Positions 1 to 64,000 of a stretch of DNA of 64,000 bases are shown here, in pieces. The stretch is from contig BTPG01000005.1 in assembly GCA_036245525.1 (NCBI GenBank), forward strand, positions 184,315,653-184,379,652, read 5' to 3'. The notes beneath the pieces are model-generated. The model searched no databases. It was not told the origin of the DNA and worked only from the letters and a program-made list of their open reading frames with translations. Numbering within the stretch: the stretch's first letter is position 1; every line of letters starts with the position of its first letter. The stretch is from Semisulcospira habei (taxonomy: Eukaryota; Mollusca; Gastropoda; Semisulcospiridae). Position numbers and translations under genes: made by a program.

Positions 1-71
1 TGCTAGGCAGAGCCACGGTAGCCTCCCTTCCCTCCATATCCGGAACGCGGTCACCTGATTCGCCATTCTGT
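1..71 (+). repeat. Left inverted terminal repeat of DIRS A (partial)
   Basis: Bases 1-71 match the reverse complement of 14658-14727 without a visible mismatch; similarity stops at base 72. The outer part is beyond the window start. Confidence 0.9.
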
Positions 72-117
72 ATCGTAGCGAGCCAGCGGCAGCGGGGTAG
101 ATGGGAGGGTCCTCCGA

Positions 118-213
118 GTAATGTCATCGGTAAGTATTTTTCAAAAAAATTTATTTTAGAGAAAAATACATTTGTTTTCTCAAAACAACATTACCGATGA
201 CATTACTGTTAGG
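118..213. repeat. Internal complementary region of DIRS A
   Basis: The segment carries CATCGGTAAGTATTTTTC on one side and its mirror on the other. Bases 172-213 are the reverse complement of the right terminus (14810-14851); bases 118-171 should be the reverse complement of the unseen left terminus, as is demonstrable for B, C and D. In DIRS elements this region templates completion of the ends during replication. Confidence 0.85.
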
Positions 214-325
214 AAGAATGTCGATGAGGCGGTGGGTGCCGCTAATTACGTCCCTAAGCAAACTATTAGGTCCCCGAGACCCGCCCTCCCAGGCACAACC
301 TCCCGATAATTTTAGCGAAGAATAC

Positions 326-1530
326 CTACGGCACCCGGGGTGCCGGGAGGGAGTGTTGTGCTGCCGTGACATCCCCCACCAGCGACAGGTTCTCGCGCTG
401 GCCGGAGAGGTCCCTCAGGTAGAATCTGGCGAAGGTTGACTCTGAACGCCAGCCTACGGCCGCCACAATGTCTTTGACTGCACAGTTGCGGTCGAATGCA
501 AGGCTCGCCGCCATGGCTCGTACCTCATGCGCCCTGATGTTCAGATGCGTGGCGGTGTCAGGGGCGAGGTCGTGGTATGCGGAGCGTATCACCCAACGGA
601 GCCAGGCGGAGATCGTTTGGGCCGTAATGTCATTTTTACCTGGAGACAAAGGAAGGAAAAGGCGGGTGCGGCCCCTGCGCAGAGGCTTGGTCCTGCGCAA
701 GTAGATACGCACTGCTCTCACCGGATCTTGTTGTCTGGAGTCCCGGGAGAAGCTAGGTCCCCTCAGGGCTTGTATGGAGACCACTTGTGGGGCGGCTAGT
801 GGAAGCCGTGTCTTGGCCAGGAAGTTCGGGTCCGGCAGCAGTTGTAGCGAACCGTCCGCCCGGAACTGTAGGCACGATGGATGGGTCGAGAAGGCGTGAA
901 GCTCGCTGACCCTGGCCGCAGTGGCGAGGGCTAGTAGGAAGCATGTCTTCCGCGTCACGTCCGCCAGTCGCGCCAGCTGCAAAGGCTCGAAGCGGCTAGT
1001 GTTGAGCCACGTCAGTATCCAGGGTAGGTCCCATCTCGGCACAAGGGAGCGGGAGGTTGGTCGATGAAGGCCGAAGTGTGCCATCAGATCAGCCAGGTCT
1101 TTGCAGGCGCCAGGGTCGGGGTGTCCCAGGTGCCAGTACGTGTCGGCTATCATAGCCAGATAGCCGCGAATGGTAATGGGGGCCAACCGCTGATCATTGA
1201 AGAGCCAGAGGAAGAATTCCGCTAGCTGGGGAACCGTCAGATCCGTGGGGGAGAGTCGTTCGGCGGCGCACCAGTCGCAGAGAACGCGCCATTTCCCCTC
1301 GTAAACTCGCCTAGTGGATCGCCTGCGGGCTGTAGCGATCGCATCCACCGCCGTACTTGAGAAACCTCTATTGGCGAGGGCTTGCCGCACAATCTCCAGG
1401 CGTGTAGGAGGAGACGCTCGGGGCACGGGTGGAACAGGTCCTGCCGGGGCTGCTTGAGCATCGATGGCGGAGTGGGCAGCTGTAGTGGGGGGGCCGACGC
1501 CAGGTTCAGGAGGTCGGTTGTCCAGGACCG
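326..1530 (-). CDS. DIRS A tyrosine recombinase (integrase)
   Basis: This is the C-terminal ORF of element A; it integrates the circular DNA copy. The recombinase homology begins near 1405 (TRLEIVRQAL) and ends at the stop at 326. All four catalytic positions of the R-H-R-Y family are visible: Arg in AARVSEL, His and Arg in HEVRAMAASLAF, and Tyr in FARFYLRDL close to the C-terminus. The N-terminal core-binding part includes [15 protein letters not shown]. The frame stays open upstream to 3241 across the RT region, so the true start is unknown; 1530 was chosen by length analogy with B. It is in the gag frame and offset from RT, as in B and C. No stop or frameshift is visible in the catalytic part. 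Confidence 0.85.
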
Positions 1531-3495
1531 GGACCAGGAGAAGGGGGCCACTAGGTACAGAACCGTGTTGCAACCTCTGAGCTTGAGCAGGACCTTGGGA
1601 ACGAGGACCGCCGGTGGGTAGGCGTACGCGATGAGGCCGTCCCAGGGAATGGAGAGAGCATCGACCGCCCAGGCTTGAGGATCTGGGATGGGGGAGACGA
1701 AGAGTGGAAGTTGGTGGTTCCATCTCGTGGCAAAGAGGTCGATCATGGGCGTCTCCCAGCGGTCGCAAATCATCCGAAAGATGTCTGGTCGGAGTGTCCA
1801 CTCGGTGTGGAGAAGCTGCCCGCGTCGAGAGAGGGAGTCTGCCAGGACATTGAGATGGCCCGGGATGTGTCTGGCTCTGAGGGAAATGCCGCGGTCCTCG
1901 CACCACCGAAGTATCTGGTAAAGAAGGATGCAAAGAGACGGGGAGCGAGTCCCGCCCTGCTTCTGAAGGTAGGCGACGACTGTGGAGTTGTCGGACAGGA
2001 CGAGAAGCTCCTGACGACGCAGGCGAGGTTCCCAGGCGAGGAGTGCTTGCCAAACCGCCTGGAGCTCCAACCAGTTGATGTGTCGCGTCGCTAGGTCCGA
2101 GGTCCAAATGCCGGAGGCCGTGGTGAACATCGGAAGTAGGTGAGCTCCCCAGCCGGAGCTGCTCGCGTCGACGCAAAGTGACAGTCGGGGGGAAGGTGTG
2201 TAGAGGGGGACTCCCGACGCCAGCCAGGCAGGATCCGCCCATCGACGAAGATGCGGCAGCAGCATCAAGGGAACTGGTACCATCGTCTCCAGGGCGCCCG
2301 AAGACGGCCATCAGTGTAAGAGGAGATGGAGCTGAAGGGGACGGTAGTAAAGGCGACCCAGGTGGAGTAAGTCCGCCGCCGCACTCATCAGGCCAAGGAG
2401 CTGTAGCCACACTCTGGCGGTAGCCGAGCGAGTCTGCGCGAGGTGCAGGGCGAGGGTCGCCAGCTTCTGGATGCGTGGTCCCGGCAGGCGAACAAGGTTG
2501 CAGTCTGTGCGAAACTCCATACCCAGATGGACGAAGTGGCGGGATGGCACCAGGTCGGACTTGCCCCAGTTCAGCAGGAAGCCGAGATTGTTGAGGAGGT
2601 GCAGCAGCGCATCTCGATCCCTGGTCAAGGCCGTGACCGACTGGTTCCGTAGGAGGAGGTCGTCGAGGTAGTTCGACGTCGGGCTGGACGACGTCATTCT
2701 GGCCCGGGCGACGACTGCATCCATGATGCGCGTGAACACCCAGGGGCTGAGGTTGAGACCGAAGGGCAACACTCGGAACTGGTAAATCACTCCTGCAAAA
2801 GCAAAGCGTAGATACCGTCGGGACGAAGGGTGAACAGGCACGTGAAGGTAGGCATCCGAGAGATCCAGGCTGACGGCAAAGTCCATCGGCTGCACCGCGG
2901 CCCGAAGAGCTCGGGCCGTCTCCATGTGGAAGGAGGGGGCAACGATGAACTTGTTCAAGGCGGAGAGATCGATGACCGGTCTCCACTTGCCGCCTGGCTT
3001 GGGCACAACGAAAAGGCGGCTGTAAAAAGCAGGGGAGTTGGGCTGCGAAACCACTTCCGTCGCCGTCTTTAGAAGTAGGGAGTGCACCTCGTCGCGAAGA
3101 GCAGCGGCCCTGTCTAGGTCGGAGGGCACAGGGGTCCAAACGGGGGAGCGACGGAGGGGGGGCGGCGACCGAAAGGCGATCCGAAGGCCTTCGGAGACGG
3201 TAGAAAGCACCCAGGCGTTGTCCGGGAACAGCGCGTGCCACGCCAGGCTGTGGCGCGCCAGCCTCCCGCCGACAGGAGAAAGGGAAGCGGTCGGCGGCGG
3301 CGGAGGAGGATAAGCGTCAGTGGGCCCTGCCCCTCCCTGGGCGGCGGGCGGGCCGGGGCCAGGCGGGGGAGGGGGCGGGGGCGGGAGTCGCGTCGGGGCG
3401 AAGGCGAGCGCGCCCAAAGGCTGGGGCGCGAGGAGGGAGACGTCCGCGCACTGTAGGGGGGGGGGGGGGAGAGGGTCTGGCGGACCGCAGGGCAC
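1237..3495 (-). pseudogene. DIRS A reverse transcriptase-RNase H-methyltransferase-like ORF, stop codon in the middle
   Basis: Reverse transcriptase lies at 3060-2320: [20 protein letters not shown], then [12 protein letters not shown], the [10 protein letters not shown] block and the catalytic NYLDDLL near 2660. RNase H follows at 2190-1800 ([39 protein letters not shown]). A third block from about 1760 ([31 protein letters not shown]) matches the Dam-like methyltransferase segment of DIRS elements. A TGA at 2311-2313 replaces the Trp codon found at the same place in B and C, separating RT from RNase H. Downstream the frame is unchanged. The N-terminal about 175 bases overlap the end of gag in the +1 frame, so the real start is not certain. 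Confidence 0.85.
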
Positions 3496-5569
3496 GACCC
3501 GCGGCCTTGCGGGGAACTCGAAAGCGGTGGGGCGCCGGTCGGCTGGGCCACAAGTCCTTGTTGGCTTCCTTCACCGCCTGCCAGGTGGGCCCGAACAGCA
3601 GTTCCCCTCCAAGCGGCGCCTGTCGAAGCTGCTTCTTCAAGTCCGGGGGAAGATCACAGGAACAGAGAAGAGCATCACGTCGCATCAGGTCGCAGTTGGC
3701 CGCGGCCGTCATGGAGTTTACAGCGGAGTGAAACGCCGCCCGGTTGCCTGCCACTGCTAAGGATAGGATGTCCGCCAGAAAAGGAGATGTCACAGGGTTC
3801 CAGGCTTCTTCCACACGGCGAACGATAGTCTGGGTCACCAAGTCGAGGAATCCCGCTGTAGCGAGGGCATTCCGTACAAGGGTAGCTGTCTTGTCGAGGC
3901 CTGGGATGACGGGACCGGGACGAGGGGAGCCAGCGAAGGAGAGGGCCTGGGCGTCCAGCTCCGGTAGCTGACAGGAGAAGGACTGCGAATGACCCGCGTA
4001 CCAGCGCTGCTGAAAGGCGATCTGTAGATCAGCGGGCCACCTGTTGTCCGAAAAGAAACCTGCGTCCCCAAAGGAATTCGTACGAAGGTGCGACGAAAGG
4101 GCGTCACGTAGGTCTCGGAACCCTGGAGGTTGAGGGAGAGACTTGAACCGCTTGGTCAGGCTGGCCGCATCCACAAAGGCAGAAGCTTTCCTCTTGACCG
4201 GCGGTGAAGGTGGGCAGTCTTCCGGAGGAAGGGAGGCCGCGATAAGGCGAGCCGCTTCATCCAAGGCTCGGAGGGTCTCCATCTTATGACTGAGGGAAGG
4301 CTGTCGAACACCAGCGTCGTCCGAGAGGAGGGAGTGTCCGGACGCGTCGGACGCATCGTTACGCAGTAAGGCTGACATCGAACCCTCAGGAACGAGGCTG
4401 AGAGCGTCGTCCTCCATAACTGGATCCGACCCCTGAGGAGGGGAAGGTCGGACACCAACACTGGAAACGTCGCTGCCGAACTCGCGTTGTGTCACTGTAG
4501 CGCTGGGAGGAGAACGGACCCGTCGCGCAGAACCAGGGGGTGAGCGGGACGTCGGGGAAAACCTCGTCGCTGGACGTCTCGAAGCGGAGCGGTGAAGAGG
4601 GGAGCGCGGCCGCGGGGAAGAACGGCGACGGGGGGAGTAAGTCCGGTGGAAGCGGGAACGCTGGCTCCGGGATGGAGAGGGCGAACGGGACCGGGGTCGA
4701 TAGGTCGAGCGGTGCGGTGAACGATGACGGAGACCTCTATCCCGGTGAGAGTACGAAGTACGCCGGTCGGTAAGAGGGCTGAGCCTCCTAGGCGCTCGGT
4801 GCCCTCTGGAAGTCGAGCGCGAGCGGGAAGACCCGCCAACGGAGTGAGAAGAATGGCGTTCGGAGCGAGTGAATTGCGAGTCACGGGAGCCATTAGAAGC
4901 GCGGGAGCTTCGCCCGCGTGGTCTCTGAAAAACAGTCACCTCCCCCTGCGCCAGGGGCCGGGCCGAGGGGGCCAAAACAGGAGGCACCTTAACTACACTC
5001 GCTAATGTGTATTTGGTTGGTTTTTTACTCTTAGTGTTAACTAAGGCACTGACCTCCGCACCAGAAGACTTGTGCTTGTCAACGGAGCTTCTCACGGTCG
5101 TAGACGCGTTTCGGTCCCGCGGGCGTTGTCGGTCAGACTCGGTGGGACCCAGCGAGCCGACAAACCCTGTAGGCGCCTGGTGTTGGCCAAGCTCGGGGTC
5201 AGGAACTGCCGGCGAGCTGACAAACACAGATGTCGGAGTACTTCGTTGGCCATGCTCGGTGTCAAGTAACCCCAGTGAGCTGACGAACCCTCCGTCAGGA
5301 GCGTGAGGCTCCGGATCCGCATGTGCGTCCCGCATCGTGAGAGCTCTCGGTGTTTCCTCCACCAAAGTAGACGGAGCGGCCTTCTTCGGACGCTTCCGCC
5401 GGTAGAAACGCCGCAGTTGCGACCACTGCTCCTCCTCCCAGGTGGTGCAGACGTCGCAAGGGTGGGTGGGGGAACAGCCAGAGCACGGAAGACAGACGTC
5501 GTGGGCATCACTCGGCCACTGGAAGTCTGCGCATCTCGTGCAGGTACGAACTTGCCAACTGGAATACAT
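3317..5569 (-). CDS. DIRS A gag-like protein
   Basis: This is the first ORF of element A, presumed structural nucleic-acid-binding protein. The N-terminus has a Cys/His cluster, CX2C-X9-H-X2-CX2C-X2-C-X5-CX2C (CTRCADFQWP...CDVC), which probably binds zinc. A long Ser/Arg/Pro-rich middle (about residues 190-340) is followed by a conserved block ([52 protein letters not shown]) shared with B and C, and an Arg/Pro/Gly-rich tail. The frame technically continues to 5593, but bases 5581-5593 belong to inserted element B, so the ATG at 5567-5569 is the first one inside A. The native start may lie beyond the insertion at or after 14118. The stop at 3317 lies inside the RT frame. Confidence 0.75.
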   Translation of the reverse strand: MYSSWQVRTCTRCADFQWPSDAHDVCLPCSGCSPTHPCDVCTTWEEEQWSQLRRFYRRKRPKKAAPSTLVEETPRALTMRDAHADPEPHAPDGGFVSSLGLLDTEHGQRSTPTSVFVSSPAVPDPELGQHQAPTGFVGSLGPTESDRQRPRDRNASTTVRSSVDKHKSSGAEVSALVNTKSKKPTKYTLASVVKVPPVLAPSARPLAQGEVTVFQRPRGRSSRASNGSRDSQFTRSERHSSHSVGGSSRSRSTSRGHRAPRRLSPLTDRRTSYSHRDRGLRHRSPHRSTYRPRSRSPSPSRSQRSRFHRTYSPRRRSSPRPRSPLHRSASRRPATRFSPTSRSPPGSARRVRSPPSATVTQREFGSDVSSVGVRPSPPQGSDPVMEDDALSLVPEGSMSALLRNDASDASGHSLLSDDAGVRQPSLSHKMETLRALDEAARLIAASLPPEDCPPSPPVKRKASAFVDAASLTKRFKSLPQPPGFRDLRDALSSHLRTNSFGDAGFFSDNRWPADLQIAFQQRWYAGHSQSFSCQLPELDAQALSFAGSPRPGPVIPGLDKTATLVRNALATAGFLDLVTQTIVRRVEEAWNPVTSPFLADILSLAVAGNRAAFHSAVNSMTAAANCDLMRRDALLCSCDLPPDLKKQLRQAPLGGELLFGPTWQAVKEANKDLWPSRPAPHRFRVPRKAAGRALRSARPSPPPPPTVRGRLPPRAPAFGRARLRPDATPAPAPSPAWPRPARRPGRGRAH

Positions 5570-5580
5570 AGAGCAAGAAA

Positions 5581-5810
5581 ATGAATTTTTCATTAAAATG
5601 CATTTTTTTGAAAAATACTTACCGATGGTATGACATTGTGGAAAAGCCCTTAGCTAGCCTAATTTTAGCCAAAATTTGGTTGTGTCCGTATAAGGGGGTG
5701 TTGGCAGGAGTGGGGCGCCATAGACCAGGCCATGGCCTGAATACTATTCAGAATAGTCTCCCCTTATTCCCACCCGGTACGAGAATACCCGTCATCCCCC
5801 AGTTTAGTTC
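5581..5810 (+). repeat. Left inverted terminal repeat of DIRS B
   Basis: After the ACTTACCGATGGTATGAC edge motif, about 170 bases are identical to the reverse complement of 13908-14095. The outermost bases differ between the two ends, as expected, because only the internal complementary region unites them. Confidence 0.92.
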
Positions 5811-5855
5811 CTTAGCGCACTTGAGGCAAGCGGGGTAGGTGGGAGGGTCCTTCGA

Positions 5856-5950
5856 GTCATACCATCGGTAAGTATTTTTCAAAAAAATGCATTTTAATGA
5901 AAAATTCATTTGTTTTCTCAAAACACATTACCGATGGTATGACATTGTGG
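5856..5950. repeat. Internal complementary region of DIRS B
   Basis: Bases 5856-5909 are the reverse complement of the left end and 5910-5950 that of the right end, abutting with no extra base. Confidence 0.92.
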
Positions 5951-6065
5951 AATTCCGAAGAGGAGGCGGGTGCCGAAAAGACGCCCCTCCTGCCAACAGA
6001 CCAACCCTCAGACCCGCCCTCCCGGAGCACACTCCCGATAATTTTAGTTAAGATACTTACGGCGC

Positions 6066-7268
6066 CTATGGCGCCGGGAGGGAGTGTTGCGCCGCCGTGA
6101 TGTCTCCCACCAAGGCGAGGTTCTGCCTCTGGGTGGAGAGGTCCCTCAGGTAGAATCTAGTAAACGTGGTCTCAGCTCGCCATCCCACTGCCGCCACAAT
6201 GTCCTTGACTGCACAGTTGCGGTCGAAGGCGAGACTGGTGGCCATGGCTCTGACCTCGTGTGCTCTGATGTTCATAAGCTGGGCTGCACCTGGGGCGAGG
6301 TCCTGATAGGCAGAGCGGATCACCCAACGGATCCAGGAGGAGATGGTCTGTGCTGAGATGTCGAGTCTACCTGGGGACAAAGGGAGAAAGAGGCGGGTAC
6401 GTCCTCGGCGCAGCGGCTTGGTCCTGCGCAGGTATACACGTAATGCTCTCACCGGGTCCTGTTGTCTGGTCTCCCGGGTGGAGTCTGTCGTACGTAATGG
6501 GTGAATGGTCATCATCTGTGGGTTCGTCAAAGGCGACCGCGTCTTGGCCAGGAAGGATGGTTCAGGTAGCAACTGCACGGAACCGTCTGTCCGGAACTGC
6601 AGGCAATCTGCTCGTGTGGACAGCGCGTGAAGCTCACTGACCCTGGACGCCGTGGCTAGGGCCAACAGGAAGCACGTCTTTCGAGTAACGTCCGGCAAGC
6701 GCGCCAACTGCAGGGGTTCAAACCGGACGGAGTTGAGCCACGTCAGCACCCAAGGTAGGTCCCATCTAGGCAACAGCGAACGCAACGCCGGGCGTTGTAA
6801 GCCAAAGTGTGCCATCAAATCAGCGAGGTCTTTGCAGCCACCAGGATCGGGCCGGCCCAGGTGACGGTAAGTGTCAGCGATCATGGCAAGGTATCCCCGA
6901 ATGGTAATTGGCGCCAATCTCTGGAAGTTGAAAAGCCAGAGGAAGAACTCCGCCAACTGTGGTGTCGTCAAAGCCGTAGGGGGGAGGTCGTTGTCACCAC
7001 ACCAGTTGCAAAGCACTCTCCACTTTCCCTCGTAAACTCGCCTGGTGGAGAGTCTGCGTGCAGCAGCGATAGCTTCCACTGCCGCACTAGAGAAGCCTCT
7101 GCTGGTGAGGGCGCGCCGCACAACCTCCAGGCGTGTAGGAGGAGCCGCTCTGGGCACGGATGAAACAGTGGTTGACGAGGTTGCTTGAGCATCGTGCGCG
7201 GACAGGGTAGCTGTAGTGGCGGGCACGTGGCTAGGTTCAACAGGTCCGTCGTCCACGACTTGGTCCAA
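6066..7268 (-). CDS. DIRS B tyrosine recombinase
   Basis: This 400-residue ORF has the complete R-H-R-Y set: Arg in ASRVSELHA, His/Arg in [12 protein letters not shown], nucleophilic Tyr in FTRFYLRDL near the C-terminus. Core-binding similarity starts at about residue 46 (TRLEVVRRAL). The start at 7268 is the first ATG after an in-frame stop near 7392; the same frame is open again from 8945 to 7392 but that stretch is overlapped by RT-RH and is probably not protein. It overlaps the end of the RT-RH ORF (6968) by about 300 bases in a different frame. Very similar to the A and C enzymes. Intact, so probably functional or recently so. Confidence 0.88.
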   Translation of the reverse strand: MDQVVDDGPVEPSHVPATTATLSAHDAQATSSTTVSSVPRAAPPTRLEVVRRALTSRGFSSAAVEAIAAARRLSTRRVYEGKWRVLCNWCGDNDLPPTALTTPQLAEFFLWLFNFQRLAPITIRGYLAMIADTYRHLGRPDPGGCKDLADLMAHFGLQRPALRSLLPRWDLPWVLTWLNSVRFEPLQLARLPDVTRKTCFLLALATASRVSELHALSTRADCLQFRTDGSVQLLPEPSFLAKTRSPLTNPQMMTIHPLRTTDSTRETRQQDPVRALRVYLRRTKPLRRGRTRLFLPLSPGRLDISAQTISSWIRWVIRSAYQDLAPGAAQLMNIRAHEVRAMATSLAFDRNCAVKDIVAAVGWRAETTFTRFYLRDLSTQRQNLALVGDITAAQHSLPAP

Positions 7269-9469
7269 CTGAAAGGCGCCACCAGGAAAAGGATCGTGTT
7301 GCAGCCGCGGAGCTTGAGGAGGACTTTGGGAACCATCACCGACGGAGGATACGCGTAGGCGACAAGCCCGTCCCAGGGAATGGACATCGCGTCAACCGCC
7401 CAAGCTAGCGGGTCTGGCACTGGTGAGACGAACAGCGGTACCTGGTGGTTCCATCGGGTCGCGAAGAGGTCTATCATGGGGGTCTCCCACTTGGCCCCGA
7501 TCATCTGGAAGATGTCCGGTCGCAGCGTCCACTCGGTGTGGAGGAGCTGTCCTCGTCGCGACAGGGAGTCGGCGAGCACGTTGAGATGCCCTGGAATGTG
7601 CCTGGACCGCAGGGTGATATCCCGATCCTCGCACCAGCGAAGCAGTTGGTACAGGAGGATGCACAGTGATGGAGAGTGGGTCCCGCCCTGCTTCTGTAGG
7701 TAGGCGACGACGGTGGAGTTGTCGGACAGCACCAGGAGCTCCTGTCCCCGGAGTTGCGAGTCCCACGTCATCAAGGCCTGCCAAACCGCTTTTAGCTCTA
7801 ACCAATTGATGTGTCGGGTCAGGAGATCTTGAGGCCAAAGACCCGAGGCTGTGGTGAACGAAGGTAGTAGGTGAGCTCCCCAACCGGTGAGGCTTGCGTC
7901 GACACAGAGAGACAGGTGAGGAGGTGGCGTATAAAGTGGGACTCCTGAAGCCAGCCAGATAGGGTCTGCCCAGCGGAGGAGGTGAGGTCGTAACATCGGA
8001 AGCACCGGAACCAACGCGTCGATGTCGTCCTTCGAGGGCCGCCAATGCAGTAACAGGTGTAGCTGCACAGGCCGGGAGTATAGTCGCCCTAGGCGAAGCA
8101 GGTCGGCTGCCGCACTCATCAACCCCAGAAGTTGTAACCACACGCGTGCAGGGACGCTGTCCTGTAGTGTGACGTGTCGCGCCAGATCGCCGAGTTTCTT
8201 GATACGAGCCGCCGGAAGCCGCACTTCGTTCAGGTCGGTGCGGAACTCCATTCCCAGGTGAACAAAGCGGCGGGACGGTGAGAGGTCGGACTTGCCCATG
8301 TTGACGATGAACCCCAGAGAGTCGAGGAGGACTAGGAACGCGTCTCTGTCTCTCTCCAGAGTGGAGTCTACCTGGTTCCTCAGGAGTAGGTCGTCGAGGT
8401 AGTTCGACGTAGGACTTGAGCTCGTCCGTCTGGCCCTGGCAACAACGGCGTCCATGATCCGGGTGAACACCCACGGGCTGAGGTTGAGGCCGAAAGGGAG
8501 GGCGCGGAACTGGTAGACTACTCCGGCGAAGGCGAAGCGAAGAAAGCGTCTGGCCGTAGGATGCATCAGAACATGAAGGTAAGCGTCGGCCAGGTCGAGG
8601 CTGACGGCGAAGTCCATGGGCTGCACCGCGGCTCGGAGGGCTCGAGCGGTCTCCATACGGAAGGCGGGGGCGACTATGAACTTGTTCAGGGCAGATAGGT
8701 CGATCACTGGGCGCCACTTGCCCTCCGGCTTGGGAACGACAAACAGACGGCTGTAGAAGGCTGGGGTGTCGTGTCGTAGCACCACCTCCGTGGCGTTCTT
8801 CCGGAGCAGCGCGTCCACCTCGTTGCGTAGCGCGTCGGCCCTGAGCCGGTCGGTCGGCACCGCAGTCCAAAGTGGGGACCGGCGCAGAGGAGGGGGAGAT
8901 CGAAAGGACAGCTGAAGGCCCTGGCAAACAGTCGACAGGATCCACGGGTCGTCGGGAAACAGCGCCCTCCAGGCGACGCTGTGTAGTGCTAGCCTTCCGC
9001 CGACAGGAGACCCGGGAGCGATCGGCGGAGGCGGAGACGGTGGGCAGTCAACGGGCCCGTCCCCGCCCGAAGGGACGTCGGGCAGGTCTAGGCCAACCGG
9101 GGGCGGCGGGGTCCGAGGAAGAGGGATTCGGTGGACCGGGACGACCGAAGGCCGGTTTACGGGGGGGGAGACGTCCACGACTGGTGAAGGGGCGAGCGGG
9201 GGGTCTGGCGGGCCGCAAGACTCGACCCACAGGCCTGCGGGCTGGAGGAAAGCGCTGGGGAGCGACGCGGGTAGGCCACAGATCCTTATTCGACTCCTTA
9301 ACGGCCTGCCAGTGTGGACCGAAGAGGAGTTCGCCGCCGACGGGGGCCCGTCGAAGCTGGTTCTTGATATCAGCCGGAAGTGTACAGGCTCGGAGCACCG
9401 CATCCCGACGCATGAGGTCGCAGTTCGCCGCCGCTGCCATGGCGTTAACTGAGGTATGGTAGGCAGCAC
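6968..9469 (-). CDS. DIRS B reverse transcriptase-RNase H-methyltransferase-like protein
   Basis: The frame is uninterrupted for 833 codons. [43 protein letters not shown], and the catalytic NYLDDLL near 8390-8410. RNase [54 protein letters not shown]. The C-terminal block has [15 protein letters not shown] and [16 protein letters not shown], the position of the Dam-like methyltransferase in DIRS elements. The first 420 bases overlap gag in the +1 frame and carry no RT similarity; the conserved part starts near 9010 (SPVGGRLA), right after the gag stop at 9048. How translation reaches this frame is not evident: no good ATG lies just downstream of gag. Confidence 0.9.
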   Translation of the reverse strand: MLPTIPQLTPWQRRRTATSCVGMRCSEPVHFRLISRTSFDGPPSAANSSSVHTGRPLRSRIRICGLPASLPSAFLQPAGLWVESCGPPDPPLAPSPVVDVSPPVNRPSVVPVHRIPLPRTPPPPVGLDLPDVPSGGDGPVDCPPSPPPPIAPGSPVGGRLALHSVAWRALFPDDPWILSTVCQGLQLSFRSPPPLRRSPLWTAVPTDRLRADALRNEVDALLRKNATEVVLRHDTPAFYSRLFVVPKPEGKWRPVIDLSALNKFIVAPAFRMETARALRAAVQPMDFAVSLDLADAYLHVLMHPTARRFLRFAFAGVVYQFRALPFGLNLSPWVFTRIMDAVVARARRTSSSPTSNYLDDLLLRNQVDSTLERDRDAFLVLLDSLGFIVNMGKSDLSPSRRFVHLGMEFRTDLNEVRLPAARIKKLGDLARHVTLQDSVPARVWLQLLGLMSAAADLLRLGRLYSRPVQLHLLLHWRPSKDDIDALVPVLPMLRPHLLRWADPIWLASGVPLYTPPPHLSLCVDASLTGWGAHLLPSFTTASGLWPQDLLTRHINWLELKAVWQALMTWDSQLRGQELLVLSDNSTVVAYLQKQGGTHSPSLCILLYQLLRWCEDRDITLRSRHIPGHLNVLADSLSRRGQLLHTEWTLRPDIFQMIGAKWETPMIDLFATRWNHQVPLFVSPVPDPLAWAVDAMSIPWDGLVAYAYPPSVMVPKVLLKLRGCNTILFLVAPFSWTKSWTTDLLNLATCPPLQLPCPRTMLKQPRQPLFHPCPERLLLHAWRLCGAPSPAEASLVRQWKLSLLHADSPPGEFTRESGECFATGVVTTTSPLRL

Positions 9470-11390
9470 GGTTACCAGAAACCGCCAAGGCTAGGATGTC
9501 TGTCAGAAGTGGGGCGTTGGTAGGATCCCATGCTTCCTCAACGCGCCGAACTATGGCCTGTGTTGCCAAATCCAAAATTCCCGCTGAAGCAAGTGCATTG
9601 CGAATGAGTGAAGCCGTCGGATTCAGGCCCGGGGTGACGCCAGTTCGTCGAAACAGGCTGGCACAAGACAGCGCCAGGGGATCCACTGCCGGAAGCGGGC
9701 ATGCGAAAGCTTGCGAATGTCCGGCGTACCAGCTCTGTCGGAACGCGATCGCCAGGTCTGCAGGCCACTTGTTGTCAGAGAAGAAGCCGGCGTCCCCGAG
9801 AGCCCCCTGAAGCAGGTGAGAGGAGAAGGCATCGCGAATGTCTCGGAACCCAGGAGGTTGCGGCAGGGACTTGAAGCGTTTAACGTGAAGTTCGGAGTCC
9901 ACAAAGGCCGACGCTCTCTTCTTAGCAGGGGGAGAAGAAGGGCAATCTTCCGCCGGTAGAGCCGCCGCGATGAGTCGAGCAGCTTCGTCAAGGGCGCGCA
10001 TGGTCTCCGTCCTGTGACTCAGTGAAGCTGGAGGAATCTCAGCATCTTCCTGTGACTGCGAGCGAGGGGTAGGGGAGGATTCCAGCCAGGCCGACACCGA
10101 GTCCTCCGGTGCCAGGCTGATGGCGTCATCCACCATAGCGGGAAGAAGTGAGGAATCGGGAGCCTTAGCGGGACCAAAGGGAGCCATAGCTGTCATTGGG
10201 CGGGGAGGTGGAGAGGCTGTCCGGTGTGTTGACCGGCGTCTGCTGAGACGACGAGGCGAGCTCTGCGGCGCAGCGAAAGTGAGAGAGTCGGAGCGAGCGA
10301 CGTGGTGGCGATCCCGCGGGGAACGGCTGCGGCGTGAGGAGCGGGAGCTGTGCGAGGCTGGTCGGGTCCGACGTGATTCCGGAGGGCCCCGCGAGGGCGA
10401 CCGTCTACGACGATGGCAGCTCCGATAAGAAGACCCCCGAAAGGAAGAGTGAGGACTATCATGTCGCCTCGGCCCCACAGTACTGGTCCGCCGACGTTGA
10501 CTCGCTAAGCGACAGCCGTCTCTGCGTGCGTCAGTGTAACCACTCCTGTCCGAAGAGCTACCCTCGCGAGAGCGGTAGCGGCGACCAGGGATTTGAAGAG
10601 GCGAAGGCCGACGTCTCTCCGGGCTGCGTCTTGATCGTGGGCTGTCTCTAACTAACACAACGGAAGAGATCGGAATGCCACCACTAACCTGAGATCTAGA
10701 CGAGGATCGAGCCCTGTCGTCTGGTTCGTCCGTCCGTCGTGTTGCCACTTTGGGTTGTCGGTGGGTAGTAGAGTGGTCAGCTCTCGAGGCCGTGTCCCGG
10801 TGCAAGCGAGACTCGTGTGTCACCGTGTGACTACTGGTGCGTGGTCGTTCCCTCCTGTCATGCCTGTGCTCCGCCAAGTGCTTCTGGACTGGAAGCGTCG
10901 TAGACTCGGTCGCCGACGCCAGTCCGGGGGAAGGACCATAGTTGTCTGCCTTCTCCAGAGGTGTACCGACTGCAATCCCGTCCGCTTGCAAAGGTTCAGG
11001 ATCAGGTCTCAAGGTCGCCACGGTAAGGGTAACCTCAGTGGGGCCCTCCGCGATAGTCTGCGACTTGCCAACTTTCTTTGTTCGGGACGCCTTAGCCACT
11101 GGAACCGGCTTGGTTCCCGTCTTGGTACTCCGCACCAGGTCTGTCAGTCGTTCCCTGACAGGAGTCGGTCGTTCTCGGCGGTAAAATCCCCACAGCTGCG
11201 ACCATCTTTCTTCCAGCCATGGGGCGCACACCACACACGTATTGGTCGAATCGCAACCAGCACAGGGTAGGCAAACTGCATGCTCGTCCGATGGCCACTG
11301 AAAGTCGCCACACAACGTGCAGGTACGAACCTGGTATCTGTAACAAGAGGGTACAATGAAGAAACGAGCGAGCGTGGCCTCCGAGGTCAC
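9048..11390 (-). CDS. DIRS B gag-like protein
   Basis: Intact 780-residue ORF. Near residue 22 begins the Cys/His cluster CTLCGDFQWP...H...CLPCAGC...CVVC also seen in A and C. The middle is rich in Arg, Ser and Pro (RS-like repeats, about residues 170-400), the second half has the conserved [27 protein letters not shown] and NCDLMRRDAVL blocks, and the tail is basic (GRGRAR). The start is the first ATG of the frame, 403 bases inside the LINE insertion point. Presumed role: packaging or localisation of element RNA; this is inference from position, as DIRS gag function is little known. Confidence 0.8.
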   Translation of the reverse strand: MTSEATLARFFIVPSCYRYQVRTCTLCGDFQWPSDEHAVCLPCAGCDSTNTCVVCAPWLEERWSQLWGFYRRERPTPVRERLTDLVRSTKTGTKPVPVAKASRTKKVGKSQTIAEGPTEVTLTVATLRPDPEPLQADGIAVGTPLEKADNYGPSPGLASATESTTLPVQKHLAEHRHDRRERPRTSSHTVTHESRLHRDTASRADHSTTHRQPKVATRRTDEPDDRARSSSRSQVSGGIPISSVVLVRDSPRSRRSPERRRPSPLQIPGRRYRSREGSSSDRSGYTDARRDGCRLASQRRRTSTVGPRRHDSPHSSFRGSSYRSCHRRRRSPSRGPPESRRTRPASHSSRSSRRSRSPRDRHHVARSDSLTFAAPQSSPRRLSRRRSTHRTASPPPRPMTAMAPFGPAKAPDSSLLPAMVDDAISLAPEDSVSAWLESSPTPRSQSQEDAEIPPASLSHRTETMRALDEAARLIAAALPAEDCPSSPPAKKRASAFVDSELHVKRFKSLPQPPGFRDIRDAFSSHLLQGALGDAGFFSDNKWPADLAIAFRQSWYAGHSQAFACPLPAVDPLALSCASLFRRTGVTPGLNPTASLIRNALASAGILDLATQAIVRRVEEAWDPTNAPLLTDILALAVSGNRAAYHTSVNAMAAAANCDLMRRDAVLRACTLPADIKNQLRRAPVGGELLFGPHWQAVKESNKDLWPTRVAPQRFPPARRPVGRVLRPARPPARPFTSRGRLPPRKPAFGRPGPPNPSSSDPAAPGWPRPARRPFGRGRAR

Positions 11391-11793
11391 GCAAAATAAA
11401 AAACGCGCGCGATGACGAAACGAACCTCATCGAATTCGAAAGAGTACAGCGCGTGCCTACGCTCGGCGCTCCTTCCCACCCTAGAGCGCCGGTCGAGGGC
11501 ATCCACCGAGATATTACCTGTCCATGGCGGCAAACGTTAGCAACCCACGTCTCAGTCTCCCCCGAAGTGGACCCACTGTCAGCTGGTTGCAGACACTCGT
11601 CGCCAGTCACGACCGGCCAGGCTCCGCAGTCTCGTCACAGCGCCAGTCAAGTGAGCACGAAGTCCCAACAGCTAACTCGTCGGCAAGTGAGTCCCCCAGT
11701 CGACGAAAGAGAACCGTCCCAGCAGAGAGCAATCAGTCCCACCGACTCAAGCTCCCCAGAACACAAGTTTCAAGTACACCGTCCAAGCTCACA
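11391..11793. other. DIRS B leader, part 1
   Basis: Sequence between B gag and the LINE insertion. It continues at 13832 after the LINE. No conserved ORF of B is seen; plus-strand reading frames here are antisense chance frames. The last 13 bases (GTCCAAGCTCACA, 11781-11793) are the 5' copy of the LINE target duplication. Confidence 0.7.
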
Positions 11794-13809
11794 GCAGTTA
11801 GAGAGGCGCTGAACTCAACCTGCAAAGACACTGTAGGGTTCAGGAAACACCACCACAAGGACTGGCTGTCGGCACAGACCCTGAAGAAGATAGAAGCGAG
11901 GAAGCAGAAGAAAGCAGCGGTCAACAACAGTCGCACGAGAGCAGCCAAAGTAAGGGCACAGGGGGAATACTCGGAAGCCAACCGCGAGGTGAAGAGGAGT
12001 ATCAGGGCAGACAAGAGGGCCTACACAGAAAGCCTGGCAGCAGAGGCAGAAAAGGCAGCAGGCAGCGGCAACATGAAACAGCTCTACGACATTACCAGAA
12101 GATTGTCGGGTAAGTATGGCCATACAGAAAGACCAGTAAAAGACAAAGAAGGCAAGCCTATTGCAGACAGAGCAGACCAACTCGACAGATGGGCCGAGTA
12201 TTTTGAAGAGTTACTGAACAGACCTAGCCCACCCGACCCCCCCGACATCCAGCCGGCAGAGACCGACCTACCCATCAGCTGTGACAGACCCAGCCGGGAA
12301 GAGATCAGAAAAGCAGTGGCATTTTTGAAGAATGGCAAAGCAGCAGGACCAGATGGCATCCCAGCGGAGTCTCTGAAAGCAGACCTAGAGACAACAGTTG
12401 AGATGCTGTACCCACTGTTTGGAAAGATCTGGGATGAGGAGGTGATGCCGGCTGACTGGAAGGAGGGGTACCTAATCAAGCTTCCCAAGAAAGGCGACCT
12501 CAGCAAGTGTTCCAACTACAGAGGAATCACCTTGCTGTCAGTACCAGGAAAGGTCTTCAACAGGATCATCCTAGAAAGAATGAAGAGCTCCGTTGACCCC
12601 CAGCTGAGAGACCAGCAAGCAGGATTCAGGAAGAACCGATCATGTACAGACCAGATCGCCACTCTCCGCATCATCGTGGAACAGTCTCTGGAGTGGAGCT
12701 CCCCGCTGTACGTCAACTTTGTGGATTATGAGAAAGCATTTGACAGCGTGGACCGAGAGACTCTGTGGAAACTCCTACGACACTACGGTGTACCCACAAA
12801 GCTCGTCCGCCTGATCAAGAGCAGCTATGATGGCATGACATGTCGCGTGATCCACGAAGGGCAGTTCACCAGAGAGCTCCAGGTCAGAACTGGTGTCAGG
12901 CAGGGGTGTCTGCTGTCTCCGTTCCTCTTCCTACTGGCCATAGACTGGGTCATGAAGATGACCACAGAGCACAGACGAAGTGGAATACAGTGGACACTGT
13001 GGACACAGCTTGACGACCTCGATTTTGCAGACGACTTGGCATTACTGTCCCACACTCATAAACAAATGCAGGACAAGACCACGAGGCTTGCTGACATCTC
13101 GTCCCAAGTGGGCCTCACCATTCACAAACAGAAAACAAAGACAATGAGGCTGAACGCAACCAGGGAAGAACCAGTCTTGCTTGCTGGCACCCCGTTGGAG
13201 GAGGTGGAGTCCTTCACCTATCTCGGGAGCATCATAGACAAAAAAGGCGGCACTGATGCAGATGTCAGAGCACGAATCGGTAAAGCCAGAGCAGCCTTTC
13301 TCCAGTTGAAAAAAGTATGGAGTTCCAGAGAGCTGTCACAACACACCAAAGTCCGGATTTTCAACTCCAATGTAAAAGCAGTTCTCCTATATGGAGCAGA
13401 GACATGGAGATTGACAAAAACCACAGTCAACAGAGTACAGACCTTCATGAACAGTTGCCTTAGAAGAATTCTGAAAATCCACTGGCCAGAGAAGATCAGC
13501 AACATCAGACTCTGGGAGAGAACAGAGCAGATAACAGCAGAGAATGAAATTGGGCGAAGAAGATGGGGATGGATCGGTCACAGTCTGAGAAAGCCAGCTT
13601 CCAGTATCACTAGGCAGGCATTGTCATGGAACCCCCAGGGAAAGAGGAAAAGAGGTAGGCCGAGAAACTCCTGGCGTCGAGACCTCCAAGCAGACATCAA
13701 GAGACTGGGAACCACCTGGAGTAGAATCGAAGGAGAAGCACAGGACAGGAGTTGCTGGAGGTCTCTCGTCGACGGCCTATACCCGGGTAGGGGTGACAGG
13801 CGTAAGTAA
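11794..13809 (+). pseudogene. RTE-like reverse transcriptase, N-terminally truncated but otherwise open
   Basis: The frame has about 670 LINE codons with no stop. It contains a Lys/Arg-rich linker, then RT blocks: [66 protein letters not shown] and the catalytic FADDLALL, followed by [23 protein letters not shown] and the C-terminal [15 protein letters not shown] block. The apurinic-like endonuclease domain present in the copy at 56.6 kb is absent because of 5' truncation at insertion. The frame is open further upstream to 11524, but that part is antisense to the DIRS leader and is not LINE coding. It cannot be autonomous. Confidence 0.9.
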
Positions 13810-13818
13810 GTAAGTAAA
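11794..13818 (+). mobile_element. 5'-truncated RTE-like LINE inserted in DIRS B leader
   Basis: Flanked by perfect 13-bp direct repeats (GTCCAAGCTCACA at 11781-11793 and 13819-13831). The 3' end is a short (GTAA)n tail, as in RTE-type elements. The body is strongly similar to the second copy at 57528-59535, starting within GCAGTTAGAGAGG; the endonuclease half is missing. Confidence 0.93.
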
Positions 13819-13907
13819 GTCCAAGCTCACAACCACCAAGGTCAGAAGACCGGTCCAAGATCAAAACGCTCAGCACGGACAGACACAACCTTCCTAGCGC
13901 TAGCTAA
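13819..13907. other. DIRS B leader, part 2 (begins with LINE target duplication)
   Basis: The first 13 bases repeat 11781-11793. The remainder joins the right terminal repeat of B. No gene seen. Confidence 0.75.
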
Positions 13908-14117
13908 GAACTAAACTGGGGGATGACGGGTATTCTCGTACCGGGTGGGAATAAGGGGAGACTATTCTGAATAGTATTCAGGCCATGGCCTGGTCTATGG
14001 CGCCCCACTCCTGCCAACACCCCCTTATACGGACACAACCAAATTTTGGCTAAAATTAGGCTAGCTAAGGGCTTTTCCACAATGTCATACCATCGGTAAT
14101 GTGTTTTGAGAAAACAA
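13908..14117 (-). repeat. Right inverted terminal repeat of DIRS B
   Basis: Reverse complement of the left repeat; identical over the shared part. Ends in GAGAAAACAA at 14117. Confidence 0.92.
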
Positions 14118-14657
14118 ACACGCTTTCAAGCAAGGAAGAAGGACCTGTACATGTGGCTACAACGGAATCTCTCAGTCTAGTTCCGCCCGGTAAGGTTGAG
14201 TTAGCAGCGCCCTTGTTGCTAATTCACCCCCGACCGGTCGCTAGAACCGGTCCTGCCGCCTGTACACTTTTCTCTTCCACGGCATAAAAACGAACCGCAC
14301 TAACGGTCACACTACGAGCGCCTCTGCTCAGTGCTACTGCATCCGTAGCGTCGGCCGAGGGCACTAACCACAAGCTACAATGCTTACCTGGTCATGGTAG
14401 AAAGAAGGAGGTTACCACCGTGAAGGACGGAGGACGAGGGCCCCCGAAAAAAGGCCGCAAAGTCCCGCCAAGGACGAGAAGGCACAGCCCGGTCGACACT
14501 GCAGCCGGAACAGAAGCCCACTCTGCAGCAGGAAGCTCACAAGCCAGTAGTAACCCGTCAACCTCCAACCACGAACTCGAAGAAGACAAAGTCGCGCGAG
14601 AACGAAGCCTGAACGGAGCTAGGTAGGGCATACAACCTTCCACAGCTCAGCGAAGAG
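14118..14657. other. DIRS A leader (5' side of A gag)
   Basis: This is A sequence displaced by the B insertion; in A it directly preceded base 5580. It contains no conserved protein. The minus-strand gag frame may have started in this segment, but I could not identify a convincing ATG. Confidence 0.65.
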
Positions 14658-14851
14658 ACAGAATGGCGAATCAGGTGACCGCGTTCCGGATATGGAGGGA
14701 AGGGAGGCTACCGTGGCTCTGCCTAGCAGATAGCGCCCCCTGATACCTTCCCTCCTTAAAGGCACACAACCTCAATTTTGGGCTAAAATTAGGCTAGCGA
14801 GACAGTATTCCTAACAGTAATGTCATCGGTAATGTTGTTTTGAGAAAACAA
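14658..14851 (-). repeat. Right inverted terminal repeat of DIRS A
   Basis: The inner 70 bases match 1-71 in reverse complement. It ends with GAGAAAACAA at 14851, the same terminal decamer as B. Confidence 0.88.
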
Positions 14852-15363
14852 ATGACACTGTTGACGCTTCGCACCGCATGCTAAAACATCACACCACATG
14901 CTAAAACCCTGTACATCTGTAAAATTCCAAAGCAACTTCACTGAAAAGTGACCTTGATATGCCAATTTTCCACTGGAATGCAAAGAATACTTCAATAATG
15001 TGATCACAGGGACCGTGTTTTCACTTCTCAGAAAGTTGTACTAAGTGGATGGCATGAAGTGGAAATAAAACTGAATCGACACAGCTAGGAAAATATGGCT
15101 TGAAATGTGTTTTCAGTGAACCATAGCAAATCAAATGCAGTGCAGACTAAAACACTGAAAAACAAAATATAATGAACGTACATGTAATACAAACACACAA
15201 ACTGTCACATACCGGTCCCGTGAACTTGAATCTGACAATGATTTCTGAAATGGTGAACACGGACAAAATGTGTCCTGGTCTGCGATTCTGGACCCTACAG
15301 CTTCAAACTCGAACAAGTCCAAAATCACTGGCCAGGGGCCAGTTGCATGAGCTTACTCCTGCA
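14852..15363. other. Non-coding DNA with no recognised feature
   Basis: AT-rich sequence between element A and the 53-bp array. I see no gene. A weak match to the 'ctggtctg.gattttggaccct.cagctt' repeat (see 18199-18267) occurs near 15273-15305. Confidence 0.5.
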
Positions 15364-15430
15364 CCAGCCACTAAGCAAGGTGCTCCGCTACAGTGCTCCG
15401 CTGTAGCGGAGCACCTTGCTTAGTGGCTGG
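15364..15430. repeat. Perfect palindrome, 30-bp arms, 7-bp loop
   Basis: Bases 15364-15393 are the exact reverse complement of 15401-15430; the loop is TGCTCCG. The right arm is also the first unit of the 53-bp tandem array, so the palindrome looks like an inverted first unit. Confidence 0.95.
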
Positions 15431-16150
15431 CATGGGACTAAGCTCGCTCATGCCACAGTGGCGCACCTTGCTTAGTGGCTGGCATGGGACTAAGCTCGCT
15501 CATGCCACAGTGGCGCACCTTGCTTAGTGGCTGGCATAGGACTAAGCTCGCTCATGCCACAGTGGCGCACCTTGCTTAGTGGCTGGCATAGGACTAAGCT
15601 CGCTCATGCCACAGTGACGCACCTTGCTTAGTGGCTGGTGCAGGACTAAGCTCGCTCATGCCACAGTGGAGCACCTTGCTTAGTGGCTGGCATAGGACTA
15701 CGTTCAGCAGTTCAGCGACTCGACGACCACACTAGGTCAGGGGACTGATGATGATGATTGGACTACGCTTACCCACGCCACAGTGGAGCACCTTGCTTAG
15801 TGGCTGGCGCAGTACTAAAGCTCACTCATGCCACAGTGGAGCACCTTGCTTAGTGGCTGGCGCAGGACTAAAGCTCACCCACGCCACAGTGGAGCACCTT
15901 GCTTAGTGGCTGGCGCAGGACTAAAGCTCACTTACGCCACAGTGGAGCACCTTGCTTAGTGGCTGGCGCAGGACTAAAGCTCACTTACGCCACAGTGGAG
16001 CACCTTGCTTAGTGGCTGGCGCAGGACTAAAGCTCACCCACGCCACAGTGGAGCACCTTGCTTAGTGGCTGGCGCAGGACTAAAGCTCACCCACGCCACA
16101 GTGGAGCACCTTGCTTAGTGGCTGGCGCAGGACTAAAGCTCACTTACGCA
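15401..16150. repeat. 53-bp tandem array
   Basis: About 14 units each containing CACCTTGCTTAGTGGCTGG and a GCCACAGTGG end. An early group reads 'catgggactaagctcgctcatg', a later group 'gcaggactaaagctcac', so two subtypes are clustered. A 60-70 base unrelated segment interrupts the array near 15705-15775. Confidence 0.92.
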
Positions 16151-16572
16151 ACTGCCCCCAGGACTCAAATAAATTATCACATCAAATCACAGAATCAGCA
16201 GTCCTCCGTTCTAAAAGTGTGACCATAACTATCTTTGGTTCTGATCACTCCTAATTAACATCCACTCCTAACAGCCAGCCAACATCCACCTGTAAAAGAG
16301 ACAGATCATTGTGAGCCCCCCGCAGGTCGGGTGGACCCACCAAAGCATAAGCCTCTTGGTGGCCTTATGTACATGTGTATAGTGCATTTGGCGGGATAGA
16401 CAACCCTGGTTTTTAGCTTCTGTCTCCGTTCAGAGGCACTTTCCCGTACAACAACAATAAATACCATTCAGCATTGATAGACCGAATAGGATTTGAAAGA
16501 CGGTCGTGTACAGGCTGTTGGACATCGAAGCGTGGAGGACTGCATGGTAACAAAACACTTTTCTGTGCTACT
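16151..16572. other. Non-coding DNA, no feature recognised
   Basis: Unique-looking sequence between the array and a hairpin element; possibly a worn retroposon (gtgagccccccgcaggtcgg...), not assignable. Confidence 0.4.
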
Positions 16573-16787
16573 TTAACTCCTTATGCCCCGAGGACAAAGT
16601 CATCAATTTTTTTGTAGATATCCTCCGAGGTCTGTATCACAGTTGTGGATACAGATCGACCATGATATTTCAAGGTTGGTGCCAGAATAGCTTGGCGCCT
16701 ACAGGCGCCAAGCTATTCTGACACCAACCTTGAAATATCAGGGTAGATCCATGTCCTGTGGTCGTCTTTCAGGGCTTTATGGGTTAA
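16573..16787. mobile_element. Hairpin mini-element family H1, TTAA-flanked
   Basis: Flanked by TTAA at 16573 and 16784; outer ends are CTCCTTATGCCCCG and its rough mirror GGGCTTTATGGG. The centre is a near-perfect hairpin with GGTGCCAGAATAGCTTGGCGCC and its complement around 16680-16735. TTAA duplication with C/T-rich ends resembles piggyBac-type non-autonomous elements; no transposase is present. Confidence 0.75.
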
Positions 16788-17234
16788 TAACAAACATCAC
16801 TTAGTGCCAATTGACCTAATATGGGCTATTTTTCCGTGACTGCTATGATTTGTTGGTTTTGCTGTAGTCGTACAAATTTGGGTGAAAAGACGAGAGCAAG
16901 CTATTTTCAATACCCTGAATAGTGGAGAACAGCCAGATTTCAATATTGAGCATGCAGACCGAGCGTGAATGAATCTTTTCATTACTGAAAATATAGGTTA
17001 CTGGGTTGAATATTACTGGGGCACATTTAGGGATCTTAAATCAGTCATTTCATGACAAAATTCCAAATTGTTTGGACTGTACAGCAAAAATGACAAGTTT
17101 CTTGAAAGTAAATGGTATCAGGTCAACTGGCACTGAATGATATTTGTTCTAAGATTGGCATAGAAAAGGGGTTCTTTTTAGAAGATATTTGAGAAAAACG
17201 TGCGCTCCGATGTCAAACGACCTATAGTGGCTTC
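16788..17234. other. Non-coding DNA, no feature recognised
   Basis: AT-rich unique sequence downstream of the EPT1-like gene. Nothing assignable. Confidence 0.45.
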
Positions 17235-17310
17235 TTACCCCAGATGGGTTTGAACCCATGACCTTGTGAATGAGAGTCCAACATCTTACCACCTGAGCTA
17301 CCCAGCTCAG
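17235..17310 (-). repeat. tRNA-derived SINE head
   Basis: On the minus strand there is an A-box-like TAGCTCAGGTGG and a B-box GGTTCAAACCC at tRNA spacing, preceding a non-tRNA body (AAGAAGCCACTATAGGTCG). The anticodon stem does not pair, so it is a SINE head rather than a working tRNA. A relative is at 22783-22855. Confidence 0.65.
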
Positions 17311-17860
17311 CGAAGACGGAGGAGGACAAGACAGGAGATGCAAATGCAACCGGAAAATGCAGAGAGCGAGATACTACAGACAGACGCAAAAAACTGGGTC
17401 CTCGGCCAAACCAAACACACTATATCTCTGTCAGCAGACATGGTCTTGAATATTCAACTACAATCGTGATATCTTTGTACAATAACAAACGTCAATGGAA
17501 TTCTGTGCGCACCAAGTTACATGCACGTTATTAAATCTCTGGTCTCAACAATCAACAATGACAAAATAAAAATTAAGACCTTAAACGATATTAACTGGAC
17601 AAAAATGTGACAGTAATGGGTCTTGTCTGTCAAATGGGGTCACAATGCAAAGTGAAAAACGTTAAAAGTATTAAAAAAACTTCAGAACGAAAAACAGCGA
17701 CACTTATGAAACTCTAAAACACAAACACACAAGGCCTCCTCCCTGGAATGTCAATTTGTGGCTGATCTGTGATTTCAGACCTGACATGCTACAGCCTGAG
17801 GCAATGAACCTACACTACATGCAAACTAGAACTTGTTTTTGTTGTACATAGCTTCTTCTT

Positions 17861-17955
17861 CTTCTTCTAAGCTGTGGAATAGACTACCTCAATCCTAGAG
17901 GGACATTGACACCTTCAGGAGGCACCTCAAGACCCACCTGTTTCTTGACTTTTAG
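17861..17955 (+). pseudogene. LINE 3'-end coding fragment
   Basis: One frame reads LWNRLPQS, a stop, then DTFRRHLKTHLFLDF and a stop. The LWN.LP...F...LKTHLF signature is the C-terminus of CR1/L2-like LINE reverse transcriptases. Only the last about 95 bases are recognisable. Confidence 0.6.
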
Positions 17956-18198
17956 TTTTAATTCTAGGACTACTGTGCACCAAAGCGGGTTTTTCTGTTT
18001 CTTGTTGTTGTTTTTTTGCGCCATGAGCATGCTGCTAGCATGGAGTGGATGCGCATTACAGGTGGACATCATCATCTTCAGGTTATTTTACAAAATCATC
18101 TATGCCTGAATCTTTACATTTCTATTTTTGAACGAACTGGACTGAATTCCCAACACCTCATCACAACTGCGGAACTATATTAATCCAAGAATATGATT
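17956..18198. other. Probable LINE 3' untranslated remnant
   Basis: Follows the LINE C-terminal fragment; no other feature recognised. Confidence 0.35.
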
Positions 18199-18267
18199 GT
18201 GTGCTGGTCTGTGATTTTGGTCCTTGCGGCTTCCAGCTGCAAGGACCAAAATCACAGACCAGCACAC
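18199..18267. repeat. Perfect palindrome, 28-bp arms
   Basis: 18199-18226 (GTGTGCTGGTCTGTGATTTT...) is the exact reverse complement of 18240-18267, with a 13-base loop. Diverged single arms of the same unit occur near 15273, 17755, 21800, 22392 and 22880. Confidence 0.93.
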
Positions 18268-18466
18268 AAACTATAAATGAGTCATTTCTTAATTGAGTAT
18301 CTCATCGCATGAAACCCTGAGGCTTAAATAACCTTTTCATTCATCAACGTGTATTCAAAATGAAAATCGTGTTGAAGACAACAAAAATTAAACAAAGTCG
18401 GGGACTCGAGCAGGAACCAGGTATGGTTCCAAGCAAAATCAACGTGGCACATGAATATCACACAAT

Positions 18467-18535
18467 TTATTCGGCATGTGTGACAGGTTTTATAGAAAAC
18501 GCGTCGATCTTGAAATGGGCACACATCTCTCGGAC
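18467..18535 (-). CDS. EPT1: EPT1-like exon 9, C-terminus and stop (residues 372-393)
   Basis: Acceptor TTTTGCAG. Encodes [20 protein letters not shown], then AE and TAA at 18467-18469. It matches the V.Q...HF.I..FS.. tail of the family, ending before the point where vertebrate EPT1 has Sec. AATAAA overlaps the stop codon but is too close to be the likely polyadenylation signal. Confidence 0.88.
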   Translation of the reverse strand, partial: VREMCAHFKIDAFSIKPVTHAE

Positions 18536-19942
18536 CTGCAAAAAAAAGAAATAAAGCGTTAGCAACAAATATCAGAAATTTAGAAACAGATGGAATACAA
18601 GGACACAGCACAACCTGTTTTGAGTGATCACCTGTCATTAAAGACCATCATTTAAGTGCCTGTCGCCATCCTGAGGCTGATTTATAATTTAAAAAAATAA
18701 AAATTAAAAAAAACACTTATTGTTCTAAGAAGGCTACATTACAGATTAGGAGATAGATTACGCATTCTAGTTCAAGGGTGGTGCCAGAATAGTTTGGCGC
18801 CTCAGGCGCCAAGCTATTCTGGCACACCCCTTGAACTGTCATAGTCAATTTTTATTTAAGCAATGGGTGTATCAGGATGAAAAGGGTTAATGACGAGGTG
18901 ACACTTTTTGCTCTTGAGAGCACCTGACCTAGAAGACCATTTTTTTTCTTGTCCAAAAAGTGGCTGCCCAAAACAGGTCCTACTCCAAAAAGTGGCTGCC
19001 CAAAACAGGTCCTACTCCAAAACGTGGCTGCCCAAAACAGGTCCTAATCCAAAAAGTGGCTGCCCAAAACAGGTCCTACTCCAAAAAGTGGCTGCCCAAA
19101 ACAGGTCCTACTCCAAAAAGTGGCGGCCCAAAACAGGTCCTACTCCAAAAAGTGGCGGCCCAAAACAGGTCCTACTCCAAAAAGTGGCTGCCCAAAACAG
19201 GTCCTACTATAACTAAGCTTTCTTTTCCGATCAACTCTGTTCATTGAACAAAAGACACAACACTACATGGCACTGGCGTGAACGCGCTTACCACAGAGAT
19301 GCCAAAGTGTATATGCGCAGCAGTGATGTAGATACAGTACGCCCACAAGACGTACACCTCCCACACCCCCAGCTGACCCAGGGGCTGAACGACGCACAAC
19401 AGCACCGCGGCTGCCAGGGGAACCAGGTGAATGTTGAACAGCTCACATCGTGTGTTAGACATTTGAGCGATGATCAGCCAGCACTGGGAAAGAGAAGAAC
19501 GCATTTTTGTAAACGATGCCCAATGTGAAAGCAATGAGTGGAATCTGTTAAGACAGGAACTGTTCACAAATCTCATGACCAATGAACCAAATGCATGTAC
19601 ACAGACGATGCAAGCAAAGTACCCAACGGAGAAAGAAACACGCTTAGAAAAGACGGGTACAACACAATTTATTAATATTTCGGGTAAATACCCTTTGTCA
19701 AAATAGACAAACAAACAAACAGAGAGATTAGCCGCTACTTATCTTCATTGGCAGAAAGAATGTGGCAACTGAAGGAGGTGACGTAAAAGAAAGAAAAGGA
19801 AGAACAAAAGTGCGTAAAAAGTAAAAATGACGTCAACGAAAAATCGTAAGAGAGAGACTCGGAAAGAACCTGAACACGAGAGACAAGAGTGTGTGCAAGC
19901 ACATGCAGGAGCGAGCGAAAGAAAAGGCGTGTAGATGAGGCC

Positions 19943-19982
<40 letters not shown>

Positions 19983-22900
19983 GGAGAGAGAGAAAGAGAA
20001 GGAAAACGAACGGGGAGTACCCTTGGGCACGAAGTAGGCGAGTGTCTAATACACAAAGCCTGCTAAACACCAACCCGAAGGCAAACTTTATATCACCTGT
20101 CGGGCGCCGGGTCTCCGGCTCACGGTTTGATACGCGGTTTTGGGGCGGGGCGATCGTGTGCATCCCTTGGGGATGTACGTGGTCGTCTTGTTGCGTGCCT
20201 GTGTTTTTTTCTGTGTGCTGGTGGGTGCCTGTTGGGTGGGGTTGGAGGCTCTGGCTTTTTTTTTTTTTTTTTCCTCTTTCCTTCTACCTCTCTCCCTCTT
20301 TCTCCCCCCCCCCCCCCCCCCCACCCCCTTTACAACTTCTCTCTAGCCCTCTTTACGCTTTTTCCTTTTCTCTTAATTCCCCTTCCTCCTTTCCCCCCGC
20401 CCCCTTCTCTCTCTCTCTCTCCCTCTCTCTCCCCCCTATTTTTTGAGTTACCCTTGAAGACGGTTTCACAACTACCTAATCTCCACTTATACCAATATTC
20501 TCTTACTGAATTTGATTATTTGCTTTGTTTTCATGACTTATTACTTGTTGTGTACCGTGCTAAATGCTGGGGTTTTTTTCCCGGGGTCCTCCCGTTTTTC
20601 CCCGAGGTAGTCCTCAACTTGAAGGTGATATAAAGTTTGCCTTCGGGTTGGTGTTTAGCAGGCTTTGTGTATTAGACACTCCGCCTACTTCGTGCCCAAG
20701 GGTACTCCTCGTTCGTTTTCCTTCTCTTTCTCTCGCTCCGTCTCTCTCTCTCTCTCTCTTTCTCTGGCCTCATCTACACGCCTTTTCTTTCGCTCGCTCC
20801 TGCACGTGCTTGCACACACTCTTGTCTCTCGTGTTCAGGTTCTTTCGGAGTCTCTCTCTTACGATTTTTCGTTGACGTCATTTTTACTTTTTCCGCACTT
20901 TTGTTCTTCCTTTTCTTTCTTTTACGTCACCTCCTTCAGTTGCCACATTCTTTCTGCCAATGAAGATAAGAGCGGCTAATCTCTCTGTTTGTTTGTTTGT
21001 CTATTTTGACAAAGGGTATTTACCCGAAATATTAATAAATTGTGTTGTACCCGTCTTTTCTAAGCGTGTTTCTTTCTCCGTTGAGTACTTCTTTGCATAT
21101 TACACGCTTGGCAGTCACCTTTTTGATCTGGATTGATGCAAGCAAAGTAATAAAGAAAGAGGGCTGAGCAATTAAGCACCTTTACGGAGAAAAAAATATG
21201 CGAATCGTGATTACCCCATTGGCTGTCGGCAGCAGTTTATGTCACGATGATTCCTGCGACAGAAAGTGCTGCCACAGCCAGAGGGTTAACCCTTTTCATC
21301 CTGATACACTCATGCTTGAAATTAGTTTGACTGTGCCAGTTCAAGGGTGGTGCCAGAATAGCTTGGCGCCCGAGGCACCAAGCTATTCTGGCACCACCCT
21401 TGAACTGAAATGCTTAATCTATCTCCTAATGTGTGATGCAGCCTTCATAGGACAAAAACAAATTTTACAAAATGGGTTAAGGCACAAGTGAGTCCGCAGG
21501 CAGAATGGTGAGGAACGTTTGATGACCAGTCAGGACGCTCAGGGAAACCTCCGCCACATCAGAGAAATGCTGCTGCTAAGCTAGTGCGCTATTCTACCAA
21601 GAGGCTGTAGTCTTTACGTACTGATTAATCCTTCGGCTGTCGGCAGTGGGTTTTTGTTGCGATGATTCCTGCAGGATGTCAGGGTGTTGTTATTCCGGCC
21701 GGAATCATCGCGACAAAAACTGCTACCGGCAGCCAAAGGGTTACAAGCTGAGCTTAATTTCCATGCGGTTATTTTTTTTTTGACGCATAGCTAAGTTCTT
21801 AAAATCACAGAACAGTACACAAATAAATGCACCAAGATTTATCAGACTGAGCTGCAACATGAACAAAAGCATGCACCAATGCTTTGGCTGTCAGCAGTGG
21901 TTTAACCCATATCCTACGGAGGCTAAAAGCTTCAAATTTGTACACTGCCATATGCAAGCTGCATTATAATACTTACAGATAAGGATATAGACCAGTGGCT
22001 TTAGTTCAAGGGTGGTGCCAGAATAGCTTGGCGCCTAGAGGCGCCAAGCTATTCTGGCACCATCCTTGAACTATTTTAGTCACACCTATTTCACACGCTG
22101 GTGTATTCCGAATGATGAGGGTTAACATAGTGACAAAAGCTGCTACCGACAGCCAAAGGGTTAAACTCTATGTCATTTGGGAAGTGGCACCCACAGCTAT
22201 ATTGGAGAAGGCGGTGCCCGTGGTCCAGTAAAAAAGTCGTGGCTGTTTATCCACAATATCATAGGATGAACACTCCGCCCACAGCAACATCAGGCCAAAT
22301 AAAGTAAACGTGGACACCAGAGGTCGCATTGCTTCAGACAGTGGCCGCATTTTCCCTGTCCTCTTTGCGTAAGACCTGCACACAAATAAAAACCATAAGT
22401 AAATGTGTGTTGGTTTATGATTTTTGACCTTACAGCTAAAAAAAAACCCCACGTTCTTCTTCTTCTCGAACGCAGTTACACTTGGAGTTTGGCTCTCAAA
22501 ATGAAATCTGTGGTCTTCTGTAGCGCCTCCACAGGCCCGTACAGTTTATCTTGTAGAGTGACTGGCTTCGGCCATATCTCCTCCCTCAGCAGCTGGTGGT
22601 TCCCACAGTCCTGGAGGATGTGCTCTGTGGTCTGCTCTGCTTCTCACAAGGGCACAGGGGAGATGGCACGAGGTGGAAGCGTCTATGCAGGTGGAAATTG
22701 AGTCGGTTGTGCTTAACGTCTTTTGTCCACCATGAAGGTGATTTCAAAGATGTGGCAACGAAAAGAGGCCTGTACAAATTTTTACCACAGCTGGGTTCGA
22801 ACCCACGACCTTTTGGACAAGAGTCGAACACTCTACCACTGAGCCACCTAGCTCCCCCCTTGCAGCTCTAGGGCATGAGATCCAAACTGAAAGACCAGCA

Positions 22901-25900
22901 CACATAGAAGTGTACGCCAAAGACAAAGAGGTTCTAAGTTAAAAGATGGTAAGATATTTGCAAAAACATACATATAACGATGCCAAAGTACTACCAAACT
23001 TTCCTAAAAAAGAAAATTAAAAGTGCGTAAAATAGCTTAATAAAAGTAATGCATCTGGTTTATGACAAGAGTTTTTATACATGTTTTGGTACTAGAAGTG
23101 CAAAACTTTTCACAAACACCATAAATAATGGCCAAACAGATCCATCGCATGCAACCCCCCCCCTCCCCCCCCCCCCCACTCCCCGACCCCACCTTCCAAG
23201 TCAGATGCAACAAGTACGTCACCTAAGGAAGGTTTGTCCTAGAAAAAGAGATAACATCTTAAACAAAAGTTGCAAATTCTTTCAAAGAATAAATCAACTC
23301 ACTGGTAAACATTCCAGAATGTAAATGGAAATAGCCCAAAGAAACCCGCTGAAACAGAAACAAAATGGCATGAACCATAACCCACAAAGTTTCTTCTATA
23401 TGAGCCATAACCCACAATATGTGAGCTGTCCTCGCTGTCAAGGGTCTCTACCTGTTGTCTTTGACCTGATTCTGATGTTGAAATATCTCCTATTTAAAAG
23501 CCTAGCAGATTTGGCAATGCGCCAGTGAGCTCGATCTCTAAGGGGCACGGAGCATACACGTCATTGCTTTGGAAAACGTTTGTCAAGACGTAATTTTAGT
23601 TTTAACGTAATTTTATATTTTACGTGATATGAGTTCAACTTTAGAAGAAACTACCAAGTAAGTAGGAACAAGAAAGGCAAAACCCTTATGGCTCACATGT
23701 ATGACCGATCCACACATGTCTGACAATAAGTAAAGGGATGGCTTCTGCACTAACAAATTACATGTTTTCTCAAAATTTAATCAGTTTTCACACATCTGTG
23801 AAATCCCCGTGACCCTAGACCTTTGCGATGAGTTGACTAAATTAGTGTCCTATGTACATAGGAAGGTCTTATCATCAGCTACCTTTGTGCCAAATTTGAT
23901 TGAAAAGTTTGCAAAAATGTTGATAACTACAATTATTGGCATTTTATACACATTTGTCAACCTCTTGTGACCCTCGACCTTTTCAGAGGGGTCATTCAAA
24001 TTAGTATGCATAGATAGGTCTTACCATCAGGTATCTCTGTAGCAAGTTTGGATTTGAAGTTGTGAATAGTAATTGAGAAAAAAAACATTTCTTGTCAAAA
24101 TATGGCTATTTTTTACCTATTTCCTGAGCTCTTGTGACCCTTGACCTTTCTGAGGGGTCATCCAAATTAGTATGCATAGATAGGTCTTACCATCAGGTAT
24201 CTCTGTAGAAAGTTTGGGTTTGGAGTTGCAAACAGTAATTGAGAAAAAACATTTCTTGTCAAAGTTTCTATTTTTTTTAAACCTATTTCCTGAGCTCTTG
24301 TGACCCTTGACCTTTCCGAGGGGTCATCCAAATTAATATGCATGGATAGGTCTTACCATCAGGTATCTCTGTAGCAAGTTTGGGTTTGAAGTTGTGAGTA
24401 GTATTTGAGAAATTCATTTTTCTTTAAAAGGTATTTTTTCGAAAAATACTTACCGATGACATGACTACCAGGAGTGTCCACTCCTTGCTCAATTCTAGCC
24501 TAAGAACCCGTTGTGTAAACACAACCCGGGAGGCACTCAGGGAACCCCCAGAGGGACCGAGAGTTGTCTCCCGCTCCTACCCACCAGCCCTATTCACCTG
24601 TGAACTCCAGTCACGAAATTAGGCTCACCAGCGGCAAGCGGGGCAGGTGGGAGGGTCCTTCGAGTCATGTCATCGGTAAGTATTTTTCAAAAAAATACCT
24701 TTTAAAGAAAAATGAATTTGTTTCTTCAAAAACATTACCGATGACATGACTACCAGGAGAATGCCGAACAGGAGGAGGGTGCCGCACCCCCAGATGGTTT
24801 TCTCTAGGCTCATGGCCCCCTCCTCTCTTCCGACACTCTGCACTCCCTAATAGGTGCATACCTACGGCGCCTGTGGCGCCGGGAGGGAGTGTTGTGCCGC
24901 CGTGACGTCCCCCACCAAGGCGAGGTTGTCTCGCTGCCCTGCCAGATCCCGTAGATAGAAGCGGGCGAAAGTAGATTCTGATCGCCAGCCCACCGCAGCC
25001 ACGATGTCCTTGACAGCGCAGTTCCTGTCGAAGGCTACGCTCGTGGCCATGGCCCGTACTTCGTGCGCCCGAATCTTTAGGCTCTTCGCTCCCTGAGGGG
25101 AGAGATCGACATATGCTGAGCGAATCACCCAGCGAAGCCAGGAAGAGACTGTCTGTGCCGTAATGTCGTTTCTTCCTGTTTTTAAAGGAAGGAAGAGGCG
25201 AGAGCGTCCCCTCCGGACGGCTCTGGTTCGTCGCAAGTACACTCTGAGGGCTCGTACAGGATCTTGTTGCCTGGTCTCACTGGGGAAGTCTTTCCCGCGT
25301 AACGGTCGTAAGGTGATAACCTGTGGCGCCGTCAGTGGAGACCTAGTCTTGGCAATGAAGGCAGGGTCGGTCACCAGTTGGACCGAGTGGTCAGCTCGAA
25401 ATTGCAGGCATGTACGCCGGACTGATAGAGCGTGTATCTCACTTACTCGTGCCGCGGTGGCAAGCGCCAGCAGGAAGCAGGTCTTCCGCGTCACATCCGC
25501 CAGCCTGGCCAACGGTAGTGGTTCGAAACGTGGTGAGTTTAGCCAGGTAAGAACCCATGGTAAAATTAATTTTTCTCTAAAATGTATTTTTTCGAAAAAT
25601 ACTTACCGATGACATGACTAACAGGAAATAGTCTACTTGCTTACCAATTTTAGCCTAAGACCCAAAGGGTCCCCCCCAGGAGGCTCTCGGGGATCCCTGA
25701 CAGGGATGAGAGAGCTTTCGGGGATCCCTAACAGGGACGAGAGTAGCCTCCCCTGCCCATCCGGTCAGGCGCCAGGTGGTGTCTCCTTTAGCCAGTTGTC
25801 TACGGAGTTACCAGCGGCAAGCGGGGAGGAGGGAGGGACCTCCGAGTCATGTCATCGGTAAGTATTTTCCGAAAAAATACATTTTAGAGAAAAATTAATT

Positions 25901-28900
25901 TGTTTCTTCAAAACACATTACCGATGACATGACTAACAGGAAGAATGGCAAAGAGGAGGAGGGTGCCGCACAATCCCTTTTAGAAACCTCTTCAGGGACG
26001 AAGACGGCCCGTCACTCCTGATCACCCACTCCCGACAATTTTAGCGAAGTGCCGCCTAAGCGCCGAGGGCGCCTGGAGGGAGTGTTGCGCCGCAGAAGTT
26101 GCCCACCAGCGTAAGGTTGTCGCGCTGGACTGTAAGGGCGCAGAGTAGAAGCGGCAATGGTAGATTCCCGCCACCCCACCGCCGCCACAGTGTCCTTAAC
26201 CACACCGGCGCGGCGAAGGCGAGACGTGCGGCCCTAGCGTGCATTGCATGGGCGCGGATCCTCAGTGCCTCGGCTCCCTGTGGGGAGAGGTCGCGATAGG
26301 CGGACCAGAATACCCAGCGGAGCGAAGAGGAGAACGTTTGGGCTGAGAAGCCGGTTCTGCCAGTGGTCGGCGGCAAGGGACGAGACCGTCCCCTCCGCAC
26401 GGACTTGGAGCGCCGCAGGTAGATACGAAGTGCCTGCCCCGGATCTTGCTGCGGAGTGCCCCGAGGAACCGGGTCGTGTAAGCGGCCGAGCGGCGAGGAC
26501 CGGAGGCGCTGTCAAGGGAGACCTAGGCTGAGCGAGAAGGAAGGACCCGGGAGTAGCTGAACGGAGCCATCCACTCGGAACTGCAGGCCGGCGGGGCGAG
26601 ACGAGAGCGTGTGGAGCTCGGTGACGCGGGGCGCCGTGGCGAGGGTCATCAGGAAGCAGGCCTCCGAGTCACGTCAGCAAAGCGGGCCAGAAGGAGCGGT
26701 TCAACGGTCCGAAGTCAGTCAGGGGAGGACCAGGGAGGTCCCAGCGCGGGCCAAGTGGGCGGAAGACCGGACGCTGCACGCCGAAACGCGCCATAAGGTC
26801 GGGCAGGTCCTTGCAGGCGCTGGGTCAGGACGGCCGAGGTGACGGTAGGCGTCGGCGATCAAGAGACCCCTCAAGAGAGCTGCTGCACCAGAGGGGAGCC
26901 AACCTAGGTCTTGGACGAGCCAGAGAAGAAGTCCATGAGCTGAGGAGTCGTCAGGCCGACAGTGGAGAGGCGGCGGTCAGAGCACCAGGCACGAAGCACG
27001 CCACTTTCCCTCGTAGACACGTCTGGTAGGTCTGCGGGCTGAAGCGATAGCATCCGCTGTTGCACTCGAGAAGCCTCCAGCAGAGAGAGCTTGCCACACA
27101 ATCGCCAGGCGTGCAGGAGAAGTCGCTCGGGGCAGGGGTGGAAGAGCGGCTATCGGCGCTGTAAGAGCATCGGCGGGAGGTGGGAAGAGGGAGGGTGAAC
27201 CTGTGGCGAGACTGAGAAGGTCGGAAGTCCGCGAACCGGTCCGGGCGACCGGCCACCAGGAGAAGGACTGCGTTGCATACCCGGAGGCTGAGCAGGACTT
27301 GAGGACCAGGACCGCCGGAGGGTAGGTGTAAGCGACCAGTCCGTCCCAAGGGATCGAAGGGCATCGACTGACCAGGCCAGAGGTCGGGAACAGGGAGATG
27401 AAGCGGGGAAGCCGGAGGCTCCACTTCGTGGCGAAGAGAACAAGGGGGGAGTCTCCCGACGGGCGCAGAACCAGCGAAGGATGTCCCAGCGAAGGGCGCA
27501 ATCCGTGTGAAGAAGCTGCCTCCGTCGCAAGAGGTAGACTGTCAGGGCGAACAGGTGACGTGGACTGTGGCGGGCTGGGAGGGAGAAGACGCTGTCCTCG
27601 CACCAGCGAAGGGGGCGATAGAGGAGGAAGCAGAGGTCGGGAGAGCGGGTTCCTCCTGCGTCTGAAGGCAAGCCACGAAGAGGGGTTGTCGGAAGGACGA
27701 GGAGGTCCTGTGTCCGAAGATCGTATCGCCAAGCGCAGAGGGCCTGCCAACTGCAACCAGTCCCAGCGGGTTGACGTGCCGCGAAGTCCGGTTCGCGGGC
27801 CAGCGGCCGGCGGACGAGCGGAATTCGGGAGAAGGAGAGCGCCCCAACGGTCGAGACCGGCAACGACGCAGAGAGAGACGGGCAGCGGCGAGGTCAGGGG
27901 GAATCCGGGAGCCGAGCCAAGAATGTCCGTCCAGCGAAGCCGATGTGGCGCAGCACAGGAGAGATCGGCACCAGGGTAGAGAGATCGCCGGAGGACGGCC
28001 TCCAGAGGCGGAGTACAGAAGACCGAGGGAAGGAGATCAGCCGCCGCACTCATCAGGAGGAGGAGCTGGAGCCGCAGTTAGGTGGGGAGCGCCGCGTCCG
28101 CAACTACCCTCGGGCTAGAACGGCAAGGACTGGATCCGAGGCTCGTGAAGACGCACCAAGTCGCGGTCGGTCACCCAATCCATACCCAGGTGAACGAGTG
28201 GCGAGAGGTCGGACTGTAGGCGCTGACCAGGGCGCCCAGGCGAGCAACCGGAGGAGGAGAACATCGCTGCCCTACGAAGTGGGACCGCTGACTGATACCG
28301 CAGACGCAGGTCGACCCAGGAGGAGAACGTCTGACGGAAGAACAAGGTCTCGGGCAACCAAGGCATCCACGATCCACGCAAGGGCCCAGGGCTGAGGGAG
28401 AGACCACACCGGAGAGGCCGGGCTGGAAACGGACCCGTCGACGGCAAGCGAAGACAACAGCGGGGGCGGGAGGCATGGGGACGCGTGGAAGCGAGGGGCA
28501 GATCCCGGCTGGCGGCGACGACCAAGGGCCGAAGGCGAAGCGAAGGGTCCGAGGCGGGGGGAGCCGCGCCGAGCGACGAGCACCAACGCAACATCTCAAG
28601 GCAGAGCGGAGACCTGCGCGCGAAGGGCGAGGGCCTTGGTCGGAGTGGGCGGGAACTCAACCACACGGGTGGCGCTGGGCCCACAGGCCTAGAAGGGGTC
28701 CTAAGGAGACTACCAGGCAGGGCCGAAGAGCGTGGGAAGCCACAGGAGCACGGTACAGCTGCGACGTCGCATCAGGGGAGATGGTCAGGGAAGGAGCCAG
28801 GCCGCCACGAACGAAGGAAGGCAAGGGGCGGAGGGTTCGAAGCCACGCGGAAGATCCACTAGAGCTGGGAGGTGTAACCGCAAGGACGGGCGCCGGCAGA

Positions 28901-31900
28901 ACCACCAGAGGCAGCGAGCACGAAGAGGAGCAAGTGGCCAGCGAACCGGGGAGCCGAAGGCTAAGACGCCAGCAGGCCAGCGGCGAACGCAGGACGCCGA
29001 GTCATCCACCGAAGAGGGTCGGGGAGACGCTGGAGGCGAACGGTGCAGAGAGAGGGGAAGAGGGTGTCCCGAGGAGAATGACAGCGCCGAGCAGAAGGCG
29101 AAGGTCGGCAGGGACACAGGAGGGCGTCAAGCGGGCGGGCGACGAACGTCGGGCGCCGCAACTATCCAGGCGACGAGGGCGAAGACGTCGATCCCCACTT
29201 GCACTGGGTGTACCCAAGGGGCACCCATCCACGTGTGAACCGAGCGCGAAGTAGCTTCACTTCGGTGAACAGACGAGAATCGGTGAACACGTGGAAAGGC
29301 CGTAGGCGCCAGGGGAAAACGGCCCGAAGTCCCGAGGTATATGAAAGACGATCCAGACGCAGTGCCCGAGGCTCAAGGAGGGGGCACCGTAGCTGGCTGG
29401 GCGACCCGACGAAGGAGTCAGTGGGTAGGAAGGAAGGCCATAGGGCCGACTAGGGCACCAACCGGCGATAAGGGTCGCGGTGCCCGGGGCTCAAGGAGGG
29501 GGCACAAGCAGATAGGCGACTCGCCGAAGGAGTCAGCGGGCCCAGGACCGAGGCCGAAGTAAGAACAAGGCGACAAGGTCGCGGTGCCCGGCTCAAGGAG
29601 GGGGGCACATAGTCGGCTAAACGACTCGCCGTAGAGTCAGCGGACTTAAGCTGAGGCCGAAGGCCCAAGCGTGAACTAATTGGCGACAAGGCCGCGGTGC
29701 CCAGGGTTCAAGGCGGGGGCACAGCGGCTCGCCGGAGGAGTCCGCAGGCGTAGGAGGCCAACGCGTCCACAATAGGCGACAAGGTTGCAGTGCCCGGGGC
29801 TCAAGGAGGGGGGCATGTAGCCGGCTTGGCGACTCGCCGGAGGAGTCAGCGGGCTGAGCAGGACCGAAGGCCGACGCGTAGACTAGTTAGCGACAAGGTC
29901 GCGGTGCCCGGGGCTCAAGGAGGGGGGCACGTAGCCGGCTAGGCGACTCGCCGGAGGAGTCAGCGGGCTTAGGAGGGCCGAAGGCCGGTGCTTAACTAAT
30001 TAGCGACAAGGTCGCGGTGCCCGGGGCTCAAGGAGGGGGGCACGTAGCCGGCTTGGCGACTCGCCGGAGGAGTCAGCGGGCTTAGGCCGAGGCCGAGCGT
30101 CAACTTCTTCTTTTCCTTTTTTTTTTTTTTTTTTTTTTTGCATGTAACAGGCGACAAGGTCGCCGTGCCCGGGGCTCAAGGAGGGGGGCACATAGCCGGC
30201 TGGGCGACTCGCCGGAGGAGTCAGCGGGCTTAGAAGAAGGGCCGAAGGCCGACGCTTAATTAGCGACCAAGGTCGCGGTGCCCGGGGCTCAAGGAGGGGG
30301 GCACGTAGCCGGCTTGGCGACTCGCCGGAGGAGTCAGCGGGCTTGAGGTTTGGCCGAGGGCCGACGCGTGAACTAAGGCGACGTGGTCGCGGTGCCCGGG
30401 GCTCCTTTTTACGGGAGGGGGGCACGTAGCCAGCTTGGCGACTCGCCGGAGGAGTCAGCGGGCTTAACGCGTCTACGAAAGAGCTACAAACTTACCAGGG
30501 ACGATAGGAGTGGCTATCCCATGTCGGAGGGCCGCTTGAACAATCCCACCGTGCCGTGGAAGGTCCCAAGGAAGGCGGAAGGCGCGGGTCGCTCGGCAGT
30601 GGAACACCGGAGTAGAGACCAAGAACCTCCAGTCAAGCAGGGCAGCCAGCGCAGCCGATGACAGAGGAGCAGGTGGCACCCAGTCTACAGTGTGGCGGAC
30701 ACCAGGCCACTGGAAGCCGCCGTCCTGGGCAGAAACGCACTTGGTACTGCAACACATACCCATACATGAAAGGTGATGGGCGGCGGGCAACTAAGTCCGC
30801 CAGTTAAAGCTCCGAAGTAAGTAACGAGCGAAACTCACCGTGAAATGCGGAGAGAAAACAAACAGAAGTCCGAGCCAAGCACGACGTCCGGCCCCGCCGG
30901 GGGAGACGTAGGCAGTGGCCAAGACTTTACCTTTTCCTGGCGGAATTGCAGCGTGACGCAGCACAAAGCACCGGACACTAGGTCACTGTTAGTCGCCGAA
31001 CTGGGGAGAGGCGCACTTGGTAACTGCAACCCAAACCCAAACATGAAAGGCGACCGGCGGCGGGTAACAAACCCCGCCATTTAAAGCTTCGAAAATTAAG
31101 AGACACACGAAACTGACTGTAAATGCAAAGACAAACAACAGTAGCTCGAGCAAAGCCCGACGTCCGGCCCAGCCAGGCGAGACGTAGGAAGCGGCCGAGA
31201 CTCCACCTTTCCATGGCGGAACGGCAGAGTGACGAAGCACAAAGTACCGGACAATAGGTCACGGGAGGTCGGCGTACTGGGGAGAGGCGCACTAAGTAAC
31301 TGCAGCCCATACCCAAACATGAAGGCGACCGGGGGCGCCATTTAAAGCTTCGAAATCAAGAAACACTCGAAACTCACCGTGAAATGCGGAGAGAAAACAA
31401 CAGTAGCTCGAGCGAAGCCCGACGTCCGACCCAGCCAGGCGAGACGTCGGAAACGGCCGAGACTTTACCTGTCCCTGGCGGAACGGCAGGGAGACGAAGC
31501 ACAACCACCGCGCGACGGGAGCCTAGAAGGTTCCAGGGCCAGCCAAGAGCACGAGGCACAGACGAGGGCTAGCAGAGAAGACGGAGGCCACGCCAGAAGC
31601 AGAAGCCGAGAGGCTAGGCGAAGGCAGGCCGGTAAGGGACGGGCGAACCGTACACAGTCTTTCCAAGGGTCAGAGGCTCAGGTAAAAGCGTCCGAACGCT
31701 AGCAGCGAAGTAGACAACTGGCTAAAGGAGACACCACCTGGCGCCTGACCGGATGGGCAGGGGAGGCTACTCTCGTCCCTGTTAGGGATCCCCGAAAGCT
31801 CTCTCATCCCTGTCAGGGATCCCCGAGAGCCTCCTGGGGGGGACCCTTTGGGTCTTAGGCTAAAATTGGTAAGCAAGTAGACTATTTCCTGTTAGTCATG

Positions 31901-34900
31901 TCATCGGTAATGTGTTTTGAAGAAACAATCCCAGCGGGGAAGAAGAGAGCGAGAGGCAGGCCTTTGTAGTCCGAAGTGTGACATAAGATCTGCCAGGTCC
32001 TTACACGCGCCGGGGTCCGCGCGGCCGAGGTGCCGGTAGGTGTCGGCAATCATCGCGAGATATCCCCGAATGGTAATAGGGGCCAGTCCTTGGTCTCCGA
32101 AGAGCCAGAGGAAGAAGTCCGCAAGTTGGGGGTTTGTCAGTTCGGTGGGGGAGAGACGACGGTCGCTGCACCAGGTACAGAGTACCCTCCATTTCCCCTC
32201 ATAGATACGTCTAGTCGAGGGCTTGCGAGCTGTAGCGATCGCTTCCACTGCAGCACCCGAGAAACCTCTAGCTGAGAGGGCTTGCCGCACAACCTCCAGG
32301 CGTGTAGCAGTAAGCGTTCCGGACAGGGGTGGAACAGCGCCTGGCGTGGCTGCTTGAGCATAGTGCGGGGCGTGGGGAGCAGTAGAGGAGGGTGCGTGGC
32401 GAGGCTGATCAGGTCGGTGGACCAGGAACGAGTCCAAGCGAACGGGGCGACCAGGAGCAGGATCGCATTGGTTCCTCGCAGCTTTAGGAGGACTTTGGGG
32501 ACAAGGACTGTCGGGGGAAAGGCGTACGCTATGAGTCCGTCCCCGGGAATGGATAAGGCGTCGACCGCCCAAGCCAGGGGATCCGGTACTGGGGAAACGA
32601 AGAGGGGAAGCTGGTGATTCCACCTCGTGGCGAACAGGTCCACCATCGGGGTCTCCCAGTGAGAGCAAATCATCCGGAAAATGTCCTGGCGTAGCGTCCA
32701 TTCCGTGTGAATGAGCTGTCCTCGGCGAGAAAGGGAGTCCGCTAAAACGTTCAGGCGACCGGGAATATGGCGAGCGCTGAGAGTCAGATCGCGGTCCTCG
32801 CACCATCGCATCAATCGGAAGAGTAGCATGCATAGATCGGGTGAATGAGTTCCTCCCTGCTTCTGTATATACGCTACCACTGTCAAGTTGTCCGAAAGGA
32901 CGAGAAGATGCTGGTGTCTGAGCTGCACTTCCCAAACGATGATGGCCTGCCACACCGCTTGCAGTTCCAACCAGTTGCTGTGTTTGTCCGCGAACTCCGG
33001 AGGCCAGAGGCCGGACGTCGTGGTGAACTGAGGAAGCAGGTGGGCTCGACTCGCGTCGACACACAGGGAGAGGTGCGGGGATGGGGAGGAAATGGGGACT
33101 CCCAGAGCCAACCAGGCTCTGTCGGTCCACCGTAAAAGGTGGGGGCGTACCAACGGGGACACGGGGACGATCGTGGTCAAGTCGCCCGAGGAAGGACGCC
33201 AGAGCAGTAGGAGATGAAGTTGTAGCGGTCGGGAGTAGAGACGCCCGAGGGGGATAAGATCCGCCGCTGCGTTGATCAGGCCCAGAAGCTGAAGCCAGAC
33301 CCTGGCGGGGGCTGCCTGTTGCTGATCTACCAACGCGGCGAGAGCGGACAACTTCACAATCCGTTTCTCTGGCAAAAGTACCCTGTTGCGGTCCGTGACA
33401 AACTCCATGCCTAAATGGATGAAGTGGCGCGCCGGCGTGAAGTCCGACTTCCCGGTGTTGACCAGGAAACCCAACCGGTAAAGCAGCTGTAAAAGAACGT
33501 CCCTGTCTGCCGCAAGCGCGGTCTCCACCTGATTTCTCAAAAGAAGGTCGTCGAGATAATTCGAGGTCGGACTTGACGACGACTGCCTTGCCTTGGCCAC
33601 TACAGCATCCATGATGCGGGTGAAGGCCCAGGGGCTGAGGTTGAGACCGAACGGCAGGGCGCGAAACTGGTAAATCACTCCTTCGAACGCGAAGCGCAGG
33701 TACTTCCTGGCAGAAGCGTGCATGGGGACATGTAGGTAGGCGTCGGACAGATCTAAACTGACCGCGTAGTCCATGGGTTGCACCGCCGCACGAAGAGCCC
33801 TGGTCGTCTCCATCCGAAAGGAAGGGGCCGCGATGAAGGCGTTGAGCGCCGACAGATCTATGACTGGCCGCCACTTGCCGCCAGGTTTGGGGACCACAAA
33901 CAGTCGGCTGTAAAAGGCGGGCGAGTCCGGACGCTGCACTATCTCTGTGGCCTCCTTTGAAAGGAGAGCCACGACTTCTCCTCGCAGAGCGGCGGCCTTG
34001 AGGGCGTCGGACGGAACCTCTGTCCAAAGAGGAATGGAGCGCAAGGGCGGAGGAGAGCGGAACAAGATCCGTAATCCTCTGGTGACTACGTCCAAAACCC
34101 AGGGCTCGTCTCGAAACAGCGAGCGCCACTCCTCGCTGAATCGTGCTAGCCTCCCGCCGACTGGAGCCCCGACGATGGTCGGCGGGGGCGGAAATGGGGA
34201 CAAGTCAGATGGCCCGCCCGCGCCCAGGGCGACGGGCGGGACGGGGCCAAGCGGGGGCAGGGGCGCTAGCTAGGCCAGGGCGACGGAAGGACGGGCGACG
34301 GCGCGGCGCAGCTCGTGGTGGGGCAGACGGGTCCGCGGTGACACGTTTCCGGGCCCGCAAGGAGCGCCCCAGGGCCGTGCGGGCGGGATGAAAGCGCTGC
34401 TTGACAGTCTTGCGAGCCCAACGGTCGGAGTTGGAGTCCTTCACCGTCTGCCAAGTATCCCCGAAGAGCAGAGACCCTCCCAGAGGGGCCCGACGTAGCT
34501 GAGTACTCAGGTCGACCGGCATACCACTGCGGAGGTCGCAGTTAGCCGCAGCCGCCATCGCGTTGACCGATGAGTGATAAGCAGCGCAGTTCCCAGCCTC
34601 TGCCATGAGTAGCAGGTCTCCCAGGAGGGGAGACAAAGCAGGTTGCCAAGCTTCCTCGAGACGTCAGATGAAAGCCTGAGTCAGCAAGTCCAAGAAACCG
34701 GAGCAGGCGAGCGTGTTCCGGACCAGCGACGCCGTCCTATCCAGTCCCCGTGGAAAGGACCGTTTCAACATAGAAGCCCCTCCGGCTTGCAACAGAGCGG
34801 CGGGATCCACTGGAGGAAGCGGGCAGAGGAACGACTGCGAATGGCCGGCGTACCAGTCCTGCTGAAATGCGATGTCCAGAGCGGAAGGCCATCTCCCGTC

Positions 34901-37900
34901 CGCGAAGAAGTCCGAGTTCCGAGTCTCCGCATGCAGGTGAGACGAGAAGGCGTCCCGCAGATCCAAAAAACTAGCCGGCTGTGGGAGGGACTTGAACCTC
35001 TTAACCGTCCTATCCGCGTCCACGAAGGCGGAAATCTTCCTCTTCACAGGAGGTGAAGCTGGACAAACATCCTCCGGTAAGGCGGCGGCGATGAGCTTGG
35101 CTGCTCCGTCCAGCGCCAGCCGCGTGTCCATCCGGGAAGAAGAAACCTGTCTGACGGAAGCTGACACACTGGAGGCTGAAGAGGGAGAAGCTGAAGAACG
35201 GCTAAGACCTCCAAGTAACCAGTCCGAAGCATCCTCCGGTGCCAAACTGAGGGTGTCGAAGTCCCGCTGTCCGGAAACCGGCGACCGAAGAGGGCGACGA
35301 GGGCTCCGAGGCCGGGAATCCCGTCGGAGAACCGCAGCGGACGAAGACTCCCTCCGCAGTGGAGAGCGGTAGTCTGAACGATGCGGTGAGGACCTCCTGC
35401 GAGCCGAAGGCGGATCCCGACGAGGAGAACGGCTGCGACGAGAGGGAACGGAGCGGTGAGTACGAGGAGGGGGGGAAGTGGCCGGTCGCTGGGACGGGAC
35501 GAGCGGGAGTCCAACCGAGAGGGGGGACGCGAAGAAGGTGAAAACCGTCTGCGGCGAGGTGAGTCCCGGTGCGACGAGCGATGAGGCGAGAAGTTCCTCC
35601 TACGATCGTGCGAAGGAGAGCGGAAACGTCGAGCAGAACCCCTGTACCTACGTTCTTCACAACCAGGAGGCTCCGGACGAGTGCAAGTATGTCTCTCTGA
35701 ACCAGGCTCTTGGGAGAGGCGGGTTACTGGCCGGCCAGGGGACCTCCAGCGGGATCCCGGCGGCTTCCTCAGAGACGAGTGGGGAACGACGGTGGAGGAG
35801 GGACGCCACGAGCGTCCCACCAAACCAGGCTCTTGGGAGAGGCGGGTTCTTTCCACCAAATGTGTCCGGGCACGCTCTCGAACGGAGGCGGTCTTGACGG
35901 TCGAACTCCCACTCCGTGCACTAGTCCCTTGATTACTCAGTGGCGTTATCTGCGTCGGATCCCGTTGGTCTCGCACGTCCGGTGCCGGAGGCACAGCGGA
36001 AGGCGTCTCGGAAATCTTCAAGGTACCCGTGAGGGTAGAAGGCTCTCTCCTATAAAAGTTCCATAGATTAGACCACCGCAGTTCCGGCCATGTAGCACAG
36101 ACGTCACACGTATGGTCGGACGCACACCCAGCGCAGGGGAGACAGACTGCATGTTTATCCGACGGCCACTGGAAGCCTCCGCATTTTGTGCATGTCATCA
36201 GTAGGCCACTGCAACACACAAAACATGAAGGCACTTGGCGAGCGTCCACCAATCACCCCGTTAAGCTTTAGGCCCCCAAGCTACTGTGATGTTATGCACC
36301 CGATTAACCAACGTACGGTCACCTGCCATCAACATTTAATTAAAACCACGGCGGAGGGAAAACAAACCCTGCCGGGACAGGTGAGTATCCAAGCCTTCGT
36401 CATAACGAGGGGTGTCTAACCGAAAGCCGAAAAACGTTAGGTATGGCCGAGATACAGTAACGTGACTCACCGCTCGCATCTGGTAATGGCGCGAAATCCC
36501 GCCAAAACCGGCGCCAACATTCTTCAGCTAATCAGGCCACCAAACAGAGGTAAAAAAAAAACAACCGAGGGAGAAGCGACGCAAAAAGCAAGCTGCTCGT
36601 GCCTGTGCCCCGCCCGGGCAACCAGCCGAGGGCCCTCTAACTACCTTACCTGTCAGTCGGAGAGGTACGAGAAGGAGAAAGCTCCATGACACCCGCAGCC
36701 CGACCGGCAAAGCCAGAGAGGAAACCCTTGAACAAGACCGAAGCTGCAGTCGACCAACGTCGCACGCGTAGAATCCCAGGCCGGCGAAGACGAAGCAAGC
36801 AAGGCAGACCGAACCGGTCGAAAAACTTCTAAGTCCAGAGGCTAGAGACAACACGTCTGAACGCGTGAGCCTAAGAAGCGTGACTGGAGTTCACAGGTGA
36901 ATAGGGCTGGTGGGTAGGAGCGGGAGACAACTCTCGGTCCCTCTGGGGGTTCCCCGAGTGCCTCCCGGGTTGTGTTTACACAACGGGTTCTTAGGCTAGA
37001 ATTGAGCAAGGAGTGGACACTCCTGGTAGTCATGTCATCGGTAATGTTTTTGAAGAAACAAATAAACATCTTTTGTCAAAATATGGCAATTTTGGACCTA
37101 TTTCTTGAGCTCTTATGACCCTTGACCTTGCCAACGTTAAAGTTTACCATGGACGACAGCGGACAGACGACAGATGGACGACCACTGGCCCAGAACATAC
37201 TCACTTTTGCTTTGCATGTGAGCCAAAAAGCACTGTCAGGGGAGAGAATTATTGTACATTATAGACCAATGATCATAGATCTACTTTGGTCAAAGGACAG
37301 AAAAAAAGGATAGGAAAGAGGGGTGTGCTAAGTAAATGAGTGGAAGCAATGCATATGGAAACCTTCAACTTTGCCTTCCAGAGCTGAGAAGCAATGGTGA
37401 CCAAACTAGAATTTCACGGTGCAATTTCCAGTCTCAATAATATGTGTGAAGGGAGGTTGACTTTACCTAGATACATGATATCCTACTGTACATGCTCTTC
37501 TGACAGCGCGTTGATGTGTGTGCGTGCTAAATTTGTCATTTAGAGTATTGCGTAGATATCTGTGTGATGACAAAATTTCTGCTTTTACAACACCGTCACT
37601 GTCCGACTTTCTCCAGAAGTCGAGTTTTTTTTACTTTTTAAAACATTTCTTCATAGAATTATTTTTTACTGAAAAAGTTGAACAGATACACAGCTGGCTA
37701 ATGAACTCATCCAATGTCTTTCTCCAATCCGGCTATATCCAAATCAACAAGTGAACATGATAAAAATAACGGATTCTAATGTGGGTCAACCGACTTCCCA
37801 TAAGCGGTCACTTAAATCTTCAATGAGACATCCAATTTCAAAATGCGCAGAGGAGCTCCTAGGCACCCCCTGAATGAAGCAACTCCCATAATTTGAAGCT

Positions 37901-40900
37901 TGTACGTATGCAAACTTCAGAGATTTTGTTGTTTACATACATACGCACACACACACAGCCTTTCGCGCCAAAAGTAGGTTCTACAGCGAGGTTTGCCTAA
38001 CTAGACATAATTTTTATCTTGTTACTTCACTGTCAAGAGTTTTAGTCTAGCCCGCCGATGATGTCGTGTTTGTTCTATTGAAATTGCCCCACCTCGTCCC
38101 ATCCTAAAAAGACTCTTCTATAAATAAAAGAGACTTGAAAAAAGCATGTCACGGTTTAAAAAATAAACCAAGTGCAAGAGAGGCCAGTATATACAGGTCA
38201 ACTTGTAACGCTTTAACCCTTTTAGTCCCGGGACCCTGCAGCAAGAGATGGATTGATGTTGATAATTCAAGGGTAGTGCCAGATGAGCTTGGCGCCTTCA
38301 GGCGCCAAGCTCATCTGGCACTACCCTTGAATTATCATGATCAGTCCATCTCCTACAACTGGTCATTAGGCAACACCTCCAAAATTTGAGAAATGGGACC
38401 TTGGGGCTAAAAGGGTTAATCAAAACAGCTGATTTTGTACTTGCTTCAGCACAGTACAGCCCGTGTTGAGCAAACTCTGTTTTGCAAGAAACAGTGGTCG
38501 TATAAGACAGGCACTCTCTCAACAGAAGTCTTGCAGGGCAAACAGTGCCACCTGTCACGAAAGACCATCATTGAGGTGGCGACAGCCACAGCAACCTAAA
38601 TGCTGGTCTTTTGTGACGGGTGATCTCTCGTAAGGGTGGCCACTCAAAAACAGGTCCTTGCTGCACTTAATGCACATTCAGGAGGCATCAATACTCATGA
38701 ACCCCTGGAGACGCTATCAATTTACACCTTTTTTTTTCTCAATCTTGGTCTGAACCGGTATCCTTCTAACCCCCGTACGCAACTGAAATACAAGCGGAAA
38801 GCAGTCTGTCATTCATACCGACAACTTACCATAGCAGCAAATTTCAAACGTTTCAGCAGTGGTCCATCCAACAATGGGTAACGTGAATTTCCACATTTCA
38901 TAGCCGTACTTGTACGTGATCAAGTATATGATGGTCATTCCCTGAAATCATACAATTCGCACACTTCTTTAGCATCAGAGCGTTGTTGCCGTGCAAGCTC
39001 ATGCAGGCGTAACCCTTTCAGCCCCAAGGTCCCATTTCTCAAATTTGGGAGGTGTTGCCTAATGACTATGTACCAGTTGAACACTCTCCCACTCTCTCTC
39101 CATCAGAAACACCCTCTCTCTCCTCCTTCCAGTCCGCCCTCAAAACGCACCTCTTTCAACAGTTCTAGCACTGTAACATCACCACACTCCCCACCCCAAG
39201 CTGACTGAACTGTCGTAATGCATTTGTGGTACGTGAATCATTGTCAAAAGCGTGCGCATGTGTGCGCGAGTTGTGAGTGCGCGCTTAGAGTTATAATTAT
39301 TATAAGATAAGCGCATTATAAATACCGTAATTATTATTATTACTAGTTGTAGGAGATAGACTGATCATGATAATTCAAGGGTTGTGCCAGATGAGCTTGG
39401 CGCCTTCAGGCGCCAAGCTCATCTGGCACAACCCTTGAATTATCGTGATCAATCCATCTCCTCCTGCAGGGTCCCAGGGCTAAAAGGGTTAAAATGTTCC
39501 TTGTGAAAAGCATGTAAAACACTGGGCGCTATGGACAGGTCTTCCCTCATCTGGGAGCTGAATGACTACCAGTTTGACCTTCAACTACCGAGAAAAAGCC
39601 AACAAGCTCAAACTGCAAGATAGCTTGTCTTGTGTGTGTTAATTGTGCAGATGTGTTCTATTAAAAGAAAAAGTGTGATTGGGCCTGGTGGCAAATTGTA
39701 AAAAATCTGACTGGTGTCGTATGTCAAACATGACAACATTACATGTCCATAAATTATGTTCAGGGTGTGAAAATCAGAAAGAGATGATAGCATTACATTT
39801 AGGCATGCTACATGGATATAAAAACACTATCTTGGGTCTGCAGCCTTCTAACAAAGAAACCTTTTATGAGCATTTGTGTTGTAATGTATGACACGCGACA
39901 CATTAGACATTCCAACATTTAAACTAACATTATTTCAAAAAACAAGCTCTGGATTATCTTTTGCTTCAATAGAATCAAGCTTGGTGTCGAGAGGTTTCAG
40001 ACAGTACCAAAGAGAACTCTTTAATGCAGGCTTTATTTGTCAACCCCTTGTCCTAAATCAGGGTCCCACCCTTTGGCACTTAGTCATATATATAGATCCT
40101 CATGAGCCCCCTGCAGTTGCATGGGCTCAAGAGGATCTATGCCATTTGCGGACACCATTGATGCTCCACGGACAGCGACACTAACAAAGAGTTCAGAAAC
40201 AGTCTGCATCAACTGCCAGTGAAGGGGTCGACCATGATAGTTCAAGGCTGGTGCCAGAATAGCTTGCACTTAGTTAAAGGTGCCAAGCTATTCTGGTAAC
40301 TATCTCGGTTGATCAGCCTCCTGTTTGCCACGACTGGATGAATGGAATGCTGCTTATGCACGAAGACTCGAGCTAATAAATAATAAAAATCAAACAATAA
40401 TAATAATAATAATAATAATTAGCTCTATACCGTATTCTTAAGGATGGCTAAAGGCATTTTAAACTGACATTTTTTTAAATCATGTAAGAAAACAAAAGTA
40501 GACATTTTAGTAACACAGATACATTTAAATAACAACATGCAAATAACGATACACCAACCGGCACCCACACTAAGCACATTCACACAAACAGATTGACCCA
40601 TTTAGCCCCAACCCTCCACAGCAGGAGATGGATGGACCTTGATAATTCAAGGGTAGTGCCAGGTTAGCTTGGCGCCAGAAAGCACTAAGCTAATCTGGCA
40701 CTACCCTTGAATTATCAAGGTCCATCCATCTCCTTTAACTGGTGCACAGTCGCTAGGTGACACTTTAAAAATGTAGGTAATGTGGCTGTAGGGTTAAATG
40801 GGTTAAACACATTCATTAATTGAAGGAGTGAGTGCTGATGCCATGTGTTGTATGGGCAGACAGACATGAGTTTCCCCATGAGGGATTAATAAAGTATCTT

Positions 40901-43900
40901 TGTATTGTATATTTCAATGACAGGGCGCCTAGTGCATCTTACAATGTATGGGCTTCTTATAAATCTTCCTTATTATTATTATTATTATTATAGCATACTG
41001 AGTGATGCGGGGGACTGGAGACTGGTTGCATTGTTTCAAATACTAGACTGAAAAGATGTGTTTTCAATGTGTATTGTATTGTACATTTTAATGACAAGAA
41101 AGCATACAGGGTGATGCGTGGGACCGGAGACTGGTTGCACTGTTTCAAATACTAGACTGACAAGATGTGTTTTCAATGTGTATTGTATTTTATTGTACAT
41201 TTCAATGACAGGAAAGCATACTGAGAGATGCGGGGGACCGGAGACTGGTTGCATTGTTTCAAATACTTGACTGAAAAGATGCGTTTTCAATGTGTATTGT
41301 ATTGTACATTTCAATGACAGGAAAGCATACTGAGTGATGCGTGGGACCGGAGATTGGTTGCATTGTTTCAAATACTAGACTGAAAAGATGTGTTTTCAAT
41401 GTGTATTGTATTGTACATTTCAATGACAAGAAAGCATACCGGGCGATGTGGGGGGGCCGGAGACTGGTTGCATCATTTCAAATAACTAGACTGAAAAGAT
41501 GTGTTTTCAATGTGTATTGTATTGCACATTTCAATGACAAGAAAGCATACCGGATGATGCGGGGGACCGGAGACTGGTTGCATCATTTCAAATAACTAGA
41601 CTGAAAAGATGTGTTTTCAATGTGTATTGTATTGCACATTTCAATGACAAGAAAGCATACCGGGGCGATGCGGGGGGCCAGAGACTGGTTGCATCGTTTC
41701 AAATACTAGACTGACAAGATGTGTTTTCAATGTGTATTGTATTTTATTGTATATTTCAATGACAGGAAAGCATACTGAGAGATGCGGGGGACCGGAAACT
41801 GGTTGCATTGTTTCAAATACTAGACTGAAAAAATGCGTTTTCAATCTGTATTGTATTGTATTGCACATTTCAATGATAGGAAAGCATACTGAGCGATGCG
41901 GGGGACCGGAGACTGGTTGCATTGTTTCAAATACTAGACTGAAAAGATGTGTTTGAGTCATTCCACACTGATGATGATCTTTTAGGGGGCTCTCACATAA
42001 CAGCATTTCTCATCCAAAAGAAACGACCAACTGCACTCTGAACCATTGCTTGGATTATACAGATCTATGTTGATTTAGCAGGTCAAGCAAAGAAACTGTT
42101 AAAAGTTAAGTCTACTATTAACTATAAACGAAAAAAGAGCGAAATTCAACTCAAAATGGCTGCGCAAAACAGGAACGCCGAAAGGAGGCAACTTTGGTGG
42201 CTACTTGAGAGGTTTCTGTTACGTAAATTAACCTTTCAACGGCACAGTGTTATGAAACTGTTATTGTTTTTCTTTGATATTTCTTAAATCTTTTATTTCA
42301 GTAAAGGGATTTTGTAACATTTTTCGTTTTCAAAGAGCGTAACTGCGTAACAAGCGGCGTCACACGTCTCCGGACATACAAAATAACCTACAAGCCATTC
42401 TTGCTGGTCACAGAACAAACAAAGCCATGAAAAACACTAACATATTAAAAAACTAAAGTTGTACAACTACACACATTGAATGTATATATGCACAAAATCA
42501 AGAAATGACCGGCTTCTAAGTTATGGTGTCGCAGATGTTACACAGTTACGCTGTATTTTTCAAAACGAAACAATGATGAACCCGTCGTCTGCTGAGCGGG
42601 AAGCCTTCACCCACAACAAGGGTACATATTAGCACATGATTTGATGACGTTTCGCTCAAGGTTTCCATATATGGAAGTGTGTACACAACAATAAAGTGCG
42701 ACGTGTCGCACATGCAACACGTGGTTACACAGTTATGCACAAAGTGAGACTTGAGGTAGTGAACGTGAAATGGTCCCAAATTCTAGGATATACGACATCA
42801 TTGGAAGAAAAGGTAAGCTGAACTGATCATATTATTCTCTTATCTACTATTGTACATGGTTATCTGCATGTTTTATTTCGTGACTGTAGAGAAATACCTA
42901 GTTTAAATGACGCGATGCATTGACTATGCTGGTGTCGCATGTTACGCAGTGCACAGAACTGCTTGTTTTCACGAAGAATAATGCTTTAGATACCTTTTTG
43001 GGGCGTTTATCAGAGAAACCTTATTGTTTAAGCTGTTTTCAAGTTGCAAAATCTGGGTAAAAGCATGTTACTTCATAAAAATCGAACATGCGTAACTGCA
43101 TTACACTTTTCACGAGTCGCATGTAATGCAGTTACCCGAAGATGGTGTAGCATGTTATGTTGTTACTCTGTAACACAAAAAAGAACGTTTTTCATGTATG
43201 TTTACTTTGCATTGACCTTACGTTTATCCATAGCATGCCTTTGGATTAAGTGTAAACATTCTAGCGTTTTAATAATCTTTTCCTGGTGTTTATCACATAA
43301 AAACTTAAAAAGCCCTTTGTTTCCAGATTTTGGAGTCTAATGGTGATGAAGCACTGGCGAAGTTCTTAAAGATTCATGAGACGTAGTACACATTTTCCCA
43401 TACTGAAGACATTCTCATGGGTCTCTGTGGAGGATGTCACGCTTTTGGATCCACCCACCATCAACGTCCGTGGACAACACTTCTTTTCATAAATTTTGTT
43501 GGGGTTGTTAGGATGCTTCGGGATTTTGGTGGTGGTGGGTGAGGGAGGGGGGGGGGGGGGGTGTATGGAAGATATACATGAATATCAGAAATAAATGATT
43601 TCCACTGTCCCAAGTATTTTGCATTTGTTGAGTTCTTAAATTTTGCCTCCGAGAATGGATGTATGCTCCTTTGTAGTTTGTGTCGCATGTTACACAGTTA
43701 CAGATCAGTGTTGATGTTGTATAACATCGAAGCAAGTACAAGTTTTTGTCTCTTTTACCTTTAGCATCCGTCATTGACCACTTAAAGTAAATTTTATGTT
43801 AGATATTTGTTTCATATTTGCTGACCCTAAAGTTTGAAACAAAAACATTTTATAATGGGTGTGTAACTGTTACGGTGTCGCGAACAAAAACTATACTTCT

Positions 43901-46900
43901 TTCCCCCAAAAATAGCATCTAATAACTCAAGAATTGTTTTTTACCTTCTCCTTGTTGTGTTCAAGTAAGCCAGGATTGATAAGACATTTTGCATGATTTG
44001 TACATTGCTCACAGCTGAATTTCTGTCACGGTCTAACACAGCTCCTTTGTAGTTTGTGTCGCATGTTACACAGTTACAGATCAGTGTTGATGTTGTATAA
44101 CATCAAAGCAAGTACAAGTTTTTGTCTCTTTTACCTTTAGCATCGTCATTGACCACTGAAAGTAAATATGTTACATATTTGTTTCATATTTGTTGACCCT
44201 AAAGTTTGAAACAAAAATGTTTTATAATATGGGTGTAACTGTGTTACGGTGTCGCGAACAAAAAATATATCTCTTTCCAAAACAAATTGCATCTAATAAC
44301 TCAAGAATTGTTTTTTACCTTTCTCCTTGTTGTGTTCAAGTAAGCCAGGATTGATAAGACATTTTGCATGATTTGTACATTGCTCACAGCTGAATTTCTG
44401 TCACGGTGTAACGCAGATACACCGCAGCGACATATTTCATATTTACCCATCTATTGGCAGTTTGGTATGTTGGTCTGCTTTTCTTTTTACAGGTTATAAA
44501 CTACACATATTAAAACAATAATTAACAATGGTGCTAACATTTAAAGTTGAGTTTGTTTTTTTAGCAGTGATTCCCCCTTTTAGTCATCATTAGTGTGGAA
44601 TGAATCGTTTTCAATGTGTATTGTATTGTACATTTCAATGACAAGAAAGCATACCGGGCGTTGTGGGGGGCCGGAGACTGGTTGCATCATTTCAAATAAC
44701 TAGACTGAAAAGATGTGTTTTCAATGTGTATTGTATTGCACATTTCAATGACAAGAAAGCATACCGGGCGATGCGGGGGACCGGAGACTGGTTGCACTGT
44801 TTCAAATAACTAGACTGAAAAGATGTGTTTTCAGTGTGTATTGTATTGCACATTTCAATGACAAGAAAGCATACACGGGTGATGCGGGGGGGCCAGAGAC
44901 TGGTTGCTCTGTTTCAAATACTAGACTGACAAGATGTGTTTTCAATCTGTAAAAACAGTTTTAATGAACCCCTTTAACCACCAGGGGAAGGTGAACATTA
45001 CCTAGCTGCACGAGGCACAAACCCTCATGAGCACTCCCAGTTGCAGAGGCTCCCGAGGTTTATGTCTCTTGTTCGTTCTGTGTACTTCATAATGATAATG
45101 GTGGTCGTATTTCACATCTGTTTTTCACGCGAATGTCAGTCAGTGAGCAGTCACTTCAGACAGGCAATTTGGGATCACTGGCAGCGAGTGAGCTAATAAC
45201 ACATAACACTTTCAATGAGCGAGTGAGTGAATGTGAGCAACACCTGTGGTGGCAAAACTGTAATTGCCCCTTGAGGGATAAATAAAGTTGTTTTGAATTT
45301 GAATTGAAATGGGTAGGCACAGGCAATGAGGCATAGTCAAGTCAAGAGCTAATATTAACTCATTCAGCCCGACGGCCGTATTTCTCAAATTTGGGAGGCA
45401 TCATCTAATGACTATGCACCAGTTGCAGGAGATGGGTCGACCATGATAATTCAAGGGCAGTGCCAGATTAGCTTGGCGCCTCCTGGCACTACCCTTGAAT
45501 TATCATGGTCAACCCCTCTCCTGTTGTAGGGCGTCAGGGGTGAATGGGTTAACAGTGAAACATGACAATGGAGTATAGTAATATTTCAATAGTTCTCAAA
45601 TGTTTCATGAGGCAGTCACTTGCAAAAACTGCCCAATGATCATCCCAATCAGGGCCGGATCCAGGGGGAGGAGGGGATGGGGGGCCTTGGTACTACAGCA
45701 CACCCCACCCCCCCCCCTCAGCTTAAAAAAACCCACAAAAAACACATTTACTACCAGGCCACAACATGGTCAGAGAAGGAGGGGGGTGGTTTAATGTTAT
45801 TGCAGCACCCCCTACCCCGCTTTTAGGTATCTTCGGACCCTGAAAGCACCCCCCCCCCTTCCTTCTTCTTCCCCACCCCCACGCTCTTCAATACCTTGAA
45901 GCATGCGCCTCTTCTGTTTCAATTTCTTCTTCTGACCCTGGAAGAGCACGCGCCTTTTCTCCCTCTTCTACCCTAACCCCCCCCCCCCCCCCCCCCCCCC
46001 ACCCCCACCATTTTGATTTTTTCGGAGCCTGGAAGCACACGCCATTCGCTCCTGAACAGTATACAATTTTTATATTGTCGTTCAGCACCCCCCCCCCCCC
46101 CCCCCCTTAAAAACTGATTAATCCGGCGCTGCCAATCATACACAAACTTACACTCTGGCTGATGTCATATCACCAGGGTAGAAACAGCACAATGATCATC
46201 CCAACCATACACACTGACAATACAAACAGCAAGACAAACTTACAATCTGCCCGATGTCATATCCCCAGGGTAGAAACAGCACCCCTGTGTTGTACTTCTC
46301 CCAGTGGGATGCCACAAAACACAGCATGATGCCAATGATGACGAAAAACACACGATGCACATTCACGCCAAATTCACTGCGTCCAAAAATGACGTACGGC
46401 CCGACAGGCAAGAAAAGCGTGGCCCAGCTGTCCAGCCCATGGTCGAAGAGTTCACCCAGTGGGGAACTAGATTTTGTGCGACGTGCTTGCTTTCCATCTA
46501 TGCCATCTACAAACAAGAAACACAGTAATATTTGTATAAATGAAGTCTGTTTCTTCTATTAGGAGAGAGATAAGCAGCATGTCGACAACAGTGATTTTAC
46601 TTTTCTGTTTAAAAAAAAAAAATTGTTATTTAACAGACGTGTTCTGCATTTCATAACCGTTTCCTTAACATATGTACATGTATCTCAAATTAATCAAAAA
46701 AATTTCAAGCTAATAAAAAAAAGACCCCTCAAGTGTTTATCCGTAGTTTGATAGATAATTGATGGTTTAGTTAAAAAAGAGGGCAGAGTGGTGGTGGCGG
46801 AGGGGGTGTGTGGGGTGGGGGAGTAATATACACTTTGAGTCTTAGGATTTCACTACATATTACACTGCAGACTTGGGAGACATATATCGACCATGTTGGT

Positions 46901-49900
46901 TCAAGGGAGGTGCCTCTACGCACTAAGCTGTTCTGGCACCACACATGAACTCCCAAGGTCTATCAACAATGTACGTTGTAAAGTGTCACGGCTAACACTA
47001 ACAGGTAAAAAATTGTTACGTAGTAGTGGTTGTCGCAGTATGATAAAATCACACCAGACGCACACACGTAGGGTTCTTGTAAAGAAACTTCACTCAGCTG
47101 CAACTCGTCACACGTGGCACAAGGTTGTAGACCACACTGCAGTAACAGTTTCAACAATATTTTATTGCAGTGATGCATCTCCCATACAATGCACACACAT
47201 ATTTCCTAACACTGTCTTTAATACTATTACAGATTTCCAGAACAATCCAAGAAATTCACACAACACAACCAATCAGAAAAGAAAACATAACCAAAACTTA
47301 TTAATATTCATTAGAATGAACACCTAGAACTAACTACAGCCTTCGACTAACATCTAGGCGGATTCGATAAAATGTTATAAAATGTATCCAACAGCTTTGA
47401 CGCCATATCTGAGGTCAGTAGAAAGATCGCAACCCTGCTCGAGCCTTCCAGTCTAATGTAGGTCAAACTTTACAACATTGTAGCAAAAATACACGTCACA
47501 TCAAAAATTGATCGCAATTCTCCATGCAAAAGAAAATGAATCCTACTAAAAAGGTACGTAATTCTTATCCAAAATAACTCAAATGAATATTGGATCTTTC
47601 TTATGATTAACACACACATGCTCTCAAAAGAAATAACACAACCACAAGCGTAACAAAAAAGAACTTACAAAAACTGGTAGTGGCAATTAGTCTTCCAACA
47701 AAAATGCAGAAATTTAGGTTGACCCTTAGCTCAACGATTTAACAAATAAAAAATAAACAGAAACAACACTCCCACCCTAAACCAACGCACACCATCAATC
47801 CCCATCAACAACTTCACTGACCGAGTGTGTGGGAGAGGAAGTTGCAAACGGCCCCCACCAGCCACACCCATTCAGGGATGGGCAAACTGTCTGGATGGTC
47901 ATGACTGGATGCATAGAAATGGGGGTCGTAGTACGTCATTACAACAAAATTCACAACCAGCAGTAGAAAGCCAGAGAAGGTCAGGAGATTTGGCGCGATC
48001 CATAGTGGCACAATCTGAAAGCAAAAGAATGATGCACTTAAATAGGGAATTTGTTAACCCTTTGCGTGTCCATAGCAGTTTTTGTCGCGATGATTCCTGT
48101 AGGAATCATCACGACAAAATCCGCTATGGACAACAATTCCTGTAGGAATCATCGTGACAAAAACCGCTACGGACAATTCCTGTAGGAATCATCATGACAA
48201 AAACCGCTACGGACAACAATTCCTGTAGGAATCATTGCAACAAAAACCACTACAGACAACAATTCCTGTAGGAATCATCGCGACAAAAACACTACAGACA
48301 CGCGAAGGGTTAAAACAAAATATTAATTATCACGATGGTGCTCCCTAACTTTCAGTTCATTCAAGGTGCCTGAAATTGCTGTAGAAGTGTTGTAACGCTC
48401 TACGACACTTTTGCAGCTAGTGATGTGGGGCATGTTGAATGACCGATTTCAATGAGTTAAGAATAACGTGAAGGTTAACTCAGGGCTAAGAAAAAGTCAA
48501 CATGATCTAACTGCATGAGACACAGATAAAGGATCTTTGCCTCCTGTTAACTCATTTGAAACATGCCGCCTCCGGATACACAGCTTATGCCGCACATCCG
48601 GAGGCGGCACGTCTCAAATTAGTTAAAAGGAATTGATGTAAAAAACAAGAACTTTTGGGTTCCCAGATGACTTGTTATGTATCCTAAGCTTACTGTGCAT
48701 ATAATACATTATTATTACCTCTCTGTACTGTTAGTGTTAATTGTTATGTTACATGTATAAATTTTGTCAACTTACTTTAACTACGCTATTCCAGAAAGGA
48801 TGACAGATGTAGTTGCTGACAGGGCTTGTATCGATCGCACTGTACTGCAAATGGAACAACCAACACACAAAAATTATTTATCACCATAATACATAATGAT
48901 GTGCTAAAACATACATTACAAACAAAAACACGAAAGTCTAATCATTGCTGTTACTAGTGTTGCTGTTAGTGATTTCCAGAGCCCCCTACACCCCCTGGAT
49001 AGAGGTAGCACCTTTGCTGTTCGGCAGCTGCGTCCTACATAGGACGGACGGGCATCACTGGTCCTCATCCATCTCCTTAATCTCTCATGTGCTGGCTCAA
49101 GCGCCACACCCTGGCAAACCACCTCAGCTGGTGGGCTAAACCACGTGAGGGGGTGGTGTTCACATTGCACCACTAGGCGGATGAGCTGTTTCTGACAGCC
49201 AACGGCTAGAGGACGGAGGAGATCAGGTTGGATCCAACGGCCAAATGTGGGGGAGTAAACCCTTCAAATCAGGAGTGGAGCCCCGAAGGCAGACAGCTGC
49301 CTGTATTCACGCACTGTTCTGGCAGCTCCTGCAGCCAAACTGGTGCCAAACGTACTGCTTTGCATTCCTTTGGATACATCAGCGAGGCCGAGAGGGGGAT
49401 CTTGACGACTGGGCACCCCAGGATCTCCATACACTTCGCCCAGGCTTGCGCCCTGGAGAGGTCACTCCAGTGACTGACCCAGCAAGCGCATATATACTCC
49501 ATTGTCTTCCGAGACAGGATGCCAAACTGTTAGTGATTTATAAGCACATGCATTTAATTTCTATCCACATATATTATAACCCTTTTCACAAAACAAAATG
49601 GTAGACTGTCTTTTGCCTTGCAACATTTGAAAGAATATCACAATCCATTGTGTACAAAAACATGCTACAAGCGCATGATCATGGTTCGATATCAGGTCAT
49701 GCATCGCTACGTGTGTTGTAAAGTCCATGGCGACACTGCAACCAAGCGATGCCGTTTACGTCGTTTAGTTTATTTTTTCTGCACTGCTATTTAGCAAACC
49801 TGTGGCAGCAGAATTGTTTTCCGTCCTATTTCCCTTAGTTATAATCTGAGCACTGACTAATACCTTGTAACTGTCGAATCCAGCCAAGATTTCTTTAGAA

Positions 49901-49920
49901 AGATAGGCGTGTGGAGCCAT
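18467..49920 (-). CDS. EPT1: Ethanolaminephosphotransferase (CDP-alcohol phosphotransferase), nine coding exons
   Basis: Spliced from 49864-49920, 48776-48844, 47822-48014, 46244-46506, 38830-38941, 23303-23348, 22195-22375, 19292-19483 and 18467-18535: 1182 bases, 393 residues, all junctions GT-AG and in phase. The enzyme transfers phosphoethanolamine (or phosphocholine) from CDP-alcohol to diacylglycerol, the last step of the Kennedy pathway, in ER/Golgi membranes. The family signature D-G-x2-A-R-x8-G-x3-D-x3-D is complete (D110, G111, A114, R115, G124, D128, D132). Start [24 protein letters not shown] and AHIHFGISV resemble vertebrate EPT1/SELENOI more than choline-specific enzymes. Length fits (human about 397). 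Unlike vertebrate SELENOI it ends VTHAE-stop without a selenocysteine tail. Multiple hydrophobic helices are present. Introns are swollen by transposons. Confidence 0.93.
18625..18665. repeat. H3 hairpin, left half
   Basis: TCACCTGTCATTAAAGACCA, matching 51371-51390. Confidence 0.6.
18730..18890. mobile_element. H1 hairpin mini-element inside an H3 hairpin
   Basis: Core GTTCAAGGGTGGTGCCAGAA with complement at 18773-18836; right end GATGAAAAGGG-TTAA at 18890. Following TGACGAGGTGACACTTTTTG is the second half of the H3 repeat whose first half is at 18625-18665. The left border is eroded. Confidence 0.7.
18952..19207. repeat. 32-bp tandem repeat, eight units
   Basis: Unit TCCAAAAAGTGGCTGCCCAA then AACAGGTCCTAC, starting at 18952 and every 32 bases to 19207, with only a few substitutions (CGTGG, GGCGG, TAATCC). 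It lies in intron 8, 85 bases from exon 8. Confidence 0.96.
19292..19483 (-). CDS. EPT1: EPT1-like exon 8 (residues 308-371)
   Basis: Acceptor CTTTCCCAG, donor GTAAGC. Encodes [17 protein letters not shown], two hydrophobic helices and AHIHFGISV, the conserved AHIHYG.R/SVV segment. Confidence 0.93.
19621..21132. mobile_element. Large inverted-repeat element, about 480-bp arms
   Basis: 19625-20101 is repeated in reverse complement at 20626-21097 with few differences, around a 525-bp T/C-rich spacer. Both outer sides have the same 15-base direct repeat GATGCAAGCAAAGTA (19606-19620 and 21133-21147). Arms contain CTTTGTCAAAATAG, a (GA)n run and CCCGAAATATTAATAAA. No ORF is convincing (frames are low-complexity). 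It could be a head-to-head retroposon pair, a Penelope-like remnant or a fold-back element. Confidence 0.7.
20102..20625. repeat. Low-complexity spacer of the inverted-repeat element
   Basis: T-, C- and CT-homopolymer tracts (20257-20325, 20390-20440). No gene. Confidence 0.8.
21208..21299. mobile_element. H2 hairpin mini-element, diverged
   Basis: TTGGCTGTCGGCAGCAGTTT and AGTGCTGCCACAGCCAGAGGG-TTAA form the outer stem around GATGATTCC. Confidence 0.65.
21296..21480. mobile_element. H1 hairpin mini-element
   Basis: TTAA-CCCTTTTCATCCTGATAC at the left and AAATGGG-TTAA at the right, with the core hairpin at 21340-21407. Its left TTAA is also the right TTAA of the H2 copy at 21208-21299. Confidence 0.85.
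21625..21743. mobile_element. H2 hairpin mini-element
   Basis: TTAA-TCCTTCGGCTGTCGGCAG and CTGCTACCGGCAGCCAAAGGG form the outer stem; the inner GATGATTCC pairs with GGAATCATC. Confidence 0.78.
21879..22164. mobile_element. H2 hairpin mini-element, split by H1
   Basis: GCTTTGGCTGTCAGCAGTGG at the left pairs with the right half GCTGCTACCGACAGCCAAAG, ending in GGG-TTAA. The H1 insertion sits at a TTAA in the loop side. Confidence 0.78.
21902..22125. mobile_element. H1 hairpin mini-element nested in an H2 element
   Basis: TTAA-CCCATATCCTACGG ... CCGAATGATGAGGG-TTAA with the core hairpin GTTCAAGGGTGGTGCCAG/complement at 22003-22072. The flanking 21879-21905 and 22122-22164 are the two halves of an H2 copy. 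Confidence 0.85.
22195..22375 (-). CDS. EPT1: EPT1-like exon 7 (residues 247-307)
   Basis: Acceptor GTGTGCAG, donor GTGGGT. Encodes [20 protein letters not shown], a hydrophobic helix, and [13 protein letters not shown], matching the conserved F.VGTAF.N block. Confidence 0.92.
22484..22740 (-). pseudogene. LINE C-terminal fragment (Jockey/CR1-like)
   Basis: Minus strand encodes [20 protein letters not shown] and then [14 protein letters not shown], the degraded C-terminal Cys/His domain (H...C.C....T.EH.L.DC) of a non-LTR retrotransposon, followed by a shifted frame. Truncated at both ends. Confidence 0.65.
22783..22855 (-). repeat. tRNA-derived SINE head
   Basis: Minus strand: GGTGGCTCAGTGGTAGAG (A box) and GGTTCGAACCC (B box) at tRNA spacing. 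The anticodon arm does not pair. Related to 17235-17310. Confidence 0.65.
23303..23348 (-). CDS. EPT1: EPT1-like micro-exon 6, 46 bp (residues 232-246)
   Basis: Acceptor TGTTTCAG, donor GTGAGT. With the flanking phases it encodes [15 protein letters not shown], matching the helix and N-Y/F-R segment before SYAKRTGKM. It is the only candidate in the 15-kb gap that satisfies phase on both sides. Confidence 0.85.
23349..23799. other. EPT1-like intron 5, no feature recognised
   Basis: Unique AT-rich sequence between exon 6 and the 166-bp array. Confidence 0.45.
23800..24411. repeat. 166-bp tandem repeat, left-hand part (about 3.7 units)
   Basis: Units share CTTGTGACCCTTGACCTT (23968, 24135, 24301; a weaker unit at 23809), GGTCTTACCATCAGGTATCT and GTAGCAAGTTTGG. 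The array is interrupted at 24411 by DIRS C and ends near 37160. Confidence 0.9.
24412..24615 (+). repeat. Left inverted terminal repeat of DIRS C
   Basis: Matches the reverse complement of 36879-37040 with a single visible difference (CACTCAGGGAA versus CACTCGGGGAA). Confidence 0.92.
24664..24757. repeat. Internal complementary region of DIRS C
   Basis: 24664-24717 mirrors the left end and 24718-24757 the right end; the join falls in AATGAAT|TTGTTTC. Confidence 0.9.
24862..25564 (-). pseudogene. DIRS C tyrosine recombinase, C-terminal half (split by D)
   Basis: Contains the catalytic residues: Arg in AARVSEIHA, His/Arg in [12 protein letters not shown] and Tyr in FARFYLRDL, ending at a stop at 24862. 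The frame is open from the D border at 25564 and continues the N-terminal half at 31929 exactly in phase (Trp-Asp then Leu-Pro-Trp at the join). Without D the gene would be uninterrupted, so D is the disabling lesion. Confidence 0.9.
25565..25803 (+). repeat. Left inverted terminal repeat of DIRS D
   Basis: Identical, where compared, to the reverse complement of 31710-31905 (for example AAGACCCAAAGGGTCCCC and GCGCCAGGTGGTGTCTCC). Confidence 0.93.
25846..25940. repeat. Internal complementary region of DIRS D
   Basis: Left half 25846-25899 and right half 25900-25940 equal the two element ends joined base to base in AAATTAAT|TTGTTTC. Confidence 0.92.
26056..27150 (-). pseudogene. DIRS D tyrosine recombinase remnant
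   Basis: Recognisable pieces in different frames: [39 protein letters not shown] text where HEVRA is expected, and an N-terminal [19 protein letters not shown] with RRVYEGKWR. The HEVR motif has become HAMH, and numerous small indels scatter the frames. Confidence 0.8.
27150..28700 (-). pseudogene. DIRS D RT-RNase H remnant
   Basis: RNase H pieces ([32 protein letters not shown] tracts in separate frames) and the methyltransferase-like block ([28 protein letters not shown]) can be followed at 27150-28000, and RT pieces at 28050-28680. No frame is open across a domain; the YLDD motif is not recoverable. Confidence 0.75.
28700..30790 (-). pseudogene. DIRS D gag remnant expanded by tandem repeats
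   Basis: The N-terminal Cys/His region survives at about 30720-30650 as [18 protein letters not shown], matching [16 protein letters not shown] of C. The Ser/Arg/Pro-rich middle has been replaced by about ten copies of a roughly 115-base repeat. The rest is scattered in all frames. Confidence 0.7.
29360..30480. repeat. About ten copies of a 100-145-bp GC-rich tandem repeat in DIRS D
   Basis: Each unit contains GCGACAAGGTCGCGGTGCCC, GGCTCAAGGAGGGGGGCAC and CGACTCGCCGGAGGAGTCAG. GTGCCCG starts near 29362, 29480, 29583, 29695, 29789, 29903, 30018, 30164, 30276 and 30392. One unit has a T-tract (30115-30139). On the minus strand it encodes a Pro/Ser/Arg-rich repeat. Confidence 0.92.
30700..31510. 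repeat. Three-plus tandem copies of a ~265-bp repeat in the DIRS D leader
   Basis: CGAAACTCACCGTGAAATGC occurs at about 30831 and 31369, with a variant at 31106. Units include CGACGTCCGGCC, CTTTACCT..CCTGGCGGAA, and CCCAAACATGAAAGGCGACC. A partial unit precedes at 30700-30830. Confidence 0.9.
31710..31928 (-). repeat. Right inverted terminal repeat of DIRS D
   Basis: Mirror of the left repeat; ends GAAGAAACAA at 31928, the same terminal decamer as C. Confidence 0.93.
31929..32460 (-). pseudogene. DIRS C tyrosine recombinase, N-terminal half (split by D)
   Basis: From about 32330 ([15 protein letters not shown]) to the D border it reads [32 protein letters not shown] and SRSLLPRWD, the core-binding half of the enzyme. 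It then runs into D sequence and stops at 31901. The frame is open upstream to 34129 under the RT-RH gene, so the start at 32460 is an estimate. Confidence 0.88.
32137..34203 (-). CDS. DIRS C reverse transcriptase-RNase H-methyltransferase-like protein
   Basis: 688 codons without interruption. RT has [42 protein letters not shown] and NYLDDLL near 33545-33560. RNase H has [13 protein letters not shown] (about four residues shorter than the SSGWGAHLL of A), [24 protein letters not shown] and LADSLSR. The methyltransferase-like block has [15 protein letters not shown] and YAFPPTVLV. Gag's TGA is at 34205-34207 and this frame begins at the next possible codon in the +1 frame; there is no ATG at the boundary. 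Confidence 0.88.
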   Translation of the reverse strand: MSPFPPPPTIVGAPVGGRLARFSEEWRSLFRDEPWVLDVVTRGLRILFRSPPPLRSIPLWTEVPSDALKAAALRGEVVALLSKEATEIVQRPDSPAFYSRLFVVPKPGGKWRPVIDLSALNAFIAAPSFRMETTRALRAAVQPMDYAVSLDLSDAYLHVPMHASARKYLRFAFEGVIYQFRALPFGLNLSPWAFTRIMDAVVAKARQSSSSPTSNYLDDLLLRNQVETALAADRDVLLQLLYRLGFLVNTGKSDFTPARHFIHLGMEFVTDRNRVLLPEKRIVKLSALAALVDQQQAAPARVWLQLLGLINAAADLIPLGRLYSRPLQLHLLLLWRPSSGDLTTIVPVSPLVRPHLLRWTDRAWLALGVPISSPSPHLSLCVDASRAHLLPQFTTTSGLWPPEFADKHSNWLELQAVWQAIIVWEVQLRHQHLLVLSDNLTVVAYIQKQGGTHSPDLCMLLFRLMRWCEDRDLTLSARHIPGRLNVLADSLSRRGQLIHTEWTLRQDIFRMICSHWETPMVDLFATRWNHQLPLFVSPVPDPLAWAVDALSIPGDGLIAYAFPPTVLVPKVLLKLRGTNAILLLVAPFAWTRSWSTDLISLATHPPLLLPTPRTMLKQPRQALFHPCPERLLLHAWRLCGKPSQLEVSRVLQWKRSLQLASPRLDVSMRGNGGYSVPGAATVVSPPPN
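34205..36252 (-). pseudogene. DIRS C gag, one frameshift and one stop
   Basis: The N-terminal part (36252 to about 35400) starts [11 protein letters not shown] and has the Cys/His cluster [10 protein letters not shown]...H...CLPCAGC...CDVC and a duplicated RLSQEPG repeat. A frameshift between about 35400 and 35250 moves the reading to another frame that carries [19 protein letters not shown] and [13 protein letters not shown] at 34664-34666 replaces an Arg codon in TQxxxRR/LEEAW; after it the same frame resumes to the stop at 34205. Confidence 0.85.
36253..36878. other. DIRS C leader
   Basis: Sequence between C gag and its right terminal repeat; no ORF of note. Confidence 0.65.
36879..37061 (-). 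repeat. Right inverted terminal repeat of DIRS C
   Basis: Mirror of 24436-24615; ends GAAGAAACAA at 37061. Confidence 0.92.
37062..37240. repeat. 166-bp tandem repeat, right-hand remainder after element C
   Basis: Continues the array broken at 24411: 'ataaacatcttttgtcaaaatatggc' matches 'aaaaacatttcttgtcaaaatatggc' near 24086. Ends with the (GACAGACGACA) segment near 37160. Confidence 0.8.
37241..38212. other. EPT1-like intron 5, no gene recognised
   Basis: Mostly AT-rich unique sequence. Nothing assignable. Confidence 0.45.
38213..38419. mobile_element. H1 hairpin mini-element, intact
   Basis: TTAA-CCCTTTTAGTCCC at the left and GGGGCTAAAAGGG-TTAA at the right. The centre is a perfect stem (TTCAAGGGTAGTGCCAGATG and GCTTGGCGCC with complements) around a TTCA loop. 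Confidence 0.88.
38549..38633. repeat. Hairpin repeat family H3
   Basis: CACCTGTCACGAAAGACCAT pairs with TGGTCTTTTGTGACGGGTG around a GGCGACAGCC loop. Other copies: 51371-51440 and the half copy at 18625-18665. Confidence 0.75.
38830..38941 (-). CDS. EPT1: EPT1-like exon 5 (residues 195-231)
   Basis: Acceptor TTTCAG, donor GTAAGT. Encodes [19 protein letters not shown], a membrane helix and loop following GYDIGQ. Phase 0 at its start and 1 at its end, fitting exons 4 and 6. Confidence 0.88.
39010..39492. mobile_element. H1 hairpin mini-element split by a LINE fragment
   Basis: Edges CCCTTTCAGCCCC and GGGCTAAAAGGG-TTAA. It matches the copy at 38213-38419 in opposite orientation, interrupted after ACCAGTTG by 262 bases. 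Confidence 0.8.
39080..39341 (+). mobile_element. 5'-truncated LINE 3' end inside an H1 element
   Basis: Flanked by ACCAGTTG (39072-39079) and ACTAGTTG (39342-39349), an 8-base duplication with one difference. One frame encodes [18 protein letters not shown], the C-terminus of CR1/L2-like LINEs, and the 3' end is 'gcgcattataaataccg' plus (ATT)n. Confidence 0.8.
39493..40082. other. EPT1-like intron 4, no feature recognised
   Basis: AT-rich; minus and plus frames are short and unremarkable. Confidence 0.45.
40083..40160. repeat. Hairpin repeat family H4
   Basis: ATAGATCCTCATGAGCCCCC and its complement GGGCTCAAGAGGATCTAT form a stem around TGCAGTTGCA. Confidence 0.7.
40223..40322. repeat. Degenerate H1 hairpin core
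   Basis: CCATGATAGTTCAAGGCTGG and AGAATAGCTTG pair imperfectly with CCAAGCTATTCTGG; the outer TTAA ends are not found. Confidence 0.6.
40593..40806. mobile_element. H1 hairpin mini-element
   Basis: Edges TTGA-CCCATTTAGCCCC (left TTAA mutated) and GGTTAAATGGG-TTAA. The inner stem pairs GATGGACCTTGATAATTCAA and GGTAGTGCCAGGTTAGC with complements over about 50 bases. Confidence 0.8.
40975..41954. repeat. 110-bp satellite array, part 1 (nine units)
   Basis: Units of 104-116 bases contain GACCGGAGACTGGTTGCAT, 'tttcaaatactagactgaaaagatgtgttttcaatgtgtattg' and CAATGACAAGAAAGCATAC. The array stops within GATGTGTTT at 41954 where a transposon is inserted and resumes at 44607. Confidence 0.95.
41955..44606. 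mobile_element. TIR DNA transposon, non-autonomous, 2.65 kb, inserted in the satellite
   Basis: The left end GAGTCATTCCACACTGATGA mirrors the right end, whose reverse complement begins GATTCATTCCACACTAATGA. The 4-bp direct repeat GTTT flanks it (41951-41954 and 44607-44610), and deleting the element plus one GTTT restores the satellite sequence and its about 110-base spacing. No ORF above about 100 codons and no recognisable transposase. The superfamily cannot be named from 4-bp duplication and these ends alone. Confidence 0.85.
43671..44411. repeat. Two tandem copies of a 371-bp unit inside the TIR element
   Basis: The unit begins 'ctcctttgtagtttgtgtcgcatg' at 43671 and again at 44042, with high identity through 'cacagctgaatttctgtcacggt'. 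Both carry the TCGCATGTTACACAGTTAC motif. Confidence 0.92.
44607..44950. repeat. 110-bp satellite array, part 2 (three units)
   Basis: Same unit as 40975-41954, in the same phase once the transposon is removed. Confidence 0.93.
45013..45085. repeat. Hairpin repeat family H4 (CATGAGC..TGCAG)
   Basis: 'ctcatgagcactcccagttgcagaggctcccgag' forms an imperfect stem; related copies are at 40083-40160 and 50505-50575. Confidence 0.6.
45230..45305 (+). repeat. Retroposon 3' tail
   Basis: The motif TTGCCCCTTGAGGGATAAATAAAGTT followed by TTTGAATTTGAATTG is a typical LINE/SINE 3' end with a short repeated tail. Similar tails occur at 40870-40915 and, inverted, 51325-51360. Confidence 0.5.
45355..45552. 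mobile_element. H1 hairpin mini-element (one stem arm shortened)
   Basis: TTAA at 45355 and 45549; edges CTCATTCAGCCCGACGG and GGGTGAATGGG. The core retains AATTCAAGGGCAGTGCCAGA and its complement but lost most of the loop side. Confidence 0.75.
45646..46131. mobile_element. Possible non-autonomous hAT-like element, C/G-homopolymer rich
   Basis: The left edge CAGGGCCGGATCCAGG mirrors the right edge, whose reverse complement is CAGCGCCGGATTAATC. CCAAT(CA) is found on both sides. The interior is poly-C/poly-G rich with no ORF. The target-site length cannot be settled (5-7 bases seen; hAT makes 8), so the class is tentative. Confidence 0.5.
46137..46191 (-). pseudogene. Partial tandem duplicate of the 3' end of exon 4
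   Basis: The minus strand repeats about 50 bases of exon 4's end (GTGCTGTTTCTACCCTGG...) and its GTAAGT donor. It would read VLFLPW, a TGA stop, then YDISQS. It lies in intron 4 just downstream of the real donor, with about 8-10 mismatches, so the duplication is not recent. Confidence 0.85.
46244..46506 (-). CDS. EPT1: EPT1-like exon 4 with catalytic motif (residues 107-194)
   Basis: Acceptor GTAG, donor GTAAGT. Carries the complete CDP-alcohol phosphotransferase signature (DGKQAR...GELFDHGLD), then two hydrophobic stretches and [20 protein letters not shown]. Confidence 0.95.
46880..46960. repeat. Degenerate H1 hairpin core
   Basis: Contains ATCGACCATG, TTCAAGGGAGGTGCC and AGCTGTTCTGGCACCACACATGAACT; the stem is eroded and partly deleted. 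Confidence 0.6.
46961..47821. other. EPT1-like intron 3, AT-rich, no gene
   Basis: AT-rich sequence with no recognised element; the block 47150-47700 is unusually poor in G. Nothing else supportable. Confidence 0.45.
47822..48014 (-). CDS. EPT1: EPT1-like exon 3 (residues 43-106)
   Basis: Acceptor CTTTCAG; donor GTCAGT. Encodes [20 protein letters not shown] and a first hydrophobic helix, then DPHFYAS and a second helix. The last base completes the Asp codon that opens the catalytic DGIDGKQAR in exon 4. Confidence 0.93.
48054..48313. mobile_element. Hairpin mini-element family H2 with internally amplified arms
   Basis: TTAA-CCCTTTGCGTGTC at the left and GACACGCGAAGGG-TTAA at the right. Between them 'attcctgtaggaatcatcgcgacaaaaaccgctacggaca' is repeated about five times in tandem. 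Located in intron 2 of the EPT1-like gene. Confidence 0.8.
48547..48626. repeat. TTAA-flanked short hairpin
   Basis: TTAA at both ends; arms CTCATTTGAAACATGCCGCC and a near complement, GC-rich stem CCTCCGGAT/ATCCGGAGG. A small hairpin element distinct in core from H1 and H2. Confidence 0.75.
48776..48844 (-). CDS. EPT1: EPT1-like exon 2 (residues 20-42)
   Basis: Acceptor TTGCAG, donor GTAAGT. Encodes [20 protein letters not shown]..., matching the conserved HPFWN segment before the first membrane helix. Confidence 0.92.
48845..49863. other. EPT1-like intron 1
   Basis: Contains an unassigned moderately GC-rich block at about 48960-49510 that looks like a worn retroposon, otherwise nothing recognised. 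No coding similarity I can name. Confidence 0.5.
49864..49920 (-). CDS. EPT1: EPT1-like exon 1 (residues 1-19)
   Basis: Starts at ATG (49918-49920) and reads [19 protein letters not shown], then donor GTA. The LAGFD.Y segment is a hallmark of EPT1 N-termini. Confidence 0.92.
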
Positions 49921-50120
49921 GCTGAAAGTAAGGTCCAACAATATCTGTGTCGCCCTTACGGATAGGTCAAAGATTATTTTCAGACGGTAATCTCACCAAT
50001 GAAAATTGCCCTGACATTCCTTGAGTGATCATGATGAGTTGTCTTTCTTGACAGCAGCCGAAGTTCAGCAGAGTCAACCAGTGCTACCGTTAAAACAAAA
50101 TCTGCCGTAAATCAGCGATC
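49921..50120. promoter_or_regulatory. Head-to-head intergenic region, probable bidirectional promoter
   Basis: Only 200 bases separate the ATG of the EPT1-like gene (minus) from that of the EndoU gene (plus), so both 5' untranslated regions and core promoters must share it. A CCAAT box is present (ACCAATGAAA near 49996). No TATA box or CpG-rich stretch is obvious. Confidence 0.65.
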
Positions 50121-50140
50121 ATGGCTGGCCGAGGGGATGG
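50121..50140 (+). CDS. ENDOU: EndoU exon 1, 20 bp coding
   Basis: ATG at 50121, MAGRGD plus two bases, donor GTATGC. Chosen as start because the exon 2 frame continues in phase and no upstream ATG extends it. Confidence 0.75.
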
Positions 50141-53100
50141 GTATGCATTTTATCCATTTTTAATTGTTGTTTATACTCTTTGCTAGGAATAGTCGTACAC
50201 TGGCCGCGAAAAGTCGTTAAAGGCTGCGCCTTCACGCATCGCTGCATCCACAGTCACTCAGGTGCCACGCACCTTCACCGCTAATAAGTGCTCCGTACAT
50301 CAACATTGTGTGCTTGCTTTTTCACGATCCTCCATTCACGTCGGAGTTTTGGTAAATATTTGTTTATCGAAAGGAAAGTACGGGATAATCGTAGGTGAAG
50401 TAGATGAATCAGATAAGTGGGCGTGGTCCAGAACGACAGGTGTGTCTGTACTTTACGATTAGTGAGCTAGGCTTGGGGAACAACAGCTTGTCAGCAAGAA
50501 ACATGCATAGATTCACATGAGCCCCTGCAGTTGCATGGGCTCATGAGAATCTGTGTCCCTTGCAAATGGAACGAACAATTCCTCTTACACATGGAATGAG
50601 AAGCATGTCTTTTTTTCACTCAGATGAAGGGAAAACTATATATATTCCTCTTGCAAATGAAAAGATAAATTGAGAAACTATGTGTCTTGCAGATGGAAGG
50701 CGAGAACAGTGTTTCTTGCAGGTGGAGTGGGGCTGGACAAGTGTTCATGCAGCAGTGCAGTGCTGTTGATTTTGCGACCGGCCTAGCTGTTGTGTAACAG
50801 CCAGTGTTGGCATTCATGCCCACTCTCAATCCCTGACACTATCACACCCACATTCCTGACATTTCTATCCTACCAAGCACTACACACAAGATAAGAGAGG
50901 AATTTACCAAGATAGCTCAAGGGGAGTGCAAAACTGATTCTGTGCATGAAAAACTGAGTGCCAATATGAGATCTCCCCATAAGTATTGTTTTGTGACCCC
51001 CCCATCTCGATCTGCATTTATTGGTTAGTACATTTAAAAATCTTTCTGTGTACAGTGTATACATATTGTATCTTTCTGTTCACAGTGGCTTCTGTGCTGA
51101 AACTGAACTGTCCGATGTGCTGAGCAAATTGTGGGACCTTGACACAAACAAATGCTACCCAGGAGTGGAGTATGAGATTGATCTTCAAGGTAATCTTAAA
51201 TTGTTTGATATTATATATTTATTATTTCAGACTGGGATGTGAAATCCAGGCTGAGGGTCAGACATTTATTCTAAGGGCTGTATTCTCTGTAAATCATCCC
51301 TTTCCTTTTATTTACGTCAAGTCAAAAAACTTTATTTATCCCACGAAGGGGCATTTCCTAAGGCTGATTTTCACCTGTCATTGAAGATCATCATTTAGGT
51401 GACTGTTGCTACTTGAATGATGGTCTTTAATGACAGGTGACACTTTTTGCCCTTTTCTTAAGAGCACCCGCAGAACAGAAAGTTGCTGAAAACCGATTCT
51501 GCTGTACATTAGCCCTTTGCATGTCGGCAGTGGTTTTTGTCAGGATTCCTATTGGAATCATCATGACTAAAACTGCTACCGACATGTAAAGAGTTAGTCT
51601 TCAGCATTGATCCTCTTTTTTTCTAAGATATTTGATCCTAGCCTTATGTTTTGACTTTATTTTTCAGGCTTTGTGTACAATGCACGGGATGTTAAAGGGG
51701 ATTTTGCTCGCAACCACTTGTTTACGTGGGTGGACGAAGACAAGCTGTTCGCAAAGGAAACTTTCAGAAGTAAGTTACCAGCATTTTGTTCAGATGTATG
51801 AGGAACAGTGAAGGTGTGTAATCACCTGTCAACCCATCGTTAATTATGACTTGTGGAGACGTCTGAAAAGATGGTGTGGGAGAAGGGTCAGCCATGATAG
51901 TTTAAGGGTAATGCCAGGCTGGCTTTGTGTGTCTTCAGGGCCACTCCATCAGCTTTGCTGTCATGTATGTCATGACCCCTGCTTCCGGGGCGCGAACTAT
52001 GAGCGCTACCACTCAAGTACTACCGTCCCAAAATAACACAAACGCCAGAGGAACAATTACGACAACATTTATTACATATAAAAATAACAATTCCAAATAT
52101 TCTCACTCGATCCTAACCCCACACTCATGCACCACATTCACACACACATCCACACTCCCCAGAATGAATATCCAACATACACAATACACAATAACATCAC
52201 GTATATAATAAACCAAAAATCCTTAATAAAATGCAAATGAAAATTGAAGAAAAACTTAATATAATTCACAAGTTACTGGATCTCCTTGGCAGGAGCACAA
52301 ATGACAAGTTCAAATTAAATTAATGCTTTTGCTTCCACGACGAAGTCCTTTATAGCACATGGCTCCTTTAGAATAAGTAGAATACACAATATTTCTGTCA
52401 CTGCAACAAAGTTCCTCTCATAATATTGTCACCACAAGGAAACAAAATTAGTCTCACAATGTTTTTTTACCAGTTTACAAATGGACAAGACTTTACTTAA
52501 AGTAAGTTAGTAAACACTAAATGGGACGACCCGACCTTGGTTAAACGTTGGGTCTGCATCGATGCTCGCAACAGCGCTCAGGTATGGCGTCGTAATCCCA
52601 CGAGGAGTGACACAGCCAGCCTCCACTCTCACCACCGTACCACTCAGCCCTTCCGCACAGCAACGGCTGCGGACTAATCCACTCAGATCTTTAGATGCAC
52701 TAAAACAAGGGTGCAAAAATACGCATATGAATAACTAACAAAAAGAAGAAAGGTAGTCACATCACCCTTCCAGCAATTTCAGTTGCCGTCTCAGGGCTTC
52801 TGTTTTCACAACAGGTTAAAGGGTCTGTAGACCCCCAGGTATAAATTTTAGAGGGTACACAGACCCCCATCTGAGCATATTATAGGGTCCGCAAATTTAT
52901 TTAAGAAAAACGGCATCATCTGTATGTTTAAAAAAAAAAAAATTAACTCATTTCGCTCTCTCCTCTTTAAATTTGTTGTGACAGTGCGTGTGTGTCTTTT
53001 CCATGATACTGATTTTTTAACTGTTGATCTATCCTGCAAAAGCCTGTCTCCCCCTCTCTCTCTCACAGAAAAACACATATGTATTTATCTGTATGATCAT

Positions 53101-56100
53101 TTGATAATGTATTGTAACAGAGAATATTTGCCTTGGCTGCTGAATGCAGATTGACAACCAAAGTCTGACTTGTCTAAACTCTCTCTCTCGCTCTCTCTGT
53201 CTGTGTGTGTGTATATATGCGTGAACTAATGTACTTAAAAGTTGGTTTCAACCCATTTAACCCGAAAGACGTACATCTCCAATTTTAGAGCTTTTGCCTA
53301 ATACCTGTGTACCAGAAGATGGATCGACCACGATAAAAAAACTGACAAACTTATTTTTGTTCAAATTTCTGGACTTGCTTTTGGAGTTTGCCTCCATGCA
53401 CATTGCGCATGCCATCTGTGTGCCGCCGTGCTTTAGCCATGGAAATACACGCAGACATGAACTTTGAAAAATGCGAGTTGCAGCAGCGGTGCCACACACG
53501 GTCCAGGGGTATAATTTATGGTACTGTCGTTTGTCCATGGAGACGGCAGTGTCGAAGTGCAACTTTCTTCTAAGCGATTATCACGATCAGATGGTGCTGG
53601 ATTGAAGAATCCGAAGCATTCCAGCTTCCTTTGCTTTTTCTCCGCCATTTACAACTTCATTGAAGATTGAAAGTGAAACGCACTATGACATAACAGCAAG
53701 TAACGCGTTCAACATGTAGCGCGCACTTTGTAAAAACATGCTGACACCACACGCAAACTAACAGTTTGCCCGTCCAGTTACACATGCATGGACCCCGGAG
53801 TCATGGTGATTCTGAACGCAGACACAACCAAAGCGAGCTGCTAAATGAACCAACTCACCACTAAAAATAGAATGACTGTCGCCTACCTCTGTTAGGTTAC
53901 GCATGGTGGCACAAGGATGATGCGTCTCGGACGCAGATGCACTGAATTTTAATGCGTCGGACTACCCCTTAGTTACATTTTTAGTACGTGATTTTGAGTT
54001 TTAATGCGTCATAGACACACACAGACGCTTTTAAACGGAAGCCCTGCGTCTTTTATATTCCTTCACCTCTCCCCCAAAACAATAAATTTCAAACTCAACG
54101 AAATGCATATTTACACAATACCATATAACTCACTTCCAAATGTACCCTCCAACACTAAATACTACCAAATAAAATAAATGGCATTTATTTCTACATTCTT
54201 ACCCCCCCCCCCCCTTTGCCCCCTCCCCACTCACTAACCCAAAAAATAATAATAACAGAACAAGCACACACAGACAAACCCTCCGAGCATAAAATATGGC
54301 CACTAAAGAACTGTTGTGCGCACTTGCTGTCATCCATGAAGACGCCCCGGCTGGGATGGAGACAAACAAGACAAGCCAGGGGTTCAATTGTCGCAGCATC
54401 TCTCTCGTCTTAGGACATCGTCTCCGGAGCGACCAGGGCCGTATCGTAGGGCCGTCACAGAAGAACGACACAGCTACTTGAGGATGGCAGCTAATGGTGA
54501 GCCATGCCTGCACAAACCTCCCATAGGGACTGCTGCTTTTTCCGCTGCTTAGCAGTGACTGACGGCTAACAACTTGGATATAGTACAGTTTAGCAAAACC
54601 TTGCGCTCAGTAAAAAGTGCGACTTAAGATCACACGGATCAGTAACCACCCGATTGCGCAGGGCAATCATGTGCGGCACACACCGACCTCCCAAACTCAC
54701 ATGGCAACAATTCCCCATTTAAAGGCAAAAAACAACTTACCTGTGCTATCCTTTTACCCGGTGACTAACCAATCTCTGTCACCCCCCTAAGTTTAACCCC
54801 CCTACAAAAATAGCAAAAATAAACCCTTGTCGTGACAATGTGTAAATGTACAAAGTTGTGTGTCCAACATCTGGTGTTTTGCTATTGCATTTACCAGGGC
54901 TCCTGTTTTCACAGCAGCTCAAAGGGTCTGTAGACCCCCAGGTGTAAATTTTAGAGGGTACACAGACCCCATAGCCCCATCTAGGCATAATAAAGGGTCA
55001 GAAATTTGATTTAAGAAAACTGCATCATTTTTATGTTTTTAAAAAATATATATATACACTCATTTCGCTCTCTCTCTCTTCTTTAAATTTGTTTACATGT
55101 CTCCAAAAGACTCACAGTTATTTAGCATGACAACCAAACTAAACCGCAGGGAAAAGGCTGTTTGGATTCAACCCATTTCCTAGAGACATCAGAAGGTCTT
55201 AACACACAGTTCTTTCACAGGAAAAACCAATCTAAGGCATACGGGAAAGAAAATACACATCCCACCCTCTCCCCAAAATGCAATCAATGGCAAAACAATG
55301 CCAGAATAATCTACCATCAAAAACCGACCAAAAAACCGAATGGCAAAACAATGCCAGAATAATCTACCATGTCTCCACCGCGCAGGCTTTAGGGACGACG
55401 TGGGCAAGCCCTATAGAATCTATGTTCGTGAAGTCAAGCCATGATAATCTACCATGAAGAACAAAAAAAACCCAAAAAACAAACCCAACAACACCCAAAC
55501 AACCTGCATTGAATGGCAAAACAGTGCCTAAAGTATATAACTGATATCTAGTAAACAACACCAAGTCTGTCTAAAATCTAACAAACCATAGATCATGAAA
55601 TAACATACAAACTGGAAAACAAGGATATATAACAAATGACACCCAGAAACGCAATACATATCAACAAAAATAAATACCAACTAAAAAGTAAAGCCGCAGA
55701 ACCCCCAACCAGGTTTGGCCCACTAACAAGAGCAGTACATGGCTGGCTTACCAAAGTTAAAACCTGCTCGTAAGGTACACACAAAGAAAATTTTATGAGT
55801 GATAAAAACCAAATCTAGACCTTTGCCGTGAGACTTTGTGTGTACGGCTGATCCGGAACCAGGCTGAAATTAACATGTCCGTGGGTGTGCGATGTTGAAC
55901 ACCATTTTCTGCAGTTGCCTGCTCGGCGTTAAACCCAAATAACTAACTAACTAACCATTTTCCGCAACTTGACACTGCTCAAAATCAAAAGTCAACGCAA
56001 AAGGATGCCATATTCCATAATAGTATGAATGGCTGATGTCACAGCAAATAACGCATTCAACATGCAGTGCACACTTTGTGATAATATACTGACACCACTC

Positions 56101-59100
56101 ATAAACTAACAGGCTGCTCATTCAGTTACACGCGCACGGACTTCAGATTCAGTCGAATCTGAAAGCAGCCGCGGCTCAGCAGGCCAACTCATCACTAAAA
56201 ACAGAACAACTGACACTGAATCAATAAATCTTTATTTTACAATGGTGAAGATATTAACCCTCGCGCTGGGACCATATGGCGTTGAGGCGCGTCCCTTGGG
56301 TGGTGGATAGGGGGTCCCTCGCGAGAGGGGTGCACCAAATGAAATAAGGTGCCATGAACCAACATGGTCTAAGGGAAGGTGACCCCAACAGAAAACCCCT
56401 GGTCCTCCTAGTAAGGGGGTTGGGCGTGGGGGCAGCTTCCCCACCCTGCAAAAAAGGAAATAGCTACAAAGACGCCGACGAAAAGACAAACACTAATTCC
56501 TTTCCTGGAGGAGGAAGGTTCTTCTACCAGAAGATTTATGACGTCCTGTGGTGAAAGCTGGAAGTCTTCGGAAGCCACAGGACCGAGCCGCCTCTCTCTA
56601 TCCAGGGACACAACCATGGGCACATGGAACGTCAAGACCATGTACCAGAGCAGCAAGGCCGCCCAGATAGCAGCGGAAATGCAAAAGTACAACCTTTCCC
56701 TGCTAGGTATCAGTGAAGCCAGATGGACTCAGTCTGGCCAGAAAAGGCTGTTAAGTGGGGAGATGATTCTGTATTCAGGTCATGAAGAGGAGAATGCCCC
56801 CCATACAGGAGTAGCATTCATGCTGTCACCAGTGGCACAGAGAGCGCTGATGGGCTGGGAACCTCTTGGGCCAAGAATTATCACAGAAGCCTTTAGAACC
56901 AAGAAAAAGCTCAAGCTGAGCGTCATCCAGTGTTATGCGCCCACTAATGACAGTGACGAGGAAGAGAAACAAGAGTTCTACGACAGACTCCAGAGTGCCG
57001 TGGACAAATGTGCGGAGCGAGACATCACCATCGTCATGGGCGATTTTAATGCCAAAATAGGGGAGGACAACACCGGATACGAAGAGGTGATGGTGAGACA
57101 GGGACTAGGGGAGAGGAGTGAGAACGGGGAGAGGTTTGTAGACTTTTGTGCTTTAAACAGACGTGTCATTGGAGGCAGAATCTTCCCACACAGAAGAATA
57201 CACAAAGCAACTTGGGTCTCACCTGACCATACTACAGAGAACCAAATAGACCATATCTGCATTAGCAAGAAATTTACAAGATCCCTTCAAGATGTTCGAG
57301 TGATGAGGGGAGCAGATGTCGCCTCAGACCACCATCTGCTTACCTTAAGAATAAAGCTCAAGTTAAAGAAAAGCCGCACAGAGACAACAAGAAGACAGCG
57401 CTATAATGTAGGCCTCCTAAGAGAGACTGGAGTGAGAGAAGAGTTCAAACTGGTGCTGTCCAACCGGTTTCAAGCGCTACAGGAGCTAGTAATTGAAGAG
57501 GAGGCGGTCACCACAGAGCAGCAGTGGAAGGCAGTTAGAGAGGTGCTGAACTCGACCTGCAAAGACACTGTAGGGTTCAGGAAACACCATCACAAGGACT
57601 GGCTGTCGGCACAGACCTTGAAGAAGATAGAAGTGAGGAAGCAGAAGAAAACAGTTGTCAACAACAGTCGCACGAGAGCAGCCAAAGCAAGGGCACAGGA
57701 GGAATACTTGGAAGCTAACCGCGAGGTGAAGAGGAGTATCAGGGCAGACAAGAGGGCCAACACAGCCTGGCAGTAGAGGCAGAAAAGGCAGCAGGCAGCG
57801 GCAACATAAAACAGCTCTACGACATTACCAGAAGATTGTTGGGCAAGTATGGCCATTCAGAAAGACCAGTAAAAGACAAAGAAGGCAAGCCTGTTGCAGA
57901 CAGAGCAGACCAACTCGTACAGATCGGCGAGTATTTTGAAGAGTTACTGAACAGACCCAGCCCACCTGACCCCCCAGACATCCAGCCAGCAGAGACCGAC
58001 CTACCCATCAGCTGTGACAGACCCAGCCGGGAAGAGATCAGAAGAGCAGTGGCATTTTTGAAGAACGGCAAAACAGCAGGGCCAGATGGCATCCCAGCGG
58101 AGTCTCTGAAAGCAGACCTAGAGACAACAGTGGAGATGCTGTACCCACTGTTTGGAAAGATCTGGGAAGAGGAGGTGATGCCGGCTGACTGGAAGGAGGG
58201 GTACCTAATCAAGCTTCCCAAGAAAGGCGACCTCAGCAAGTGTTCCAACTACAGAGAAATCACCTTGCTGTCAGTACCAGGAAAGGTCTTTAACAGGATC
58301 ATCCTGGAGAGAATGAAGAGCTCCGTTGATCCCCAGCTGAGAGACCAGCAAGCAGGATTCAGGAAAAACCGATCAGGTACAGACCAGATCGCCACTCTCC
58401 GCATCATCATGGAACAGTGTCTGGAGTGGAGCTCCCCGCTGTACGTCAACATTGTGGATTACGAGAAAGCATTTGACAGCGTGGACCAAGAGACTCAGTG
58501 GAAACTCCTAAGACACTACGGTGTACCCACAAAGCTCGTCCACCTGATCAAGAGCAGCTACGATGGCATGACATGTCGTGTGATCCACGAAGGGCAGTTC
58601 ACCAGGGAGCTCCAGGTTAGAACCGGTGTCAGGCAGGGGTGTCTGCTGTCTCCGTTCCTCTTCCTACTGGCCATAGATTGGGTCATGATCACAGAGCACA
58701 GACGAAGTGGAATACAGTGGACACTGTGGACACAGCTTGACGACCTCGATTTTGCAGACGACTTGGCATTACTGTCCCACGCTCATCAACAAATGCAGGA
58801 CAAGACCACGAGGCTTGCTGACATCTTGTCCCAAGTGGGCCTCATTATCCACAAACAGAAAACAAAGACAATGAGGCTGAACGTAACCAGGGAAGAACCA
58901 GTCTTGCTTGCTGGCACCCCGTTGGAGGAGGTGGAGTCCTTCACCTATCTCGGGAGCATCATAGACAAAAAAGGCGGCACTGATGCAGATGTCAGAGCAT
59001 GAATCGGTAAAGCCAGAGCAGCCTTTCTCCAGTTGAAAAAAGTGTGGAGTTCCAGAGAGCTGTCACAACACACCAAAGTCCGGATTTTCAACTCCAACGT

Positions 59101-59703
59101 AAAAGCAGTTCTCCTATATGGAGCAGAGACTTGGAGATTGACAAAAACCACAGTCAACAGAGTACAGACCTTCATAAACAGTTGCCTTAGAAGAATTTTG
59201 AAAATCCACTGGCCAGAGAAGATCAGCAACGTCAGACTCTGGGAGAGAACAGAGCAGATAACAGCAGAGAATGAAATTGGGCGAAGAAGATGGGGATGGA
59301 TTGGTCACAGTCTGAGAAAGCCAGCTTCCAGTATCACTAGGCAGGCATTGTAATGGAACCCCCAGGGAAAGAGGAAAAGAGGTAGGCCGAGAAACTCCTG
59401 GCATCGAGACCTCCAAGCAAACACAAGAGACTGGGAACCACCTGGAGTAAAATCGAAGGAGAAGCACAGGACAGGAGTCGTTGGAGATCTCTCGTCAACG
59501 GCCTATACCCGGGTAGGGGTGACAGGCGTAAGTAAGAAGATATTAACACAGTCATTGACTATGTCATTTTTCGTACCTACAACTGCGACTAACTAAGTAC
59601 AAAATATACATAAAACAGGGACATCAAAGCAAAGTGATACAAAATATATAGTCCACTAAACACAAACACGCGCATACGCCGCGCACAAACGCACTCATGC
59701 GTC

Positions 59704-59737
<34 letters not shown>

Positions 59738-61052
59738 CGCACACACACACATACACATACACATGATTGTTAGAATATACAGGTATATTCGTGTGTCTAC
59801 GAATAACTAGATATTATTATTTGTGTAATGTCAGATACCTATAAAGACTTGCCTTGAAATGAGATAATGTCGGAGTGGCTTTATCGTGATGTGGGAGTGA
59901 GTTCCACAGTGTGGAACCCGCAAATGACAAAGTAGATTTAAATATATCTATTCGGGGTTTTGGAACAATATAAAGACCCCTCATGTTCCCATAGCAGGAA
60001 TCTGATTTTTTAAACAACTCTGTTAGATATTCTGGAGCGCTATGGTTCCACACTTTAAACATCAGTACCCCTTTGTTATATTTAAAATGATTTTGAAGGG
60101 GCAGGAATCCAGCTTTACTGAGTTTTTCCTCGGTCGTCAAGTGCGGGTTGGGAAGAATTTTGCCATTCTCCTATGTAAAGAATTTAGTCTTTTTAAGTGG
60201 ACATCACTGCAACAATCCCACACCGTCGATGCGTAGTTTATATGTGACATGATGTGTGCATTACTGAACAATTTTCTGGTTTCACTATCTGTGTAATACT
60301 TTAATTTCGATAACATAAAGACATTTCTAGAGACCGTTTTACAGACATTGTCAATGTGCATCTGCCACCTCAGCTGATTATCAATTGTGACCCCCAATAG
60401 ATGATGTTCGGCTACCTGTTCCATGATGTTGTCGCCGAGTGATAGATTAAGCTTTAAAGGTTTTAACTGGTGCTTTTGGCGTGTTGCAATAATCATAGAT
60501 TTTGTTTTAGTAGGATGCAGAATCATTGAGTTGACTTTACACCATGCTGATATATCGTCGAGACTTTTTTGAAGGCCGTTTTCAACTTGTTAAGGTATGC
60601 ACAGTGGCGCAAGTAGTACGTCTCAGATGCAGTTGTGCTGAACTATAGTGTGTCTGCCTACCCCTTAGTAACATTTTCAGTACGTGATTTCGAGTTTCAG
60701 TGCATCAGAGATGCACAGACTCACTAAAACGAGAGCTCTGATTTATATACATAAAATTGGAATAAGGTTTTATGCATGTGCTGGTCTGGCCATAGGTCAT
60801 TTTTTTCTTCACCTTTTCAGCATTCCGTGATCTTCTGGACAATTACGAACTGGACGTAACGGAGGAAGAAGAAGTGACGTGGGAAGAACGCCGTGAAAAC
60901 TGGGATTTCCTCCGAGCTATCATGAAAACAAAGGTCATGCAAGAGGCTCATCGTTTCCTGGCGGCGAAAGGCGTGGCGCCCAAAGACGATGATAAATTTA
61001 TGCAGATGCTGCATGATATATGGTTCCGCCTTTACAGCCGCACAGGGGGAAG
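50121..61052 (+). CDS. ENDOU: EndoU/XendoU-type endoribonuclease, exons 1-4 (3' part outside window)
   Basis: Spliced from 50121-50140, 51086-51189, 51668-51769 and 60821-61052, all GT-AG and in phase, giving 152 residues plus two bases. The enzyme family cleaves RNA at uridylates and leaves 2',3'-cyclic phosphates. The match covers the N-terminal half of the XendoU domain: [15 protein letters not shown], then [42 protein letters not shown] and [14 protein letters not shown]. The catalytic His-His-Lys lie in the C-terminal half, beyond the window. The protein starts MAGRGDGGFC with no signal peptide and no somatomedin-B domain, as in Xenopus XendoU and unlike secreted vertebrate placental protein 11, so an intracellular enzyme is expected. 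Intron 3 is 9 kb and full of repeats. Confidence 0.92.
50505..50575. repeat. Hairpin repeat family H4 in EndoU intron 1
   Basis: ATAGATTCACATGAGCCCCT pairs with GGGCTCATGAGAATCTGTG around TGCAGTTGCA. Confidence 0.75.
50576..51085. other. EndoU intron 1, remainder
   Basis: No element recognised. Confidence 0.45.
51086..51189 (+). CDS. ENDOU: EndoU exon 2
   Basis: Acceptor TTCACAG, donor GTAATC. Encodes [20 protein letters not shown] and [11 protein letters not shown], the first helix and strand of the domain. Confidence 0.9.
51371..51440. repeat. H3 hairpin, intact
   Basis: TCACCTGTCATTGAAGATCA pairs with TGGTCTTTAATGACAGGTGA. It contains a TTAA that is the insertion point of H1 in the copy at 18.7 kb. 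Confidence 0.85.
51509..51597. mobile_element. H2 hairpin mini-element in EndoU intron 2
   Basis: TTAG-CCCTTTGCATGTCGGCAG and CTGCTACCGACATGTAAAGAG-TTAG form the stem; GATTCC pairs with GGAATC. Confidence 0.75.
51668..51769 (+). CDS. ENDOU: EndoU exon 3
   Basis: Acceptor TTTTTCAG, donor GTAAGT. Encodes [20 protein letters not shown] then [13 protein letters not shown]. Confidence 0.92.
51770..52791. other. EndoU intron 3, 5' part; H1 remnant and A-rich repeat
   Basis: 51890-51960 is a damaged H1 core (CCATGATAGTTTAAGGG, ATGCCAGGCTGG). 51965-52700 begins 'cttccggggcgcgaactatgagcgctacc' and continues with an A/T-rich block ending near 'gcacagcaacggctgcgg'; it has the look of an LTR or LINE 3' end but I cannot assign it. 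Confidence 0.45.
52792..54060. repeat. Diverged segmental duplication, copy 1
   Basis: Three blocks, 52792-52977, 53679-53875 and 53880-54035, match in the same order 54895-55094, 56022-56215 and 60590-60735. A half H1 element (53247-53335) lies within. Confidence 0.78.
54061..54894. other. EndoU intron 3, between the duplicate copies
   Basis: Low-complexity C tract at 54202-54215; no gene recognised. Confidence 0.45.
54895..56216. repeat. Diverged segmental duplication, copy 2 (first part)
   Basis: CAGGGCTCCTGTTTTCACAG and AAAGGGTCTGTAGACCCCCA repeat copy 1. A retroposon tail (GGCGTTAAACCC then AACTAACTAACTAA, 55925-55955) is present only here. The copy resumes at 60590 after inserted LINEs. 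Confidence 0.78.
56538..57776 (+). pseudogene. RTE-like endonuclease and start of RT ORF
   Basis: The APE-type endonuclease starts at [11 protein letters not shown] (56616) and shows [39 protein letters not shown], the [13 protein letters not shown] block and [11 protein letters not shown], covering the catalytic Glu, Asp-Asn and the terminal Ser-Asp-His. It reads into the Lys/Arg linker and is cut at 57776 after a 4-base deletion near 57764 (CACAGAAAGCC in the other copy, CACAGCC here). Confidence 0.92.
57777..59535 (+). pseudogene. RTE-like reverse transcriptase, several lesions
   Basis: The main frame 57836-59002 keeps the RT blocks ([47 protein letters not shown]). An Arg codon became TGA at 59000-59002; the frame then continues to a TAA near 59350 and a one-base deletion near 59420. 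Compared with the copy at 11794 most other differences are substitutions. Confidence 0.92.
59700..59765. repeat. (AC)n microsatellite
   Basis: Runs of ACACAC with scattered G and T. Confidence 0.9.
59817..60526 (-). pseudogene. LINE reverse-transcriptase C-terminus, frameshifted
   Basis: First frame (60526-60137): [37 protein letters not shown] and [10 protein letters not shown], the post-palm part of a non-LTR RT. A one-base insertion near 60165 (in the GCAAAATTCTTCC run) moves reading to the frame ending at 59817, with [29 protein letters not shown] and FKASLYRYL. No catalytic palm remains. Confidence 0.85.
60590..60740. repeat. Segmental duplication, copy 2 (final part)
   Basis: TACCCCTTAGTAACATTTTC and AGTACGTGATTTCGAGTTTC repeat 53880-54035. 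Confidence 0.78.
60821..61052 (+). CDS. ENDOU: EndoU exon 4
   Basis: Acceptor CCTTTTCAG, donor GTGTGT. Encodes [37 protein letters not shown] and [16 protein letters not shown]; the next exon should start just before the first catalytic His. Confidence 0.93.
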
Positions 61053-62104
61053 GTGTGTACTATTTACAGCTGACGTCATTTATAATAGATAGATATATAC
61101 TGTTTATTGCCATTTGCCTTAGGAATGATAAAGCATAGGACTGTGTGTTGGTGTCGTTACAATTACAAACATCACAGTCAACAATTCAAAAAAAATAATA
61201 ATTAATACTCTATCACACAAATCCAATGCCCTACACACACTGTAAAAACTTTAAAACAACTAATCTGACAAACTAATACATACCCACTCGCACACCCACG
61301 CTCATCTCCCACACACACACATACACACACACACACACACACGCCTATTAAGCTAGGAAGTCTAAATTAATTAAAGGTATATCATTTAAAATGAGAACAG
61401 AATATCTTAAAGTAAAAATGTCACTAATTTAGTGATCACAGTCGGGTGTAAAACTAGTTAATATAATATCATAAGACTAGGCTAATACTGATATACACTA
61501 TCCTCGCAACCGTTGGGGGTGCGCCCTGCCGGGGGAGGAGACTCATGGAGTCAACTCGACCAAAAGCACCACCAACAGCCAAATGAGGTAGCACAAGGGT
61601 TGGGCGAGGTGCTCTATAGGCCGGCCACACGATTCCATATACATACGCACTCTCACTCAGTCATTCATGCAAACATCAGTCCTCGGCAATGAAACTGTAT
61701 GATCAACCCACAGAGCACATCATCGCACGCTTATAAGACTGAAAGGGCTTGGACAGCACTGGGATAAAAACTGTTGCTAAAACAGTTTGTCCATGCTTTA
61801 ATAATAGCGCTTAGTGGCAGCAGACTTTTGAATTTCGTATCTCCAGCTTCCAGCCCTGCGGAACCTTGAGCATCTTGAAATAGATGGATATGTGCGCCTC
61901 GGAGATGCCTTACAATACAATGCAGTACAAGGTCAGATATAACAACCCAGTGTGCAGAAGGTTATTGGACCGACGTGCGCTGGCTAATGGTGGTTGACAT
62001 TGACCTGATGACCTATTGCACACTGGGAAGTTGTAACAGTACTTTTTCAAAAGCCCCAACTGCACATTTTCCATGTAACTTACTTTGCTTATAACAAATT
62101 GTAG
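61053..62104. other. EndoU intron 4, start
   Basis: (CA)n at 61312-61343; the rest carries no feature I can name. No further EndoU exon was found before the minisatellite. Confidence 0.5.
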
Positions 62105-64000
62105 CTATATATTTACACCAACAGAGCTCACTGCATTCACCCCCGTAGCCCCAATGCACTGCACCAACAGAGCTCACTGCATTCACCCCCGTAGCCCCAA
62201 TGCACTGCACCAACAGAGCTCACTGCATTCACCCACGTAGCCCTAATGCACTGCGCCAACAGAGCTCACTGCATTCACCCCCGTAGCCCCAATGCACTGC
62301 AACAGAGCTCCCTGCATTCACCCCAGTAGCCCCAATGCACTGCAACAGAGCTCACTGCATTCACCCCCATAGCCCCAATGCACTGCACCAACAGAGCTCA
62401 CTGCATTCACCCACGTAACCCCAATGCATTGCACCAACAGAGCTCACTGCATTCACCCCCGTAGCCACAATGCACTGCAACAGAGCTCACTGCATTCACC
62501 CCGTAGCCACAATGCACTGCAACAGAGCTCACTGCATTCACCCCCATAGCCCCAATATGCAATGCACTGCACCAACAGAGCTCACTGCATTCACCCACGT
62601 AGCCCCAATGCACTGCAACAGAGCTCAATGCATTCACTCACGTAGCCCCAATGCACTGCACCAACAGAGCTCACTGCATTCACCCACGTAGCCCCAATGC
62701 ACTGCACCAACAGAGCTCACTGCATTCACCCACGTAGCCCCAATGCACTGCAACAGAGCTCACTGCATTCACCCACATAGCCCCAATGCACTGCGCCAAC
62801 AGAGCCCCCGTCCCCCCCCCCCCCTCCCGCCCCCCCCCCCCCCCCCGCCTTGCACTGCTACAGAAGCTCACATGCATTCACACTCACGAAGCCCCCACTG
62901 CACCTGCACAACTGAAGCTTCAACTGCATTCACACCCACGGAGCCGTCCAATAGCACTGCGCCAACAGAGCTTCGACAGCATTCCTACCCAGTAGCCCAC
63001 TGCCCTGCATCACACAGGGCTCACTGCATTCCCACCCCTTAGCCCCGCAATAGCACTGCGCCAACAGGGGGGGAGGCTCACTGCATTCACCCAGCGCAGC
63101 CCCAATGCCATTCACCCACGTAGCCCCAATGCACTACGCCAACAGAGCTCACTGCATTCACCCACATAGCCCCAATGCACTATGCCAACGGAGCTCACTG
63201 CATTCACCCACGTAGCCCCAATGCACTGCAACAAAGCTCACTGCATTCACCCACGTAGCCCCAATGCACTGCGCCAACAGAGCTCACTGCATTTACCCAC
63301 ATAGCTCCAATGCACTACGCCAACAGAGCTCACTGCATTCACCCATGTAGCCCCAAAGCACTACGCCAACAGAGCTCACTGCATTCACCCATGTAGCACC
63401 AATGCACTGCACCAACAGAGCTCACTGCATTCACCCACGTAGCCCCAATGCACTGCACCAACAGAGTTCACTGCATTCACCCACGTAGCCCCAATGCACT
63501 GCACCAACAGAGCTCACTGCATTTACCCACATAGCCCCAATGCACTGCAACAGAGCTCACTGCATTCACCCACGTAGCCCCAATGCACTACACCAACAGA
63601 GTTCACTGCATTCACCCACGTAGCTCCAATGCACTGCACCAACAGAGTTCACTGCATTCACCCACGTAGCCCCAATGCACTGCACCAACAGAGCTCACTG
63701 CATTCACCCACGTAGCCCCAATGCACTGCAACAGAGCTCATTGCATTCACCCACGTAGCCCCAATGCACTACACCAACAGAGCTAACTGCATTCACCCAG
63801 GTAGCCCCAATGCGCTACACCAACAGAGCTCACTGCATTCACCCCCGTAGCCCCAATGCACTGCACCAACAGAGCTCACTGCATTCACCCACGTAGCCCC
63901 AATGCACTACACCAACAGAGCTCACTGCATTCACCCATGTAGCCCCAATGCACTACACCAACAGAGCTCACTGCATTCGCCCACGTAGCCCCAATGCACT
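62105..64000. repeat. 43/46-bp minisatellite running off the window
   Basis: Unit 'gccccaatgcactgcaccaacagagctcactgcattcacccacgta' (46) alternates with a form lacking three bases near CTGCAACAGAG (43). More than 35 units. A disordered poly-C segment (62805-63110) splits the array. Confidence 0.96.

Follow-up and report, generated by a model that had tools for sequence, protein, structure and literature searches.

LARD and Dasheng-type non-autonomous elements have a long non-coding interior between terminal repeats and are mobilised by a relative. They are LTR elements with an integrase and do not use an internal complementary region (ICR) and a tyrosine recombinase. In DIRS1-like retrotransposons, the inverted terminal repeats (ITRs) have a core of strict complementarity and an outer part that diverges, and the ICR corresponds to the two ends linked by a short junction (Piednoel et al., 2011; PMC3266345). 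In the accessible text of the same paper, their lengths ranged from 3974 to 6283 bp, and the junction consisted of three bases in most of the elements listed and of two bases (AA) in BfDIRS2. According to the available sections of PMC5633606, DIRS replication has been modelled and is not fully proven. Degenerate DIRS-like families have been reported in Xenopus: in X. tropicalis, repeats and/or ORF domains were degenerate to some extent in 36 of 75 families, and in X. laevis, 13 of 20 families had interrupted ORFs or incomplete repeats (PMC9210276, available sections). SIRE of Trypanosoma cruzi is a truncated non-autonomous relative of VIPER of ~0.4 kb, and the accessible part of its description left undecided whether it is mobile or a remnant (PMC6681497). 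In the literature searched, which left most subscription papers and Repbase outside its scope, no description of a mobile non-autonomous DIRS1-like family was found in the text available; the nearest cases there were SIRE for VIPER and the degenerate Xenopus families, the mobility of which was not discussed.

The window analysed here comprised 64,000 nucleotides of the Semisulcospira habei assembly GCA_036245525.1 (contig BTPG01000005.1, positions 184,315,653 to 184,379,652) and contained the DIRS elements A, B, C, and D. Element D (25563..31928, 6364 bp) was inserted in element C (24410..37063, 6290 bp without D), and it was delimited by its ends, ITRs and ICR and by copies elsewhere in the genome. 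Both elements, with their coding parts, arrays and ICRs given below, lie on the minus strand. The ITR cores of D at the 3′ (left) end (25603..25803) and the 5′ (right) end (31710..31910) were strictly complementary, with 0/201 differences, in line with the identity over about 200 bases claimed in an earlier note on this DNA. The corresponding divergence, which that note had proposed to compute for all four elements, was 1/166 in C, 0/192 in B, and 0/71 in A, which was cut by the window edge. The ICR of D (25845..25942) was located near the 3′ end and matched both termini, including their parts outside the core (25563..25602 on the left and 31911..31928 on the right). Positions 25563-25619 were 98% complementary to 25845-25901 over 57 nt, and positions 31886-31928 were 100% complementary to 25900-25942 over 43 nt. 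In the ICR, both ends are thus represented and meet at a common AA, the circle junction. In 96 ICR sites, D had 2 unique changes, C 1, A 3, and B 7. Viral contigs were also scanned with a 17-base end word, and one contig matched.

At the insertion joint, the recombinase gene of C was short of those of A and B by two bases only, both on the AA common with D. Judged against A and B, nothing beyond this AA had been lost or duplicated, and the clean joint described before was borne out. D in the window had thus integrated in the DIRS1-like manner, without target duplication and via a short sequence common to circle and target. The position given for D in the earlier note was also correct; its start at 25565 differed because the outermost AA dinucleotide of D is common with the target.

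The interior of D contained only remnants of the RT-RNase H, methyltransferase and tyrosine recombinase set that DIRS1-like elements encode. The tyrosine recombinase remnant (26086..27171) had many frameshifts and was found by alignment and by tblastn searches that used the B and C recombinases; the RT-RNase H remnant (27000..29148), likewise found by tblastn and alignment, showed weaker similarity toward its 5′ end. The Pfam matches obtained included no methyltransferase family. Compared with A, B, and C, these regions of D had 42 deletions, of which 37 were not a multiple of 3; 24 were of 1 nt and 11 of 2 nt. Within alignment columns 650-3185, D had a single insertion, of 7 nt, A and B had no indels, and C had one in-frame 12-nt gap. 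The counts of deletions and codon changes excluded columns before 650, where D was poorly alignable, and the codon counts also excluded columns 2016-2300. At second codon positions, unique changes numbered 70 in D vs. 16 in C for RT-RNase H (432 sites) and 34 vs. 7 for the recombinase (288 sites), which corresponded to 16 and 12% of the sites in D. At third positions, the counts were 38 vs. 43 and 30 vs. 30, respectively. The branch length at second positions was 0.269 for D and 0.059 for C. The earlier statement that the coding region of D was broken by many indels therefore applies to RT-RNase H and recombinase; gag was unrecognisable (E = 0.019 for the best tblastn match) rather than disrupted by indels. 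In the expected place of gag there were two tandem arrays, one of ~114-nt units (29348..30489), which was also present across the D family, and one of three units of ~276 nt (30696..31504).

A hidden conserved protein in D was rejected: the seven D frames tested were each open in between 9 and 18 of the 19 copies, and none was open throughout all 19. For two ORFs of D, no relative reached E ≤ 1 in the scored candidates from the protein database, which may still include D copies. A strongly folded repeat unit was likewise rejected, with z values of 0.54, −1.60, and −0.67 for three units of the first array and −0.93 for a stretch of the second. D resembles the DIRS1-like elements in its ITR core, its ICR, its similar length and an AA junction as in BfDIRS2; it differs from those in the accessible text of PMC3266345 in that it codes for nothing, carries two tandem arrays and has an unrecognisable gag.

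The window's own 1.98-Gb assembly was searched for further copies, as the earlier note had proposed, with respect to shared terminal repeats, indels and internal repeats. Among the top-scoring places, the left 601 bases of D matched at 99–100% in 40/40 scored places, D included. A 30-base word from the dead coding region occurred exactly at no fewer than 400 places (192 + 208) and a second such word at 176, and the reversed controls gave 0 in both cases; D was by no means the only such copy. No deletion site was filled in among 20 fetched copies, which were the best-scoring ones and thus biased toward D-like copies. Eight further copies were picked in map order and had to contain the exact 30-base word; 38–41 deletion sites were covered in each, and five of these copies had all the deletions and three all but one. 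Both anchors of the first internal array were found in 17 of 20 copies, where the array spanned 1042–1689 bases. Nested groups with common diagnostic changes were observed among 19 copies. The three further copies with one filled site formed a second, also non-coding, subfamily, defined by these three copies with ends outside the fetched stretch. The two subfamilies were 6.7–7.4% apart, with 0.3–1.8% divergence within the first (10 copies) and 0.7–2.5% within the second (3 copies). The tree and the counts of singletons and ORFs did not include copies L011 and L016, because private rearrangements upset their alignment; their substitution counts are inflated.

The many genome copies with the same non-coding interior, their common deletions and the two non-coding subfamilies indicated that D belongs to a large and young DIRS family of the non-autonomous kind, a reading to which we assign a probability of about 0.93. 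The family was non-coding long before D inserted, and the claim of the earlier note that D was already dead and belonged to a non-autonomous family is upheld by this shared dead interior. D shares a long non-coding interior between terminal repeats with the LARD and Dasheng-type elements and differs in its presumed route through ICR and tyrosine recombinase. SIRE, as far as described in the available part of PMC6681497, is likewise a non-coding relative of a tyrosine-recombinase retrotransposon; D differs from it in being full length, of DIRS type and represented by recent copies. The D family appears to have been mobile, whereas the available sections of PMC9210276 neither termed the degenerate Xenopus families non-autonomous nor stated any movement of dead copies.

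Host element C belonged to an intact and recently active DIRS family. The 3′ part of its recombinase (24862..25562) kept its frame as far as the D joint; its RT-RNase H (RVT_1, E = 4.5e-22; alignment), with an open frame at 32137-34203, and the 5′ part of the recombinase were located at 31929..34203. The earlier description of C as coding was confirmed for these two genes; the gag of C (34352..36252) was broken, with homologous parts in different frames and stops in all three frames. All 65 scored C-type places in the genome, C included, matched at 98–100%, and RT-RNase H was without a stop in 63 of them. In six C-family loci whose end fell within the fetched stretch, frames of 996 and 771 aa were open, and these loci differed from one another at 0–2 of 2076 bases.

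The small deletions of D (35 of 42 were of 1–2 nt) are what sequencing or assembly errors might produce, and the earlier note had named such errors as a reason to abandon its reading. The same indels were, however, common to copies inserted at separate places and therefore are not assembly errors; they were absent from A, B, and C on the same contig, and unique second-codon-position changes accompanied them. This explanation is refuted and keeps next to no probability. Decay of D after its insertion, of which broken frames are the expected product, is likewise refuted and just as implausible. The ITR identity limits change since insertion to ~0.75% per copy, the older host C had no frameshift in the homologous stretch, and other D copies carried the same deletions; as the earlier note had argued, such decay cannot yield this pattern. 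A one-off origin, with D as a single old chromosomal relic revived once by chance trans-mobilisation or with ends refreshed by gene conversion, would, genome copies aside, be compatible with identical ITRs around a decayed interior. It is refuted by the number of exact word matches and is thus very improbable, and two non-coding subfamilies ~7% apart, with close relatives in each, also argue against it. In addition, 51 of 79 C>T/G>A singletons in resident copies were located in CpG, so that CpGs should have been depleted in D had it been resident for long; the observed/expected CpG ratio was 0.94 in D, 0.94–0.96 in A–C, and 0.59–0.60 in two other parts of the window.

For the non-autonomous D family, the source of the proteins has to be considered. 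Hundreds of copies were made, in part recently, most likely with proteins borrowed from a closely related intact element. The C family is the likely helper, judged from sequence similarity, and the D family appears to have been trans-mobilised by it. C was the sister of D among A–C (site patterns AB|CD 36 vs. 18 and 13 at codon positions 1–2; p = 0.0007). In a comparison of D with 95 related RT proteins, none of the 15 best was nearer to D than to A–C. The C family resembles D in its sister coding sequence, in its ends, which are almost identical, and in its last flank base, which was A in 20/20 D copies and 6/6 C-family copies; it differs in its open RT-RNase H and recombinase frames, and no arrays were seen in C. 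The left ends of D and C differed at 5/65 positions, and the ICR of C (24663..24760) equalled that of D at 91 of 102 aligned positions and differed at 11, so the cis-acting ends of the two families in this genome are similar and not identical. These differences would also suit a helper from another DIRS family with ends nearer to those of D. The ICR of A was nearly as near to that of D (90/103), and such a family could exist, since the helper was chosen by similarity among top-scoring places. Given the sister relationship and the common flank base, we consider a helper other than the C family rather unlikely. The earlier suggestion that another DIRS element supplied the proteins is thus made plausible by a sister family that is intact, was recently active and has matching ends.

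We propose that a C-type RT-RNase H would reverse transcribe D-type RNA in trans, and that completion of the ends of D on the element's own ICR would yield a circle joined over AA. A C-type tyrosine recombinase could then insert this circle at A-AA-W sites; in 16 D copies, the only ones scored for it, the right-hand W was A in 13 and T in 3. In cis, D might need only its ITRs, the ICR and perhaps the 5′ arrays or its overall length. A natural family of this size, with ends and ICR retained and every gene lost, indicates which parts are needed in cis, and it implies that DIRS proteins are capable of large-scale action in trans. Such a family also provides a protein-free record of copying errors.

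Sense-strand A was lost relative to T in the old divergence of D, among recent singletons and, for A, B, and C, in 5′ non-coding sequence. We speculate, at somewhat less than even odds, that the D family has long lived as a parasite of the C family, retains nothing but its ends and circle junction, stays near the length of its helper via tandem arrays replacing gag, and bears this A loss as an error signature of DIRS copying. Avoidance of start and stop codons as the cause of the A loss was rejected, and the counts were near the first-order expectation (observed vs. expected: ATG, 17 vs. 13.1; TAA, 1 vs. 3.0; TAG, 12 vs. 12.2; TGA, 26 vs. 31.6).

Four DIRS elements, all coded on the minus strand, were arranged as two nested pairs in the window: element A (from before 1 to 14854) hosted element B (about 5579–14118), and element C (24410–37063) hosted element D (25563–31928) in its recombinase gene. 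The motif TTACCGATGACATGACT (at most three mismatches) was matched 15 times, at the ends and internal complementary regions (ICRs) of the DIRS elements, against 0.08 expected from shuffles. D possessed the complete set of DIRS non-coding parts. The core of its inverted terminal repeats (ITRs), 201 bases, was identical at both ends, and in reverse complement its ICR (25845–25942) corresponded to the two ends fused at an AA common to both; this AA was also found at both D/C joints. These ends agreed with a published account of DIRS1-like ends, where one listed element also had an AA junction (PMC3266345). B split A near the start of gag, and the 5′ region of A resumed at 14119. The RT-RNase H frame of A contained a single in-frame TGA (about 2284–2313), where B and C had a tryptophan codon. 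A LINE frame (RVT_1, DUF6451) lay inside B at 11524–13809, and 11794–13810 in B was 95.6% identical to 57531–59536. C apparently interrupted a tandem satellite whose unit is 166 bases long (23940–24409 and 37060–37129).

Alignment to A, B, and C revealed 42 deletions, 37 of them frame-breaking, and one 7-nt insertion in what remains of RT-RNase H and recombinase in D. In contrast, C, necessarily the older of the two as the host of D, showed no frame-breaking indel over the matching stretch and only one in-frame gap of 12 nt. The ITR identity (0/201 differences) bounded the change in D since insertion at about 0.75% per copy. In the DIRS copying model, as set out in PMC5633606, the transcript lacks most of one terminal repeat, which is restored during copying; ITR identity is a fair clock because one repeat is mostly rebuilt in that model. 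This comparison of sequences indicated that D was already dead when it was inserted in C, and the claim of the earlier note that the coding region was broken before a recent insertion was borne out.

The window's own assembly (1.98 Gb; window at C5:184315653–184379652) was searched for relatives of D. The left 601 bases of D gave 3975 first-look candidates, and all 40 scored places (D included) matched at 99–100%. A word of 30 bases taken from the defunct RT-RNase H region of D occurred at no fewer than 400 exact places (192 + 208) and a second D word at 176, and the reversed controls of both words had no match in the same genome. The best-scoring 20 of the 39 places other than D were fetched, and all were D-type. 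All 42 deletion sites were common to 16 of these copies; L011, L016, L027, and L029 shared 41, 38, 41, and 41, the other sites being missing, and no filled-in site was found among the 20. The right end lay within the fetched stretch in 17/20 copies; the match in L019 was poor (6/43 differed). Fifteen of the 17 two-ended copies were 6036–6355 bases long and the other two were shorter (5295 and 4986). The ITR cores of these 17 were 0 or 1 substitution apart, with two gaps each in two copies. Seven D reading frames were tested in 19 copies, and none was open in all 19.

Eight further copies, the first eight with the 30-base word on contig C1, covered 38–41 deletion sites each; all were shared in five copies and all but one in three. 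The latter three (L041, L044, and L045) formed a second subfamily, 6.7–7.4% from the first and 0.7–2.5% apart among themselves. The first subfamily (ten copies in the comparison) was 0.3–1.8% apart and contained nested diagnostic changes. But for these single sites, the deletions were common to both subfamilies; therefore their common ancestor was already non-coding, and both spread after it. Copies with the terminal repeats of D and the same indels were thus present, and the earlier reading, that D was non-coding at insertion, was upheld by copies across the genome with the same dead coding region; its movement by proteins of another DIRS element is probable. D is a member of a non-autonomous DIRS family, with a sister autonomous family, that of C, beside it.

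Within the set of four elements, site patterns at codon positions 1–2 (AB|CD 36 vs 18 and 13; p = 0.0007) placed C and D as sisters. Second-position changes numbered 70 on the D branch vs 16 on the C branch in RT-RNase H (432 sites) and 34 vs 7 in the tyrosine recombinase (288 sites), and third-position changes were about equal (38 vs 43 and 30 vs 30, respectively). The D and C branch lengths were 0.269 vs 0.059 at second positions and 1.06 vs 0.97 at third positions. This suggested that the D branch evolved without constraint over some 0.2 substitutions per site, a rough estimate because third positions were near saturation. The ICR was nearly unchanged over this non-coding period, with D-unique changes at 2/96 sites. 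The gag position in D was occupied by two tandem arrays, with units of about 114 nt in the first and about 276 nt in the second, and the first array ranged from 1042 to 1689 bases across the 17 of 20 copies measured. The total lengths of D (6364) and of C minus D (6290) were close, and a length constraint on D is possible.

The CpG observed/expected ratio of D was 0.94, similar to A–C; two other stretches of the window gave 0.59 and 0.60. Change at conserved CpGs on the D branch was mildly in excess of that at other C/G (C>T 8/55 vs 8.7%; G>A 7/55 vs 4.0%), whereas of the 79 C>T or G>A singletons in resident copies, 51 fell in CpG. We conclude that most of the old decay did not accumulate during residence in the chromosome. 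Loss of the ancestral base on the sense strand of D at codon positions 1–2 was higher for adenine (71/186) than for thymine (53/301; p = 7e-7), and the D branch had A>T at 31/224 vs T>A at 2/345. Among singletons, adenine (26/422) was still above thymine (19/776; p = 0.002) and not clearly above C + G together (97/2039; p = 0.22), which were inflated by CpG change. Sense-strand adenine vs thymine in 5′ non-coding sequence was 0.158 vs 0.281 in element A, 0.142 vs 0.314 in C, and 0.130 vs 0.370 and 0.154 vs 0.285 in two pieces of B; fourfold sites in A–C had no consistent adenine deficit (below thymine in 3/6 sets). The interior of D was mostly low in sense-strand adenine, at about 6–20% in 400-base bins, with a minimum of 6.4% at 28400–29149. 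We read this strand asymmetry, the loss of adenine relative to thymine, as a signature of copying errors; selection on the RNA may instead lie behind it.

The C RT-RNase H query gave 54489 first-look candidates, and all 65 scored places (C included) matched at 98–100%, 63 without a stop and two with one TGA each. The 3′ end was present in six (L032–L037) of the eight returned C-type loci. These six had frames open over 996 and 771 aa and differed from each other at 0–2 of 2076 bases; therefore, activity of the autonomous family continues or ended only very recently. Over 65 bases, their ends differed from the C end at 0–4 positions and from the D end at 5–7. Of the other two loci, L030 was the window's own C, and L031 was 33–35 substitutions away, with no C-type end seen in it. 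The last flank base was A in 20/20 D copies and in 6/6 C-family copies with an end. Judged from these sequences, the C family is the likely helper of the D family. The helper is not the copy of C in the window, which differed from one family copy at 22/2064 bases, lacked 12 bases, and has a recombinase cut by D. Among the 20 fetched D copies, at least four (L010, L013, L021, and L023) lay in or beside other DIRS sequence, in agreement with the self-targeting of DIRS-1 reported in PMC5633606.

Other repeats were also found in the window. A large inverted repeat with a fold-back structure occupied 19617–21090 (arms 19617–20098 and 20623–21090, 95% over 483 bases), and tandem arrays lay at 15405–16152 (unit about 53 bases) and 18920–19271 (unit about 32 bases). 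A palindromic, hairpin-like repeat family of about 70–110 bases, TTCAAGGGT...ACCCTTGAA, was found at 16654, 18769, 21338, 22002, 38245, 39353, 40622, and 45425.
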